Of a DNA stretch of 49,068 bases, positions 1 through 49,068 are shown in pieces. Made by a program: the position numbers and the translations under genes. The stretch is from the NCBI GenBank assembly GCA_030530825.1, contig JAUMUF010000002.1, positions 45,622 to 94,689 on the forward strand, read 5' to 3'. Under the pieces are notes generated by a model, which was given only the letters and a program-made list of their open reading frames with translations, was not told the DNA's origin and ran no database searches. Origin of the DNA: a bacterium. GTDB taxonomy: Bacteria > Patescibacteriota > Saccharimonadia > Saccharimonadales > Saccharimonadaceae. How positions within the stretch are numbered: the stretch's first letter is position 1; the number at the start of each line of letters is the position of its first letter.

Positions 1-211
1 CGAAAGAGATGGGCCGAATTAGATTACGAACGCGGTAAGTTGGGAATGCCTACTGGTCCAGAAATCTGGAGTGGAAAAGGATGGTACCAATCTTACGAAA
101 AAGGCTTCATCATTGGAACTGGCAGAACTGGATACTGGGAGTCTATGGGCGAAATTCGAAAGAGATGGGCCGAATTAGATTACGAACGCGGTAAGTTGGG
201 AATGCCTACTG
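1..211 (+). repeat. 55-bp perfect direct repeat, 156-bp period
   Basis: Bases 1-55 and 157-211 are identical. The period of 156 bp equals 52 codons, one LGFP unit, so the repeat is in frame and is a substrate for unequal recombination that changes repeat number. Confidence 0.9.
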
Positions 212-321
212 ACGGAATAAAAACCAACGAAGACGGTTTAGAGAGTCAAGATTTTGAAGGTGGATACATATCAAATAAAAGTGAAGAATTCGTTGAATAT
301 ATAACTAAAAATAGCCTTTGA
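1..321 (+). CDS. LGFP-repeat surface protein, C-terminal part (5'-partial)
   Basis: The frame is open from base 1, so the gene begins upstream and only about 106 C-terminal residues are visible. They consist of LGFP-type repeats with the pattern W..KGWYQSY..GFIIGT...GYW.S.G.IRKRW..L.YE.GKLGMPT. LGFP repeats occur in secreted or wall-bound proteins of actinobacteria and other monoderms and are thought to attach proteins to the cell wall. The repeat period is 52 residues, and bases 1-55 recur exactly at 157-211. The protein ends with a short non-repeat tail (about 30 residues, acidic) and a TGA stop. Next to a polysaccharide exporter this fits a cell-surface function; the N-terminal domain is unknown. 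Confidence 0.8.
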   Translation, partial: RKRWAELDYERGKLGMPTGPEIWSGKGWYQSYEKGFIIGTGRTGYWESMGEIRKRWAELDYERGKLGMPTDGIKTNEDGLESQDFEGGYISNKSEEFVEYITKNSL

Positions 322-336
322 GTAGGCTATTTTTTA
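308..336. terminator. Bidirectional terminator hairpin
   Basis: AATAGCCT (310-317) pairs with AGGCTATT (324-331) around a 6-base loop, followed by TTTTT. It overlaps the stop of the LGFP gene and lies just past the stop of the convergent ABC ATPase gene; A-rich DNA on the left side gives a U-tract on the minus strand too. Confidence 0.75.
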
Positions 337-1493
337 GTTATATTAATGAAGTTATTATTCAATAATGAATAATTCGTTATTTGTTTGGAATTATGGAATT
401 CAAAAAAGCAAGATTCATCATCCTTTGAATATTTTATCATATTGTCTTGGTGATGCTTATTAGAATATCTTAAAGATGCATATATCTTCATTTTACTACT
501 ATTAAAAATATCTAAATCTATGTGGAATTTATGAGTATTGACACCCTTTTTAGCGTCGTAGTTTTCACTATTGAAGACTATTCCGCCACGACCAACATCG
601 ACAATAACAAAATTAAAATAGGTTTTTTCTTTAATTTCATTATTATATTCTATACTAAAGTCAAACCCTTTCTCTGCTGTGGTGATATGCTTATCTGAAT
701 AAACCTTAATATAATTATTGTCGTCCTCAGACTTACTCTTTTTGGTCTTAGATGACGAATTTGATTCAACATAATAGTTAACAGCATCTTCAACGCTACC
801 ATCTACAGTTAAATCACCCCCATCTATCACAATCGCTTTATTACAATATTTGCGAACACTTTCCATAGAGTGAGTTACAAGAATAACCGTCTTTGTTTTA
901 TCTTTCTTTATCTCAGAGAAGAAATTATCGCACTTTCTCTGAAAAGCCTCATCGCCAACAGCCAAAACTTCATCCAAGACGAGAATGTCGCCCTGCGCTT
1001 TGATCGCGATAGAAAACGCCAAGCGCACCTGCATTCCGCTCGAATAATTCTTGAGTTTCTGATCCATAAATTGCTCAAGTTCAGCAAATTCGACAATATC
1101 ATCATACATCGCCGAGATTTCCTCCCTAGAAAATCCTAACAATGCGCCGTTCAAATAAATATTCTCGCGACCAGTTAGTTCTGGATTAAAGCCAACACCA
1201 AGTTCAATAAACGGAATCAGCGTGCCATTCACCTTGACCGAGCCTTTTTCTGGCGTGTAAATTTGCGAAATAATTTTAAGTAAAGTTGATTTTCCGGAGC
1301 CATTTCGACCAACAATTCCAAAGAAATCACCCTTTTCAACCTTAAACGAAATATCCTTCAAAACTTGATATTCTTTATATCCCTTCACCCCTTTTGTCCA
1401 GTTAACAAAAGCCTGCTTTATCCCATTAGCCTGTTCTGTCGGCAGACGAAAACTCTTCGATACATTTTTAACTTCTAAAGCATATTTACCCAT
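327..1493 (-). CDS. Polysaccharide/teichoic-acid ABC exporter, ATP-binding subunit (Wzt/TagH-like)
   Basis: This is the ATPase of a polysaccharide ABC exporter. Walker A GRNGSGKST is at residues 62-70, the signature YSSGMQ near 150-155, Walker B ILVLDEVLAVGD at 170-181 and the switch His in VTHS near 208. The GENIYLNGALLG and DEAFQRKC segments are typical of the Wzt/TagH branch. After about residue 245 there is a beta-rich C-terminal extension of about 140 residues, like the Wzt_C glycan-recognition domain. It follows the permease gene directly (the stop and start share one base), so the two form one operon that exports an undecaprenyl-linked glycan. The substrate cannot be told from the sequence. 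Confidence 0.9.
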   Translation of the reverse strand: MGKYALEVKNVSKSFRLPTEQANGIKQAFVNWTKGVKGYKEYQVLKDISFKVEKGDFFGIVGRNGSGKSTLLKIISQIYTPEKGSVKVNGTLIPFIELGVGFNPELTGRENIYLNGALLGFSREEISAMYDDIVEFAELEQFMDQKLKNYSSGMQVRLAFSIAIKAQGDILVLDEVLAVGDEAFQRKCDNFFSEIKKDKTKTVILVTHSMESVRKYCNKAIVIDGGDLTVDGSVEDAVNYYVESNSSSKTKKSKSEDDNNYIKVYSDKHITTAEKGFDFSIEYNNEIKEKTYFNFVIVDVGRGGIVFNSENYDAKKGVNTHKFHIDLDIFNSSKMKIYASLRYSNKHHQDNMIKYSKDDESCFFEFHNSKQITNYSLLNNNFINITKK

Positions 1494-2317
1494 TACATCA
1501 TCTCCGCAAATTTCTTTGAATTCTCACTAAAATACCACAGTCCAAAAACGACAAGACCCACAACAATAACAATAGGAATGACAACTAGTAAGTGATTGGG
1601 AAAAATCGTCCAAAATGTCGGAACTTCTCGCGCTACAAGATTATGTCTAAGATCTTGAATAGCAAAAGCAATTGGATTAATCATCATAATCTTAGAAAGA
1701 GAAATACCGAAAATCGCAACCTTTGACACTAATGAAATTGGGTACATTATCGGCATCGAATACATCAAAATCTGCATAAACACGTCCCAGATATGAGAAA
1801 TATCACGAAATTTAACATAAAGCGTTGCGAGGATCAGCGAGAATCCAAACGCTGCACCAAACAGAAGCAGAATATCGAATGGAACCAAAATAATCTTCCA
1901 ACTAAATCCGACCCCAGAAATAATCGCAAAAAGCAAAACTACACCAAGGTTAATAGTTAGCGAAATTAACGCTGTCGCCATTGACGATAAAATCACGATA
2001 TATTTTGGAAAATTAATCTTTCGAAGTAGGTCGCCACGCGCCACAATAGAGTTCATGCCAAGACTTGTCGCTTCAGTAAAGAATCCCCAAAGACTGATAC
2101 CAAGAAGAAGTGTTATTGGATAATGCGGAATATTAGGATCTGTAATTTTCAAAAATCTAACAAACACAAAATACATCACCACAAACATCATCAGCGGCTT
2201 CAATACACTCCATAAAATGCCAAGAAAAGACCCTTGATAACGCAACTTGAAGTCGGTTTTTATGAGTTCATAAAGAAGCACACGATTCTTCTTTTCAAAT
2301 AGTCCAAAATTCTTCAT
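1493..2317 (-). CDS. Polysaccharide ABC exporter permease (Wzm/TagG-like, ABC-2 type)
   Basis: A 274-residue membrane protein with about six hydrophobic helices and the usual ABC-2 opening (YELIKTDFKLRYQGSFLG followed by LWSVLKPLMMF), which is the cytoplasmic amphipathic segment of Wzm/TagG/RfbA exporters. It forms the membrane channel for the partner ATPase encoded next to it. The -10 box TATAAT on the minus strand (2328-2333) lies 10 bases before the ATG, in an intergenic space of only 41 bases shared with the divergent glycosyltransferase promoter. Both operons thus face away from one control region and probably serve the same surface glycan. Confidence 0.88.
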   Translation of the reverse strand: MKNFGLFEKKNRVLLYELIKTDFKLRYQGSFLGILWSVLKPLMMFVVMYFVFVRFLKITDPNIPHYPITLLLGISLWGFFTEATSLGMNSIVARGDLLRKINFPKYIVILSSMATALISLTINLGVVLLFAIISGVGFSWKIILVPFDILLLFGAAFGFSLILATLYVKFRDISHIWDVFMQILMYSMPIMYPISLVSKVAIFGISLSKIMMINPIAFAIQDLRHNLVAREVPTFWTIFPNHLLVVIPIVIVVGLVVFGLWYFSENSKKFAEMM

Positions 2318-2323
2318 ACTAAT

Positions 2324-2352
2324 TTCAATTATATCAGATTTTATGTTAAAAT
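2324..2352 (+). promoter_or_regulatory. Promoter of GtrB-like gene, leaderless type
   Basis: Extended -10 TATGTTAAAAT (2342-2352) with weak -35 TTCAAT (2324-2329, 17-base spacer). Only 6 bases separate the -10 from ATG 2359, so transcription should start at or next to the start codon. A minus-strand -10 (2328-2333) for the ABC operon overlaps it. Confidence 0.6.
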
Positions 2353-2358
2353 AAAAGA

Positions 2359-3327
2359 ATGAAACCGCTTATAACTATTATGATTCCTGCTTATAATGAA
2401 GAAAAAGTCTTGCCGCTTCTCTTTCAGCGTCTCGCAAATTTGGCGAAGAAAACCGCAGATTACGACTTCGAGTTCTTGTTTATTAATGACGGCTCAAGAG
2501 ATAAAACCTTTGAAATCATCAAGCAAGCATCAACTCGTGATCAAAGGATTTCTTATGTCAACCTTTCTCGAAACTTTGGTAAGGAGCGTGCGATGCTCGC
2601 TGGGTTTGATACAGCAAGTGGTGATGCAGTGGTAATTATAGATGCTGATCTTCAAGACCCGCCAGAGTTAATTCCACGGATGATAAAATTCTGGGAGCAA
2701 GGTTATGATGATGTCTACGCCAAGCGCGAATCTCGCGAGGGTGAAACTTGGCTCAAAAAAGCAACTTCCAAGTGGTTCTACTCAATCTTGGAAAAAATTT
2801 CCGATGTCGAAATTCAGCGCGACACAGGCGATTTTCGCCTCCTCGACCGTCGAGCAATAGAGGAACTAAAAAAACTTCGAGAAAACAATCGATACACCAA
2901 GGGTATGTTCTCTTGGGTGGGTTTTAATAAAAAGGAAATAACTTACGCCCGCGACCCTCGTGCGGCTGGAGAAACTAAGTGGAATTATTTCAAACTAACC
3001 AATCTGGCGATTGAGGGTATCACCAGTTTTACAACTTCACCACTTAGAATTTCATTTTTTGCAGGACTTATAATTTCAACATTTGCGTTTTTTTGGATTG
3101 CATATCTTTTAATTCGGCCTCTATTTGGAGTGCCTACTGGTGATGGATATTCTTCTTTGATGAGCGTCATTTTATTCCTTGGTGGAGTTCAACTGCTCTC
3201 GCTTGGAATTATTGGCGAATATATCGGCAGGATTTTCACCGAGACCAAGAATCGCCCCGTCTATATCGCGCAAGAAATTAAAAAATATCAAAGGAATAAA
3301 AATGAAAAATCTCGCAAGTCTATCTAA
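2359..3327 (+). CDS. GT2 family glycosyltransferase, GtrB/DPM1-like
   Basis: A polyprenyl-phosphate glycosyltransferase. It has the GT-A start IPAYNEE (residues 9-15), NDGSRD (43-48), the metal-binding DADLQDPPE (95-103), the acceptor loop QRDTGDFRLLDRR near 155-167, and two C-terminal transmembrane helices as in GtrB/ArnC. These enzymes transfer a sugar from a nucleotide donor to undecaprenyl phosphate on the cytoplasmic face. The following gene overlaps it by 26 bases and encodes a GtrA-like protein, the usual partner that flips the lipid-linked sugar. The sugar is not identifiable. Confidence 0.92.
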   Translation: MKPLITIMIPAYNEEKVLPLLFQRLANLAKKTADYDFEFLFINDGSRDKTFEIIKQASTRDQRISYVNLSRNFGKERAMLAGFDTASGDAVVIIDADLQDPPELIPRMIKFWEQGYDDVYAKRESREGETWLKKATSKWFYSILEKISDVEIQRDTGDFRLLDRRAIEELKKLRENNRYTKGMFSWVGFNKKEITYARDPRAAGETKWNYFKLTNLAIEGITSFTTSPLRISFFAGLIISTFAFFWIAYLLIRPLFGVPTGDGYSSLMSVILFLGGVQLLSLGIIGEYIGRIFTETKNRPVYIAQEIKKYQRNKNEKSRKSI

Positions 3328-3727
3328 AAATCAAGGCTTCCGCTTTGCTATTATCGGCGGATTGAATACAATTCTCGATATTGTAATTTTGGTGATTTTG
3401 ACTAATTTTGGAGTGAACAAAATTATTGCCAATATTTTTTCAACTGGCATTACTTTTTTGAATAGTTTTGGCTTAAATAAAAAATACACCTTTAAAAGTG
3501 AGTTAAAATCAAAAAAACAATTAGCAAAAGAAATGGTCCTTTTCACTATAGTTACACTTTTCGGGCTTTGGGTAGTTCAAGGTTTTATAATTTTTTTGCT
3601 TAGCCCAATTGCCAAAAACTTAATAAATAATGATGGGATCGCCACAATATTGGCTAAAATCCCAGCCACAGCCGTAAGCATGATTTGGAACTTTATACTC
3701 TATAAAAAAGTCGTTTTCAAAAAATAA
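3302..3727 (+). CDS. GtrA-like lipid-linked sugar flippase
   Basis: A 141-residue protein with four predicted transmembrane helices and the GtrA pattern FRFAIIGGLNTILD near the start, a central N.FGLNKKYTFK and a C-terminal SMIWNFILYKKVVFK. ATG 3302 is chosen because the GtrA domain begins at once after it; a longer frame back to 3179 would run deep inside the glycosyltransferase gene. The 26-base overlap with the GtrB-like gene implies translational coupling. The family is thought to move undecaprenyl-phosphate-sugar across the membrane. Convergent with jag, with a shared terminator. Confidence 0.85.
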   Translation: MKNLASLSKNQGFRFAIIGGLNTILDIVILVILTNFGVNKIIANIFSTGITFLNSFGLNKKYTFKSELKSKKQLAKEMVLFTIVTLFGLWVVQGFIIFLLSPIAKNLINNDGIATILAKIPATAVSMIWNFILYKKVVFKK

Positions 3728-3734
3728 ACCTTAT

Positions 3735-3768
3735 AAAACCCGAGAATTTACAACTCGGGTTTTAGTTT
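3735..3768. terminator. Bidirectional terminator
   Basis: AAAACCCGAG (3735-3744) pairs with CTCGGGTTTT (3754-3763). Ten base pairs with A- and T-rich flanks, placed between the convergent gtrA-like and jag genes. Confidence 0.85.
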
Positions 3769-4222
3769 ACTTTTTAGAAATTATCAAGTATCGCTCGCGT
3801 CCCTCGCCCTCAGAATGCGTCTCAATGTCGGAATAATCTTGGGCAACTTTATGGACGATTCGGCGGTCTGCCGCGTTAAGATTGAGTTTGAAGTCCTCAC
3901 CGTTTTCTCGGACCTTGCTGATCCAGCCTTCGGCTTTCTTAGCAATTCTGTCCGCTCGTTGCTTTTTATAATCGGCAACATCAACATTAACTCGGATAAG
4001 TTCTGCGTTCTTTATCGCCAAAGCACCAGAGATAAGTGATTGAAGCGAGCGGATATTCTCAGCATTCTTACCTATTAAAATCGAATTTAATTCGCTCGAA
4101 GGCACAGAAAGTTGTATAACATCATCTTCCGCCGTCGAGTAAACGGCCAAATTCACCCCATAAAAACTCAAAATATCCTCTAAAAACCTTGTAGCAAAAA
4201 CAATTGATTCTTCCCTATTCAT
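3767..4222 (-). CDS. jag: Jag/KhpB-type R3H RNA-binding protein
   Basis: A 151-residue protein ending in an R3H domain (LNAADRRIVHKVAQDYSDIETHSEGEGRERYLIISKK pattern: the DRRIVH and SEGEGRERY elements are visible) preceded by a KH-like segment with IGKNAENIRSLQ near residues 51-62. It lacks the N-terminal Jag_N domain of Bacillus proteins, so it is a short KH-R3H form. KhpB/Jag binds RNA and influences cell-wall synthesis. The gene directly follows yidC, and the yidC TAA overlaps this ATG by one base, the conserved yidC-jag pairing found in most bacteria. Confidence 0.88.
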   Translation of the reverse strand: MNREESIVFATRFLEDILSFYGVNLAVYSTAEDDVIQLSVPSSELNSILIGKNAENIRSLQSLISGALAIKNAELIRVNVDVADYKKQRADRIAKKAEGWISKVRENGEDFKLNLNAADRRIVHKVAQDYSDIETHSEGEGRERYLIISKK

Positions 4223-5133
4223 TACTTTTTCCTCCCATCTTTTGCTTTAATCCGCCGGACTTTTGCCCCGCTTGAAGTCACCCTTTCGACGACTTTGGCT
4301 TCTTTAGCCTTCTTGACTTTTTTGTCGATAGGTGAAGTTTCTTCTTTTTGATTCAAAATAATTCTCTGTTGAATCAATTGAATCAAGTTGGAAACAAAGT
4401 AATAAAAAGTTATCGCACCATAAAAGTTAATCATTGTCAAAAACATTAGGATCGGCAACATTGTGCTCATATTTTTTGAGACAATCCCGTTAAGTTCGGC
4501 TTGATCAGCCTCTTTACCTTCTGCCGCTTCCTTCATAATTTCACTAAATTTACGCATCTTTTTGCCGGCGTTCACCTGCTTCATCAGATAATATTGAACC
4601 CAACTCGAGAAAATCGCCGTCACGAACAAAAACACGCTCGAACGACTCTCAAAAGGATATGCCTTTTCAGAAAGATGAATCACGCCAAACAACTTTGGCT
4701 TAAACTCTTTGTCAGAGGTCAATTCCTTTACGCGAGAAAATTCCGCCACTGGTTTATATGCGAATTTGGAAATTTCTGTTCTTCGGACCACAATATTTAA
4801 CGCAGTAAAAAGCGTAATAAAAATCATAACTTGAATAATCGAAGTTAAGATCGTCCTGCCTTGCTTGATGCCATTTTCTCGATAAAGCGCCATCGTTTGG
4901 ATCAACTCGGCGTTTCGATTACCCTTGGTGTTCTTTTTAATTTCTGCCAATTTCGGCTGAAGATCGCGGATTTTTTTGCTTTGTTGAAGGTTAGCGCGGG
5001 TAATTGGCCAGAGAGCAAACTTCACAATTACCGCAAAAAGAATAATTGAAACTCCAAAGTCACCAATAATTTGATAAATGGTCAAAAGTAAGTTCAAAAT
5101 CGGTTGAGTAATCAGTAATTCAAATAAATTCAT
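4222..5133 (-). CDS. yidC: Membrane protein insertase YidC/Oxa1 family
   Basis: A 303-residue polytopic protein of the short (Gram-positive SpoIIIJ/Oxa1) form without a large periplasmic domain. The sequence GDFGVSIILFAVIVKFALWPIT with the following QQSKKIRDLQPKLAEIKKN amphipathic stretch is the Oxa1 hallmark (the conserved hydrophilic-groove Arg is not obvious), and the C-terminal MNFYGAITFYYFVSNLIQLIQQ helix plus a Lys-rich tail that binds ribosomes is typical. It inserts and folds inner-membrane proteins, alone or with SecYEG. It sits between rnpA and jag in the standard order and has its own leaderless-type promoter. Confidence 0.92.
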   Translation of the reverse strand: MNLFELLITQPILNLLLTIYQIIGDFGVSIILFAVIVKFALWPITRANLQQSKKIRDLQPKLAEIKKNTKGNRNAELIQTMALYRENGIKQGRTILTSIIQVMIFITLFTALNIVVRRTEISKFAYKPVAEFSRVKELTSDKEFKPKLFGVIHLSEKAYPFESRSSVFLFVTAIFSSWVQYYLMKQVNAGKKMRKFSEIMKEAAEGKEADQAELNGIVSKNMSTMLPILMFLTMINFYGAITFYYFVSNLIQLIQQRIILNQKEETSPIDKKVKKAKEAKVVERVTSSGAKVRRIKAKDGRKK

Positions 5134-5140
5134 ACTTTTA

Positions 5141-5149
5141 ATTATATCA
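5141..5149 (-). promoter_or_regulatory. Extended -10 promoter of yidC
   Basis: The minus strand reads TGATATAAT (5149 to 5141), 7 bases before the yidC ATG at 5133, which predicts a leaderless yidC-jag transcript. Confidence 0.55.
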
Positions 5150-5156
5150 AACCCCG

Positions 5157-5510
5157 TTATTTTTTACAATAAAATCCGGCTTCGCTGAAAATCTCTTTAA
5201 TTGAATCTCGCAATTCTTCGTGCGGCATCTCGCGAACACTTTTATGAAACACCATCACCGCAACATCAAAAACACCTTCGATCTCGGGTAATTCGTGGCG
5301 AATAATCTCATAAACTCGCCTCCGAATCCGGTTGCGCCCAACCGCAGACTTCAAGACTTTCTTCGAAACAACCACCGCAAATCGACTATCTTTTCGTCGT
5401 GAATTTGGTGTAAATTTGACAACGATTTTCTGCGTTCGAACAGCATCACCTTTGGCGTAAACATACCGAAGGCTCCCGTGTCCATGAAATCTGTTTTTAT
5501 AGGCTAACAT
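5157..5510 (-). CDS. rnpA: Ribonuclease P protein component
   Basis: A 117-residue basic protein with the RnpA pattern: an N-terminal FHGHGSLRYVYAKG region, the KFTPNSRRKDSRFAVVVSKKV strand and the RNR motif VGRNRIRRRVYEIIRHE near residues 75-92. It is the protein subunit of RNase P, which trims 5' ends of pre-tRNAs. It lies upstream of yidC-jag in normal order, but rpmH, its almost universal upstream neighbour, is 11.6 kb away. A TATGGTAAAAT -10 element lies 7 bases before its ATG, so it has its own promoter. Confidence 0.9.
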   Translation of the reverse strand: MLAYKNRFHGHGSLRYVYAKGDAVRTQKIVVKFTPNSRRKDSRFAVVVSKKVLKSAVGRNRIRRRVYEIIRHELPEIEGVFDVAVMVFHKSVREMPHEELRDSIKEIFSEAGFYCKK

Positions 5511-5517
5511 TTCTTTA

Positions 5518-5528
5518 ATTTTACCATA
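5518..5528 (-). promoter_or_regulatory. Extended -10 promoter of rnpA
   Basis: Minus strand TATGGTAAAAT at 5528-5518; a 7-base gap to ATG 5510. Same leaderless arrangement as yidC and several other genes here. Confidence 0.6.
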
Positions 5529-5547
5529 TTTCCGCGCAAAATAAAAA

Positions 5548-5576
5548 TTGCTTTTTCAAAAAACTTATGCTATAAT
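5548..5576 (+). promoter_or_regulatory. Promoter of PilB-like gene, leaderless type
   Basis: -35 TTGCTT (5548-5553), 17-base spacer, -10 TATAAT (5571-5576) within TATGCTATAAT. The start codon ATG 5584 is 7 bases downstream. An in-frame TTG at 5548 lies inside the promoter and is not the start. Confidence 0.7.
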
Positions 5577-5583
5577 TTCAATA

Positions 5584-6843
5584 ATGAAAACGGGTAGGCA
5601 AAACAGGAAGGCTTTTGAAGTTGACGAATTAGTGAAGACCATCGCTGAAGAGATTTTGAGCGAAGGATTTTCTAAAAAAGCAACTGATATCCACATCGAA
5701 CCAAGAGAAAATCACACCTTGGTTCGTCTTAGGATTGGTGGAATGCTCAAAACAGCCAAAACTCTTCCGCTTGAACTTTCTGCCAAACTCGCCAAATATT
5801 TCAAATTTTTAGCAGAACTCAATTTTTCAGAAAAGACTTTTACCCAGATTGGGCAATTTTCGAGAGAAGATTATCGCGTCCGAGTGTCAACTTCGCCAGT
5901 TTTTTTGGGCGAGAAAACAACTTTAAGAATCCTTCGGAAGCAAAATTCTGTTCGTAAATTAGATCAGATTGGTCTATGGGGCAAAAATCTTCAATCTGTT
6001 GAAAAGGCATTATCGCAACCCCGTGGCGTGATTATTACTTTTGGTGAAGGCAAAAATTCAACCAACTTTGCACTTTTGGAGCGTTTGATTTCAGAAGAAA
6101 AAAATATAGTTTCCGTAGAGCGACAAATCGAGAAGATTTTGACGGGCGTTAATCAAATCGCTATCAATCCTAAAATAGGACTGGACTATCCGCAAGTTCT
6201 TCATGCCGCACTTTCACAAAATCCAGATGTGGTTTTGGTTGACTCTGTTAAAGATAAGCAAACGGCTGAAATTATCTTTGAAGCCGCAATGAGCGGAAAA
6301 CTCATCATCGCATCCCTCCCTGTCCATAAAACCAGCCAAGTTGTGCCGTTTTTAAAATATCTCGGCGTGGATTATTTCTTGAGTTCCGCCAATATTTTAG
6401 CGATTATTGGTCAAACTTTAATCCGCACAACAGATGAAAAAAATCTTATTTTTGAAGAAATTCCGCCACAAGATAGTCAAGCGATTTTGTCAGATTTCAA
6501 TATTTCAGCGCAAAATCTTCATAATCTTGAGATCGCCGCTCGAGAATATTTTAGCCAAAATTCACCGCTAAAAACAACTTCCGCGTCAATCAAAAAACTC
6601 GCTAAATTCCCTGAAAATAAAGAGATTTTTACGGGATCAACTGCGATTTTCGAAGCTATCAATCTATATGAAGCGCCTATTGGTAAAGATTTTCGAAATT
6701 TTCTCTCAACTCAGCCTAATTCATCCGAGATTGAAGAATTTCTGCTCGAAAATAACTATATTACAATTAAAATTGACGGACTTGTCAAGAGTTTAAGAGG
6801 ACAAACTTCGCTCAAAGAAGTTATAAGAAGGACTGGGTTTTAA
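5584..6843 (+). CDS. Degenerate PilB/GspE-like type II secretion ATPase homologue
   Basis: 419 residues that follow the GspE/PilB plan: KKATDIHIEPRENHTLVRLRIGG-type N2 domain (residues 31-53), then a RecA-like core with G.NQIAINPKIGLDYPQVLHAAL..NPDVVLV (188-219). The catalytic motifs are eroded. Where PilB has GPTGSGKTT there is FGEGKNST (153-160), without the Walker Lys in register. The Asp box VEDP.E reads VERQIE, the Walker B segment LVGEIRD reads LVDSVKD, and the His box LHTN reads LPVHK. The fold is probably kept but ATP hydrolysis is unlikely, which suggests a structural or regulatory paralogue of a type IV pilus ATPase. No pilus genes adjoin it. Confidence 0.8.
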   Translation: MKTGRQNRKAFEVDELVKTIAEEILSEGFSKKATDIHIEPRENHTLVRLRIGGMLKTAKTLPLELSAKLAKYFKFLAELNFSEKTFTQIGQFSREDYRVRVSTSPVFLGEKTTLRILRKQNSVRKLDQIGLWGKNLQSVEKALSQPRGVIITFGEGKNSTNFALLERLISEEKNIVSVERQIEKILTGVNQIAINPKIGLDYPQVLHAALSQNPDVVLVDSVKDKQTAEIIFEAAMSGKLIIASLPVHKTSQVVPFLKYLGVDYFLSSANILAIIGQTLIRTTDEKNLIFEEIPPQDSQAILSDFNISAQNLHNLEIAAREYFSQNSPLKTTSASIKKLAKFPENKEIFTGSTAIFEAINLYEAPIGKDFRNFLSTQPNSSEIEEFLLENNYITIKIDGLVKSLRGQTSLKEVIRRTGF

Positions 6844-6850
6844 CTAAAAC

Positions 6851-6879
6851 TTGCCTTTGGTTGTCGCTTATGTTAAAAT
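6851..6879 (+). promoter_or_regulatory. Promoter of PRC-barrel gene, leaderless type
   Basis: -35 TTGCCT (6851-6856), 17-base spacer, -10 TAAAAT (6874-6879) inside TATGTTAAAAT. ATG 6886 follows after 6 bases. Confidence 0.65.
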
Positions 6880-6885
6880 AATACT

Positions 6886-7437
6886 ATGCTAATCCTATCT
6901 TCACGCCTCGAGAATACCCCTGTTATGGCTCTTCAAACAGGTTCACAGTTGGCTGTTGCGGGCGAGCCTGTAATTGACCCCCGCAATCTACAGATCGTAG
7001 CGTATCATTTGGAGGCTAATGTTTTTTCGAAAGAAAAAATGCTTCTTCGAATCGCAGAAATAAGAGAGCTCTCTCGTCTTGGCTACATCATCGACTCTGG
7101 TGAAGATTTTATTTTACCTGATGACGTTATCAAAATTAAAGAAATTCTAGACCTTGACTTTCATCTTAAAGGCATTAAAGTAGTTGATAAAAATGGAAAA
7201 AATGTCGGAAAAGTCGTAGATTTTACTATAAATCTTGCAACTTTCACAATTCAGCAACTCATCGTAAAAAGAAGTCTTTTTTTACGACTGTCCGACACTG
7301 AACTTACAATTCCAACCCAGAAAATAGTGGAAATAACAGATGAAAAAATCATTATAGATAACGAGATCGAAGAAATACATACAAGAAGCAAAAAAGAAGA
7401 TTTCATCCCTAATTTTACTAATCCGTTCAGAAATTAA
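6886..7437 (+). CDS. PRC-barrel domain protein
   Basis: A 183-residue soluble protein with two PRC-barrel-like halves. The clearest is at about residues 96-165 (KGIKVVDKNGKNVGKVVD followed by a strand-rich section ending EIIIDN-like); the first is near 22-70 (GEPVIDPRNLQIVAYHLE). PRC-barrel proteins bind RNA or protein partners (as in RimM) or act in the photosynthetic reaction centre; the role here is unknown. The 3' end overlaps the convergent recX gene by 11 bases, so the two mRNAs have complementary ends. No terminator lies between them. Confidence 0.75.
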   Translation: MLILSSRLENTPVMALQTGSQLAVAGEPVIDPRNLQIVAYHLEANVFSKEKMLLRIAEIRELSRLGYIIDSGEDFILPDDVIKIKEILDLDFHLKGIKVVDKNGKNVGKVVDFTINLATFTIQQLIVKRSLFLRLSDTELTIPTQKIVEITDEKIIIDNEIEEIHTRSKKEDFIPNFTNPFRN

Positions 7438-8188
7438 TATCGCTTAGCGCCCGATTAATATCATCAAAAGAGAAGCCTTGTCTGGCTAAATATGCAACCA
7501 ACTTTTGCTTATCAGGATATCTTTTTGCTTTTTTGTCAATGATTTTACGAATTTCTTCCATATCATTTCGCCCAGATTCTTCAAAAATCCTATCTTGAAT
7601 CTCTTTCGAAACACCTTTTTGAGTTAATTCTACTCTAAGTTTTTTTATCGAAGATCCCTTTCTAAGATTGCGATTTTCTACCCAAAATCGAGCAAATTTC
7701 TCATCATCAATATAATTCTTCTCTTCAAGACGAGCCAAAACCTGCTCAACACTCAACTTTAAAACTCCAGATTTTTTATAAAATTCTCCTGTTTTACGAT
7801 TTTTAAGATTTTTGTCAAGTGTCTTTTTCATTAAATAATCGCGAATTTCCCTTTCGGAATGCGGCCGCATCAAGCAATAATTGAGAGCCAAGGCGTATAA
7901 TTTTCCAAACTCCGACTGTTGCTCAAGGTGTAAAATTTCACTTTTTGAAAAAACAGCGCCAACTTTAATACCCAAATCCGTCAATTGGAAAATATCCAAT
8001 GAAAAACGATACTTCCCGTTAATAAAAATATTCGCCCTATTGGGGTTTTTGACGGCTTGCTTTATTTCTGTTATAATAAATTCTTCTTGGGGGCTTCGCT
8101 CAATTTTATCACCAATTCTAAGCCTTTTCGAAAGTTTTTTCTCTTTCGAATCAATAAAATCATTTTGCGAAAAAATCTCCAGCGCCAT
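7427..8188 (-). CDS. recX: RecX family regulatory protein
   Basis: A 253-residue protein of the long RecX form: an N-terminal strand segment (ITEIKQAVKNPNRANIFINGKYRFSL, about 38-63) seen in Firmicutes-type RecX, then helical repeats with LRPHSEREIRDYL-like (MRPHSEREIRDYLMKK, near 107-122) and a C-terminal KKAKRYPDKQKLVAYLARQGFSFDDI. RecX binds RecA filaments and limits their extension. Its ATG shares one base with the stop of the upstream peptidase gene. The recA gene lies just beyond that, an arrangement that keeps recX in a recA-linked cluster though with a peptidase in between. Confidence 0.88.
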   Translation of the reverse strand: MALEIFSQNDFIDSKEKKLSKRLRIGDKIERSPQEEFIITEIKQAVKNPNRANIFINGKYRFSLDIFQLTDLGIKVGAVFSKSEILHLEQQSEFGKLYALALNYCLMRPHSEREIRDYLMKKTLDKNLKNRKTGEFYKKSGVLKLSVEQVLARLEEKNYIDDEKFARFWVENRNLRKGSSIKKLRVELTQKGVSKEIQDRIFEESGRNDMEEIRKIIDKKAKRYPDKQKLVAYLARQGFSFDDINRALSDINF

Positions 8189-9375
8189 TATTCTTCAACC
8201 TTAAAGTTATCAAAAATAATCTTAACTATCTTAACAAAATCATCTTTTGTGACTTTGTCAAATTCAGCAAGAAGATCTTCCAAACCATATCCGCCAAAAA
8301 GTAAAAAATTCCAAACGTGCCAGTTTACGCGAAGTTCAACTTTCCTTAGTTTCATACAAATTTTATTTTTAGAAATAATACGTAATCTCTCAAATTCTTC
8401 ATCGGAAAATTCAGCATTTTTAGCAAATGAAATCCACTTTTCTATAATTTCAATAATTTTATCAAAATTTTCACTATCAGCAGAAAACGAAAACTCGAAA
8501 TTAGGTAAACTATTCTGATCTAAATTAAGCCCCAGATAAATTGAGTAAAGCAACCCATTATCTCTAACCTCTCGGTAAATCTTGCCAGTTTCAAAATCCA
8601 TCAAGAAATTTCGCACCAAGAGCCAAGCCGCACGTAAACGAGGATCACTTCTGATTTCAGCAGAGTACGGTATATACATCAGATGTGTTTTATCTTCATT
8701 TTTTGAAATTTTAGCACCCCTCTTATCTGATATTTTAATCCCAGGAAATGTTTTTTCTTCTCCGCGAGGTAAAGCAAAATTCTCAATTCTTTTAATAACT
8801 CTGGAAATCTCTTCTGTTGAAAAATTTCCGAATATTAAAATTCGAACATTATCTGTAGTATAAAATTGATCGTAATGGCGACGAATATCCCCTAAAGTAA
8901 TATTATCAAGACTACTCAGTGCAGTCTGATCATTGATAGTATTAGGGAAAATTTCCTCCATTTTTATATCATAAAGTTTATTAAGAGGTGTTTGGCGACG
9001 ATTAGAAAATTCACTTCTAACATTGGAAATTTCACGCTTCACCGACTCATCAGAAATTTTAGGATTTTCAATAGCCCGAAGTTGCAAATCAACCGCTTTT
9101 TCAAAAAATTCAGGGAGAGTCTCTATAAAATAGCGGGTATATTCTTCCCAAGTCTGAGCATTAGTTTCAGCACCAGATCGAGCAATCCAATCTCGATCCT
9201 CATTCGATAAATCACACAAAATATGCTCTAAAACATGCGCGATTTGATTCTTTTCACGAGATTCACTTAAGTATCCAGAATTAAATTTTACGATAATTTT
9301 ACTAGACTTAAATTCTTCGGAATTCAAAATCCTTAGTTTAACGCCGTTTTTTAATTTTCTGTCAATAACTTTCAC
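8188..9375 (-). CDS. M16 family zinc peptidase (insulinase-like)
   Basis: A 395-residue M16 peptidase with the inverted zinc motif HVLEH (residues 47-51) and a downstream Glu in the SNVRSEFSNR segment (Glu122 is the likely third ligand). The second half is the homologous non-catalytic M16 domain. It starts at GTG 9375; a GGGAGGGAG Shine-Dalgarno-like stretch lies upstream. M16 enzymes degrade or process peptides. The single, short protein would act as a dimer, as many bacterial M16B proteins do. The position between recA and recX is unusual, and no functional link is evident. Confidence 0.88.
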   Translation of the reverse strand: MKVIDRKLKNGVKLRILNSEEFKSSKIIVKFNSGYLSESREKNQIAHVLEHILCDLSNEDRDWIARSGAETNAQTWEEYTRYFIETLPEFFEKAVDLQLRAIENPKISDESVKREISNVRSEFSNRRQTPLNKLYDIKMEEIFPNTINDQTALSSLDNITLGDIRRHYDQFYTTDNVRILIFGNFSTEEISRVIKRIENFALPRGEEKTFPGIKISDKRGAKISKNEDKTHLMYIPYSAEIRSDPRLRAAWLLVRNFLMDFETGKIYREVRDNGLLYSIYLGLNLDQNSLPNFEFSFSADSENFDKIIEIIEKWISFAKNAEFSDEEFERLRIISKNKICMKLRKVELRVNWHVWNFLLFGGYGLEDLLAEFDKVTKDDFVKIVKIIFDNFKVEE

Positions 9376-9443
9376 TTCTTCAAACTCCCTCCCGCTACTA
9401 ACAGGAAAAATATAAATGCAATAGCTAAAGAACGCTTAAGATA

Positions 9444-10502
9444 TTACTTTTCTTCAGGGTTAGGAACTTCTTCTTCAATAATCTCTTCACCATTAACTTG
9501 AGCGCGAACTTTGCGTTCAATTTCAGCCATAACTTCTGGATTTTCTTTCAAGAAAAGTTTAGCCTTTTCACGACCCTGGCCGATAGTTTCATCATTATAT
9601 TTGTAGAAAGCACCAGATTTAGCGACAACTTCATACTCAACAGCGAGGTCGAGAATGTCACCAGTTTTGGAAATTCCCTCGTTATACATAATGTCAAATT
9701 CAGCCACACGGAACGGCGCCGCAATCTTATTTTTTACAATTTTCACCTTAGTGCGGTTACCGATAACGTCATCGCCATTTTTAATTTGCGCGATCCTTCG
9801 AATATCAGCACGAACAGAAGCGTAAAATTTAAGCGCATTTCCGCCAGTTGTGGTTTCTGGGTTGCCAAACATAACACCAATTTTCATCCTAATTTGGTTA
9901 ATAAAAATAACCGTTGCCTTGGACTTATTGATAATTCCAGTCAATTTTCGAAGGGCCTGCGACATCAAGCGTGCTTGAAGACCCATATGAGCGTCGCCCA
10001 TATCGCCATCAATTTCCGCTTGCGGAGTTAGGGCAGCAACAGAGTCGACAATGATCAGGTCAACGGCATTTGAGCGCACAAGCGTTTCACAGATTTCGAG
10101 AGCCTGCTCGCCGTTATCAGGCTGGGCAACAAGGAGATTATTAGTATCTACACCGAGTTTTCGGGCGTAGGCTGGATCGAGAGCATGTTCAGCGTCAATA
10201 AAAGCAGCAGTTCCGCCCTGCTTTTGAATTTCCGCAATAGCATGAAGAGTCAAAGTTGTCTTACCAGAAGATTCCGGGCCATAAATTTCAATAATTCGAC
10301 CTTTTGGATATCCGCCACCAAGCGCGAGGTCAAGGCTCAAAGCACCACTCGGCAAAAGTTCAACATCAACTTTAGAATTTTCACCCAAAGTCATAATTGC
10401 GCCATCACCAAATTGCTTCGAAATCTGCGCAATCGCCAAATCAAGCGCTTGTTTCTTGCCGCTATCCGCTACATTTTCCGTTTTTTTAGCCACTTTTGCC
10501 AT
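9444..10502 (-). CDS. recA: RecA recombinase
   Basis: 352 residues with all RecA hallmarks: Walker [10 protein letters not shown] (75-83), [13 protein letters not shown] context, Walker [11 protein letters not shown], the L2-region [18 protein letters not shown] and a C-terminal acidic tail. It catalyses homologous strand exchange and RecA-type co-protease activation. ATG 10502 is preferred over an in-frame TTG six bases upstream because AAGGGAG stands 7 bases before the ATG. A separate promoter is upstream. No clear SOS box of the E. coli or Bacillus type is visible. Confidence 0.97.
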
Positions 10503-10534
10503 TTTCAATCTCCCTTAAGTTAAAATATACCTTA

Positions 10535-10563
10535 ATTATATCTGTTTTCACACCAAAAATCAA
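10535..10563 (-). promoter_or_regulatory. recA promoter
   Basis: Minus strand -35 TTGATT (10563-10558), 17-base spacer, -10 TATAAT (10540-10535). It leaves a leader of roughly 25 bases containing the AAGGGAG ribosome site. Confidence 0.65.
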
Positions 10564-10593
10564 GCAAAACGCTTGCGATTTTCAGGCATACTC

Positions 10594-10619
10594 TTGACTT
10601 ATTATTATTATGCTATAAT
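10594..10619 (+). promoter_or_regulatory. Extended -10 promoter for the 94-residue gene
   Basis: TATGCTATAAT (10609-10619) with TTGACT (10594-10599) upstream at a short 14-base spacing. The next start codon is 195 bases away, so this promoter, unlike most here, makes a long leader. Confidence 0.55.
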
Positions 10620-10813
10620 ACAGTCAAGGTTGAAATCAAGAGATTTTAACCAGAACTTTCAAAAAGAGTTAGAGATACTTTTCCGTTTAGGCCGAAAGAT
10701 TTTATTTCTTGCGAAGATTTTTCGAAAAATAAAACTGCTTCGAAATTTCCTCGCAGGAAATAAAATTCCAGCAAAAATAAATGCTGGCGAGCAAAAAACG
10801 CGAAAGGAAAACT
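10620..10813 (+). promoter_or_regulatory. Long leader, possibly structured
   Basis: About 190 bases without a convincing reading frame between the promoter and ATG 10814. It contains hairpins TTTCC/GGAAA (near 10747-10760) and CCAGCA/TGCTGG (near 10769-10788), the latter just before the AAAGGA ribosome site. It could be an untranslated regulatory leader or a small RNA; nothing recognisable such as a known riboswitch was seen. Confidence 0.4.
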
Positions 10814-11098
10814 ATGTTTAACGCAATAAAGAACCTATTTAGCCGCAAAAAAATAAATCCGGAAGAAATCCGTATGGATGTACGTCCAGATTATACGATG
10901 AAGACATATCAAATCCCAAGAGTCGTTACAAGACTCAGCGGTGAAATGATACTGTCATCTGGGCTTAAAAGTAAACCGCATAAAAGCGGCAAAATCCTTA
11001 AAGTCCAGTGTACGGAAAGACTTGAGTATGACAGAGGTGCACTACATTACTTAGTCGCAACAAGCGACGAACTAATAAGGGTTTTGGTTTATATCTAA
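10814..11098 (+). CDS. Hypothetical 94-residue protein
   Basis: The start ATG 10814 follows AAAGGA with 5-base spacing. The product is a small basic protein with a Lys/Arg-rich N-terminus (about residues 5-17), a central section with ITxDxRPDYTMKTYQIPRVV-like character and no membrane helix or signal peptide. The C-terminus (GALHYLVATSDELIRVLVYI) looks like the last strands of a small beta domain. No family was recognised. It is transcribed alone, divergent from recA, and ends at a strong hairpin terminator. The long leader and isolated setting suggest regulated expression. Confidence 0.65.
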   Translation: MFNAIKNLFSRKKINPEEIRMDVRPDYTMKTYQIPRVVTRLSGEMILSSGLKSKPHKSGKILKVQCTERLEYDRGALHYLVATSDELIRVLVYI

Positions 11099-11104
11099 CT
11101 CTTC

Positions 11105-11137
11105 GCCCCTTCGATATTATTTCGAAGGGGCTTTCTC
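11105..11137. terminator. Terminator between convergent genes
   Basis: GCCCCTTCGA (11105-11114) pairs perfectly with TCGAAGGGGC (11122-11131), followed by TTTCTCTT. Confidence 0.8.
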
Positions 11138-11147
11138 TTGGCTTAAA

Positions 11148-11495
11148 TTATCCCCAGATGGATTCAATAGTATCTTGAATCTTCTTCGAAGTAGAAAAAT
11201 CGCCCCGTCTCGAAAATTCATCCGCCCGTTTTTCTAAAAATTCAAGCACGAATTTTTCCGTATCGTCCATATATTCTCGGCCCTGCTTCTTGATAGAAAC
11301 AGATCTCGCTTCACCACCATCGGATTTTTCAAGACATCCAAGCATTACAAGATTGTCGATATGTTTAGCGACAGTAGCCACAGACTTATAGCCAAGGCCC
11401 GCCATAATCTCACGATAGGTTGGGCTATAGCCTTGGCTGACAATAAAATTGTCAATATACTCCAGAATCTCGGCTTGCTTTTTAGTTAAATTCAC
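11148..11495 (-). CDS. Stand-alone LexA-type DNA-binding domain protein
   Basis: 115 residues. The first 68 match the LexA N-terminal winged helix: LTKKQAEILEYIDNFI, GYSPTYREIMAGLGY, SVATVAKHIDNLVMLGCLEK then a basic wing. The C-terminal S24 protease domain that carries the cleavage site and Ser/Lys dyad of LexA is absent; instead a 45-residue helical, charged tail ends at the TAA. The protein could bind SOS-like operators but could not self-cleave, so derepression would need another mechanism. The gene overlaps the LCP gene by 4 bases and is translated after it, so it is co-transcribed with envelope genes. Confidence 0.8.
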   Translation of the reverse strand: MNLTKKQAEILEYIDNFIVSQGYSPTYREIMAGLGYKSVATVAKHIDNLVMLGCLEKSDGGEARSVSIKKQGREYMDDTEKFVLEFLEKRADEFSRRGDFSTSKKIQDTIESIWG

Positions 11496-13177
11496 TCGTT
11501 CTCCCCCAGAATAACCAAGATATCGGCTTTATTTTTCCAAGAATTTAATTTCGAAGGTAAATCTTCTACTTTTGAAATGCTCAATTTTTCTTGAAGTTTT
11601 TTCAATGTTAAGGGTTTTTCTTTAGATATATCATAAATCTTGGTGGACTTAATGCCCTTTTCCGCAGAATCGCCAATTTGCGCAACCTCGAAGCCATCTT
11701 TCTCTAACTGTGCTTGTTTTTTACCTGCTAAACCAGAAATTTCCGTCCCGTTTAAGATAATAATTTTGGCTTCTTCGCTTATGAAGTCACCAGTTTTGGT
11801 GTTTTTGGCCACAAATTTACGGATTGCGGAATAATCATAGAGTCCAGCCGTTGGCACAACCGCACTCACACCACCGATATTATCGTTGGTTAAGAGATTG
11901 GTTTTTTCATCAACCATAGGTAGAGATTTAACCTTATCCGCAGAAGTTTTTAGCGCCAAGTCAAGACCCGAGCGAATATCTTTGATAGTGAAGTCGGATT
12001 TAACATTATCGCCAAGTGCATTCGAAATCTCCATCAAGGCATCAATGTTAAACTTTTCTTTATTAATTTTTTCAAGCGTAGCCTTTAAGACTTTTTGCTG
12101 ATTGCGTTCACGGTCAAAGTTGCCACCGCTCAAACCATATCCGCCAGCCGAGCCTCGAGCGCGAGAAAATGCCAAAGCCTGCTCACCGTTCATGTGGGCA
12201 ACTTCGCCATTTTTATAGCGCACTTTGGTTGCCACATCGTACATATAAGGTGAGCCGTCCCAAACTTCGACCTTAACGTCAATTCCGCCAATCGCATCAA
12301 TCGCTTGAACTAAAACTTGCCAGTTAGCGTGAACAGAATAATGAATTTTTAATCCTAAAACTTTCTCAGCCGCAGCGGCGATTTCTTGCTGACCCAACTT
12401 TTCACCCTGCTTCTTTTTTTCTTCTGAAGCGGTTTTATTATTATAAATTCCTTCGCTGAATTTTCCGCAAACATAACTCTCATTCAATTTCCCAGCCGTG
12501 GTACCAAGAAGATATGGACAATTATGCTTCACCCATAGGTCGCGGGGTAGTGAGATCGTGTAAGATTTACCTGTTTCTTGATTAGTGGACAGCACCATAA
12601 TTGAGTCCGCCAAGTCTTCTCCATCCCAACCTTCTGGCGAAGTTCCAAAAATCAAAATATTAGTACGGCCATCCTCATCCTGTTTGAGTTTTTCAACAGG
12701 AGAAAGAACGTCAAAAATATTGCCGCCACTACTAATTTTATTCAAATTACCGATTCCATTAGAAATTATCGAATAGATTTTCGAACCAAAAAACAACAAT
12801 CCAATTATCAAAAATACAGCCAGCACCCTTCGAATTTTTCTTCGAAATAAAAATCGCTTAAGAGAAAGTGGGTTTTTACCCTTTCTATCGCGTTTACTGT
12901 TGACTTTGTCCAACTTTTTTTCAATCTTGGGGGAGATTTTTTCTCTTTGTTCTCTCCTTCGAGATCGCTCACCTCTTATGTGGTCGGTTTTTTGTTGAGG
13001 GCTGTCTTCAATCTCGATAGTATTTAGAGCATCATCAAGAGATTTTTCTCGCTCGGCTACCTGCTTTTTTCGCTCAATAGCAGGCTTTTTGTCATTTTTT
13101 TCAATTTTCGAAACAGCCACTCTAGGCCGTCTTGGGGTAAATCCATCAATAGTTTGGCGTTTTTTATCCATAATCAT
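11492..13177 (-). CDS. LytR-CpsA-Psr (LCP) family glycan ligase
   Basis: 561 residues: a 110-residue charged cytoplasmic N-terminus, one transmembrane helix near 117-138, an LCP domain at about 165-400 (ILIFGTSPE, DSIMVLS, SLPRDLWV, AIDAIGGIDVKVE, GEQALAFSRARGSAGG, NFDRERNQQKVLKA) and a LytR_C domain at about 465-560 (IIILNGTEISGLAGKKQAQLEKDGFEV). LCP enzymes move glycans from undecaprenyl diphosphate onto peptidoglycan or protein. The Arg residues of the DR.R.Q motif are present. Its position before Wzy-like and glycosyltransferase genes fits a final attachment step. Two extracellular Cys (HNCPY, SYVCG) could form a disulphide. Confidence 0.93.
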   Translation of the reverse strand: MIMDKKRQTIDGFTPRRPRVAVSKIEKNDKKPAIERKKQVAEREKSLDDALNTIEIEDSPQQKTDHIRGERSRRREQREKISPKIEKKLDKVNSKRDRKGKNPLSLKRFLFRRKIRRVLAVFLIIGLLFFGSKIYSIISNGIGNLNKISSGGNIFDVLSPVEKLKQDEDGRTNILIFGTSPEGWDGEDLADSIMVLSTNQETGKSYTISLPRDLWVKHNCPYLLGTTAGKLNESYVCGKFSEGIYNNKTASEEKKKQGEKLGQQEIAAAAEKVLGLKIHYSVHANWQVLVQAIDAIGGIDVKVEVWDGSPYMYDVATKVRYKNGEVAHMNGEQALAFSRARGSAGGYGLSGGNFDRERNQQKVLKATLEKINKEKFNIDALMEISNALGDNVKSDFTIKDIRSGLDLALKTSADKVKSLPMVDEKTNLLTNDNIGGVSAVVPTAGLYDYSAIRKFVAKNTKTGDFISEEAKIIILNGTEISGLAGKKQAQLEKDGFEVAQIGDSAEKGIKSTKIYDISKEKPLTLKKLQEKLSISKVEDLPSKLNSWKNKADILVILGENE

Positions 13178-13185
13178 TTTCTATT

Positions 13186-14577
13186 TTAGCAAAGTTTGGA
13201 CGAATTTTCAAATTCTACCCGCCAGCAAATTGACAATATCACGGCAAGAATTAAATAAATGTGAAGCGCATTTGGCAGTCCAGAAAAGAAGTTCCACTGC
13301 AATAAAAATGCCACCAAAATTGCCCAAAAATGTTTTTTGTATCTAGTGATTTTGAAAAATCCAATAATTATCACCAGCCAAATAATCGCTCCGATAAGCC
13401 CATTTTCTAATAAAATATTAAGATATTCATTTTGAATGATTTCAAATTCCCAACCCGTGCCAGCACCTTCTTGATGAAGGACTCGTCCAGCCGAGCCAGT
13501 TCCAACACCAAAAATCATTCTAATAGGATTTTTAATCCAAGTTTTTATCGCAAAGTTAGAAAGACTTGTTCTTTCATCTGTAGATTTCTCTACATAGCCA
13601 TCAAAATGGGCTTTTTTCTGAGATTTTTCCACAGTATTTTCAACAGTTTTATTCACAGACTTTTCAACAGAATTGTGGATTTTCTGCTTCTTCGGTAAAG
13701 AGACCTTACCAAGGCTCATTTGATTAACACTCTTCGAAACTGAATCATAAAATCCATCAGTTACTCTCGGATTAAGAGCCGTCATTGTGGCATGAATTAA
13801 AATACCAGAAGTAAACGCCAAAGAAATTATTGCGAAAAACCACAAAAATCTCTTTTTTATCGAAATCGAAGATTTATCGGTCCAAAAAATCGCCAAAATC
13901 ATCGCAGGTATTAGCGAAAATATTGCCCCACGAGATAGAGTCAACCACATCGCCACTAAATCTAAAAATAAAATTACAAGATTTTTCTTAGATTCTTTAC
14001 TTCTTAAAACTTTATACCAAGCGATTAAGATCGGTGCAATCAATAAACTGCCCAAAAATTGAGGCTCAATCGCAAATACGCTTGGTCGAACAAACCCAAA
14101 CCCTTCTGCTAAGCACCCTCGACACAACCCCCAATCAATAAACGCCCCATAAATTACTTGTATAACTGCCAGAATACTCACGACCGATGACGATAATAGT
14201 AAAGATTTTTCAATTTTTTTCCATAAATTCTTTTCTTTTCTAAACGATAAAACCACCAAGAAATCTAAAAACAAAACTCCCCAAACTCCAGCAGTTAATA
14301 CTGCGCGCACAGGATTTTTAGCCCAAAAAATTGAAATAACCTGCCACAAAATCCAGACAAATACAAGCCTAACCGCTCTCGAATCTCGAAGTTTAATAAT
14401 CTCCCGCCATCTCTCAAAGATCCCAAAAACAGCCAAAATAAGACAATAGATTAATGTAATTGAAAGTTCAAAATTCATCCCTTCGCCCCGACCAAAATGA
14501 ATCGAAGGAAAATACGAAAACCAAATCGCTATCGGCGCAAGCAACAATAATCTTCGAGAGATGTTTAGTTTTCTCAT
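13186..14577 (-). CDS. O-antigen ligase / Wzy-like polytopic membrane protein
   Basis: 463 residues with ten or more hydrophobic helices and the Wzy_C/O-antigen-ligase core: SRGAIFSLIPA near the middle, then a long extracytoplasmic loop and the VGTGSAGRVLHQEGAGTGWEFEIIQNEYLNILLENGLIGAIIW region with the invariant H/E-N pattern. Such proteins polymerise or ligate lipid-linked glycans outside the membrane. The loop carries a tetrapeptide repeat (VEKS/VNKT/VENT/VEKS) that looks like an expansion. It lies between the LCP protein and a glycosyltransferase, so all may act on one surface polymer. Confidence 0.88.
   Translation of the reverse strand: MRKLNISRRLLLLAPIAIWFSYFPSIHFGRGEGMNFELSITLIYCLILAVFGIFERWREIIKLRDSRAVRLVFVWILWQVISIFWAKNPVRAVLTAGVWGVLFLDFLVVLSFRKEKNLWKKIEKSLLLSSSVVSILAVIQVIYGAFIDWGLCRGCLAEGFGFVRPSVFAIEPQFLGSLLIAPILIAWYKVLRSKESKKNLVILFLDLVAMWLTLSRGAIFSLIPAMILAIFWTDKSSISIKKRFLWFFAIISLAFTSGILIHATMTALNPRVTDGFYDSVSKSVNQMSLGKVSLPKKQKIHNSVEKSVNKTVENTVEKSQKKAHFDGYVEKSTDERTSLSNFAIKTWIKNPIRMIFGVGTGSAGRVLHQEGAGTGWEFEIIQNEYLNILLENGLIGAIIWLVIIIGFFKITRYKKHFWAILVAFLLQWNFFSGLPNALHIYLILAVILSICWRVEFENSSKLC
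13625..13672 (-). repeat. 12-bp tandem repeat, four copies, in the Wzy-like gene
   Basis: On the plus strand the units are TTTTCCACAGTA, TTTTCAACAGTT, TTATTCACAGAC and TTTTCAACAGAA. They encode a V-[EN]-K/N-[ST] tetrapeptide in an extracytoplasmic loop. The resemblance to DnaA boxes is a by-product of coding. Confidence 0.75.
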
Positions 14578-14581
14578 AGAA

Positions 14582-15523
14582 TTAAATTTCTTTTTCTATA
14601 ATAAACCTAGGCCTTGCCTTAACTTCAGAGTAGATCTTACCTATATATTCACCAATAATACCCAGAGCAACCATCTGAATACCACCCAAAATCCAAATAG
14701 AAAATATAACAAAAGTCCATCCGCTCACTGTATTCCCTAAAATATGCTGAGCCAATGAATATAAAAGAACTAAAATCGAAACGCCAGAAATCAGAAACCC
14801 TAAACTAGCCACCAGTCTAATCGGTTTCACAGAAAAACTAGTAATCCCATCAATCGCAAAATTAATCATTTTCTTCAATGGATACTTCGACTCGCCAGCA
14901 AAACGCTCAGCCCTATCATATTCAACAATTGAAGTCTTAAATCCAATCAGCGGCACAATGCCTCGCAAAAAAAGATTTATCTCTCTAAAGTTGGCGAGTT
15001 CATCTAAAGCCCTTTTACTCATTAAACGATAGTCCGCATGATTATAAACACTATCAACACCCATTTTCGACATCAATTTATAAAAGAAGAGTGCTGTATT
15101 TTTCTTGAAGAATGTATCAGTCTTTCGACTATTTCTTACTCCATAAACGATATCACTTCCATTATAAAAATCATCGATCATTTTATCAACCGCATCAATA
15201 TCGTCCTGAAGATCAGCATCCATAGATATTACAAAATCCGCCTTATCTTTAACAGTCATAAGTCCTGCAAGTAGTGCATTCTGGTGTCCACGATTTCTAG
15301 AAAGTTTAATACCGCCAAAAGTAGGATTAGTTTTATTTAATTTTTCGATCTTATCCCAAGTATCATCCTTAGACCCATCATCAACAAAAACAATTCGACT
15401 CTCTTTAGAGATTTTCTTGCTTGAAATTAAACCTGAAACTTTATCCAATAATCTCTTCGAAGTTTCTTCAATCACTTCACTTTCATTATAACTAGGTATT
15501 ACTATATATAAAATTTTAGACAT
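14582..15523 (-). CDS. GT2 family glycosyltransferase, GtrB/DPM1-like
   Basis: 313 residues with the GT-A motifs IPSYNESE (9-16), VDDGSKDDTW (49-58) and SMDADLQDD (DxD near 98-100), the acceptor segment YNHADYRLMSKRALDEL, and two C-terminal helices followed by GIIGEYIGKIYSEVKARPRFI, a typical GtrB ending. It resembles the enzyme at 2359-3327, so the window encodes two such transferases. It sits after a GT-C-like gene (8-base overlap), a common pair in which GtrB charges undecaprenyl phosphate and the GT-C protein uses the product outside the cell. Substrate unknown. Confidence 0.92.
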   Translation of the reverse strand: MSKILYIVIPSYNESEVIEETSKRLLDKVSGLISSKKISKESRIVFVDDGSKDDTWDKIEKLNKTNPTFGGIKLSRNRGHQNALLAGLMTVKDKADFVISMDADLQDDIDAVDKMIDDFYNGSDIVYGVRNSRKTDTFFKKNTALFFYKLMSKMGVDSVYNHADYRLMSKRALDELANFREINLFLRGIVPLIGFKTSIVEYDRAERFAGESKYPLKKMINFAIDGITSFSVKPIRLVASLGFLISGVSILVLLYSLAQHILGNTVSGWTFVIFSIWILGGIQMVALGIIGEYIGKIYSEVKARPRFIIEKEI

Positions 15524-17045
15524 TTTTACTCCTTTTAATTAATCCATCCAATCCGTAACCAGCCATCAACATAAAGAAAGGAAGGTATAAAAATAGATAT
15601 CTAGCACGGCTCTCGAACAGCCCCTGATACATAGCAATTCCAACTATGGCGACACTTAGGATGGTTACGATTATTATATTATACTTATTCGCATTCTTAA
15701 AGCCTCTATATGATCCTACTGTTATTAGAACTACGACAATAAACCAAGTAGCATTCCATAAATAGTTTATTTTATCAAAGTATCTTCCGGCAGTTGGTTC
15801 AAAATTATTTTCAACTGCTAGAAACCTCCTAATAAAGCGAGAAGCCTTGTCTTGATTCAAGAAATTAAGTTTATTACTCTCGCCATCCCACCAAATAAGG
15901 AATGATCCTTTACTGAAAGCCCTGCCGATTTTATCAATCGCAAAACCCAGATATCCAACTGGAAAATCTCTACGTAAACTATCTTTAAAAACTTTTATAT
16001 TCTTCTCAAAGCGACTACTCTTTAATCCATCCGAAATCATATCTACGACATATTCATGACAATATTCACCATTGCGGCATTTATCGTATTTATTTCCACC
16101 TCTTAAAGAGCCAAGAGCTAAAAAGTGAGAAGCATCGAAAGCATACCTATCTATCATATTTTTATCTTGATACTTTAATTCACTAAATTTAGATCTTAAA
16201 ATCACATTAACAATCACCCCAGAAAAAACGCCCATCAATATAGACAATCCGATCAATATACTCTTTTTATTAATGTATTGTTTAGAAAAAGAGAGAAATA
16301 GCGTCGCGAAAACTGCCAAGACCAATATAAAAGATGTAGCCTTCATATAAAAAGAAAATATAATTGCAATTCCGAGAAGTAACGCAGATAAATAATTCTT
16401 CTTCCTAGTAAGAAAATCAGCCGACAAAATAATTATAGATACACCAAAAAATCCAACGCTATCAGTATAAAATTGAGAAATATATGGAGATAGTCCAACT
16501 AATATTACAGAAAGTATCCAGACACACACATAAACTCTTAAATTAAATCTCCTATACACAACCCATAACACCGCTATAGTACCAGATATCATCATAAGAG
16601 CGTTAACGATAGATGAAAGAGTAAAACCATCTATATTCAGCACGCCCGCTATCTTATATATAATCAACAAAAACATTGCTATTGGCGTATTATTATCGTA
16701 TCTTGTTAGATAACTTTTATATTCGATATCTTTATTATTTTCAATATAATAGTTAACTATATTTCTAACAGTAGCGATATCCCATCCACTTTTGCTAAAA
16801 GTCGCATACGCAACAATCGCCTGAATAACCAACAAGACTAATATAGACGTTACAAAAATATTTTTTCTCGAAATATTTTTAAATTTATTTTTATCAACAA
16901 ATAAAACTACACCTAAAATACCAGAGAGTATACCAAAAAATAACCAAAACCATAGACTTCGGTAGTTATCTTTTAATATATAAATAGACGCCAGAGCAGT
17001 TATAAGAAGAGAGACCGAAATTATAATTTTTCGCAAAATATCCAT
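15516..17045 (-). CDS. Polytopic membrane protein, probable GT-C-type glycosyltransferase
   Basis: 509 residues with about eleven hydrophobic segments. After the second or third helix an extracytoplasmic loop has SGWDIATVRNIVNYYIENN and YLTRYDNNTPI, compatible with the acidic loop of GT-C enzymes that use polyprenyl-phosphate sugars. The C-terminal helices end in YLFLYLPFFMLMAGYGL, the pattern of GT39/PMT-like proteins. The identification as GT-C is based on topology and context with the GtrB-like partner, not a clear family signature. A leaderless-type promoter with TATAAT stands 6 bases before the ATG. Confidence 0.65.
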   Translation of the reverse strand: MDILRKIIISVSLLITALASIYILKDNYRSLWFWLFFGILSGILGVVLFVDKNKFKNISRKNIFVTSILVLLVIQAIVAYATFSKSGWDIATVRNIVNYYIENNKDIEYKSYLTRYDNNTPIAMFLLIIYKIAGVLNIDGFTLSSIVNALMMISGTIAVLWVVYRRFNLRVYVCVWILSVILVGLSPYISQFYTDSVGFFGVSIIILSADFLTRKKNYLSALLLGIAIIFSFYMKATSFILVLAVFATLFLSFSKQYINKKSILIGLSILMGVFSGVIVNVILRSKFSELKYQDKNMIDRYAFDASHFLALGSLRGGNKYDKCRNGEYCHEYVVDMISDGLKSSRFEKNIKVFKDSLRRDFPVGYLGFAIDKIGRAFSKGSFLIWWDGESNKLNFLNQDKASRFIRRFLAVENNFEPTAGRYFDKINYLWNATWFIVVVLITVGSYRGFKNANKYNIIIVTILSVAIVGIAMYQGLFESRARYLFLYLPFFMLMAGYGLDGLIKRSKNV

Positions 17046-17051
17046 ATATAG

Positions 17052-17060
17052 ATTATATCA
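17052..17060 (-). promoter_or_regulatory. Extended -10 promoter of the GT-C/LCP operon
   Basis: Minus strand TGATATAAT (17060-17052), 6 bases before ATG 17045. It probably drives the GT-C, GT2, Wzy-like, LCP and LexA-domain genes as one leaderless operon. Confidence 0.55.
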
Positions 17061-17070
17061 CTCTATAACT

Positions 17071-17107
17071 AAAAAACAAAACCGCCCCTCCAATATGAAA
17101 AGGCGAT
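17071..17107 (-). terminator. rpmH terminator
   Basis: On the minus strand ATCGCC (17107-17102) pairs with GGCGGT (17086-17081, one G.U pair), followed by TTTGTTTTTT. It ends the rpmH mRNA just before the GT-C promoter. Confidence 0.75.
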
Positions 17108-17112
17108 TTTTC

Positions 17113-17250
17113 TTAGACTGTAAGTTTTTTGCGGCCTTTGATTCGGCGACGCTTCAAAACTTTAATACCAGCCTTTGATGACATTCGAGCGCGGAAACCG
17201 TGAGTTCGAGAACGATGTCGCTTGTGTGGTTGGTGTGTTCTTTTTGGCAT
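17113..17250 (-). CDS. rpmH: 50S ribosomal protein L34
   Basis: A 45-residue, very basic protein starting [19 protein letters not shown] and ending in a KR-rich tail, a full match to bacterial L34 (44-47 residues). The start at 17250 is fixed by the conserved N-terminus. It encodes a ribosomal large-subunit protein. In most bacteria rpmH precedes rnpA beside dnaA; here it keeps the dnaA-facing position but rnpA-yidC-jag lies 11.6 kb away, with its own promoter and terminator here replacing the operon. Too short for many gene finders. Confidence 0.97.
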
Positions 17251-17259
17251 ATCTTCCCT

Positions 17260-17288
17260 ATTTTATAACTTATTATTAAAAATTTCAA
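17260..17288 (-). promoter_or_regulatory. rpmH promoter
   Basis: Minus strand -35 TTGAAA (17288-17283), 17-base spacer, -10 TAAAAT (17265-17260). The start codon follows after 9 bases that include AGGGAAG. Confidence 0.65.
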
Positions 17289-17367
17289 GCATTAACGTTT
17301 TACTTTACGCTAAAATAATCCATAAAATCTTGAAATTCCTCGCAATTCATTTTGTAGTATATCACAC

Positions 17368-17539
17368 TTTTCCACAAAATTCAACTACTTTTCCACAACT
17401 TTAACAGTAGTTTCGAAAATCTGGGGAAAAATTCTTACTACTGTTTCAAAATTAAAACATATTTTCGAAAAATAATTTTCGGGGGTTGTGGAAAACCGCC
17501 AAATATACTACAATAGAAACATGGATGAATTGTGGAAAA
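17368..17539. other. DnaA-box cluster at the dnaA 5' end
   Basis: Four identical DnaA-box-like nonamers TTTTCCACA (consensus TTATCCACA): plus strand at 17368-17376 and 17389-17397, minus strand at 17487-17495 and 17531-17539. The third overlaps the dnaA -35, the fourth is inside the coding region. It is likely an autoregulatory site and may be part of a bipartite origin. The stretch 17289-17367 shows nothing else. Confidence 0.7.
17486..17514 (+). promoter_or_regulatory. dnaA promoter, leaderless type
   Basis: -35 TTGTGG (17486-17491), 17-base spacer, -10 TACAAT (17509-17514). ATG 17521 lies 6 bases on, so the mRNA should begin at or beside the start codon. The -35 is part of a DnaA box (17487-17495). 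Confidence 0.65.
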
Positions 17540-18900
17540 GTGTTTTAGGGGAGATGGAACTTGAGCCAACCATTAGTTCCGGTGCTTTTGTCGCTTTCCT
17601 CAAAGATACAAAACTTCTTAGAATTGACGATAATATCGCAATCATTGGTGCTAAAAATTCCTTCACTATCAACACTCTACGCATAAAATACTATGATATT
17701 TTCAAAAAAATTCTCGCCAAAAATGGCTACACACCAGCAAGAATAGACTTCGAAACAATAAAATACCGCAAAAGCAAAAAGCCAGATGATAAAAAAATCT
17801 CGGCAGAAGATCTTATTTCTGGTGCTAAAAATTCTTCTAAATCCACTTCGAGCATTTCGCCCAAATCTTCTCGAACCTATAATGACGGGCTCAATCCACG
17901 ATATACCTTCGATAACTTTATTGTCGGATCAAACAACGACTTGGCTTTCGCTGCTGGGCAAAATATCGCCAAAAATCCTGGCGAAAAATACAACCCTCTC
18001 TATATTTATGGCGGAGTAGGACTCGGTAAAACTCACCTTATTCAAGCAATCGGCAATGAAGTGAAGAAAAACCACCCACATCTTCGAGTGCTCTATATCA
18101 CTATAGAAAATTTTTATAAAGACTACCTTGAAAATGTCCGCTCCAAAAAACAAGGTTATGCTGACAAATATCGAAATGTCGACGTTTTGATAGTTGACGA
18201 TATTCAATTTATTTCTGGTAAAGAAAAATCTCAGGAGGAATTCTTCCACACCTTTAATGAACTTCACCAAGCCAATAAACAGATTATCATCTCTTCTGAC
18301 CGCGCACCGAAGAGTATTCCTACGCTAACAGATAGGCTGAGGAGTCGTTTCGAATGGGGAATGCCAATCGATATCCAATTACCAGACACTGAAACTCGCC
18401 AAGCAATCATCGAGGCTAAATCCGAGCAGAATGGATTCTCTCTCGACCCTGAAACAGTTCAATTTTTAGCGGCAAATATCAGGACTAATATTCGAGAACT
18501 CGAAGGAATTCTAAATCAGTTAACCGCAATTGCAGAACTCAGAGGTGTTAAGCCCGATATCGAAATGGCCCGCGGACTAATGACTTCCGAAGCCAGAAGT
18601 GGTGTCAATCGTCGCAGTCTCACAGCCAAAAAAATCATAGATAAAACCTGTAAATTCTACAATATTTCGCGAGATGATATCTTAAGTAAATCTCGAACAA
18701 AAGAAATCAACCACGCTCGACAATCCGCTTGCTACTTAATGAAAAGCGAGTTAAAAATGAGTTTTCCGGCCATCGGCAAAGAATTTTCTCGAGATCATAC
18801 AACCATTATGAATGGTGTAAATAAGATAGAAAAACTCATAAAATTCGATATCGAAGTCCGCGAGCAAATCAGCGCATTGAGTGAATTAATCTACGAATAA
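17521..18900 (+). CDS. dnaA: Chromosomal replication initiator DnaA
   Basis: 459 residues: domain I (1-80), linker, AAA+ core from about 128 (Walker A GGVGLGKT 164-171, Walker B LIVDDI 223-228, sensor and arginine-finger region SDRAPKSIPTLTDRLRSRFEWG) and domain IV with the DnaA signature around 422-436 (FSRDHTTIMNGVNKI). It binds DnaA boxes and opens oriC. ATG 17521 is preferred to an in-frame GTG at 17488 because the GTG lies inside the promoter and the DnaA box, and domain I begins naturally at MDELW. There is no Shine-Dalgarno site. The gene is followed by a terminator, so dnaN is transcribed separately. Confidence 0.97.
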   Translation: MDELWKSVLGEMELEPTISSGAFVAFLKDTKLLRIDDNIAIIGAKNSFTINTLRIKYYDIFKKILAKNGYTPARIDFETIKYRKSKKPDDKKISAEDLISGAKNSSKSTSSISPKSSRTYNDGLNPRYTFDNFIVGSNNDLAFAAGQNIAKNPGEKYNPLYIYGGVGLGKTHLIQAIGNEVKKNHPHLRVLYITIENFYKDYLENVRSKKQGYADKYRNVDVLIVDDIQFISGKEKSQEEFFHTFNELHQANKQIIISSDRAPKSIPTLTDRLRSRFEWGMPIDIQLPDTETRQAIIEAKSEQNGFSLDPETVQFLAANIRTNIRELEGILNQLTAIAELRGVKPDIEMARGLMTSEARSGVNRRSLTAKKIIDKTCKFYNISRDDILSKSRTKEINHARQSACYLMKSELKMSFPAIGKEFSRDHTTIMNGVNKIEKLIKFDIEVREQISALSELIYE

Positions 18901-18913
18901 CCCAACACATTCC

Positions 18914-18955
18914 AAATCTCCAATCTGTTATTTTGACAATTGGAGATTTTATTTT
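18914..18955 (+). terminator. dnaA terminator
   Basis: AAATCTCCAAT (18914-18924) pairs with ATTGGAGATTT (18939-18949), then a T-rich run TTTTATTTT. Confidence 0.85.
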
Positions 18956-19181
18956 ATAAAAAGCGAACAGTTTTGTTATTATATTTTCGATGTTTTTAGA
19001 CCTTTTATTGTTCGCTTGAAATTTTGCAAAAATATTGTAAAAGTTTTTCGAAACTTCGCCCTTTTATTGTCTTCACCCTATTTGACAAAATCAAAAATCA
19101 TTTCAGAGAATAACTTGACAAAAATATCAAAAGATTATAGAAAAATGTTAAAATCTTGTGGAAAACTTTATATATATTGAA

Positions 19182-19307
19182 CAAAACCACGTTGAAAAAT
19201 TGTTATAAAATTTTCTACAATTTCCACATTTACGAGTTTGGGTAATTCGAAGACCAAAAATCCTGTATAAAAGTCCAAATTTTACACAAAATTCTAACGT
19301 GGTTTTG
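19182..19307. repeat. 12-bp inverted repeat within oriC
   Basis: CAAAACCACGTT (19182-19193) and AACGTGGTTTTG (19296-19307) are perfect reverse complements 102 bases apart. Not a DnaA box and too far apart for a terminator; possibly binding sites for an origin-binding protein. Confidence 0.7.
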
Positions 19308-19308
19308 C

Positions 19309-19338
19309 TTGAACTTTCCACAGTAAAAATGGTATAAT
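19309..19338 (+). promoter_or_regulatory. dnaN promoter
   Basis: -35 TTGAAC (19309-19314), 18-base spacer, -10 TATAAT (19333-19338). A DnaA-box-like site (19314-19322) overlaps the -35 and two more follow the start point, so DnaA may repress dnaN-recF. GGAAAGAG (19406-19413) serves as ribosome site 12 bases before ATG. Confidence 0.65.
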
Positions 19339-19425
19339 TTAAGTAGTGAATTTGTGCTTTTCCACAATTTCCACAATACCTATTATTAAAACCACCACCC
19401 CTAAAGGAAAGAGAATTAAATTTTT

Positions 19426-20523
19426 ATGGATCTGACAGTAAAACAGGAGCATTTTTCTAAAGCATTCAATAATGTCTCTAAAATTGCAAGTTCAAAAACG
19501 AGTTTGCCAATTTTAAATAATGTTCTACTTAGAACTAATGGCTCTAGGCTTTTAATTGCTGCTACAGATCTTGAAATTGCTATCTCTCAAAATATAGGGG
19601 CTAAGATCGAAAGCGTCGGCGAGATTGCTGTTCCTGCAAGATTGGTTTCTGAGTTTATTTCTAATCTTCCTAAAGAAAATGTTCATATTAAGGTGGTTGG
19701 TGAGGATGTCTTTATAGAGAGTGGAAATTATAAATCAAAAATTAAAGGTATTTTTACTGAAGATTTTCCAGAATTGCCATCTGTCGAAGAAAAATCAGCA
19801 CAAAAAATTACTCTTAAAGTTGATGATTTTAGAACGGCTGTTTCTCAAACTATTTTTACTGCCAGCACGGATACCTCTCGGCCAACTTTGACTGGTGTGT
19901 TTTGGCATACTTTTGAAGGTAATTTATATTTGGCGGCAACTGACGGATATCGCTTGAGCGAAAAGCGCGTTTGCCCTATTAATGAAGAAATTTCGGCTAT
20001 AATTTCCGCCTCTAGCCTAAATGAAGTTATGCGCGCGATTTCTGATAACACTGAAGAGATCGAGATATTATTTGATGAGAATCAAGTGGAATTTCATATT
20101 GACGATATGATGATTGTGGCGCGATTGATTGATGGTAAGTTTGTTGATTACCGAAGGCTGATTCCGAGCGATACCGAGACTAAAGTTGATATTTTGAAGG
20201 CTGATTTTATGCGAGTTGTTAAGATTGCGTCTCTTTTTGCCCGCGAGAGCGGAGAGAGCGTGACGCTGCGAGCGGATGGCGATAATTCTAAATTATCTAT
20301 TCATTCTATTGCCAGCGAATTTGGCGAGAATACTTCCGAGGCTGACGCGGAGATATTTGGTGATGGCGAAGTTACTCTTAATCCCAACTTCCTGATTAAA
20401 GGAATTAGTGCTATTTCTAGTCAGGATCTTCAATTTGGATTTTCCGGAAAACTTGCGCCAACTGTTCTTAAAAACCCTGCGGATGATTCTTATATTCACA
20501 TTATTATGCCACTAAAAAGTTAG
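19426..20523 (+). CDS. dnaN: DNA polymerase III beta subunit (sliding clamp)
   Basis: 365 residues with the three-fold clamp domain pattern: LTVKQEHFSKAFNNVSKIASSKTSLPILNNVLL at the start, LAATDGYRLSEKRV in the middle domain, and the C-terminal ending IHIIMPLKS that forms the conserved MPM.L-type tail pocket. It encircles DNA and tethers polymerases. It lies right of oriC, 10 bases before recF. Codon use is G/T-rich at third positions, clearly unlike dnaA, as expected for the other replichore. Confidence 0.97.
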   Translation: MDLTVKQEHFSKAFNNVSKIASSKTSLPILNNVLLRTNGSRLLIAATDLEIAISQNIGAKIESVGEIAVPARLVSEFISNLPKENVHIKVVGEDVFIESGNYKSKIKGIFTEDFPELPSVEEKSAQKITLKVDDFRTAVSQTIFTASTDTSRPTLTGVFWHTFEGNLYLAATDGYRLSEKRVCPINEEISAIISASSLNEVMRAISDNTEEIEILFDENQVEFHIDDMMIVARLIDGKFVDYRRLIPSDTETKVDILKADFMRVVKIASLFARESGESVTLRADGDNSKLSIHSIASEFGENTSEADAEIFGDGEVTLNPNFLIKGISAISSQDLQFGFSGKLAPTVLKNPADDSYIHIIMPLKS

Positions 20524-20532
20524 GTCGAGGGA

Positions 20533-21564
20533 GTGAAACTTACTCATCTTCGTGTTCAGAATTTTCGAACTCACAGTGAATTTTCGCTTAATATTGGTGA
20601 AGGTTCAACTTTAATTTTGGGTAAAAATGGTAGTGGTAAGACTTCACTTCTGGAGGCAATTTATTTTGCGCTTCGAGGGACGAGTTTTCGAAGTAGCGAT
20701 AAAGAAATTTTGAAGAATTATGGCGCCGCTGATTGGTTTCGAATTGATTTAGCGGGTGATAATCAGACGCGTGTTGTGAAATTTGATAATTCTCGTGCGA
20801 GTGGAAAAAAAACTTTTGAAATTGATGGCAAGAAATCGCATAGGCTGTCTAATTCTGACAAGCGTCCGGTTATTCTTTTTGAGCCTGATGACCTCCAACT
20901 TCTAAGCGGTAGCCCCAATCGGCGACGAGATTTTTTAGATAAATTTTTAAGCCAAATTTTCCCTAGTTTTTCAACAATTTTAAGTAGGTATAATAAGGCT
21001 TTGAAACAGAGAAATAATCTGCTAAAGCGCGAAATTTTAACGCCAGATGAGATTTTTCCGTGGAATGTGATGTTGGCGGAATATGCTGCGGAGATTATCT
21101 CGCGAAGGCACCACCTGGTTAATATTTTGAACGAAAAAATTGAGGATACTTATTTTAAGATTTCGAAAGTACGGGATGAAATTGAAATTATTTATCAGGC
21201 CGAAGAACTATCCAAGGATAATATCTTGCGGATTTTGGAGAGTAATTTTGAGCGGGATAGGATTTTGGGCCACACTAGTTTTGGGCCGCATAAGGATGAT
21301 TTGAGTTTTATTTTTAACGGAAAAGAAGCGCAAAGTGTGGCTTCTCGAGGTGAAAATCGAAGTTTGGTTCTTGCGCTGAAATTTATTGAGACTGATTTTT
21401 TGGCGGAAAATTCTGACTTTAAGCCGATTGTTTTATTGGACGATGTTTTTTCTGAACTTGACGAGATTAGGCAAAAAATGCTGACAGAACACTTCGGTAG
21501 ATATCAAACAATAATCACCTCAACTTCGGGAGTTGAGGTGAGCGGTGGTGTGGTAAGAATTTAA
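20533..21564 (+). CDS. recF: DNA replication and repair protein RecF
   Basis: 343 residues of the RecF SMC-like ATPase: LRVQNFRTHSEFSLNIGEGSTLILGKNGSGKTS (Walker A GKNGSGKTS, 30-38), the conserved RRDFLDKFLSQIFP, an ABC-type signature near GENRSLVLALKF and Walker B PIVLLDDVFSELD. RecF helps load RecA at gaps with RecO and RecR. The start is GTG 20533 behind GAGGGA. The last codons form a strong hairpin (see separate entry) and the reading frame overlaps the convergent PEGA-like gene by 4 bases. Confidence 0.95.
   Translation: MKLTHLRVQNFRTHSEFSLNIGEGSTLILGKNGSGKTSLLEAIYFALRGTSFRSSDKEILKNYGAADWFRIDLAGDNQTRVVKFDNSRASGKKTFEIDGKKSHRLSNSDKRPVILFEPDDLQLLSGSPNRRRDFLDKFLSQIFPSFSTILSRYNKALKQRNNLLKREILTPDEIFPWNVMLAEYAAEIISRRHHLVNILNEKIEDTYFKISKVRDEIEIIYQAEELSKDNILRILESNFERDRILGHTSFGPHKDDLSFIFNGKEAQSVASRGENRSLVLALKFIETDFLAENSDFKPIVLLDDVFSELDEIRQKMLTEHFGRYQTIITSTSGVEVSGGVVRI
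21515..21541. other. Perfect 11-bp hairpin in the 3' end of recF
   Basis: TCACCTCAACT (21515-21525) pairs with AGTTGAGGTGA (21531-21541) around a TCGGG loop. There is no T-run on the plus strand, so it is not a classical recF terminator; it may stabilise the 3' end or stop the convergent transcript. Confidence 0.6.
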
Positions 21565-22232
21565 TTTATTATACAAGGGTTTACTGTATAATTTATTTTG
21601 TATTTACCTTTTTCTTGATCTTTTAAATTATTATCTATCCAGGATTTTGCTCTAGACTTTCTATACTCTTCAGAATCTATCGATGAATTTTTATTGTAGC
21701 ACGAATTTATATTTACATCTATAGATTCAACATATTCTCCATTTTTATCGGTTGAATAGGATATTGTAAATCTGGATTTTAAAGTATCCTTGTAAGGTAG
21801 TTTTTTTGCTATTGGCGAATTTTTTGTTAATTTGTCCATATTTACTCGAATATTTTCATATCCTGCTCCACCTCTAATAATATCGTCCTGACGATCTCTT
21901 AAGTACCAGTTGTCTGTGCCGTCCTTTGTGTTTAGTGCGAATGTAATTTTTTTGAATTCTTTTGATTTAATCTCGAAATCTAAAGATTTTTCTATGAACT
22001 CTCGATGGTCGGCTTTAATTGTGTATTTACCTGGATTGAGGTAATGTACTCCATTGGAGATTTTTTTGCCGTTTAGTGTTATATTACCAGATCTTGGGGC
22101 TATCAATACCTCTATTTTTCCGGCTATATTACTTTCCCACACCCACCTAAATATAACAAGTATGATCAGCATTACGAAAATAATTAATCCGAATAGAATT
22201 TTTTTATTCTTGAGTATATCTTTAAATTTCAT
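21561..22232 (-). CDS. Membrane-anchored protein with PEGA-like domain
   Basis: 223 residues: a short basic N-terminus, a signal-anchor helix at about 12-30 (ILFGLIIFVMLIILVIF) and an extracytoplasmic part. Residues about 38-90 resemble a PEGA domain (IEVLIAPRSGNITLNGKKI, GVHYLNPGKYTIKADHREF), a small surface beta domain found in wall-associated proteins. The rest, with two Cys (NSCYN and NPCIIN), matches no family I know. It follows the lysozyme/SGNH/P60-like gene with a 3-base gap and is the last gene of the T4SS minus-strand cluster, so it is probably co-expressed with it. Confidence 0.65.
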   Translation of the reverse strand: MKFKDILKNKKILFGLIIFVMLIILVIFRWVWESNIAGKIEVLIAPRSGNITLNGKKISNGVHYLNPGKYTIKADHREFIEKSLDFEIKSKEFKKITFALNTKDGTDNWYLRDRQDDIIRGGAGYENIRVNMDKLTKNSPIAKKLPYKDTLKSRFTISYSTDKNGEYVESIDVNINSCYNKNSSIDSEEYRKSRAKSWIDNNLKDQEKGKYKINYTVNPCIIN

Positions 22233-22235
22233 ACA

Positions 22236-23960
22236 TTAACCCTTCCACCTCCATATTTCAACTTCACCTAAACTCTCCATAATGGATAGATTTAGAGGTT
22301 CTATAACTCCTGTTGTTCGGCTCCAACCTGCATTAGCGACCTTTCCTTCTCCGCCGATCTCTACATATATCTCTATATGAGCTCCAGCGCCTCCGCCCCT
22401 ACCAGCCGTTATTATATCGCCAGGCTTTAAGTTTTCTCTACTATATGTAATTTTGTCATATTTTTCAGGATTATTAGACATGTAATCTCTAAGGTTAGCT
22501 ACTCCGCAGCAATGTTTTACAAATTCAGGGTCTACGGTAGTTGATATAACCATAGAAACAAACGCATCGCAACTTGCACCTTTTTGAACCCATGGCTCTC
22601 CGTAATTTATTAACCCTGTTTTTTCGAGAGCTTGTCTCTGCTTGTCGGAAACCTCAAACGCATAACCTCTACTTTCCTGTCCGTCTGGGTGCGCCAACTC
22701 TATAGCTCTTTCTGCTATATTACTGGAGTTTCCGCTACTTAAGCCGTCATCGCATCCCCCTGATTTTAATAACGCTCCCTCAGATATTGATTTTTTGAGG
22801 AATTCTATATATAGATTTTCACCTTCTGCATTTAAGTGGTATCCGTCGCTGGCGTAATTTTTTTCTCTTCCGCCATTTTTTTCGACTTCAGACTTCCAAT
22901 CCAGTACTGTCACATAGCCATTTCCTTCTGTGGCTGACTTTATATTGTTGTTTATAGCTTCAAAATTAGCATTTCCTCCGAGACCAAAGTTATTTACTAT
23001 AAATACTTTTTTACCCTGTAGGAGGTTTAACATTTTTTTAGCTTGATCAACAGGGAAATTATCGTTGGTTCCAATATTTATAATTATTGATCTTCCGAGG
23101 TTTGATTGATTTTTTTCAAGGAAGTCTAATACCGAGTCTCCAGATATCCCTGCCTGAGCTATACCTCTTCCTATATATGCATTGACCGACGAATTAGGAA
23201 ACGCCGAGGTCAGTTTACTTCTTGCTGATTCTGTAATTGAGTCTCCTATGAAAGTGAAGCTTCCATCATTGGTAGTTTTTTCTGACGAAGATGAACTACT
23301 ATCTCCGCTTCCTCCTGCGGATGTTCCTTTGAAGGTTTCATAGGCTTCTTCCGCTGCCTGATATCGAACTTCCCATCTAGGTATACCTGCTCTTTCGAAT
23401 GATTTTTCGAAAGCTTCAACCGCTTGGCGGATATCTGTCATTTTTTTAAGTCCTTCTAAGCCCCCGTAGTTAGAGTTGAGTATTGAGGCTGTCGTAGGGT
23501 CCTCTCCCTCAAGTTCTTTAATAACCCATTCGAGCTGAGCTTGCAGATCTGTCCAATCTACGCCTTTTGATCTTGCATAGTTTGCCATATTAGCCCATCT
23601 TCCAGATTGGGTTGCATAATTTTCCCACTGAGCTAATCCAGCTGCAGGTCCACCATCCTGAAGTCTTTTTGAATCATACCCACTCTCAGCGAAGAAATTT
23701 CCCATTATCCCAGCCGTAGCTTGCTCCGAAAATCCTTGAGACCTTAAGAAGTTCCATATTTTTTCTGCTTCCGTACTACCAGACAATAATATAGAACTTG
23801 ATTTATTTGGTATACATTCTTCGTGTCCATCATAATAATTTATACCATTAAGATTGAAGAATGTTTTGTCGAAAGTTTTTGAATCTGTAGCCCATGCTGA
23901 TATTGAGCTGTTTAAAATTATTAATACGGAAATTACTACAGATATTAGTTTTCTATTCAT
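22236..23960 (-). CDS. Three-domain cell-wall enzyme: lysozyme-like, SGNH hydrolase, NlpC/P60-like
   Basis: 574 residues. A signal peptide (1-24) is followed by a phage-tail-lysozyme-like domain (about 63-212) with NFFAESGYD (Glu92 is a candidate catalytic acid) and GGPAAGLAQWENY. A Ser-rich linker precedes an SGNH/GDSL-type domain (about 233-393) with GDSIT (Ser241), GTND (297-300) and SDGYH (Asp372, His375). Last is an NlpC/P60-like domain (about 413-574) with Cys464 in GASCDAF and His528 in GAHIEIYV. Together it could cut glycan strands, deacylate wall polymers and cleave peptide cross-links. Its ATG overlaps the preceding M23 protein gene, so it is likely the wall-opening component of the T4SS. 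Confidence 0.85.
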   Translation of the reverse strand: MNRKLISVVISVLIILNSSISAWATDSKTFDKTFFNLNGINYYDGHEECIPNKSSSILLSGSTEAEKIWNFLRSQGFSEQATAGIMGNFFAESGYDSKRLQDGGPAAGLAQWENYATQSGRWANMANYARSKGVDWTDLQAQLEWVIKELEGEDPTTASILNSNYGGLEGLKKMTDIRQAVEAFEKSFERAGIPRWEVRYQAAEEAYETFKGTSAGGSGDSSSSSSEKTTNDGSFTFIGDSITESARSKLTSAFPNSSVNAYIGRGIAQAGISGDSVLDFLEKNQSNLGRSIIINIGTNDNFPVDQAKKMLNLLQGKKVFIVNNFGLGGNANFEAINNNIKSATEGNGYVTVLDWKSEVEKNGGREKNYASDGYHLNAEGENLYIEFLKKSISEGALLKSGGCDDGLSSGNSSNIAERAIELAHPDGQESRGYAFEVSDKQRQALEKTGLINYGEPWVQKGASCDAFVSMVISTTVDPEFVKHCCGVANLRDYMSNNPEKYDKITYSRENLKPGDIITAGRGGGAGAHIEIYVEIGGEGKVANAGWSRTTGVIEPLNLSIMESLGEVEIWRWKG

Positions 23961-26900
23961 TATTTCTCCAGTACTTTTAATGGGTCTATTGCAAACTGCT
24001 TACCAAAACCACCTTTATGTATCTCAAAATGTAGATGAGCACCGTAAGACCATCCCTCATTCCCAACTTCACCTATCTTTTGTCCCTTTTTAACATTATC
24101 TCCTGGGTTAACTATATGAGTGCTCATATGTAGATATGCTGAATATACATCATTATTATGTTTTATTATTATTGTATGCGGACCTCCACCTCCAGAGGTG
24201 TAACCATATGTATCTTGAATGACTTGACCGTCTGAGGTTGCATACACAGGTGTACCAGTAGGGTAGCCTAGGTCTATTCCGCCGTGATTGTTTGGTTGTC
24301 CTTCAAGGACTCTAGGCCCGAATCCAGAAGTTATATTTTGAGATGAAGCTCCCTTTATCGGCCATATAAAATCATCCGGCAGACCTGCTAGATCAGAGTC
24401 TACTTCAGAAGAGTTATGTCTATTTGTTGATGGTTCTGAGTCCTCTAGACCTTCCTCTATGCGATGATAGGTCATTAATGTAGCATAATAATCTACCATA
24501 GGTATTTGCTCTTTGTTGCACTTTTCGCCATAATCAGTATCGTCATCGTTGGTAGCTATACCTATAGGATATTTTCTATCATAGCAAGATTTTAGGTACT
24601 TCTTAAAATCTCCTTTTGCTAAGGTCTCAATATTGTCAGATTCACTATCGGTCGCTAAATCACCATTGGATTGCATTTTTTCAATAATTTCATCAAGGGA
24701 TTTATTCTTGGCTACATTTGTATCTATGCCAATAATCGGATTGCAGAAAATATCAGTGGCGGCGCCAGTACCTTTAATTATTGTATCGTCGCAAACTTCC
24801 ATATTGGCACTAAATCCAGCAGCATCATCAGCATGTGATGTTGGTATTATTGAAGAAAACGCCCTTGAAGCTATTGAGCTTATTGCCGGCACGAATCCGC
24901 CCAAAGTTGCCATCTGCCTTTGATATGGCATTGTGGTAGCTATAATTGAGCCAAGGAACGTGTGATGTGATGTAGGATCGAATGGGCTTCTGGTAGCTCG
25001 TTCGTATTCTGCTTTTTCTGCTATCATTTTTTCATTTTCGAAGTATAAAGCCAAAGCTTGGCTCTTATTTAATGACGCTCCTCCTCCTGCTGAAGCATTC
25101 TTGGACATTGTCGCTCCAGCTCCAGAAATTATGGCGTTGCCGTAGTCTTGACCAAGAGTCTTACTATTAACTATTTCTCCCACTAAAAAGCTACCTATAT
25201 ATGTAACTATTTGCTCCTTGAATAGTTCAAAGGCCAATTGTGCTACCGATGCAAGAACAGTAAGTCCACTTACCGCTCCGGCCAAAAATGATCCGATACA
25301 TCCAAGCAGTGTCACGCCGCCTACTACGCAACCCACAATTGTAGCAACTGCAGCTGTCGCGGCAAGTGCAGCTCCGGCCATTGAGATTGTTTTGCACATT
25401 TTTGAACCCCAAGTCAACAGGTCTTTCATGCCGTTCATTATTTCTTTTATTTTGCCGGTTAGACCAACTGAGTAATTCTTGGCGGAATCATCAAGTGAGC
25501 CGACACTATCATTATATGCCAATGCCCTCCAGCCCTGGGATTCTGTGAAGGATTTTGTTGAATTATTGGCTGAATTTACGCTAGCTAAATATTTTAACGA
25601 TCTTTTGAAGAATGAAGATTCTTTATTCTCTGATTTTTCCCCATCTTCAGGAACTGGTATACCCATTGTTGGGTTACCTAAAGATTCGACCTCTTCGGTG
25701 GTTGCTTGATTGGCTTTCATTTTTGATGCTGTAGATAAGAATAGGAAAGCAAATCTAGCTAAAACTAAAAATCTAGTCAGTTTGATACCTGATATCACAA
25801 TAGATGTCCCCGCAAAAACAAAGCACAGTTTATTTATCGGATTCAGATATCCTTGAGCTTTATTCACGAACCCCTGAGCTTTAGAAGCGCCGGCAGCTAA
25901 CTTATCTTTCATTGATAAGCCTTTCATTTCTTCACCGACCTCTTTGCCCATTTTTGCGAGGTCGGCCTCGGCGGTTCGAGGTTCTTTTTTTGCATTTTCG
26001 TCGAGATTTTTAAGTTCATCGTCATTATCGTAATCTGGCGATTGTGAGGCTTCTGTGGAATTGGTTTTATCAGAGTCTTTATTGGAAGTTTCGAGTCCGT
26101 CATCTTGAACTTGTTTGGTGCTTTTTCCTTTATTGTCGGGCTTCGCGCCTTTAATATTAAACCATTTTTTGAATTTTTTATTAGCCTTATCTAAAAATGT
26201 ATGAAAATGCCCCTTATAACCTTTATCCCAAGATGCTTTAAGTTTAGGGTCTCTGAGCATACTTTTAATTGAGCGACTATCGTTGGTTATATTAGTACCG
26301 CTCTCGATATGTTCAAGGCTGGTAATTTTATTTTTACCGAATAAAGTCTTGCCGTTAGTCTCAACCTTAAATCCTGCCTTCTCAATGTTTTTGACTTGCG
26401 CGTCAGATACTGAAGCAAAACGGCAGTAAAGCCGAGTTTTACAATTTATCCCAGGTTCTTTAATCTTTAAATGCCAAAGTTTATCTTTAATAAGATCTGT
26501 TGAAGCGCCAGACCAGCCGATTTTTTCAGTGATTATTTCCATTATGTGGATTGGTGCGAGCATTGCCCCAAAAAATGAGAAGAACATAAAACCACCACTA
26601 ATTCCAATAAGCCCCGCTCCACCAAGAATTGCGGCTTTTTTACTCTTGAAGAAGCCAAATTTTCCCGCACCTTTAATTTTTGCGTTTCGAGATTTGTGTG
26701 TCCCGCCACCGGTATAATTAAAGCGGTTGGAAGGTGAATTTTCTCCTCCTAAGACTGATTCTTCACTTTGATTTCTTGAAGCAGAAGTAGCGGAATTTTC
26801 TGCCGCTATCAAAGAATCTGCATCATAGCCGTTAGAGGTTTTACTCGAAGAAGATTTTCCGCCATCAAAAACCTGAGCGTTACCCCATCGTTCTTGGGCT

Positions 26901-26986
26901 CGCCCTAAAGCGGATTGATTTTGATCGCTTAAATCGCTATAATCGCGATTTTGATCATCGTCATAATTATAATCTCTCGCTCCCAT
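23960..26986 (-). CDS. Large T4SS-associated membrane protein with C-terminal M23 peptidase
   Basis: 1008 residues. A disordered Asp/Ser/Asn-rich N-terminus (1-120) precedes a helix near 128-150, a long charged segment, further hydrophobic helices near 400-430 and a cluster (about 550-620) rich in Ala/Val/Cys (MAGAALAATAAVATIVGCVVGG). The C-terminus is an M23/LytM metallopeptidase with HGGID (His901, Asp905) and HLHFE (His984, His986), the full zinc set. It cuts peptidoglycan cross-links. The multi-helix scaffold plus lytic domain suggests a VirB6/VirB8- or VirB1-like combination. The family of the central region is not identified. A promoter lies upstream. Confidence 0.82.
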   Translation of the reverse strand: MGARDYNYDDDQNRDYSDLSDQNQSALGRAQERWGNAQVFDGGKSSSSKTSNGYDADSLIAAENSATSASRNQSEESVLGGENSPSNRFNYTGGGTHKSRNAKIKGAGKFGFFKSKKAAILGGAGLIGISGGFMFFSFFGAMLAPIHIMEIITEKIGWSGASTDLIKDKLWHLKIKEPGINCKTRLYCRFASVSDAQVKNIEKAGFKVETNGKTLFGKNKITSLEHIESGTNITNDSRSIKSMLRDPKLKASWDKGYKGHFHTFLDKANKKFKKWFNIKGAKPDNKGKSTKQVQDDGLETSNKDSDKTNSTEASQSPDYDNDDELKNLDENAKKEPRTAEADLAKMGKEVGEEMKGLSMKDKLAAGASKAQGFVNKAQGYLNPINKLCFVFAGTSIVISGIKLTRFLVLARFAFLFLSTASKMKANQATTEEVESLGNPTMGIPVPEDGEKSENKESSFFKRSLKYLASVNSANNSTKSFTESQGWRALAYNDSVGSLDDSAKNYSVGLTGKIKEIMNGMKDLLTWGSKMCKTISMAGAALAATAAVATIVGCVVGGVTLLGCIGSFLAGAVSGLTVLASVAQLAFELFKEQIVTYIGSFLVGEIVNSKTLGQDYGNAIISGAGATMSKNASAGGGASLNKSQALALYFENEKMIAEKAEYERATRSPFDPTSHHTFLGSIIATTMPYQRQMATLGGFVPAISSIASRAFSSIIPTSHADDAAGFSANMEVCDDTIIKGTGAATDIFCNPIIGIDTNVAKNKSLDEIIEKMQSNGDLATDSESDNIETLAKGDFKKYLKSCYDRKYPIGIATNDDDTDYGEKCNKEQIPMVDYYATLMTYHRIEEGLEDSEPSTNRHNSSEVDSDLAGLPDDFIWPIKGASSQNITSGFGPRVLEGQPNNHGGIDLGYPTGTPVYATSDGQVIQDTYGYTSGGGGPHTIIIKHNNDVYSAYLHMSTHIVNPGDNVKKGQKIGEVGNEGWSYGAHLHFEIHKGGFGKQFAIDPLKVLEK

Positions 26987-27007
26987 AAAACCTCAATTTA
27001 TAAAACT

Positions 27008-27018
27008 ATTTTACCATA
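27008..27018 (-). promoter_or_regulatory. Extended -10 promoter of the M23-lysozyme-PEGA genes
   Basis: Minus strand TATGGTAAAAT (27018-27008), 21 bases before ATG 26986, with a TTGAGG Shine-Dalgarno-like site between. It separates this trio from the VirB4 operon. Confidence 0.5.
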
Positions 27019-27045
27019 AAATTATTATTTTTGAAAATGTTTTTG

Positions 27046-28893
27046 CTAAAATAATTCATTTGGGTCGGCGTATCCGTAGGCGCCATTATTGTCTCGAAGT
27101 GGCTGTTGATTTGGGTTGGTTGTAATCAGTGCGTCCTCTGTTGGGCTGGCTGTTATCTGGATATGAACATGGCTCTGCCCAGCAAAGAACAATCCTTGAC
27201 CAACTGGGAAATTAGCTAGACGCTTGCGTTCTTCTTCTGTCAGTTTGAAGACATCGCTCAAGACATCCACCGCCGATGAAGATTGCTTGAGAAGAAGTTG
27301 CATCGAACTGTTAGACACGATTGCGCGACCCATCTTCGACCCCATAAAGTCTTCAACGTCCTGCGTGATAGTTGTAAGTCCGAGATGGTATTTTCGAGCC
27401 CTTTTCGCCAAAGAAAACAAGAAATTGGCGGAATCTTCATATTGCATCAATTGCCAAGCCTCGTCTACGATGAGCATTCGTTTTTTCTGATCTGTTCTAA
27501 CGACATTCCAGATGTGAGACAGCACAATATACATCGCCACTGGACGAAGGTCATCTTCGAGGTCGCGAATGTTAAACACCACCATTGGATTATTGATGTC
27601 AATATTGGATTGTTGTGAAAAAATCCCCGCGAATGTACCAGTGGTGTATTTTCGAAGTCGCTGAGCCAATTGCGGGCCACTTCCACCCATATGAACTAAT
27701 GTATCATAAAGATGGATTATTGTTGGCGGCGTAGAATTGTGCGTGAGTGGATCAGAAGTAATCCCCGCGCGAGCATAAGTATCGATGATTGCCTGATCGA
27801 GATCTGCTTCTTCAGCCGGAGTAAGCCCGTGACCGTGAGTTCCGCCAAGCATCAAGCGGAAAAGTCCATGAAGCGTCACGATATTTGCGCGGAGCGCATT
27901 GTCGGCTTCATCCTGATCAATAACTCGCGGAAGGTCGAATGGGTTAATCCGCGTATCACTATTCAGACTTAAGCGAATATAACTTCCGCCAGTTGCATCG
28001 CATAATTTTTGATACTCGTTTTCTGGGTCGATAATCACCACATCGGCTCCCATCATCATTGTTCTAAGCGCCTCCAATTTAACGGTGTAAGATTTACCTG
28101 CACCAGATTTGGCAAAGACCACCATATTGGCGTTTTCCAAGGTGAAACGGTCAAAGATAACAAGCCCATTATTGTGCATATTTACGCCATAAAGTACGCC
28201 GTTTTCTTGCGTAAGATCGGCTGAAGTAAATGGGAATGAAGTCGAGATCGCGCCCGTATTCATATTTCTTCGAATTTGAAGTTTATCAGAAAGTTGCGGC
28301 ACGGTAGCATTCAAGCCCTGCTCCTGTTGAGAACTCGCCACTTTGGAGAAAATCAACTGCTGGCCAAGCATTGTTTCGATGGCGTTTTTATTAAAAGTAA
28401 GTTCATCCAGACTGTCCGCATAAAGTGTAATGTAAAGCCCAAAGCGGAAGAATTTTTCTGCGCCAAGTTGAAGTTGATCTCGAAGTTCCTCGGCGTCGGC
28501 AATGGCGGCTTCGAGCGCTGGATCGCGGACCTTACCCTTTTCGTTATTCAATTGAAGTGAGGCTTCAAGTTCTGTAACTTTGCGGCGGAGGTTTTTCATC
28601 ACGACATCAGTTTCTACAGGGTAAATAAACATCGAAATATCTAAAACGATATCAGTGTTAATGAGCCCCGAGAGCCAGCCAGTGTAAAGTTGGCGGGGAT
28701 AGCCATAGACGTAGAGTGTTTGGCCGTATTTAGTGCCGAGTCGGAAATATCCAGAATGAAGTTCAAGGCTGGACGGCGCTATCAGATCTCGAAGTGTATT
28801 AATACCTGTCAAAAAGGCTTTTTCGACTTCTGCTTGCTCTTGTGCTCGTTGCTGGGCGGCAATATCTGCCGCGGTTTTTTGCTTTTTAGCCAT
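27046..28893 (-). CDS. virB4: T4SS ATPase VirB4/TraC family
   Basis: 615 residues. The N-terminal 240 form the VirB4-type assembly domain (IAPSSLELHSGYFRLGTKYGQTLYVYGYP, DIVLDISMFIYP), and the C-terminal RecA-like motor has Walker A KSGAGKS (262-268), IIDPENEY (287-294) and Walker B RMLIVDEAWQLM near 470. The motor also carries the TITQDVEDF and SSMQLLLKQSS elements of VirB4. It powers T4SS assembly and substrate transfer at the membrane. The upstream TraC-like gene shares its last base with this ATG; the operon order is PrgI, TraC-like, VirB4, as in Gram-positive conjugation modules. Confidence 0.93.
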   Translation of the reverse strand: MAKKQKTAADIAAQQRAQEQAEVEKAFLTGINTLRDLIAPSSLELHSGYFRLGTKYGQTLYVYGYPRQLYTGWLSGLINTDIVLDISMFIYPVETDVVMKNLRRKVTELEASLQLNNEKGKVRDPALEAAIADAEELRDQLQLGAEKFFRFGLYITLYADSLDELTFNKNAIETMLGQQLIFSKVASSQQEQGLNATVPQLSDKLQIRRNMNTGAISTSFPFTSADLTQENGVLYGVNMHNNGLVIFDRFTLENANMVVFAKSGAGKSYTVKLEALRTMMMGADVVIIDPENEYQKLCDATGGSYIRLSLNSDTRINPFDLPRVIDQDEADNALRANIVTLHGLFRLMLGGTHGHGLTPAEEADLDQAIIDTYARAGITSDPLTHNSTPPTIIHLYDTLVHMGGSGPQLAQRLRKYTTGTFAGIFSQQSNIDINNPMVVFNIRDLEDDLRPVAMYIVLSHIWNVVRTDQKKRMLIVDEAWQLMQYEDSANFLFSLAKRARKYHLGLTTITQDVEDFMGSKMGRAIVSNSSMQLLLKQSSSAVDVLSDVFKLTEEERKRLANFPVGQGLFFAGQSHVHIQITASPTEDALITTNPNQQPLRDNNGAYGYADPNELF

Positions 28894-29774
28894 TAAAATT
28901 CTCCTTGTTGTGTTTTGCTTGGGGCTTTTTTGGTGTAAAGCGTGGCGATATTTTCGAAGTCACCTAGCGGTTCATATACGGCTGTGTCTGGATTGTAGAA
29001 GTTATAGTAGAGTTCACCAAGTTCTTTAGTGTTGAGTTGGACGCTTTTTACGCCAATTTGAAACAATCCACCAGTGATCGAGTCGACCCGTTTGCGAAGT
29101 TCATCTCTTGCCTTTTCCCAAGTGTCGTGATCGATTTTTTTAACAGTTGTAGTTTTAGGAAATAGCCCTGAGAAAAATCCTTTGGCTTGGTCGGCGGCCG
29201 TTGTTCCATCACCAAGCGGATAGTATGGCACGACAATAAAGAAAGACTTATCCATAATGTTGGCGGCTTGAGAGAGTTCTTCAATAAAGCCAATATAATC
29301 ATCCATTAGGCGAGCGAGAAGCATATTTCCTTGATTGCGGTTGATATCGGCGAGTTTATTGAGATAAGGCTCGATATCAATGCGTTGGGAGCGGACAAGA
29401 ATCTGAACCGGATGGTGGAGCGCATTCAAAAAACTCTGATAAGAGTATTCCACACCCTCTTTCTCGCGCGTACTCATAAGATCGTAGTTGATCGATTTAC
29501 ACGCAATTACTGAGCGAAAACTGCCGTCCTTCATCACTACTATACCTTCTCGGATTTCAGCGATTTCGAGAGAATTTTGTGTCGAAGTTGGATTGGCTGG
29601 AGCACTGGCGCTCATTGGTGGTTGAGGTTGTTGGTTGGGTGCGATATTTGGTTGCGGGTTGAATCCTTGCGCCTGATTTGGACTAAACCGCTGATTTTGT
29701 TGCGCATTAAAGCCGGCTCCATTTGGTGCTAAATTCTGTTCCCGATTTACTTGAAATTGTTGTCCGTTATCCAT
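28893..29774 (-). CDS. TraC-like T4SS protein (VirB4 N-terminal-type domain without motor)
   Basis: 293 residues. The first 85 are a Pro/Gln/Asn-rich low-complexity tail. Then comes a domain with EIREGIVVMKDGSFRSVIACKSINYDLMS and YSYQSFLNALHHPVQILVRSQRIDIEPYL, which resembles the N-terminal domain of VirB4/TraC proteins; no Walker motifs are present. Such stand-alone TraC-like genes occur directly before virB4 in PrgI-type T4SS clusters. It may act as an adaptor between PrgI and VirB4. Start and stop overlaps of 1 base on both sides imply coupled translation. Confidence 0.75.
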   Translation of the reverse strand: MDNGQQFQVNREQNLAPNGAGFNAQQNQRFSPNQAQGFNPQPNIAPNQQPQPPMSASAPANPTSTQNSLEIAEIREGIVVMKDGSFRSVIACKSINYDLMSTREKEGVEYSYQSFLNALHHPVQILVRSQRIDIEPYLNKLADINRNQGNMLLARLMDDYIGFIEELSQAANIMDKSFFIVVPYYPLGDGTTAADQAKGFFSGLFPKTTTVKKIDHDTWEKARDELRKRVDSITGGLFQIGVKSVQLNTKELGELYYNFYNPDTAVYEPLGDFENIATLYTKKAPSKTQQGEF

Positions 29775-29775
29775 A

Positions 29776-30798
29776 TTACCTCAGTGAAATTATAACTTCT
29801 TCTTCTCCTAATTTTGTCTCTTTTTGCTGAATTTTTTCCGCCTGCTTGGCGAGAGTTTCTACGCTTAAATCTTTTCCATCTTCGACCAATTTTTCGATAT
29901 TTTGTTGATGAATTTCCTGCTTAACTCTCTCGGCTGGACTAATTGGCGGTGAGACTTGTGGATAATTCTGTGGAAAAAATTGTGAAAAACTCGCTTCTGG
30001 TGAAACTGTTTGATTTGATTGCGAAGTGTAAGCCTGCTGTCCGATTGGTGAAATCACACTCTGTCTAACACCTTCTGGGTAAGGATTATATTGAATTTGT
30101 TGCGGCAAAACATCTGGCGTCTCCAATTGTTGAATTTGCCTTTCTCGCCCTGCGTAAAGATTCATTGGATTGACGGCGTAAGTTCTTTCTGTGATCTGCC
30201 CCGCATTCAATCCTGAATAATCCGCCAAGTTTCGAGCGGTGTTCATATTTTGCATAATCTCTGCCTTTCGAGAATTTTCCGCTCGCGCAAGAAGATTGTC
30301 GATGTTTCGATTAAGAATTGGGTCTTCTGAAACATCGATCGGGTTACCGCTTTGACCATGCTGTGCAGAAACGGCGTTTTTGATCGCCCAGCCTTCCGTA
30401 TCCACGATATCGGCAAGATAACTGAGACGGCGTACGGCTTCTTCTTGGCGGATACCTTTAGTCCTGTCGCGTTCAGGATTTTTGGGTGCGGCAATTTCGA
30501 TCAAGTGTTCTTTTCCGTCTGGTTGCCAGAGGCGTTTATTTGGCTTCAGGTTAAAAGAAATTACAGCCGCAAAATACGCCTCCATCGGTTGATCTTTGCG
30601 GATAGGTAGCGCCAGCGCGCCAAAGAAGAGGATAAACGGCAAAGGTATAATTATAAGCCCTGGATAAAGTGTAAATAAAAACCACGCCAAGCCAATGAAG
30701 CCCGCGGTTATAAGTAAATAAACAAACTGCCTCGGACTAAATGGCCCGAGCAATTTATCATCTGCCTCAACATCTTGGGGAACTTTATAAACACTCAT
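29776..30798 (-). CDS. PrgI family T4SS membrane protein (VirB3-like)
   Basis: 340 residues. The first 110 are the PrgI domain: VPQDVEADDKLLGPFSPRQFVYLL, two transmembrane helices (about 28-70) and the RKDQPMEAYFAAVISFNLKPNKRLWQPDG cytoplasmic segment. Then follows a long Gln/Pro/Ser-rich tail with predicted coiled-coil near 300-340 (KQEIHQQNIEKLVEDG). PrgI corresponds to VirB3, which anchors VirB4 at the membrane. The tail is far longer than in typical PrgI proteins (about 110-130 residues). An extended -10 box lies 31 bases upstream; no strong Shine-Dalgarno site is visible. Confidence 0.88.
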   Translation of the reverse strand: MSVYKVPQDVEADDKLLGPFSPRQFVYLLITAGFIGLAWFLFTLYPGLIIIPLPFILFFGALALPIRKDQPMEAYFAAVISFNLKPNKRLWQPDGKEHLIEIAAPKNPERDRTKGIRQEEAVRRLSYLADIVDTEGWAIKNAVSAQHGQSGNPIDVSEDPILNRNIDNLLARAENSRKAEIMQNMNTARNLADYSGLNAGQITERTYAVNPMNLYAGRERQIQQLETPDVLPQQIQYNPYPEGVRQSVISPIGQQAYTSQSNQTVSPEASFSQFFPQNYPQVSPPISPAERVKQEIHQQNIEKLVEDGKDLSVETLAKQAEKIQQKETKLGEEEVIISLR

Positions 30799-30829
30799 TT
30801 TTTCTTGCCCACTAAACTACTTATGATTT

Positions 30830-30838
30830 ATTATAACA
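30830..30838 (-). promoter_or_regulatory. Extended -10 promoter of prgI-traC-virB4
   Basis: Minus strand TGTTATAAT (30838-30830), about 31 bases before ATG 30798 and just past the terminator of the VirB6-like gene. Confidence 0.5.
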
Positions 30839-30850
30839 TTTTTTTGGGAA

Positions 30851-30880
30851 GAAAAAAAGCCCCAATTAGATTAGGGCTAA
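30851..30880 (-). terminator. Terminator of the VirB6-like gene
   Basis: Minus strand AGCCC (30878-30874) pairs with GGGCT (30862-30858) and is followed by T7. The hairpin overlaps the stop codon at 30877. The stem is short, so read-through to prgI is possible. Confidence 0.6.
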
Positions 30881-33519
30881 AATTTGTAAGTTGTTCGGAA
30901 AGATTCGATTTGCTCTTTCTGCTTCTTGGACATCTTGCGTTTGAGCTCATCTGCGTTGTTGAGCTCATTGAGGCCTTCCGTAATTTTAATTGAATTTTTA
31001 GCGAAGACTTCATTGATTGCTTTCTGGATTTCAGCCTTCTTGATAATGTCTGATTCTTTTCCGATAGGACTTCCGTTGTCGGATCCGCTGTAGTTGAAGA
31101 GTAATTTCATCGCGCTATCAGCCATTTTGGAGGCTTTTTCTGATGAAAATTCTGTCGAGAATTTGGTTGCGATATGCTTCATGATCTCGGCTTCACTTTT
31201 TCCGCTTAATGCGAGTTCATCCAAGAAGCCTGCGCCCATAAACTGGACGTCGTCTTTTTTGTTCTTTTTGAAGGCTTCCACAAGGCTCGCTCTGACACTG
31301 GACAGTTCTCCGCCATCAGTAGTTTTACCAAGGGTGTGAATAATATCCGAAATGTCGGCTGTCTGCATAAATCGCTCGGCGGCGGCTTTGCGCAAGTTAT
31401 CATTGACTTTGAGTTTAATACCGTTCTTCTCGATATCTTCGCCCTGGTTTTTGTCCATTACAGACTGATAATCTTTACCGGAAAAGTCTAGAGAAGACAT
31501 AAGTTTGGAGACAGATTCGATCTCTTCTTTTGACTCTTTTGAAGCGGCAGCCATCGCGCTAGCGAGAGCAGAAACACGACCTTCTTCTCCTCTGATACCA
31601 GAGGCTTTTTTGAGAAGATCTTCATTATTTTTAAGATGGTTGGCGATTGCAGAATTGGTTGCGAGATTATTGTTGCGCTCGGCTTCCTTGTAAGCATTGG
31701 CCTCGTTGGTGTTATGAAGAAAATCAACAGCCTTTTTACCATATTTTCTGCTCATTTCTTTTAATTTGGACTCATCAACGCCAACAACAACACCTTTGTC
31801 GTCGAGCTTAAGTGTACCTTTAATAATGTCTGCTTTAATTTCAGAAATTTTGGCGGAATAATTCGCTGAGGCGCGATCCAGATTCTGTTGCGCGTCAAGT
31901 TCGTTTTGTATAATACTTCGAGAAAGCATAAAGTCTTTAAATATACTTGGTGACATTTTTGTCGCCTTTTCATGCTTGGCGATCTCGCTTTCTTGGAAGC
32001 GAGCTTTTTGATATTGCTCGGCGATATTTTTATTCGAAGCCCATCTTGCGTTTCTTCTATATCTCATACCATGCGCAGCGGCCGTCGGATTAAATTTTCC
32101 GCCCTTAGCGATTTGCCTGTTGATGTTTGCTTCTTGGTGCCCTTTTATCCAGTTTCTCGCACTATCAACGGGACCTTTATTAGGATTATTAATAATACCA
32201 GCAAATTTGCCAAGTAAGCTTCCGCTAACTTTCATAATTGTTGGTGTTATGGCTAATGGTATAACTTGAACTGCCATTCCGAGTATAAGTGTTGCAAGAT
32301 TGCCATTAGCATTAGCTATGATTGTTAGACCTACCAATTGAGACCCTCCAAAAACCAGAGCTATCAAAGGATACATTAATAGCATTGTTGTGAGAAGATC
32401 TTTCCATTTTTCAAACCATTTTTCTGTATTTGGCAAAATTGAAGCCGCAAAGGCCAAAGGTGATAAGAAAATCAAAACAGTTATAATCGCCTGTCTGGCG
32501 GCAAGCACCATAAAAGCCACGAATGCTGAATAAATTAACCCTAAAAGCACTAATGATACCAATATCCCAACCCCTAAAATGTTGGTTGCTCCGGCAATAG
32601 CTAGAGAATATCCAGCATATCCTGCGCCAGATAATAATCCGGTCATTAATGTTGCCCAACTCAAGCCACTGAGTCCTTGGACATTAATTTTTTCGCCACT
32701 TTCAGAAAGTCCACTTTCGAATATATTTTTTCTTATATCCACTAACATATTTTGAACTTGATGACCAGAAATATTTGATATATCGACAAGTATTGCAGAA
32801 ATATAATATGAAAGATTGATTAAAATCGCAGCTATAATTAGTTTAGGAAGAATTTTTTTAATTCCGTAGTTAGATACTCCTACATTGGTTATTTGAGAGT
32901 ATACTACCGCAATCATGATTATTGCGAGAACTATGTTGGCGATATCTTTCATATAATTCCATACTATAAAAACGCCAGATCTGTCGGATGTTTGAAGAGG
33001 TTGGACTTTAAGAAAATTCTCAACAAATCCATAAAGAGCATCCATGCCTCTTGCTAGCGTATTTCCGATCATACATATAATCCAGCCTCCTCCACCTTCT
33101 ACGGCGCAAGAGGTTTTGCCCTGTTCTGCGTCGGATGCTACACCTTGACCTGTTATATTTTGTGAATTTCCCTGCTGTGAGGCGTTCCCTAGAGCAGATA
33201 CTTTAATTGTCGAAATTTTTCCGTTGATTTTATCTTCGATTTTATCCAAAGTAATAACGCGCGCGGTTTGCTCGCCCTGCGAAATGCCGACATCTTCGAT
33301 AAAAACTTCTCCATTTCGAAGGTTTTCTGGCAGTTTAGCCTTTTCAGAAGCGGAGGCCTTTTTAAAATTTTTACCATCATAAAAGATCGCACTTTTACTG
33401 TTATCGGTCCACTTGGCGCCATCAAGGGCGTGCGTAATTGGGCTGAAATTAAAAATCCCGATAGCAAGCATCAGAATCATTAATAAAATCCCAATTTTTT
33501 GCGTAAAAGTCCGCTTCAT
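30877..33519 (-). CDS. VirB6/TrbL-like T4SS polytopic protein with long coiled-coil tail
   Basis: 880 residues: a signal peptide (about 1-30), a region with VEGGGGWIICMIGNTLARGMDALYG, then at least six helices between about 180 and 430 (IANIVLAIIMIAVVYSQ; LIIAAILINLSYYISAILVDISN; LGVGILVSLVLLGLIYSAFVAFMVLAARQAI), followed by a 430-residue charged helical C-terminus (many Lys/Glu/Ala). VirB6-type proteins form the inner-membrane channel; the cytoplasmic tail is an unusual size. The start ATG 33519 is set by the promoter just upstream. A distinctive block is PLAFAASILPNTEKWFEKWKDLL, as in TrbL/VirB6 relatives of Gram-positives. Confidence 0.75.
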   Translation of the reverse strand: MKRTFTQKIGILLMILMLAIGIFNFSPITHALDGAKWTDNSKSAIFYDGKNFKKASASEKAKLPENLRNGEVFIEDVGISQGEQTARVITLDKIEDKINGKISTIKVSALGNASQQGNSQNITGQGVASDAEQGKTSCAVEGGGGWIICMIGNTLARGMDALYGFVENFLKVQPLQTSDRSGVFIVWNYMKDIANIVLAIIMIAVVYSQITNVGVSNYGIKKILPKLIIAAILINLSYYISAILVDISNISGHQVQNMLVDIRKNIFESGLSESGEKINVQGLSGLSWATLMTGLLSGAGYAGYSLAIAGATNILGVGILVSLVLLGLIYSAFVAFMVLAARQAIITVLIFLSPLAFAASILPNTEKWFEKWKDLLTTMLLMYPLIALVFGGSQLVGLTIIANANGNLATLILGMAVQVIPLAITPTIMKVSGSLLGKFAGIINNPNKGPVDSARNWIKGHQEANINRQIAKGGKFNPTAAAHGMRYRRNARWASNKNIAEQYQKARFQESEIAKHEKATKMSPSIFKDFMLSRSIIQNELDAQQNLDRASANYSAKISEIKADIIKGTLKLDDKGVVVGVDESKLKEMSRKYGKKAVDFLHNTNEANAYKEAERNNNLATNSAIANHLKNNEDLLKKASGIRGEEGRVSALASAMAAASKESKEEIESVSKLMSSLDFSGKDYQSVMDKNQGEDIEKNGIKLKVNDNLRKAAAERFMQTADISDIIHTLGKTTDGGELSSVRASLVEAFKKNKKDDVQFMGAGFLDELALSGKSEAEIMKHIATKFSTEFSSEKASKMADSAMKLLFNYSGSDNGSPIGKESDIIKKAEIQKAINEVFAKNSIKITEGLNELNNADELKRKMSKKQKEQIESFRTTYKF

Positions 33520-33526
33520 AAGGTAG

Positions 33527-33555
33527 ATTTTAGCATAAAAATTGATTTTTGTCAA
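33527..33555 (-). promoter_or_regulatory. Strong leaderless-type promoter of the VirB6-like gene
   Basis: Minus strand -35 TTGACA (33555-33550), 17-base spacer, TATGCTAAAAT (33537-33527), then 7 bases to ATG 33519. It is divergent from the pilin promoter (33587-33615). Confidence 0.75.
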
Positions 33556-33586
33556 TCTAAAAACTTGAATTTATAGCATAAAATGC

Positions 33587-33615
33587 TTGCTTTTTTTCAG
33601 ATTATATTGTATATA
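33587..33615 (+). promoter_or_regulatory. Promoter of the pilin-like array
   Basis: -35 TTGCTT (33587-33592), 17-base spacer, -10 TATATA (33610-33615), 7 bases to ATG 33623. Confidence 0.45.
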
Positions 33616-33622
33616 TAAAGAT

Positions 33623-34051
33623 ATGAATAGTAAAAATAAAAAGATAATTTTCGGGCTTGTGTTGATTGTGGCGAGTTTTATGAACTCGATTTCGATTTTT
33701 TCGCCGATTAAAATACATAATAATGTATATGCGGAAGAAGCTCCAAAGGATGGTGGAAGTGGTGGTTCTGGAAACTCTTCGGCTCCGGGAGGTCCTTCGA
33801 CGGCCGTTCTTCCTGACGATTGGAAAATAGAAGACATATTAAATATGATCTTAACCACGATAACTATTGGTATCGGCGTATCGGCTACACTTTCGATAGT
33901 GATCGCTGGCGTAATTTATGCTACCGCCGCCGGAGATAGCGGTAAAGTTTCTAAGGCTAAAACTATGATTATGAATACGGTTATAGGTTTGGTTGCGTAT
34001 GCCTTTATGTGGGCATTTTTACAGTGGTTAATACCAGGAGGAGTATTTTAA
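33623..34051 (+). CDS. VirB2/TrbC-like small membrane protein 1 of 7
   Basis: 142 residues: a signal peptide (about 1-38), a Gly/Ser-rich linker (GGSGGSGNSSAPGGPS), then two transmembrane helices separated by a short loop AAGDSGKVSKAK, and a hydrophobic C-terminus ending WLIPGGVF. The two-helix hairpin with a conserved GDS.K..KAK cytoplasmic loop is shared by all seven proteins and resembles VirB2/TrbC pilin topology. The start ATG 33623 is chosen because the promoter ends 7 bases before it. The TAA overlaps the next ATG (TAATG), so translation is coupled. Confidence 0.78.
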   Translation: MNSKNKKIIFGLVLIVASFMNSISIFSPIKIHNNVYAEEAPKDGGSGGSGNSSAPGGPSTAVLPDDWKIEDILNMILTTITIGIGVSATLSIVIAGVIYATAAGDSGKVSKAKTMIMNTVIGLVAYAFMWAFLQWLIPGGVF

Positions 34052-34461
34052 TGAAGAAGATTTTATATAGTTTAATTGCAGTGTTTGTTGGCGCTTCTGC
34101 TCTTAACTTGGTTTTTAGTAAAGCGAGTTTGGCGGCTGGTTGTGATTCGACATTTTTCGGTATTCCATCTTGGTGTCGTGGTCTTGGAGAAGGTGACGGT
34201 GTGAAGCCGATTGGAAAAGATGGTATATCTATTCAACAGTTTATTTGGACTGTAGTTGGCAATATATCTGACGGTATATTCAGAATAATTGGTGTTATAG
34301 CAATGGGCTTCATTATCTGGGCCGGATTCCAATATATGATTGCGGCGGGAGATAGTGGTAAGGTCGCCAAGGCTAAAGCTACCTTAACCAATGCGATTAT
34401 TGGATTAATTATCGCTGTTGGTGCGTCAATGATTGTTCAATTGATTATGGGGGTATTTTAA
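34051..34461 (+). CDS. VirB2/TrbC-like small membrane protein 2 of 7
   Basis: 136 residues with a signal peptide (about 1-28), a Cys-containing extracytoplasmic segment (AAGCDSTFFGIPSWCRGLG, perhaps a disulphide), a helix (IIGVIAMGFIIWAGFQYMIAA), the loop AAGDSGKVAKAKATL and a second helix ending IMGVF. Same plan as its neighbours. ATG 34051 shares one base with the previous stop, and the next gene starts within this stop. It is the only array member with two Cys near the mature N-terminus. Confidence 0.78.
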   Translation: MKKILYSLIAVFVGASALNLVFSKASLAAGCDSTFFGIPSWCRGLGEGDGVKPIGKDGISIQQFIWTVVGNISDGIFRIIGVIAMGFIIWAGFQYMIAAGDSGKVAKAKATLTNAIIGLIIAVGASMIVQLIMGVF

Positions 34462-34751
34462 TGGCTAGTTCTAATCCTGGATTTGATAAGAAAAAAGTCT
34501 TTGAAAATGTAAGTCTTCCTCAGAAAAATGCTAACGACGACTCCATTAAGAATATTCTCAATAATGTGTTTTTCTGGGCGGGCGTTGTGGCGGTTGTTGT
34601 AATTATGGTGGCAGGAATTTATTATGCGATTTCCGCTGGAGATAGTAGTAAGATAAGTAAAGCCAAGAATGCCCTAACCTACGCTATCGTTGGTTTGTTA
34701 GTTGTGATATTCTCTGCCGTAATTGTTAATTTTGTATTGGGAGTGTTTTAA
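34461..34751 (+). CDS. VirB2/TrbC-like small membrane protein 3 of 7 (no signal peptide)
   Basis: 96 residues, the shortest member. It lacks an N-terminal signal sequence; a 30-residue polar start (MASSNPGFDKKKVFENVSL) leads straight to helix 1 (FFWAGVVAVVVIMVAGIYYAI), the loop SAGDSSKISKAKNAL and helix 2 ending VNFVLGVF. The Gly of the GDSG motif is Ser here. The different topology start suggests a variant subunit, such as a cap or base adaptor. ATG overlaps the preceding stop by one base. Confidence 0.75.
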   Translation: MASSNPGFDKKKVFENVSLPQKNANDDSIKNILNNVFFWAGVVAVVVIMVAGIYYAISAGDSSKISKAKNALTYAIVGLLVVIFSAVIVNFVLGVF

Positions 34752-35119
34752 TGAAGAAGATTTTTGCTTGGATTTTTGTGGCTGTTCTTTCTGTTTTTAG
34801 TCTTAGTAGTTTTATTGATAATACTACTTATGCGACTAATACAACCAAGGATGCTTGTGATTATATGAAAGGCTCTGCGATATGTCAAAAAACACCTGAG
34901 GCTAAAAGTATCGTTCCTAATGTTATCCGAATTTTAGCCTGGGTAGTAGGTGTTTTATCTGTAATAATGATTATTTGGGCGGGTATTCAATATGTGATCT
35001 CATCTGGTGATAGTGGTAAAATTGGCAAGGCTAAGAACACCTTAATATATGCGGTTGTTGGTCTAGTGATTGCCATTTCGGCGGGTGCGATTGTAAGTTA
35101 TATTTTAAATAAGGCGTAA
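34751..35119 (+). CDS. VirB2/TrbC-like small membrane protein 4 of 7
   Basis: 122 residues: signal peptide (about 1-29), a short segment with two Cys (KDACDYMKGSAICQK), helix 1 (ILAWVVGVLSVIMIIWAGIQYVI), the loop SSGDSGKIGKAKNTL and helix 2 (YAVVGLVIAISAGAIVSYIL). The first helix is nearly the same as in member 5. The ATG overlaps the previous stop, so members 1-4 form one continuous run of TAATG couplings. Confidence 0.78.
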   Translation: MKKIFAWIFVAVLSVFSLSSFIDNTTYATNTTKDACDYMKGSAICQKTPEAKSIVPNVIRILAWVVGVLSVIMIIWAGIQYVISSGDSGKIGKAKNTLIYAVVGLVIAISAGAIVSYILNKA

Positions 35120-35140
35120 ATTATTAAAAGAAAGGAATAT

Positions 35141-35530
35141 ATGAAAAAAGGTATAATAATTTTAGCGACAATCTTAATGAGTGGAATTGGGATGGTTTCT
35201 GTGCCCGCTTTGGCTACTGGTGGTAGTTCTGCTCCTACTACTAACTCTGCGGCAAAAAGTGCAATTGATGGCGTTAATTCTACGGGCACCTCATCATCAA
35301 CTAACGTAAACGGTATAATCAAGACGGTTGTCGGCGTTATGATGTTTATTTTGGGTGCATTGTCTGTGATTATGATCATCTACTCAGGTATCCAATATGT
35401 TATCTCTGCTGGCGATAGTGGTAAAATCACTAAGGCTAAAAATACGCTTATCTACTCTATTGTTGGACTTGTTGTTGCGATTTTTGCGTATGCTATCGTT
35501 AACTTTGTTTTGACAGAACTGGGTAAATAA
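35141..35530 (+). CDS. VirB2/TrbC-like small membrane protein 5 of 7
   Basis: 129 residues: signal peptide with an ALA cleavage-type end (about 1-24), a Thr/Ser-rich linker, helix 1 (VVGVMMFILGALSVIMIIYSGIQYVI), the loop SAGDSGKITKAKNTL and helix 2 (YSIVGLVVAIFAYAIVNFVL). Separated from member 4 by 21 bases with its own AAAGGAA ribosome site, so it may be made at a different level. Member 6 follows after 68 bases and a new promoter. Confidence 0.78.
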   Translation: MKKGIIILATILMSGIGMVSVPALATGGSSAPTTNSAAKSAIDGVNSTGTSSSTNVNGIIKTVVGVMMFILGALSVIMIIYSGIQYVISAGDSGKITKAKNTLIYSIVGLVVAIFAYAIVNFVLTELGK

Positions 35531-35533
35531 TAG

Positions 35534-35561
35534 TTGATTTTAAGTTAAAGTCTGATATAAT
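35534..35561 (+). promoter_or_regulatory. Internal promoter before pilin-like gene 6
   Basis: -35 TTGATT (35534-35539), 16-base spacer, TGATATAAT ending at 35561. Leader about 30 bases with AAAGGAAA. Confidence 0.6.
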
Positions 35562-35598
35562 TTATTTAAGAAATAATTCAAGAAAGGAAATTATAAAT

Positions 35599-36015
35599 AT
35601 GTTATCAAAAATTAAAAATATTGTATTCGCAACAGTTTTAGCGGTCTCAGGATTGGCTGTTGTTACCCCTACCGTTGATGCTACTACTGGAACTTCAGGT
35701 GGACAATCAAGTAGCGTAACTTCCGGTGGATTGCGAGGGGGTATTGATACTGGCGCAACCGACAATACAAGAAAAGACCTATTTGGTGATGGTGGTATTT
35801 TTACTACTATCATTAATGTTATGCTATTCATAATTGGTGCGCTTTCTGTGATTATGCTTATCTACGGTGGTATCCGATACACAATTTCTCGCGGTGACTC
35901 TGGTGAAGTTAATAACGCTAAAAATACCATTCTTTACGCGATTGTTGGTTTGATTGTTTCTATCCTTGCATACGCGATCGTTAACTTTGTTGTTACTGAA
36001 TTCCAAGAAAAATAG
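35599..36015 (+). CDS. VirB2/TrbC-like small membrane protein 6 of 7
   Basis: 138 residues: signal peptide (about 1-29, ending ...TVDATTG), a Gly/Ser/Thr-rich part, a GGIDTGATDNTRKDLFGDGG segment, helix 1 (TTIINVMLFIIGALSVIMLIYGGIRYTI), loop SRGDSGEVNNAKNTI and helix 2 (YAIVGLIVSILAYAIVNFVV). The loop Lys is replaced by Asn-Asn. It resembles member 7 more than members 1-5 (both have SRGDS and ...DLF near helix 1). It ends at a terminator that closes the array. Confidence 0.8.
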   Translation: MLSKIKNIVFATVLAVSGLAVVTPTVDATTGTSGGQSSSVTSGGLRGGIDTGATDNTRKDLFGDGGIFTTIINVMLFIIGALSVIMLIYGGIRYTISRGDSGEVNNAKNTILYAIVGLIVSILAYAIVNFVVTEFQEK

Positions 36016-36031
36016 TAAATACAAGAGTAAT

Positions 36032-36060
36032 AAAACCGCCCTATTGACGGCGGTTTTATT
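36032..36060. terminator. Bidirectional terminator, pilin array and comF
   Basis: AAAACCGCC (36032-36040) pairs with GGCGGTTTT (36049-36057), then ATTTTTTG. It overlaps the end of comF on the other strand. Confidence 0.85.
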
Positions 36061-36691
36061 TTTTGTTGGTATGAACGATAAGCACCATTCTATAAACTTT
36101 TTCCGCTCCGCTATCGCGCAGGAGCCTTACGATATTCTTGGTTGTGGCGCCAGTGGTATGAACATCGTCAAGGACGATATAGATTTTATCTTTTTGCGGA
36201 GTTTTACTGAGTTTATAACTTTTTGACGCCTGATCGATTCTTGTTTCTCTATTGGCTCCAATTTGAGTGAGATTGCCGACTCGTTTTATTTCATCCCCTA
36301 TTCTGATGGGTAATAGATCTTGTAGATTATTCAAAATCAAAGAGGTGTGACAAAATCCTCTTTGTCTGATATGCTTATATGAAGTAGGCACACCCACGAA
36401 AATAATTTTATTGAGATCATCTCGAAGTTCTGGCGTTTCTCTGATGCCTTTTGTGAGAATTTTTGCTAAACCTCTGGCGTTGGCTTTTCGCGAGAATTCT
36501 TTCATCTCGTCAATAATAGCCCTGATTTTGCTTTGATCTTGATCTGATTCAAAGTAAAATAAGTCGCCGTCTTGCTTCATTGTAAAGTCTTCTACACAAT
36601 CGTTGCAAATCGCATCACCGATCCGCTCGCAATAATAACACTTATCTGGCGCTAAAATATCCAAAATCGCTTCGAGCCAATTTTTCTTCAA
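36056..36691 (-). CDS. comF: ComF family phosphoribosyltransferase-like protein
   Basis: 211 residues: an N-terminal zinc cluster (Cys18, Cys21, Cys29, Cys32 in the CYYCERIG and ICNDC pattern), then a PRTase fold with GVPTSYKHIRQRGFCH and the PRPP loop YIVLDDVHTTGATTKNIV. ComF/ComFC proteins support uptake of single-stranded DNA into the cytoplasm in naturally competent bacteria. Next to a T4SS that could bring DNA to the cell, this is notable, although comF is common in many genomes. No other competence gene is in this window. Confidence 0.85.
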   Translation of the reverse strand: MKKNWLEAILDILAPDKCYYCERIGDAICNDCVEDFTMKQDGDLFYFESDQDQSKIRAIIDEMKEFSRKANARGLAKILTKGIRETPELRDDLNKIIFVGVPTSYKHIRQRGFCHTSLILNNLQDLLPIRIGDEIKRVGNLTQIGANRETRIDQASKSYKLSKTPQKDKIYIVLDDVHTTGATTKNIVRLLRDSGAEKVYRMVLIVHTNKK

Positions 36692-36708
36692 AAAATCCTC
36701 CTTTTTTC

Positions 36709-36737
36709 TTGATTATATCATCAAAGTGCGATATAAT
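36709..36737 (+). promoter_or_regulatory. hsp20 promoter
   Basis: -35 TTGATT (36709-36714), 17-base spacer, -10 TATAAT (36732-36737). Leader about 35 bases; no CIRCE or HAIR element is visible. Confidence 0.7.
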
Positions 36738-36777
36738 AAAGAAAATAAATGCCAAATATTTTGAAAGTGGAGGAGAA

Positions 36778-37245
36778 ATGGCACGAAGACAAAATGATGA
36801 TTTTCTACAAGATGAACTAGAGGCGGCTTTTGACTTTGGCGATGAGCTTTTAGGCAATACTGCCGAAGATACTTTTGCCGAGGAAGAAGTTATTGTTGAG
36901 CAAGAAGAAGCGCAAGAGGAACTTCCTGGACAACTTGCAGTTGATGTTTATGAGACTGAAGATAAGTTGTTTGTTAAGGCTCGCACTGCTGGTGTCAACA
37001 AGCACGATTTGGACGTTTCTTTGAGTGATAATATCTTGACAATTAGCGGAACTCTAAGTTCTGGTGAAGAAGATGGCGTTATCGCGCATCACGCTCAAGA
37101 GTGCTACTGGGGAGAATTCTCTCGAACGCTCGAACTTCCTGTCCCTATTAAAGAAGATGAAGTTGAAGCGATGCTCAAAGATGGAATTTTGACAATTTCA
37201 TTTAGTAAAATCAAACAAGAATCAAAACGAATCCAAGTTTTGTAA
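36778..37245 (+). CDS. Hsp20 / alpha-crystallin family small heat-shock protein
   Basis: 155 residues: a charged N-terminus rich in Glu/Asp (about 1-50), then the alpha-crystallin domain (about 53-140) with DVYETEDKLFVKARTAGVNKHDLDVSL, ISGTL and ECYWGEFSRTLELPVPI...KDGILTISF. The C-terminus has a short IxV-like end (RIQVL), the motif used to oligomerise. It binds unfolded proteins without ATP. ATG 36778 follows GGAGGAG 3 bases away; an earlier in-frame ATG at 36709 lies in the promoter. Confidence 0.92.
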   Translation: MARRQNDDFLQDELEAAFDFGDELLGNTAEDTFAEEEVIVEQEEAQEELPGQLAVDVYETEDKLFVKARTAGVNKHDLDVSLSDNILTISGTLSSGEEDGVIAHHAQECYWGEFSRTLELPVPIKEDEVEAMLKDGILTISFSKIKQESKRIQVL

Positions 37246-37252
37246 AAATCTG

Positions 37253-37280
37253 CCCCGCACTTGCTTGTTGCGGGGTTTTT
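37253..37280 (+). terminator. hsp20 terminator
   Basis: CCCCGCA (37253-37259) pairs with TGCGGGG (37269-37275), followed by TTTTTA. Confidence 0.8.
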
Positions 37281-37303
37281 ATTGTCGAAAATTTCGAAAG
37301 CGG

Positions 37304-37332
37304 TTGATTTTTGCTTCGAGATGTGTTAAAAT
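37304..37332 (+). promoter_or_regulatory. tRNA-Ser(TGA) promoter
   Basis: -35 TTGATT (37304-37309), 17-base spacer, -10 TAAAAT (37327-37332), 10 bases before the mature tRNA start. Confidence 0.7.
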
Positions 37333-37342
37333 TGAAAAATCT

Positions 37343-37432
37343 GGAGAGGTGGCCGAGTGGTTGAAGGCACCGGTCTTGAAAACCGGCAAGGTGTAAAAGC
37401 CTTCGAGGGTTCGAATCCCTCCTTCTCCGCCA
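37343..37432 (+). tRNA. tRNA-Ser (anticodon TGA)
   Basis: A 90-base class II tRNA with encoded CCA. The acceptor strand starts GGAGAGG and ends CCTTCTCCGCCA. Anticodon stem CCGGT/ACCGG encloses the loop CTTGAAA, giving anticodon TGA (reads UCN). A long variable arm with paired ends and a TTCGAAT T-loop are present. Confidence 0.95.
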
Positions 37433-37439
37433 TAAAGCG

Positions 37440-37466
37440 AACCCCACCTTGAGTGGGGTTTGGTTT
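37440..37466 (+). terminator. tRNA-Ser(TGA) terminator
   Basis: AACCCCAC (37440-37447) pairs with GTGGGGTT (37453-37460), followed by TGGTTTATGTTTT. Confidence 0.65.
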
Positions 37467-37525
37467 ATGTTTTGGGGCTTCGAATCCTCGAGAGGGTGCG
37501 TTCGCGAAGCGGTTCCATAGGAACC

Positions 37526-37543
37526 ATCCCTCCTTCTCCGCCA
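37526..37543 (+). repeat. Duplicate of the tRNA-Ser 3' end
   Basis: The 18 bases ATCCCTCCTTCTCCGCCA recur exactly: at 37415-37432 (tRNA end) and 37526-37543. No complete tRNA precedes the second copy, so it is a relic. Such tRNA-end duplications are typical of attachment sites left by integration. Confidence 0.7.
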
Positions 37544-37550
37544 AGAAAAG

Positions 37551-37576
37551 AATCTCGAAGTTTCGGGATTTTTTTC
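37551..37576 (+). terminator. Terminator after the tRNA relic
   Basis: AATCTCGAA (37551-37559) pairs with TTCGGGATT (37562-37570, one G.T pair), then a T-rich run. Confidence 0.6.
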
Positions 37577-37591
37577 TTATTTCGAAAAATA

Positions 37592-37617
37592 AAACTTCGC
37601 CCCATAGAGCGAAGTTT
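37592..37617 (-). terminator. Terminator of pilin-like gene 7
   Basis: AAACTTCGC (37592-37600) pairs with GCGAAGTTT (37609-37617); on the minus strand it is followed by TATTTTTC. Confidence 0.75.
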
Positions 37618-37625
37618 AGTCTACT

Positions 37626-38045
37626 TTAGATATTGGTTGGTGCTGGTCCGCTACCGCTTCCGCCGCCAAATCCGCCATCCATAAATTGCCCGACTACGAA
37701 TCGCACGATTGCGTAAGCCATAATTGCTACAATTAGACCTACGATTGCGTATAGAATGGTATTTTTGGCTGCTTCAACCGCTTTAGAATCTCCTCGAGAA
37801 AGCACATATCGCAGTCCTCCCCAGATTAGCATCATAACGCTCAAAACACCAACAAGGAAAAGCATCGTGTTAATGATTTTGCTAAAAACACCGCCATTTC
37901 CAGAAATGCTGTTAAACAAATCCGTTGGAACACCTTCTCCTCGCCCTGCGCTAATTCCGCGTTGAACGGCGCTCGCGGTCACTCCCACCACGCCTTGAGC
38001 AATTAAACTTGATGAAAGAATAGAAATTTTGACAAACTTTTTCAT
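37626..38045 (-). CDS. VirB2/TrbC-like small membrane protein 7 of 7 (separate locus)
   Basis: 139 residues: signal peptide (about 1-25), a Gly/Arg-rich stretch (GISAGRGEGVPTDLFNSISGNGG), helix 1 (INTMLFLVGVLSVMMLIWGGLRYVL), the loop SRGDSKAVEAAKNTI and helix 2 (YAIVGLIVAIMAYAIVRFVV), and a Gly/Ser-rich tail (GGFGGGSGSG). It is closest to member 6 (SRGDS and AKNTILYAIVGLIV shared) but lies alone on the minus strand, 1.6 kb past the array, with its own promoter and terminator. A separate copy suggests independent expression, perhaps as the main pilin. Confidence 0.8.
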   Translation of the reverse strand: MKKFVKISILSSSLIAQGVVGVTASAVQRGISAGRGEGVPTDLFNSISGNGGVFSKIINTMLFLVGVLSVMMLIWGGLRYVLSRGDSKAVEAAKNTILYAIVGLIVAIMAYAIVRFVVGQFMDGGFGGGSGSGPAPTNI

Positions 38046-38054
38046 AATGTGTTT

Positions 38055-38083
38055 ATTTTATCACAAATTGGCTTAAAAGTCAA
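38055..38083 (-). promoter_or_regulatory. Promoter of pilin-like gene 7
   Basis: Minus strand -35 TTGACT (38083-38078), 17-base spacer, -10 TAAAAT (38060-38055), 9 bases before ATG 38045. Confidence 0.7.
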
Positions 38084-38099
38084 TATTGGCATAATTTCT

Positions 38100-38127
38100 T
38101 TGAAAAACTTTTTGCTTATGCTATAAT
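38100..38127 (+). promoter_or_regulatory. Promoter of the bPH-like membrane protein, leaderless type
   Basis: -35 TTGAAA (38100-38105), 16-base spacer, TATGCTATAAT ending at 38127, 6 bases to ATG 38134. Confidence 0.7.
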
Positions 38128-38133
38128 AAAAAT

Positions 38134-38781
38134 ATGGACTTCGAAAGAGAGAATAACTTGGAGCAAACACCGCAAATCACTGGTTTGCCGGATGATAATT
38201 TTGTATTACCAAAGGAGACGCCTTATATGGCGCAGACTGATATGGAGAGAGTTGACCCATCTGAGGCGCCAGCATTTCACCAGATTCAGCCGCAAGAAGA
38301 TGTTGAAGAAACGGAAATTGTTAACTGGCAAGCCCAAGATCTTTTAATTGGTGAAAAATCTCAAACTTGGTATATATACTTCTTTATTATAGTGGTGGCG
38401 ATGATTGCGGCGGCATGGTTTTTGATGGGTGGCTGGCAATCTTGGAGTTTTATTCTTGTGATTGTGATTTCTGCGGCGGCGATTGTAATGACTCGATCCA
38501 CCAAGCACAGCAAAATTATCAATTATGCCCTTTCTACGCGAGGTGTTTACATCGGTAATGACTTTTATGAATACGCCAATTTCAAGGCATTTGGTATTTT
38601 GAAGGAAAAGCAGATTTATTCGATAATTTTGATGCCAAGAAAGCGATTTTCGCCGAGTGTTTCAATTTACTTCCCTAAAGAAAATGGCGAGAAAATCACT
38701 GATATTCTTGGCGCTCGTCTACCGATGGAAGAAATTCATCTTGATTTAATTGATAGAATTATCCGCAAAATCAACCTTTAA
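38134..38781 (+). CDS. Conserved two-helix membrane protein, unknown function
   Basis: 215 residues. A polar, acidic N-terminus (1-75) precedes two transmembrane helices (about 82-124: WYIYFFIIVVAMIAAAWFL, SFILVIVISAAAIVM), then a C-terminal cytoplasmic domain with ITDILGARLPMEEIHLDLIDRIIRKI. The C-terminal part (about 130-190) alternates short strands (YALSTRGVYIG, FKAFGIL, YSIILMPRKRFSPSVSIYFP) that resemble a bacterial PH-like fold, but I do not recognise the family. It has a strong leaderless-type promoter and stands alone between pilin-like gene 7 and the tRNAs. Confidence 0.7.
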   Translation: MDFERENNLEQTPQITGLPDDNFVLPKETPYMAQTDMERVDPSEAPAFHQIQPQEDVEETEIVNWQAQDLLIGEKSQTWYIYFFIIVVAMIAAAWFLMGGWQSWSFILVIVISAAAIVMTRSTKHSKIINYALSTRGVYIGNDFYEYANFKAFGILKEKQIYSIILMPRKRFSPSVSIYFPKENGEKITDILGARLPMEEIHLDLIDRIIRKINL

Positions 38782-38783
38782 TC

Positions 38784-38812
38784 TTGATTTTTTGAATTTT
38801 TTCTGATAAAAT
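38784..38812 (+). promoter_or_regulatory. tRNA-Arg promoter
   Basis: -35 TTGATT (38784-38789), 17-base spacer, TGATAAAAT with -10 at 38807-38812. Confidence 0.7.
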
Positions 38813-38866
38813 AGACTTTGTCCGAAAGGAAGAACTTCAAAATTTATGCTACTTTAAGTAGCGTTT

Positions 38867-38943
38867 GCACCCGTAGCTCAGCTGGATAGAGCGTTGGCTT
38901 GCGGAGCCAAAGGTCGTAAGTTCGAATCTTGCCGGGTGTACCA
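38867..38943 (+). tRNA. tRNA-Arg (anticodon GCG)
   Basis: 77 bases with encoded CCA. Acceptor GCACCCG/CGGGTGT (G1.U pair), D arm GCTC...GAGC, anticodon stem TTGGC/GCCAA with loop TTGCGGA, T arm with TTCGAAT. Position 33 is T, so the anticodon is GCG, reading CGC and CGU. Confidence 0.9.
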
Positions 38944-38948
38944 GAGAA

Positions 38949-38982
38949 AGTCCGTCAGTTTATGCTGGCGGATTTTCTTTTT
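38949..38982 (+). terminator. tRNA-Arg terminator
   Basis: TCCGTCAG (38951-38958) pairs with CTGGCGGA (38965-38972, one G.T pair), followed by TTTTCTTTTTT. Confidence 0.75.
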
Positions 38983-38989
38983 TCGAAAA

Positions 38990-39018
38990 TTGAAAATTGC
39001 TCTCAATTATGCTAAAAT
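38990..39018 (+). promoter_or_regulatory. tRNA-Ser(CGA) promoter
   Basis: -35 TTGAAA (38990-38995), 17-base spacer, TATGCTAAAAT ending at 39018, 9 bases before the tRNA. Confidence 0.7.
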
Positions 39019-39027
39019 GGAGAAGTT

Positions 39028-39120
<93 letters not shown>

Positions 39121-39149
39121 AAATATCGCGCAAATTTTGGGCGATTTTA

Positions 39150-39180
39150 TTTTATAAAAAAGGCCGCGGTTGCGACCTTA
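39150..39180 (-). terminator. Terminator of the 83-residue gene
   Basis: AAGGCCGC (39160-39167) pairs with GCGACCTT (39172-39179, one mismatch) and overlaps the stop codon; on the minus strand a T-rich run follows. Confidence 0.6.
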
Positions 39181-39429
39181 TTTTGCTATATTGACCGGAA
39201 AACATTTGCCGGTATATTTATGAAATATCACTCTATCTCGCAAATCAAGATATTCTGGCAGAATATTCTCAATATCTGATAATTCTGCATTGAATAACTC
39301 GATACAATAGATATCATTATCCCTGTGTGTCCATATAACAAGCATAGGTCTTTCGCCTATATTCTCGACCATTTCTTGATATTTTTGCTCGATAGTTATT
39401 TCGAAAGTTCTGACTTCTAATGATTTCAT
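39178..39429 (-). CDS. Hypothetical 83-residue protein
   Basis: A small soluble protein, MKSLEVRTFEITIEQ at the start, with alternating strands and helices, an acidic middle (LFNAELSDIENILPEYL) and a C-terminal beta-like stretch ending KCFPVNIAK. No family recognised. ATG 39429 is favoured over an in-frame start 57 bases upstream because GGAGGA stands 5 bases before it. It is monocistronic, with its own promoter and a terminator overlapping the stop, between tRNA-Ser and pnp. Confidence 0.65.
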   Translation of the reverse strand: MKSLEVRTFEITIEQKYQEMVENIGERPMLVIWTHRDNDIYCIELFNAELSDIENILPEYLDLRDRVIFHKYTGKCFPVNIAK

Positions 39430-39457
39430 AGTAGTCCTCCTATTTTTGATAAATAAT

Positions 39458-39486
39458 ATAATAACATATTGACTTATAATTGTCAA
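39458..39486 (-). promoter_or_regulatory. Promoter of the 83-residue gene
   Basis: Minus strand -35 TTGACA (39486-39481), 17-base spacer, -10 TATTAT (39463-39458). Confidence 0.65.
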
Positions 39487-39521
39487 TATACTTAGATCGC
39501 CTTTATTTTTATACCCAAAAA

Positions 39522-39530
39522 TGATATAAT
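39522..39530 (+). promoter_or_regulatory. Extended -10 promoter of pnp
   Basis: TGATATAAT (39522-39530). Transcription should start near 39537, leaving a leader of about 86 bases before ATG 39623; autoregulated leaders are common for pnp. Confidence 0.5.
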
Positions 39531-39622
39531 TAAAACATAAAATTTAACAGCGTGATGCGTGGCAGAGAAAAGTTTTGGCGGCAAGATTTTTCCCTGAAAC
39601 TCATTGCGCGAAAGGAGAAAAT

Positions 39623-41740
39623 ATGATTATCAATCCTCGAGGAAAAGATATTGTCGAAGTTTCGACCAATTTTATGGGGAAAAAATTAACTCTCGAAGTC
39701 AACCGTGTTGGCTTTCGAACCACATCAAGCGTTATCGCTAAGTATGGTGAAACTGTGGTTCTCGGCACTGTTCAAGTCGGCAACAAACCCGTCAGCGGAA
39801 TGGACTATTTCCCGCTTTCGATTGATTATGAAGAAAAATGGTATGCGGCTGGTCGGATTTCTGCGAGCCGTTTCATCAAGCGCGAAGGTCGGCCATCAGA
39901 TGATGCCATTTTGGTTGGGCGCCTTATTGACCGCCCTATTCGACCACTTTTCCCTAAGGGCTATCGACAGGAAGTTCAGGTTGTATCGAGTGTTCTAAGC
40001 GCCGATCCAACTTTCCGCCCAGATATGATTGCGATGCTTGCGTCCAGTGCGGCTTTGATGCTCGCCGGTGTACCTTTTGATGGTCCAGTTGCGGGGCTTC
40101 GAGTTGGAATTGTTGATGGCGAATTTAAGGCTTTCTTGAATCCAGAAGAGCGCGACAATTCTCCGCTCGACCTCGTTGTTGCGGGAATTTCCAGTGGAAT
40201 TACAATGGTTGAGGCTGGCGCTAATGAAGTCCCAGAGGAAAAAATCATTGAAGCGTTGTCGTGGGCGCACGAGCAAATTCAGCCGCTCATCGCGCTTCAA
40301 AATGAACTTCGAAGCAAAGTTGAAGTTAAAGAAAAGGAGTTCGAACTTATCTTACCGAATGAAGAAATTTTGGCGGAAGTGGCCGAATGGTGTGAAGGTA
40401 AATTTGGCGAAAAAATCCGCTTCGAATATCCTATTCGAAATGATAAAATTGCTGAAATTCGCGCTGATTTCCACGCGCAGATGGAAGATCGTTACGGCGA
40501 GAATTACGAGGAACTCCGTGCTGAATATGACGACGCCTTCACTTCGGTGCTTCATAAAGATGTCCGCCGTGGGATTGTTGAAGATGGCGTGCGTCCAGAT
40601 GGTCGCGCGTTGGACGAAATCCGTCCGCTTTCGAGCGAAGTCGGCTTTTTGCCCCGTGCTCACGGCTCTTCTCTCTTTACTCGTGGCGTTACGCAGGGCA
40701 TGAACATTGTCACACTTGCGCCGCTTTCATACAGTCAACTTGTTGATACGATGGAGTATAACGAAATTGAACGCCGTTACATGCACCACTATAACGCGCC
40801 AGCCTACACTGTGGGCGAAGTTCGCCGCCTTGGCGCTCCGGGTCGCCGAGAAATTGGCCACGGCTATCTCGCTCAGCGTGCGCTCGAAGCCGTTCTTCCT
40901 TCGATCGAAGAATTCCCTTACGCCATCCGCAGCGTTACTGAGATTATGTCGCAAAATGGTTCAACTTCGATGGCGGCGACTTGTTCCAGCACTTTGGCGC
41001 TGATGGACGCTGGTGTTCCGCTTAAAGCGCCAGTTTCTGGAATTGCGATGGGTCTAATGATGGACAACGAAACGCCGTATATTTTGAGCGATATTGCTGA
41101 TGCGGAAGACTTTGCCGGCGATATGGACTTCAAATGTACGGGTACCCGCAACGGTATCACCGCCCTTCAGATGGATATGAAGGTTCATGGCTTGCCTGTC
41201 TCTGTGCTTGAAAAAGCGATTTTGACTTCTCGAAGTGGCAGGAATTTTATTTTGAATCATATGCTCAGTGTGATTTCTGAGCCAAGGAGCGCAATTTCTC
41301 CATACGCCCCACGGATTGAAAAAATCAAAATCAATCCAGATAAAATCGGCGCCGTCATCGGTAAAGGCGGTGAAACAATCAATAAAATCACGCAAGAAAC
41401 TGGTGCAGAAGTTGATATCAAAGAAGATGGCCTCATTACTATCGCCGCCGCCGACACTGTCAAGATCGAAAAGGCTCTCAACTGGATCAAATCTCTTACC
41501 GAAGAGCCAGAAGTTGGTAAAATCTACCGCGGAAAAGTTGTTTCGATTAAAGAGTTTGGCGCTTTCGTGAATATCCTGAGCGGCATCGACGGAATGCTTC
41601 ATATTTCGCAAATCTCCGACAAGCGCGTCGAGAAAGTCACGGATGTCCTTAAAGAAGGTCAAGAAGTTGTTGTTAAACTCGAAAAAATCGATGACAAAGG
41701 TCGCCTCGCTCTCACAATGAAAGGTATTGAACAGAAATAG
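39623..41740 (+). CDS. pnp: Polyribonucleotide nucleotidyltransferase (PNPase)
   Basis: 705 residues: two RNase PH domains (the first with FMGKKLTLEVNRVGF, the second about 330-550 with RPDGRALDEIRPLSSEVGFLPRAHGSSLFTRG and TSRSGRNFILNHML), the helical domain between, a KH domain (about 565-620: KIKINPDKIGAVIGKGGETINKI) and an S1 domain (about 630-700: GKIYRGKVVSIKEFGAFVNIL...DGMLHISQI). It degrades RNA 3' to 5' using phosphate. ATG 39623 follows AAAGGAG 5 bases upstream; an upstream in-frame start at 39575 lies in the leader. The antisense strand has a long open frame, which is a shadow. Confidence 0.97.
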   Translation: MIINPRGKDIVEVSTNFMGKKLTLEVNRVGFRTTSSVIAKYGETVVLGTVQVGNKPVSGMDYFPLSIDYEEKWYAAGRISASRFIKREGRPSDDAILVGRLIDRPIRPLFPKGYRQEVQVVSSVLSADPTFRPDMIAMLASSAALMLAGVPFDGPVAGLRVGIVDGEFKAFLNPEERDNSPLDLVVAGISSGITMVEAGANEVPEEKIIEALSWAHEQIQPLIALQNELRSKVEVKEKEFELILPNEEILAEVAEWCEGKFGEKIRFEYPIRNDKIAEIRADFHAQMEDRYGENYEELRAEYDDAFTSVLHKDVRRGIVEDGVRPDGRALDEIRPLSSEVGFLPRAHGSSLFTRGVTQGMNIVTLAPLSYSQLVDTMEYNEIERRYMHHYNAPAYTVGEVRRLGAPGRREIGHGYLAQRALEAVLPSIEEFPYAIRSVTEIMSQNGSTSMAATCSSTLALMDAGVPLKAPVSGIAMGLMMDNETPYILSDIADAEDFAGDMDFKCTGTRNGITALQMDMKVHGLPVSVLEKAILTSRSGRNFILNHMLSVISEPRSAISPYAPRIEKIKINPDKIGAVIGKGGETINKITQETGAEVDIKEDGLITIAAADTVKIEKALNWIKSLTEEPEVGKIYRGKVVSIKEFGAFVNILSGIDGMLHISQISDKRVEKVTDVLKEGQEVVVKLEKIDDKGRLALTMKGIEQK

Positions 41741-41763
41741 CTCGAAGTTTTTCGAAATAAAAG

Positions 41764-41796
41764 AAAAGAGCTCTCGAAATGAGAGTTCTTTTTTAA
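41764..41796 (+). terminator. pnp terminator
   Basis: AAGAGCTCTC (41766-41775) pairs with GAGAGTTCTT (41781-41790, one G.T pair), then TTTT. Confidence 0.85.
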
Positions 41797-41804
41797 GGCA
41801 AGAG

Positions 41805-41832
41805 AAAAGCCCACGTGATTTCCCCGTGGGCT
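41805..41832 (-). terminator. Terminator of the 111-residue gene
   Basis: AGCCCACG (41808-41815) pairs with CGTGGGCT (41825-41832); on the minus strand TTTTCTCTT follows. Confidence 0.8.
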
Positions 41833-41840
41833 GAAGAGAG

Positions 41841-42176
41841 TTATGCGCAAACCTCCCCATTATCGCTGACGATCTTATCTACAACGATAGAGAAGCCGTC
41901 TTCATAGGAGCTTGTTGTGTCAAAGCTCCCCAGGAATTTACCAACTTCGATTTCATAGCCGAAGTTGGTCTTCCAGAGACCTGGAAGTAGAGGAACTAAC
42001 TCCTCGTATACTTCCGCCGATCTAGAATCTGCAAACACGCCAGGGTTTGCAGTGATCACATCGACCTCCATTGCAGGCTGATGTAAGAAAATACTAATTA
42101 TTTTCTTACCTGCGATTCTGAGATCATCGATCTCGATTTCTTTGCGGCTAATGTTTTTAAGGATTAGTTTTGTCAT
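41841..42176 (-). CDS. Hypothetical 111-residue protein
   Basis: Starts MTKLILKNISRKEIEIDDLRIAGKKI; strand-rich N-terminal half, then DVITANPGVFADSRSAEVYEELVPLL and a C-terminus ending NGEVCA. No membrane segment, no family recognised. ATG 42176 is set by the GGGAGGGG ribosome site nine bases upstream. The gene has an optimal sigma70-type promoter 240 bases upstream and a long structured leader (see separate entries), so expression is probably controlled in the leader. It lies between pnp and the mobile element. Confidence 0.65.
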   Translation of the reverse strand: MTKLILKNISRKEIEIDDLRIAGKKIISIFLHQPAMEVDVITANPGVFADSRSAEVYEELVPLLPGLWKTNFGYEIEVGKFLGSFDTTSSYEDGFSIVVDKIVSDNGEVCA

Positions 42177-42418
42177 GTCATTGTACCCCTCCCACCCATG
42201 ACATAGGTGGAAGTTCCTTTCTTTTAATAAAATTTTTTTTGCCCACAACTTTTCGTGTCGGGCTTATTCCTTGTAGGATTCATACTCCGAAATTCGGAAA
42301 AAGATTTACTTTCTTCAAAATAAACCTATTTCCGAATTTCGAAAATATAAAAGCATAGAATGACAATTTTTCGATAACTCTCTTTTATAATGTTCTTAGC
42401 TGAGCATTTCTCAACTAT
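42177..42418 (-). promoter_or_regulatory. Long structured leader of the 111-residue gene
   Basis: About 240 untranslated bases. On the minus strand, in order: an AGTTGAG/CTCAGCT-type stem near 42409-42392, a 13-bp inverted repeat (42341-42329 with 42300-42288), a GC-rich stem GCCCGACA/TGTGGGC with a bulge (42263-42241), and CCACC/GGGTGG (near 42213-42194) touching the Shine-Dalgarno region. This is compatible with a translation-controlling riboswitch or protein-binding leader. No known class was recognised. Confidence 0.5.
42288..42341. repeat. 13-bp inverted repeat in the leader
   Basis: CGAAATTCGGAAA (42288-42300) and TTTCCGAATTTCG (42329-42341) are exact reverse complements, 28 bases apart. 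Confidence 0.75.
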
Positions 42419-42424
42419 GCCTAC

Positions 42425-42453
42425 ATTATAGCACAAACACATTAAAATGTCAA
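42425..42453 (-). promoter_or_regulatory. Consensus sigma70-type promoter
   Basis: Minus strand -35 TTGACA (42453-42448), 17-base spacer, -10 TATAAT (42430-42425). This is the best match to consensus in the window. It transcribes leftwards into the leader of the 111-residue gene. A weaker plus-strand TATAAT at 42386-42391 has no gene downstream in the right orientation. Confidence 0.8.
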
Positions 42454-42552
42454 TAGCCTTACGCTTTTATGTAGTTTTGTCAATATCAAAATAAACTTCA
42501 AAATATGATAAAATATCCACTCTTCACCCAGCAGTCCAAGTAAAAAAGTGTG

Positions 42553-42576
42553 AGAGCGAGTTCTTCTCGCTCTTTA
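42553..42576. terminator. Terminator at the end of the recombinase gene
   Basis: AGAGCGAG (42553-42560) pairs with CTCGCTCT (42566-42573), followed by TTATAATT on the plus strand; on the minus strand it overlaps the recombinase stop and a T-rich run lies beyond CACAC. Confidence 0.65.
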
Positions 42577-44226
42577 TAATTCCCCGATAAAATTGTAGTA
42601 AATCTTAATCTGTTTTTTGCTTCTGCTGATAACTGAAACTTCGATTTTGTCAATCAAATTATTCACGATTTCAGGCGTTAAGGTTTCCAGCTGGGTGCAT
42701 TTTCGAACTTGTTTGAGAAATTTCTCGATATTCGAAGACGTCTGGACTTGCTTGGATATTTCCCTTTCGAGGTGAGCAATTTCTGTCGAAAGCGTTGTTT
42801 GTTCCGCCTCGTACTTTTCGCTCATCTTGAAAAATCGCTCCGCCGTCAAACTACCAGAAATTTTATCTTCGTATAAATTGGAGATAATCTGGTCAATTTG
42901 CTGATGGCGATTTTTCAGTTCTTCCAAGGTCTTCTGGCTTTGAATCAGTTTTTGATTTTGCCCAACATTATAACGCTGACGAAGTTTCTTCGCAAAGGCA
43001 CCTTCATCCAAAGCAATCTGAGCCAAAAGCTCCCGAACATCGTCGCCAATCAACTTGGTAAGAACCTCTTTTCGAATGTAATGGCTGTGCGAACAGGTCG
43101 TTTTTATCCTTCCGTAATGCCGACACTTGTAGTGGTCAAGGTTGAGGTCGCCTTTTTGTTGCGGACAAAAGGTCAATTTATGCCCATTTTGGCAATAGAC
43201 CAAGCCTGCGAAGGTGTTCTCATGCCCCTCCTTGTCTCGCCACTGATGACGCTGGGTGACACGCTTGTGGCTCCGCATTTTTTGAACGGTCTGAAAGGTC
43301 TCTTTATCAATAATCGCTTCATGAGTATCAGGAAAAACCAGCCATTCGCTCTTGGGTTTGATAAGTTGCTTTTTACTTTTGTGAGATGGCTTATCCCACT
43401 TCAAGTTAACCGTCGCCCCCGTGTATTCTTCACGGTCTAAAATCGCCCAAATCATCTGTGCTCGCCAGTGATAGGTTGAGCCAGCCGAAGTCACGCAACC
43501 TTTTAACCCAAGTTTTCTCTTGTGATGAACTGGGGTGAGAATCTTATCGTTTCGAAGTTCGTGGGCAATTTCCGTTGGCGTTTTGCCAGCCAGAAATTCT
43601 CGAAATACCCGCTGGATATTTTTTGAAGCCTCCTTATCCACCGTCCATTCGTTACAATTATCAGGATTCTTGATGTAGCCATAAGGGGCTTGCCAAGCAA
43701 TCTTTTGCCCACTTTTTGCCTTGGTATGCTTGGAAAGTTTTATCTTCTCACTACATTGCCTGCTATACCATTCGTTGAAGATATTTACAAGGGGTAACAT
43801 ATAGGCATCCTGAGTAGAAACTTTGAGGCTATCCACTTGTTCGTTGAGTGAAATAAAACGGATATTTTTGGCAGGAAAAACACTTTCAAGCAGCCGCCCA
43901 ACCCGCAAATAATCTCGACCAAGGCGAGAAAGGTCTTTGACGATGACTGTCTTGACCTTACCCAAGTCCACAAGTTCGAGAAGTTTAGTGATGGCTGGAC
44001 GGTTAAAATTACTGCCAGAAAAGCCGTCATCTGTGAAGAAGACGGGATTTCTGAGATTTTCTTTTAAAGCAAAATTGCCCAAAATCTGCCGTTGGTTGGC
44101 GATGGAGTTGCTTTCTCCCTCATTTCCGTCCTCGGCAGATAGACGGCAGTAAATAGCAGTTAGGTTGCTGAGGCTCGAAAAGTCCGTGCTTGTCCAATCT
44201 TTAATTGTCAATGTTCTTGTGTTCAT
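42574..44226 (-). CDS. Large serine recombinase (TnpX/ICE-type integrase)
   Basis: 550 residues: catalytic resolvase domain (about 22-170) with YCRLS (nucleophile Ser30), SIANQRQILGNFA, DDGFSGSNFNRP and KDLSRLGRDYLRVG; a Recombinase domain (about 200-310: YGYIKNPDN, RVFREFLAGKTPTEIAHELRND); a zinc-ribbon region (about 345-385) in which the usual first CxxC is CQNGH; and a C-terminal coiled-coil (about 420-500). Large serine recombinases integrate and excise elements between short unlike sites. ATG 44226 follows AAAGGAG 7 bases away; an in-frame GTG at 44247 is rejected. The sequence resembles recombinases of Firmicutes conjugative elements, suggesting transfer. Confidence 0.94.
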   Translation of the reverse strand: MNTRTLTIKDWTSTDFSSLSNLTAIYCRLSAEDGNEGESNSIANQRQILGNFALKENLRNPVFFTDDGFSGSNFNRPAITKLLELVDLGKVKTVIVKDLSRLGRDYLRVGRLLESVFPAKNIRFISLNEQVDSLKVSTQDAYMLPLVNIFNEWYSRQCSEKIKLSKHTKAKSGQKIAWQAPYGYIKNPDNCNEWTVDKEASKNIQRVFREFLAGKTPTEIAHELRNDKILTPVHHKRKLGLKGCVTSAGSTYHWRAQMIWAILDREEYTGATVNLKWDKPSHKSKKQLIKPKSEWLVFPDTHEAIIDKETFQTVQKMRSHKRVTQRHQWRDKEGHENTFAGLVYCQNGHKLTFCPQQKGDLNLDHYKCRHYGRIKTTCSHSHYIRKEVLTKLIGDDVRELLAQIALDEGAFAKKLRQRYNVGQNQKLIQSQKTLEELKNRHQQIDQIISNLYEDKISGSLTAERFFKMSEKYEAEQTTLSTEIAHLEREISKQVQTSSNIEKFLKQVRKCTQLETLTPEIVNNLIDKIEVSVISRSKKQIKIYYNFIGEL

Positions 44227-44292
44227 AGTGTGCTCCTTTCGATTCACCTATAACCCACTGACAGGATACCTCGAATGGGCGAAGAAGTCCAG

Positions 44293-44409
44293 TCAATTCT
44301 GCTCCAAAATCAAGCGTTGGAGTTTCTTTTTGAGAGGTTCTTTCCCGACAAATTTTCGCAAAATGATATAGGTTGCCTGTCCGATTTTCTGTGTTTTTTC
44401 TTTAGTCAT
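44293..44409 (-). CDS. 38-residue protein, possibly TnpW-like
   Basis: Starts MTKEKTQKIGQATYIILRKF and ends LKKKLQRLILEQN. The KIG..TY..R.F.....E....K..RLI pattern recalls the TnpW family found beside TnpX-type recombinases in Firmicutes elements; that is from memory of the family, not a search. The start is supported by GAAGGAGG 4-5 bases upstream. It overlaps the end of the replication-relaxation gene by 8 bases, so it is translated from the same mRNA just before the recombinase. It might be a regulator or directionality factor of excision. Confidence 0.6.
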   Translation of the reverse strand: MTKEKTQKIGQATYIILRKFVGKEPLKKKLQRLILEQN

Positions 44410-45169
44410 CTCGTCCTCCTTCTATAAATCCTGAAAATTCGTCCAAAGTCACCACTTCGAGCAGTTCCCAATAAGCGTCCAAATCCTCCCTGATGCGGTT
44501 CAAAACCGCCAACTTGCGTTTGTCATCTGGCACAAGCCAAACCACCAAAGGGAAAATTTCGTTTTCTCGTTGCTCAATGCCAGTGTTGAAGTAGGCGATG
44601 TATTGCTTACACTTGGCAATAATCCTGCCAAGGTGCTCCGTCGCATTATCCGCCTCGAAGAAATAAGCTTCTTCGAAATCGCCCACCGTCAGCTTCGCAA
44701 AAGCATCGGGTTTGAGCGTCAAGCTTGAAAACAAGGTCGCAAAACTCCGCCAACATTTTGGTTCGAAGGAAAAAGTATCAAGTAGAATTTTACCCTCCAA
44801 ATGAAGTGTGTTCAACTCTACAAAAATCTGTGTCACAAACAATTGGTGTTTGAGGTGGTTTTGGCTGGGTTCGTAGCGATTCTTTAGGCGAATCTTAACG
44901 CTCTCGTCCACCTTTCGAAGCTCCTTTATCCCCCTATGGGTGATGTGCCAGACATAGGAACCACTCCCAGCTCTCACACCACCAATTCGGCGATTTAGGT
45001 GGGCGATAAGCCCTAAATTGTTCAATTTCTTAGTCAAAAGATTGGTTCGTCTGGTGGCAGTCTTAGGTTTGTTTTGTCTAAAATAAAGCTCTACCAACTG
45101 CCTTGTTGTGGCGTAGCGACAGCGGTTTAGCAAGTTCAATACCTCAACATCCTGCTTAGTTAGTCTCAT
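44402..45169 (-). CDS. Replication-relaxation family protein
   Basis: 255 residues: an N-terminal winged helix (LTKQDVEVLNLLNRCRYATTRQLVELYF with TNLLTKKLNNLGLIAHLNRRIGG), then a PD-(D/E)XK-like alpha/beta part (LKPDAFAKLTVGDFEEAYFFEADNATEHLGRII) in which Asp, Glu-Ala-Asp and KCKQYIAYF form the usual nuclease-like pattern. These proteins are encoded on conjugative elements and plasmids and probably act in transfer initiation or replication. The start ATG 45169 follows GGAG; an earlier in-frame start at 45256 would lie deep in the coupling-protein gene. It overlaps the coupling-protein gene by 14 bases. Confidence 0.75.
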   Translation of the reverse strand: MRLTKQDVEVLNLLNRCRYATTRQLVELYFRQNKPKTATRRTNLLTKKLNNLGLIAHLNRRIGGVRAGSGSYVWHITHRGIKELRKVDESVKIRLKNRYEPSQNHLKHQLFVTQIFVELNTLHLEGKILLDTFSFEPKCWRSFATLFSSLTLKPDAFAKLTVGDFEEAYFFEADNATEHLGRIIAKCKQYIAYFNTGIEQRENEIFPLVVWLVPDDKRKLAVLNRIREDLDAYWELLEVVTLDEFSGFIEGGRDD

Positions 45170-47282
45170 CTGGAATCTCCTTTTTTCTTCGTCCGATTTT
45201 CGAAACGGGTTTCGAGGTGATTGGTGGCGGACTTTCTTCATTAGGCATTGTGCCATATCGCTTCAAACTATCACCATAAATCTCAGCTTTTCTTCGAAAA
45301 GCAGGCGGAGCTGGCAAGGTTTTGGCGGAGAGCCATCTAAACTGGTTGCCAGAGGTCGCCACCCTCGCATAAACTTGAAACGGAGGCAGGTTGTAAAAAT
45401 CTTCCGCAGAAAGTTCAGGCACAAGTCCAGCCAATTCCTTGGCCTCGTTCATGCTCAACCCAAAGATAATCTGATTGTGGCAGTTGGCATAAATGGACTC
45501 TCGAAGCGATTTTGGGAGCTGTTTCGAAAACTGATTTGCCAAAACATAACCTACGCCCAGGCTTCGAGACATAGATAAGGCGTCGCCCAGAGGAACAGGC
45601 AATTTGAGGTAGTCTGCCACTTCGTCAATATAGATGAAGACAGGTTTCCGAACGCTTTCTTTGGCTCTCAGAAGGGTCAAATGGTATAAACAACCCAGCA
45701 AAATCGCTCCAACAAATTTAGCCGTTTCCACCCCAATCAAGCCTTTGTTTAGTGATACAAGCAAAATCCTTGGTTTGTCGAAAATGTCTTTTAAGGAGAA
45801 TGCATTTGAAGACTTACCAAGCATTCCTCGAAGAGCTGGTCTTAACAAAATTCCTCGAAATTTATTGAGAACTGGCGAAATCATGGTTTGTCGAGCTTGT
45901 TCGCTCAGGTTGTCATAGCCTTGCCAAAAATCCAGCAAAAATTGGTCTGAAATGCTTTTCAAAATCTTGTGCCGAAAGGCTTTGTTGGTTAAAAGTTTGG
46001 GCAAATCCAGAAGCGTTGAACCATCAGCCTTCACCAAAGTGTGAAAAGCGTGGCTGAGAATGTCCTGCGTGTAAACACCCCAAGAATCCTCAAAAATCTC
46101 CTGAAAAACACCCAAAAGCATATCCGCCACCAACTCCGCTGGCACGCCCAATTTAACCAAATCAAAGAGGTTAATCGAAATGGTTTGTCCAGCTTGGCTT
46201 GGGTCAAGAATAACCACGTCCTCGTCTCGCTCTTTTGGTAGGCGTTCCAAAATATCTGAAACCAGCGTTGCCTTGGGGTCGATTACGACCGCAGACCGCC
46301 CCTCACGAGCATCCGCCAGAATCAAGTTAAGCATGGCGGTGGATTTTCCGCTCCCAGTTCCACCCAAAAGCCAAGTGTGAGACAACCCGCTTTGAGTTGG
46401 AATACCAACCAATCTTGGTAGATTTTCAAGGCTCAGACCGAAGGGTCTTTGGGCTTGAGATTTTAGTCCGATTGGTGGTAAAATAGTCTTAGGCGACAAA
46501 GATGAAACGCCTGCGTATTGAGCATCGCCAGCTGGCAGACAAAAGAGGCTGGCGAGTTCAATGCTTGAAAGAACAGTCTGGAACTGCCACGGTATCTTGC
46601 CGTGGTTTAGTTTTTCTACCCAAGTTGGCTTGGCGGAAAATTGACTTCCTGCTCGCTCTAAAATTCGAAGTGAAGCCAGCACGCTTTTCAACATTTGGAT
46701 TTCTCGTGCCTTGTTTTCTGCTCGAATCCCCAAACGCAGACTCACTTGGAACTGGCTATGGTGGAGTTTTTCTCGAAGTAATGCTTTACTATCTGACGAA
46801 AGTGGTGGGATATTGCCTGTCACTTTTTGCCAAATCGTGGCATCTGGATTGCCAAGGTCTTTGAGAATTGGTTTTGGCGAGGAAGATTTTCCAACAATCA
46901 GCTGGAGAACGATTTCTTCTTGTTTTTTCAAAGTGCCAGATTGGGACAGGAGGCTTCTAACAACGTTTTCTACCTCCTTGGTTTTGAGGGCGTAGTGGTG
47001 TTTCGAAAGTGTGATGTCGTAGGCGGAAGTCACTTTGTTTCGCTTAGTTTTTTCGAAACGAACGGCATTGTGAGAACTCATCATTTCGGTTAAAAATCGC
47101 ATATCCAGTGGGTCAGCTCCGATAAGGTGGCTGGCTTTTTCTGGTGTCAAACGAATTTCCCAGATAAAGGGCTGGCGACGAGAATAGCCGTTGAGTTGGG
47201 TAGTAAAGTTACAGACTGTTTCGAATTCGAAAGGTCTCGCCCAGTCCATACTTTGCCACGATAGATTTTGGGGTCTTTTCAT
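45156..47282 (-). CDS. VirD4/TraG-type coupling ATPase (cytosolic form)
   Basis: 708 residues. Walker A GGTGSGKST (307-315), Walker B-like AVVIDPK (331-337), a C-terminal RecA-like part with FIYIDEVADYLKLP, SRSLGVGYVLANQFSKQL and HNQIIFGLSMNEAKELAG. These mark T4SS coupling proteins that deliver DNA-relaxase complexes to the channel. No transmembrane helix is visible in the first 300 residues, whereas VirD4/TraG proteins are normally membrane-anchored; a separate two-helix protein is encoded directly upstream. ATG 47282 follows GGAGG. The chromosomal T4SS cluster in this window has no coupling protein. Confidence 0.88.
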   Translation of the reverse strand: MKRPQNLSWQSMDWARPFEFETVCNFTTQLNGYSRRQPFIWEIRLTPEKASHLIGADPLDMRFLTEMMSSHNAVRFEKTKRNKVTSAYDITLSKHHYALKTKEVENVVRSLLSQSGTLKKQEEIVLQLIVGKSSSPKPILKDLGNPDATIWQKVTGNIPPLSSDSKALLREKLHHSQFQVSLRLGIRAENKAREIQMLKSVLASLRILERAGSQFSAKPTWVEKLNHGKIPWQFQTVLSSIELASLFCLPAGDAQYAGVSSLSPKTILPPIGLKSQAQRPFGLSLENLPRLVGIPTQSGLSHTWLLGGTGSGKSTAMLNLILADAREGRSAVVIDPKATLVSDILERLPKERDEDVVILDPSQAGQTISINLFDLVKLGVPAELVADMLLGVFQEIFEDSWGVYTQDILSHAFHTLVKADGSTLLDLPKLLTNKAFRHKILKSISDQFLLDFWQGYDNLSEQARQTMISPVLNKFRGILLRPALRGMLGKSSNAFSLKDIFDKPRILLVSLNKGLIGVETAKFVGAILLGCLYHLTLLRAKESVRKPVFIYIDEVADYLKLPVPLGDALSMSRSLGVGYVLANQFSKQLPKSLRESIYANCHNQIIFGLSMNEAKELAGLVPELSAEDFYNLPPFQVYARVATSGNQFRWLSAKTLPAPPAFRRKAEIYGDSLKRYGTMPNEESPPPITSKPVSKIGRRKKEIPDETN

Positions 47283-47283
47283 A

Positions 47284-47454
47284 TTACCTCCAATCTTGAT
47301 GATGTTTGATGACAATGATGGCGATATAAAATCCCAACGCAACGAGTAGAATAATTACTAATTCCAGCCAAATATCGGCAAGGAGTCTGACAGCATAATT
47401 GACCAATATTGCCAAAAGGCAGAAGCCGACAATGTAGCCTATTAACTTTTTCAT
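47284..47454 (-). CDS. 56-residue two-helix membrane protein
   Basis: Starts MKKLIGYIVGFCLLAILV; two hydrophobic helices (about 4-22 and 30-48: LVIILLVALGFYIAIIVI) and a basic end KHHQDWR. The ATG overlaps the stop of the methyltransferase gene (ATGA), and its stop codon lies directly after the Shine-Dalgarno sequence of the coupling ATPase, so it is certainly part of the operon. It is the size of a VirD4 N-terminal membrane anchor, so it may dock the soluble coupling ATPase. That is an inference. Confidence 0.75.
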   Translation of the reverse strand: MKKLIGYIVGFCLLAILVNYAVRLLADIWLELVIILLVALGFYIAIIVIKHHQDWR

Positions 47455-48065
47455 TCATGTTGACCTCCTTGAGTGAAATCTCGAACTTCTTTAGCATAAC
47501 TTGGCACTGGATAGTTCGGAATAATAATATCGCTCTGGATTTCATTGCCCCAGACCGACCAGCTTTTATCTGATGGCACGGGACGGCGGGCGAAGAGTTC
47601 GAGGTAGTCACCGTCTGAACAGCGTTCGATGATATTGTAAAGTTCTTCGGGCTTGTGAGAATGGTCTTGAACAGGGAACATACCCCAGTTGATTTGCCCT
47701 TTGAACTTAATGGGAGCTCTTCCTCGTGTGGCGAAGATAACCTGCTCAGTGGCGTTTCGAAGGTAATTGCCCAAACCGAGACGAGGCTTAACCCAAGTGA
47801 AGATGGATTTTGGCTCGAAGCCCCAAGTTCGCACCACATCGAACGATTGTTCGAGAACGGCTGGATAAGTCCAGAGCCAGAGATGGGCGTTGCTTTCTGC
47901 GAGGTCGGCGACAGGCATCTTTTTGATTTGGTCGATAGTCATCAGCTTGTAGTGCTGGCTTGCCCCAAGTTTGCCTTTTTGAGCCACGTCCCAAGGTGGA
48001 TCGGCAAGAATGGTTTTGAACTTCTTAGGTGAATGTTGGGTTGTTGTGTCTTGATGTTTTATCAT
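47451..48065 (-). CDS. MT-A70 family adenine methyltransferase
   Basis: 204 residues: catalytic DPPW (22-25) in TILADPPWDVAQKG, then SAM-fold elements HLWLWTYPAVLEQSFDVVRTWGFEPKS, FTWVKPRLGLGNYLRNATEQVIFATRG and GDYLELFARRPV. MT-A70 enzymes methylate N6 of adenine in DNA or RNA. On mobile elements they often protect transferred DNA from restriction. No restriction endonuclease is visible next to it, so it is an orphan methylase here. ATG 48065 follows AAAGGA 7 bases upstream. It is preceded by a 158-base structured gap. Confidence 0.9.
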   Translation of the reverse strand: MIKHQDTTTQHSPKKFKTILADPPWDVAQKGKLGASQHYKLMTIDQIKKMPVADLAESNAHLWLWTYPAVLEQSFDVVRTWGFEPKSIFTWVKPRLGLGNYLRNATEQVIFATRGRAPIKFKGQINWGMFPVQDHSHKPEELYNIIERCSDGDYLELFARRPVPSDKSWSVWGNEIQSDIIIPNYPVPSYAKEVRDFTQGGQHE

Positions 48066-48223
48066 TTGAAAATCCTTTCTGTCTTGTCAGACGCTCCAAG
48101 CATACCGCAGAAGGTAGGCATTTCAAACCACGAGCGGTTTGAACTTTGGGAGCGGTGCGAACACAAGGAACAGAGGTCAGGCGGAGCTTTTCCGCCCAAC
48201 TTGTCCGTTGTTGTAAAAAATAC
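48066..48223 (-). promoter_or_regulatory. Structured gap before the methyltransferase gene
   Basis: 158 bases with no supported gene. Minus-strand hairpins: GGCGGA/TCCGCC (near 48197-48181) and TTCAAACC/GGTTTGAA (near 48145-48120, 8 bp, 6-base loop), the latter about 60 bases before the start codon. Either processing sites in an operon mRNA or a translation-controlling leader. Confidence 0.45.
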
Positions 48224-48463
48224 TTAGAATCGCCTCCTCTCATCAAATAATTCTTTCAGCAGTTGGTTTTGTGCTTTTAAGAAGTCCTCGTTAACTGCTT
48301 GGCGGGTTTCGAGAAATTCTAACAGAGCGAGGTCTTCTTTCGAATAGGCTTCAGTATGTTCGGCTTGATTTTGTTCGTCTTCTTCGCTTAGAGAAAGCAA
48401 TAATAAACCAAGCAAGAAGAGAAAAGCCAGACCAAGAAAGTACCAGATTTGCCAGTTTTCCAT
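48224..48463 (-). CDS. Small single-helix membrane protein
   Basis: 79 residues: one hydrophobic helix (about 6-26: WYFLGLAFLFLLGLLLLSL), then an acidic, helical cytoplasmic tail rich in Glu, Leu and Gln (SEEDEQNQAEHTEAYSKEDLALLEFLE) that may form a coiled coil, ending RRRF. No family recognised. ATG 48463 follows GGAGGT; a GTG two codons earlier is less likely. It is the second gene of the leftward operon that begins at 48736. Confidence 0.65.
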   Translation of the reverse strand: MENWQIWYFLGLAFLFLLGLLLLSLSEEDEQNQAEHTEAYSKEDLALLEFLETRQAVNEDFLKAQNQLLKELFDERRRF

Positions 48464-48472
48464 AAACACCTC

Positions 48473-48736
48473 CTACTTGAACCGCTGAGCAGAGGCGTAA
48501 GTGAACGCCTTGATGATAAAGTCCGTCCGCCCTTGGGCTTGGGGATTTTGGGCAATAATCTGGCTCTCCAGCTCCGAAAGTGTGGCAACCTTGTTCAAAA
48601 TATCCTGAGCCAAAAGCTCGTTGGCTTGAACAACCGCCATATCTTGGGACAGGTTGCGGGCGATTGCCAGATTGGCTGGATTGAGAGCGGTAGCTGGCAG
48701 AGCTTCTGCTTTGTAATGTTGGGGTAGATTGGACAT
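48473..48736 (-). CDS. Hypothetical 87-residue helical protein
   Basis: A soluble, Ala/Gln-rich protein with a helical middle (NPANLAIARNLSQDMAVVQANELLAQDIL) and no Cys. No family recognised. A good ribosome site AGGAGG precedes the ATG 48736 by 6 bases. First gene of the leftward operon, 32 bases from the palindrome that separates it from the divergent gene at 48848. It is followed by the single-helix protein, so the pair may be a small regulatory or surface unit of the element. Confidence 0.6.
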   Translation of the reverse strand: MSNLPQHYKAEALPATALNPANLAIARNLSQDMAVVQANELLAQDILNKVATLSELESQIIAQNPQAQGRTDFIIKAFTYASAQRFK

Positions 48737-48759
48737 GAGAATCCTCCTTTTGGTATAAT
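48729..48759 (+). promoter_or_regulatory. Rightward promoter for the 48848 gene
   Basis: TGGTATAAT ending at 48759 (TG-extended), with TTGGAC at 48729-48734 (19-base spacer). Leader about 80 bases with AAAAGGAGAG before ATG 48848. Confidence 0.5.
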
Positions 48760-48762
48760 TGG

Positions 48763-48772
48763 GTTAGCTAAC
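48763..48772. promoter_or_regulatory. 10-bp palindrome between divergent -10 boxes (candidate operator)
   Basis: GTTAGCTAAC is a perfect palindrome between the rightward -10 (48754-48759) and the leftward -10 (48776-48781), that is, near both start points, where one repressor could control both operons. Confidence 0.55.
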
Positions 48773-48775
48773 TTG

Positions 48776-48804
48776 ATTATAGTATAGCAAGATTAAAAGC
48801 CCAA
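48776..48804 (-). promoter_or_regulatory. Leftward promoter of the 48736 operon
   Basis: Minus strand -35 TTGGGC (48804-48799), 17-base spacer, -10 TATAAT (48781-48776) inside TATACTATAAT. Confidence 0.6.
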
Positions 48805-48847
48805 TTTTTGCCAAAGCCTTGCGATTTTATTGCGAAAAGGAGAGAAA

Positions 48848-49068
48848 ATGTTCACGGTCAAAAACTTACTTCATTTACTAGAAAAAGAAAATCGAGGTTG
48901 GAAAAATCCAACCTCGATGACGAAGGTTATTTTGAACGCCTTAACAGGGAGAGAATATCCCAGCGACATTGCTTCGAAAGTTTATTCTGGCGTGAACAGA
49001 GGTCGAAATATCCGCCTCGACATGGTAGAAGCAGTTGAAGAACAAGGCTTTTCAGCCTATATTCAAGC
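48848..49068 (+). CDS. Unknown protein of the mobile element (3'-partial)
   Basis: About 73 residues before the window ends: MFTVKNLLHLLEKENRGW at the start, then SMTKVILNALTGREYPSDIASKVYSG and EAVEEQGFSAYIQ. The alternation of short helices suggests a DNA-binding or small adaptor domain but no family is recognisable. A clear AAAAGGAGAG ribosome site precedes ATG 48848. A 12-bp perfect hairpin (48891-48902 with 48907-48918) lies within the first 25 codons. The gene diverges from the 87-residue protein gene across a palindrome, a layout typical of a regulator gene, but that is an inference. Confidence 0.6.
   Translation, partial: MFTVKNLLHLLEKENRGWKNPTSMTKVILNALTGREYPSDIASKVYSGVNRGRNIRLDMVEAVEEQGFSAYIQ
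48891..48918. other. 12-bp perfect hairpin inside the 5' coding region
   Basis: ATCGAGGTTGGA (48891-48902) pairs with TCCAACCTCGAT (48907-48918) around AAAA. No T-run follows on the plus strand. Confidence 0.7.

Follow-up and report, generated by a model that had tools for sequence, protein, structure and literature searches.

Organization of the pilin locus

The window, the whole stretch of 49,068 nucleotides analysed here, lies on contig JAUMUF010000002.1 of a Saccharimonadaceae genome (GCA_030530825.1), that of a very small bacterium with an epibiotic life on other bacteria. It contains seven small pilin genes, six of them in tandem on the plus strand. Pilin 1 (33623..34051) encodes a signal peptide, two helices and the C-terminal sequence ...WLIPGGVF; ATG at 33623 was preferred as its start over TTG at 33587. 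Pilin 2 (34051..34461) encodes a signal peptide, a C...FFGIPSWCRGL motif and two helices. Pilin 3 (34461..34751) is short (96 aa) and has no signal peptide, and a search for an upstream in-frame start found none available. Pilin 4 (34751..35119) carries a signal peptide and a C-x8-C pair ahead of helix 1, and pilin 5 (35141..35530) a signal peptide and no cysteine. The gap between pilins 5 and 6 holds an extended -10 promoter-like site, TTGATT-16-TATAAT (35534..35561, plus strand), so that pilin 6 (35599..36015) has a promoter-like site of its own. A strong terminator-like stem-loop of 12 pairs with a T tail (36029..36060, plus strand) ends the array. Beyond a comFC-like gene (36056..36691, minus strand), which is a conserved spacer, lies the inverted pilin 7 (37626..38045, minus strand), a lineage of its own. 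It is preceded by a promoter-like site, TTGACT-17-TAAAAT, with TG before the second hexamer (38055..38083, minus strand).

The other T4SS genes lie on the minus strand. Divergent from the array is a VirB6-like polytopic membrane protein (30877..33519). Next come a PrgI/VirB3-like protein (29776..30798; PF12666, E = 8.6e-11), a TrsD-like protein related to the VirB4 N-terminus (28893..29774; NF041427, E = 2.3e-8) and the VirB4 ATPase (27046..28893; PF19044, E = 8.2e-29). They are followed by an M23 peptidase with membrane segments (23960..26986; PF01551, E = 1.2e-26) and a Phage_lysozyme2 lysozyme with a GDSL lipase domain (22236..23960; PF18013, E = 1.4e-31; PF13472, E = 7.2e-10). These are the neighbours named in the preliminary description, which was made from the letters alone. 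Pfam confirmed PrgI and VirB4, and the two wall-lytic proteins were also identified. The TraC-like gene matched the NCBIfam TrsD family with a score under the cut-off. VirB6 fits by size, hydrophobicity and position and has no Pfam family match.

Family assignment of the seven pilins

The results showed that all seven proteins passed the curated cut-off (26.6 bits) of PF18895 (T4SS_pilin), with 32.3-52.6 bits and E values from 1e-7 to 5e-14 (1.1e-7, 4.8e-14, 4.2e-12, 2e-11, 3.6e-12, 6.3e-11 and 2.8e-9 for pilins 1 to 7). This bears out the claim of seven VirB2-type paralogues beside a T4SS core. A search of the whole 687 kb genome found exactly these seven pilins, all in the window, and no further ones elsewhere. 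The six in a row, 4.7 kb from virB4, agree with the description of a patescibacterial VirB2 array as at least two tandem pilin genes near virB4.

Ten columns are invariant in the alignment of the seven proteins, among them the G-D-S of the loop and the A-K after it, as expected from the proposed GDS.K..AK loop. The TAATG overlaps said to link members 1-4 are present at 1-2, 2-3 and 3-4. According to sequence heuristics, the N-terminus of six of the seven is hydrophobic and carries a site of the A-x-A type, and these six show the VirB2-type layout of signal peptide, two transmembrane helices and a short basic loop; gene 3, without a signal peptide, is the exception. Cysteine pairs occur in genes 2 and 4. 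The preliminary description was thus right to count five or six signal peptides, none in member 3, and two members with cysteine pairs. The structural model of pilin 6 is a helical hairpin (67-96 / 101-137).

Other pilin families were matched less well. The TrbC/VirB2 pilins of diderm conjugation (PF04956) share the signal peptide, the two helices and the short charged loop with the window pilins. Genes 2-5 are weakly similar to them, but all stay under the cut-off of 27.9 bits (best, gene 4, 26.1 bits), and genes 1, 6 and 7 had no match in this search. NF045849, the Mbov_0395 pilin-like conjugal transfer protein of mycoplasma ICEs, was the only NCBIfam pilin family matched; all seven reached 26.2-36.6 bits, below its cut-off of 40 bits. 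A search of solved-structure sequences with a profile of the seven proteins gave no significant match, and two-helix proteins carry little signal in such a search. Foldseek, run with a model of pilin 6 and one of a pilin 2-3 fusion protein from locus L105, likewise gave no significant match, helical hairpins being uninformative.

Conservation of gene order and pilin positions

The layout of divergent virB6, pilins 1-6, comFC and inverted pilin 7 recurs across the family and the order, and the same gene order was also found in one class-level relative (L186). In a careful tree, the pilins were labelled by gene order alone. Position 1 formed one clade (support 100/99) and so did position 2 (99/96); both clades were recovered in all bootstrap trees (100%). 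The position label changed 17 times in all, compared with 65.9 times when shuffled. Positions 4, 5 and 6 accounted for 10, 13 and 6 changes and are not clean orthologues; some relatives have within-genome sister pairs among them. The nearest labelled neighbour in another locus held the same position in 18/18 cases for position 1, 18/18 for position 2, 16/18 for position 3 and 32/32 for pilin 7. On these results, positions 1 and 2 are single orthologous lineages whose gene order is kept across the order, and positions 3 and 7 probably are as well. Positions 4-6 show local duplication or conversion in some relatives. We found no report of positional orthology of these pilins in the literature.

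The positions also carry private signatures. These motif counts omit five loci (L142, L156, L059, L044 and L063) with reduced or duplicated arrays, in which gene order gives no clear position. A C-terminal PGG was present in 36 of 38 position-1 proteins and in 0 of 141 others. The cysteine pair usual at position 1 is missing from pilin 1 of the window. Position 2 has a WYRGL-type motif with cysteines, position 3 is short and mostly without a signal peptide, and all 28 position-4 proteins have at least two cysteines. Of 69 loci, 26 had two-domain pilin ORFs. In 25 of these the leading domain was of the position-2 type, and the second was clearly of the position-3 type in about one third of the loci and ambiguous in the others.

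The scheme has its bounds. Gut-associated lineages have shorter arrays without position 1, so this position is not universally needed. The PGG type is present in L186 and was not convincingly found in 19 loci of other classes; therefore, we do not claim the positional scheme for the whole phylum.

Promoter-like sites and conservation of pilins 6 and 7

An extended -10 promoter-like site of the kind seen in the window preceded the last array gene in 27 of 29 arrays, whereas the penultimate gene had one in 3 of 29 (shuffled mean 3.6). Among six-gene arrays, 16 of 18 had the site ahead of gene 6, and no conserved promoter-like sites were found before genes 2-5. An extended -10 type site preceded pilin 7 in 21 of 31 cases (shuffled mean 3.5). 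Pilin 6 is the most conserved member of the array, with 60% core identity across the order.

A probable heteromeric set of pilin subunits

The same kinds of pilin recur in the same order among relatives, so they look like fixed, distinct parts of one machine and less like a store of exchangeable surface variants. We consider it probable that the seven genes encode a heteromeric VirB2-type pilin set of the Saccharibacteria T4SS. Pilins 1-5 would come from one transcript, with translation of 1-4 coupled, and would be fixed subunits that cannot replace one another. Pilins 2 and 3 may act as a pair, since their translation is coupled here and many relatives have them as a fusion. Insertion of this pair N-out would account for the lack of a signal peptide in pilin 3. 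Pilin 1 adjoins virB6 and may serve as the base or the cap. Because pilins 6 and 7 have their own promoter-like sites and are conserved best, the main subunit of the proposed short pilus or conduit from epibiont to host is probably one of them or both. The mixed subunits offered as one option in the preliminary description fit best. Characterised conjugative pili are built from one pilin. More tentatively, and with somewhat less than even confidence, we propose that at least four non-interchangeable types (1, the 2-3 pair, 4 and the 6/7 main subunit) build a heteropolymeric pilus or conduit.

The pilins might instead build no filament. The hairpins would then line a channel of the T4SS or form its membrane ring or substrate conduit, without an extracellular pilus. 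Monoderm T4SSs are mostly without pili (review PMC12857230), the two-helix cores are hydrophobic with short exteriors, and unlike subunits fit a complex of fixed stoichiometry. However, the relatives in PF18895/VirB2 are pilins, signal peptides are present in six of the seven, and some relatives have long exterior parts at position 1. We regard this reading as rather unlikely. It is compatible with subunit specialisation and differs only in the structure built.

It is less likely still that the array is an antigenic or host-range repertoire, with alternative major pilins serving to vary the surface. Such a role has been proposed for the VirB2 arrays of Bartonella, and PMC12102498 suggests it for Patescibacteria. 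Identity in the N-terminal parts is low (26-33%), and local duplication or conversion may provide limited variation at positions 4-6. However, gene order is fixed, positions 1 and 2 are each one lineage with private motifs, and positions 3 and 7 are probably single lineages too. All positions diverge in step with VirB6 (Mantel r 0.70-0.84). The layout implies co-transcription rather than alternative expression, and pilin 6, the array gene with the best promoter-like site, is also the most conserved. A search of the window showed neither near-identical copies (best repeat 70% over 199 nt) nor silent cassettes, and no tandem repeats that could drive phase or antigenic variation. The antigenic change or variable repertoire suggested in the preliminary description is not upheld.

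Neutral duplication, in which tandem amplification would have left an array whose members have no roles of their own, seems very improbable. Array size does vary (1-8 domains per locus, the short ones including cut contigs) and some genomes have extra copies, but the distinct signatures are retained over many families in reduced genomes, and the array is essential in S. epibionticum (PMC10633639). Unrelated small membrane proteins such as holins can practically be dismissed: gene 6 weakly matches a PHROGs holin (E = 0.0014), but the PF18895 scores of all seven exclude a holin or generic membrane protein at family level, and PrgI, VirB4 and TrsD homologues stand alongside in relatives with a complete locus.

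Comparison with known pilin arrays

Classical diderm conjugation systems have one major pilin. The preliminary remark that most T4SSs have a single pilin gene holds as a general statement, but this group regularly has arrays, and arrays of 2-11 genes beside the T4SS of Saccharibacteria/Patescibacteria have been published. The closest are the VirB2-like pilin arrays of Patescibacteria (Quinonero-Coronel et al. 2025, PMC12102498) and the essential six-pilin array of Southlakia epibionticum ML1 (Wang et al. 2023, PMC10633639). Both resemble the window in PF18895 membership, a position of the T4SS genes near dnaA, six pilins in tandem and low mutual identity. The two papers appear to treat the pilins as a variable set, whereas we found position-fixed kinds, and the window adds an inverted seventh pilin. 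Beyond what we found in these papers, our analysis adds positional orthology, per-position motifs, the 2+3 fusions and the separate promoter-like site of pilin 6. Bartonella and Anaplasma also have tandem VirB2 paralogues in host-contact T4SSs (cited in PMC12102498). There they are read as antigenic or adhesion variation, whereas the position-fixed lineages of the window persist between families.

One cultivated Saccharibacterium cannot do without the T4SS and its pilin array. With fixed, position-specific subunits, the question shifts from why there are so many variants to what the job of each subunit is. This applies to the pairing of pilins 2 and 3, to pilin 6 or 7 as main subunit and to pilin 1 beside VirB6.

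Pilin genes of the array

The genome is 687 kb in three contigs, and its close relatives by VirB4 are named Candidatus Saccharibacteria. Six pilin ORFs lie in tandem on the plus strand (33623-36015), and the seventh is on the minus strand (37626-38045), past a comFC-like gene and an Hsp20 gene. All seven exceeded the curated cut-off of PF18895 (T4SS_pilin) in a Pfam search, and a whole-genome search found exactly these seven PF18895 genes. The preliminary description of seven pilin paralogues, six of them in tandem, is confirmed, and its assignment of them as pilins is supported. Its loop motif was found in all seven on alignment, where two helices flank a G-D-S loop. As it also stated, TAATG overlaps join genes 1-4 and gene 3 has no signal peptide; the space upstream of gene 3 is too small for one, and A-x-A type sites occur in genes 1, 2, and 4-7. 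Structure comparison of the pilins (profile against solved structures, Foldseek with models) gave nothing significant. The divergent VirB6 gene of the window had no family match in Pfam, and the name is used here in the sense of VirB6-like.

PF18895 genes were present in 58 of 61 relatives and in 141 of 145 genomes sampled across the phylum, mostly several per genome. A 2025 survey gives 441 VirB2 arrays in Patescibacteria, with 2-11 pilin genes each and a mean identity of 25% (PMC12102498). In Southlakia epibionticum, the T4SS including its pilin series was essential in a transposon screen (PMC10633639), and a review describes its pilins as six and sequence-divergent (PMC12857230). Therefore, the array of the window belongs to an already known kind.

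Positional orthology and signatures

The comparison covered loci of relatives sharing the genus, family, or order, loci on 80 named genome contigs, and loci from other classes. Metagenome-assembled contigs can be truncated or wrongly binned; for short arrays that lie at a contig end, the gene counts are too low. A divergent virB6, six pilins, comFC, and an inverted pilin 7 recurred across the family and order. Pilins were labeled by gene order alone before any tree was built. The careful tree, built from 17 six-gene arrays, recovered positions 1 and 2 each as a single clade (support 100/99 and 99/96), as did every bootstrap tree. For position 3, 2 label changes were needed, and for positions 4, 5, and 6 the numbers were 10, 13, and 6; the total was 17, compared with 65.9 for shuffled labels. 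In a larger, quickly built tree (360 domains), the closest labeled pilin of a different locus shared the position in 18/18, 18/18, 16/18, 14/18, 12/18, and 16/18 cases for positions 1 to 6, and in 32/32 for position 7. Old, fixed lineages are thus indicated for positions 1 and 2 and are probable for 3 and 7. Positions 4-6 are a group with past local duplication or conversion. In the window, pilins 4 and 5 are alike (53% over kept columns), and the best repeat inside the array (62-70% over 199 nt) is the core common to pilins 4-6. Within the order, and also in one class-level relative (locus L186), the positional scheme is maintained; in 19 loci from other classes it was not recognised.

The positions also carry signatures; as the motifs were picked after inspecting the sequences, their counts describe the set, and the independent test is that of the tree labels. 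PGG within the last nine residues marks position 1 (36/38 vs. 0/141 other pilins), where 35 of 38 pilins have two or more cysteines and gene 1 of the window has none. A W-x-R-G-L type motif is characteristic of position 2 (27/35 vs. 0/144 others). The cysteine pairs reported for genes 2 and 4 proved to be positional features, since at least two cysteines are kept in 35/35 pilins at position 2 and, ahead of helix 1, in 28/28 at position 4. Position 3 is short (N-part median of 25 residues), with a signal-like stretch in just 6 of 33.

The 2025 survey (PMC12102498) drew a parallel with Bartonella and Anaplasma and suggested host adaptation or antigenic variation for such arrays; the preliminary description proposed pilus variation, mixed subunits, or antigenic change. 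Among relatives from genus to order, the fixed-order lineages and signatures favor mixed subunits. Antigenic change finds no support in this comparison: the divergence of each position follows that of VirB6 (Mantel r 0.70-0.84, p 0.0005), and a search of the array region found no phase-variable tandem repeats. We propose, as a testable claim beyond the published arrays, that the pilins of the array are specialised subunits and form a fixed set.

In gut-associated Saccharibacteria (loci L132-L134, L137, L138, L140, L148, and L150-L154), pilin 1 is absent; the array is reduced, its first gene is a fused pilin, and the inverted pilin 7 is retained in most.

Possible pairing of pilins 2 and 3

Of the 69 distinct loci in which an array adjoins virB6, 26 contained a two-domain pilin ORF. 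Its first domain was of position-2 type in 25 of the 26; the second was nearest position 3 in about 10, the rest being ambiguous among positions 3-6. For one fused protein (L105), AlphaFold predicted two consecutive helical hairpins with moderate confidence (pLDDT 72). Joint action of pilins 2 and 3 is suggested by their translational coupling in the window, as well as by the fusions seen in other loci. Such linkage may also explain how pilin 3, which has no signal peptide, enters the membrane: if pilin 2 ends C-out, pilin 3 would begin N-out.

Probable expression units and candidate main subunit

Most six-gene arrays have 63-80 nt between pilins 5 and 6, and in the window this gap carries the promoter-like site TTGATT-16-TATAAT (35534-35561). 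An extended -10 promoter-like site precedes the last array gene, which in six-gene arrays means this gap, in 27/29 arrays, compared with 3/29 for the penultimate gene and 3.6 on average after shuffling. Within the six-gene subset, such a site lies before gene 6 in 16/18 and before each of genes 2-5 in 1-3 of 18; pilin 7 has one in 21/31. A terminator-like stem was seen by eye in the gap of a few relatives (L114, L056, and L073). The pilin 6 core is the most conserved in the array (mean identity 60% vs. 40-50% for pilins 1-5); that of pilin 7 is also high at 68%, measured on a more closely related set. The N-terminal parts are variable in all pilins (26-33%). A pilin with a conserved core and a separate promoter-like site, like pilins 6 and 7, would be a natural candidate for the main subunit.

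Putative mobile elements and other T4SS-related genes

The minus-strand module at 42574-48736 encodes a serine recombinase, a Replic_Relax relaxase-like protein, a TraG/VirD4-like coupling protein, an MT-A70 methyltransferase, and two small ORFs. The module resembles an integrative mobilisable element and is situated a few kb away from a T4SS lacking a relaxase of its own. A second, diverged copy lies elsewhere in the same genome, at about 518500-525000 of contig C1 (locus L216), with identical order of the six genes and coupling proteins 46% identical. Two more coupling-protein-like ATPases (91849-93192 and 278823-280199 of contig C1, 25-28% identical) are encoded outside the T4SS region. Such genes occurred in 61/61 genomes searched, and the published survey likewise found them (PMC12102498). 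Adjoining pilin 7, the 27-nt 3' end of a tRNA-Ser gene (ATCCCTCCTTCTCCGCCA...) is repeated 111 bases downstream at 85% identity (37343-37552), possibly a scar of past integration.

At the far end of the T4SS cluster, one minus-strand gene (22236-23960) encodes a protein with phage-type lysozyme and GDSL lipase/esterase domains, whose C-terminal part appears CHAP-like by eye. Some relatives (loci L045, L046, L048, L052, and L065) have a second, different T4SS, in which a short pilin of about 112 aa is followed by a protein of about 430-500 aa with a pilin domain, and then by TrsD-like, VirB4, M23, and coupling protein genes.
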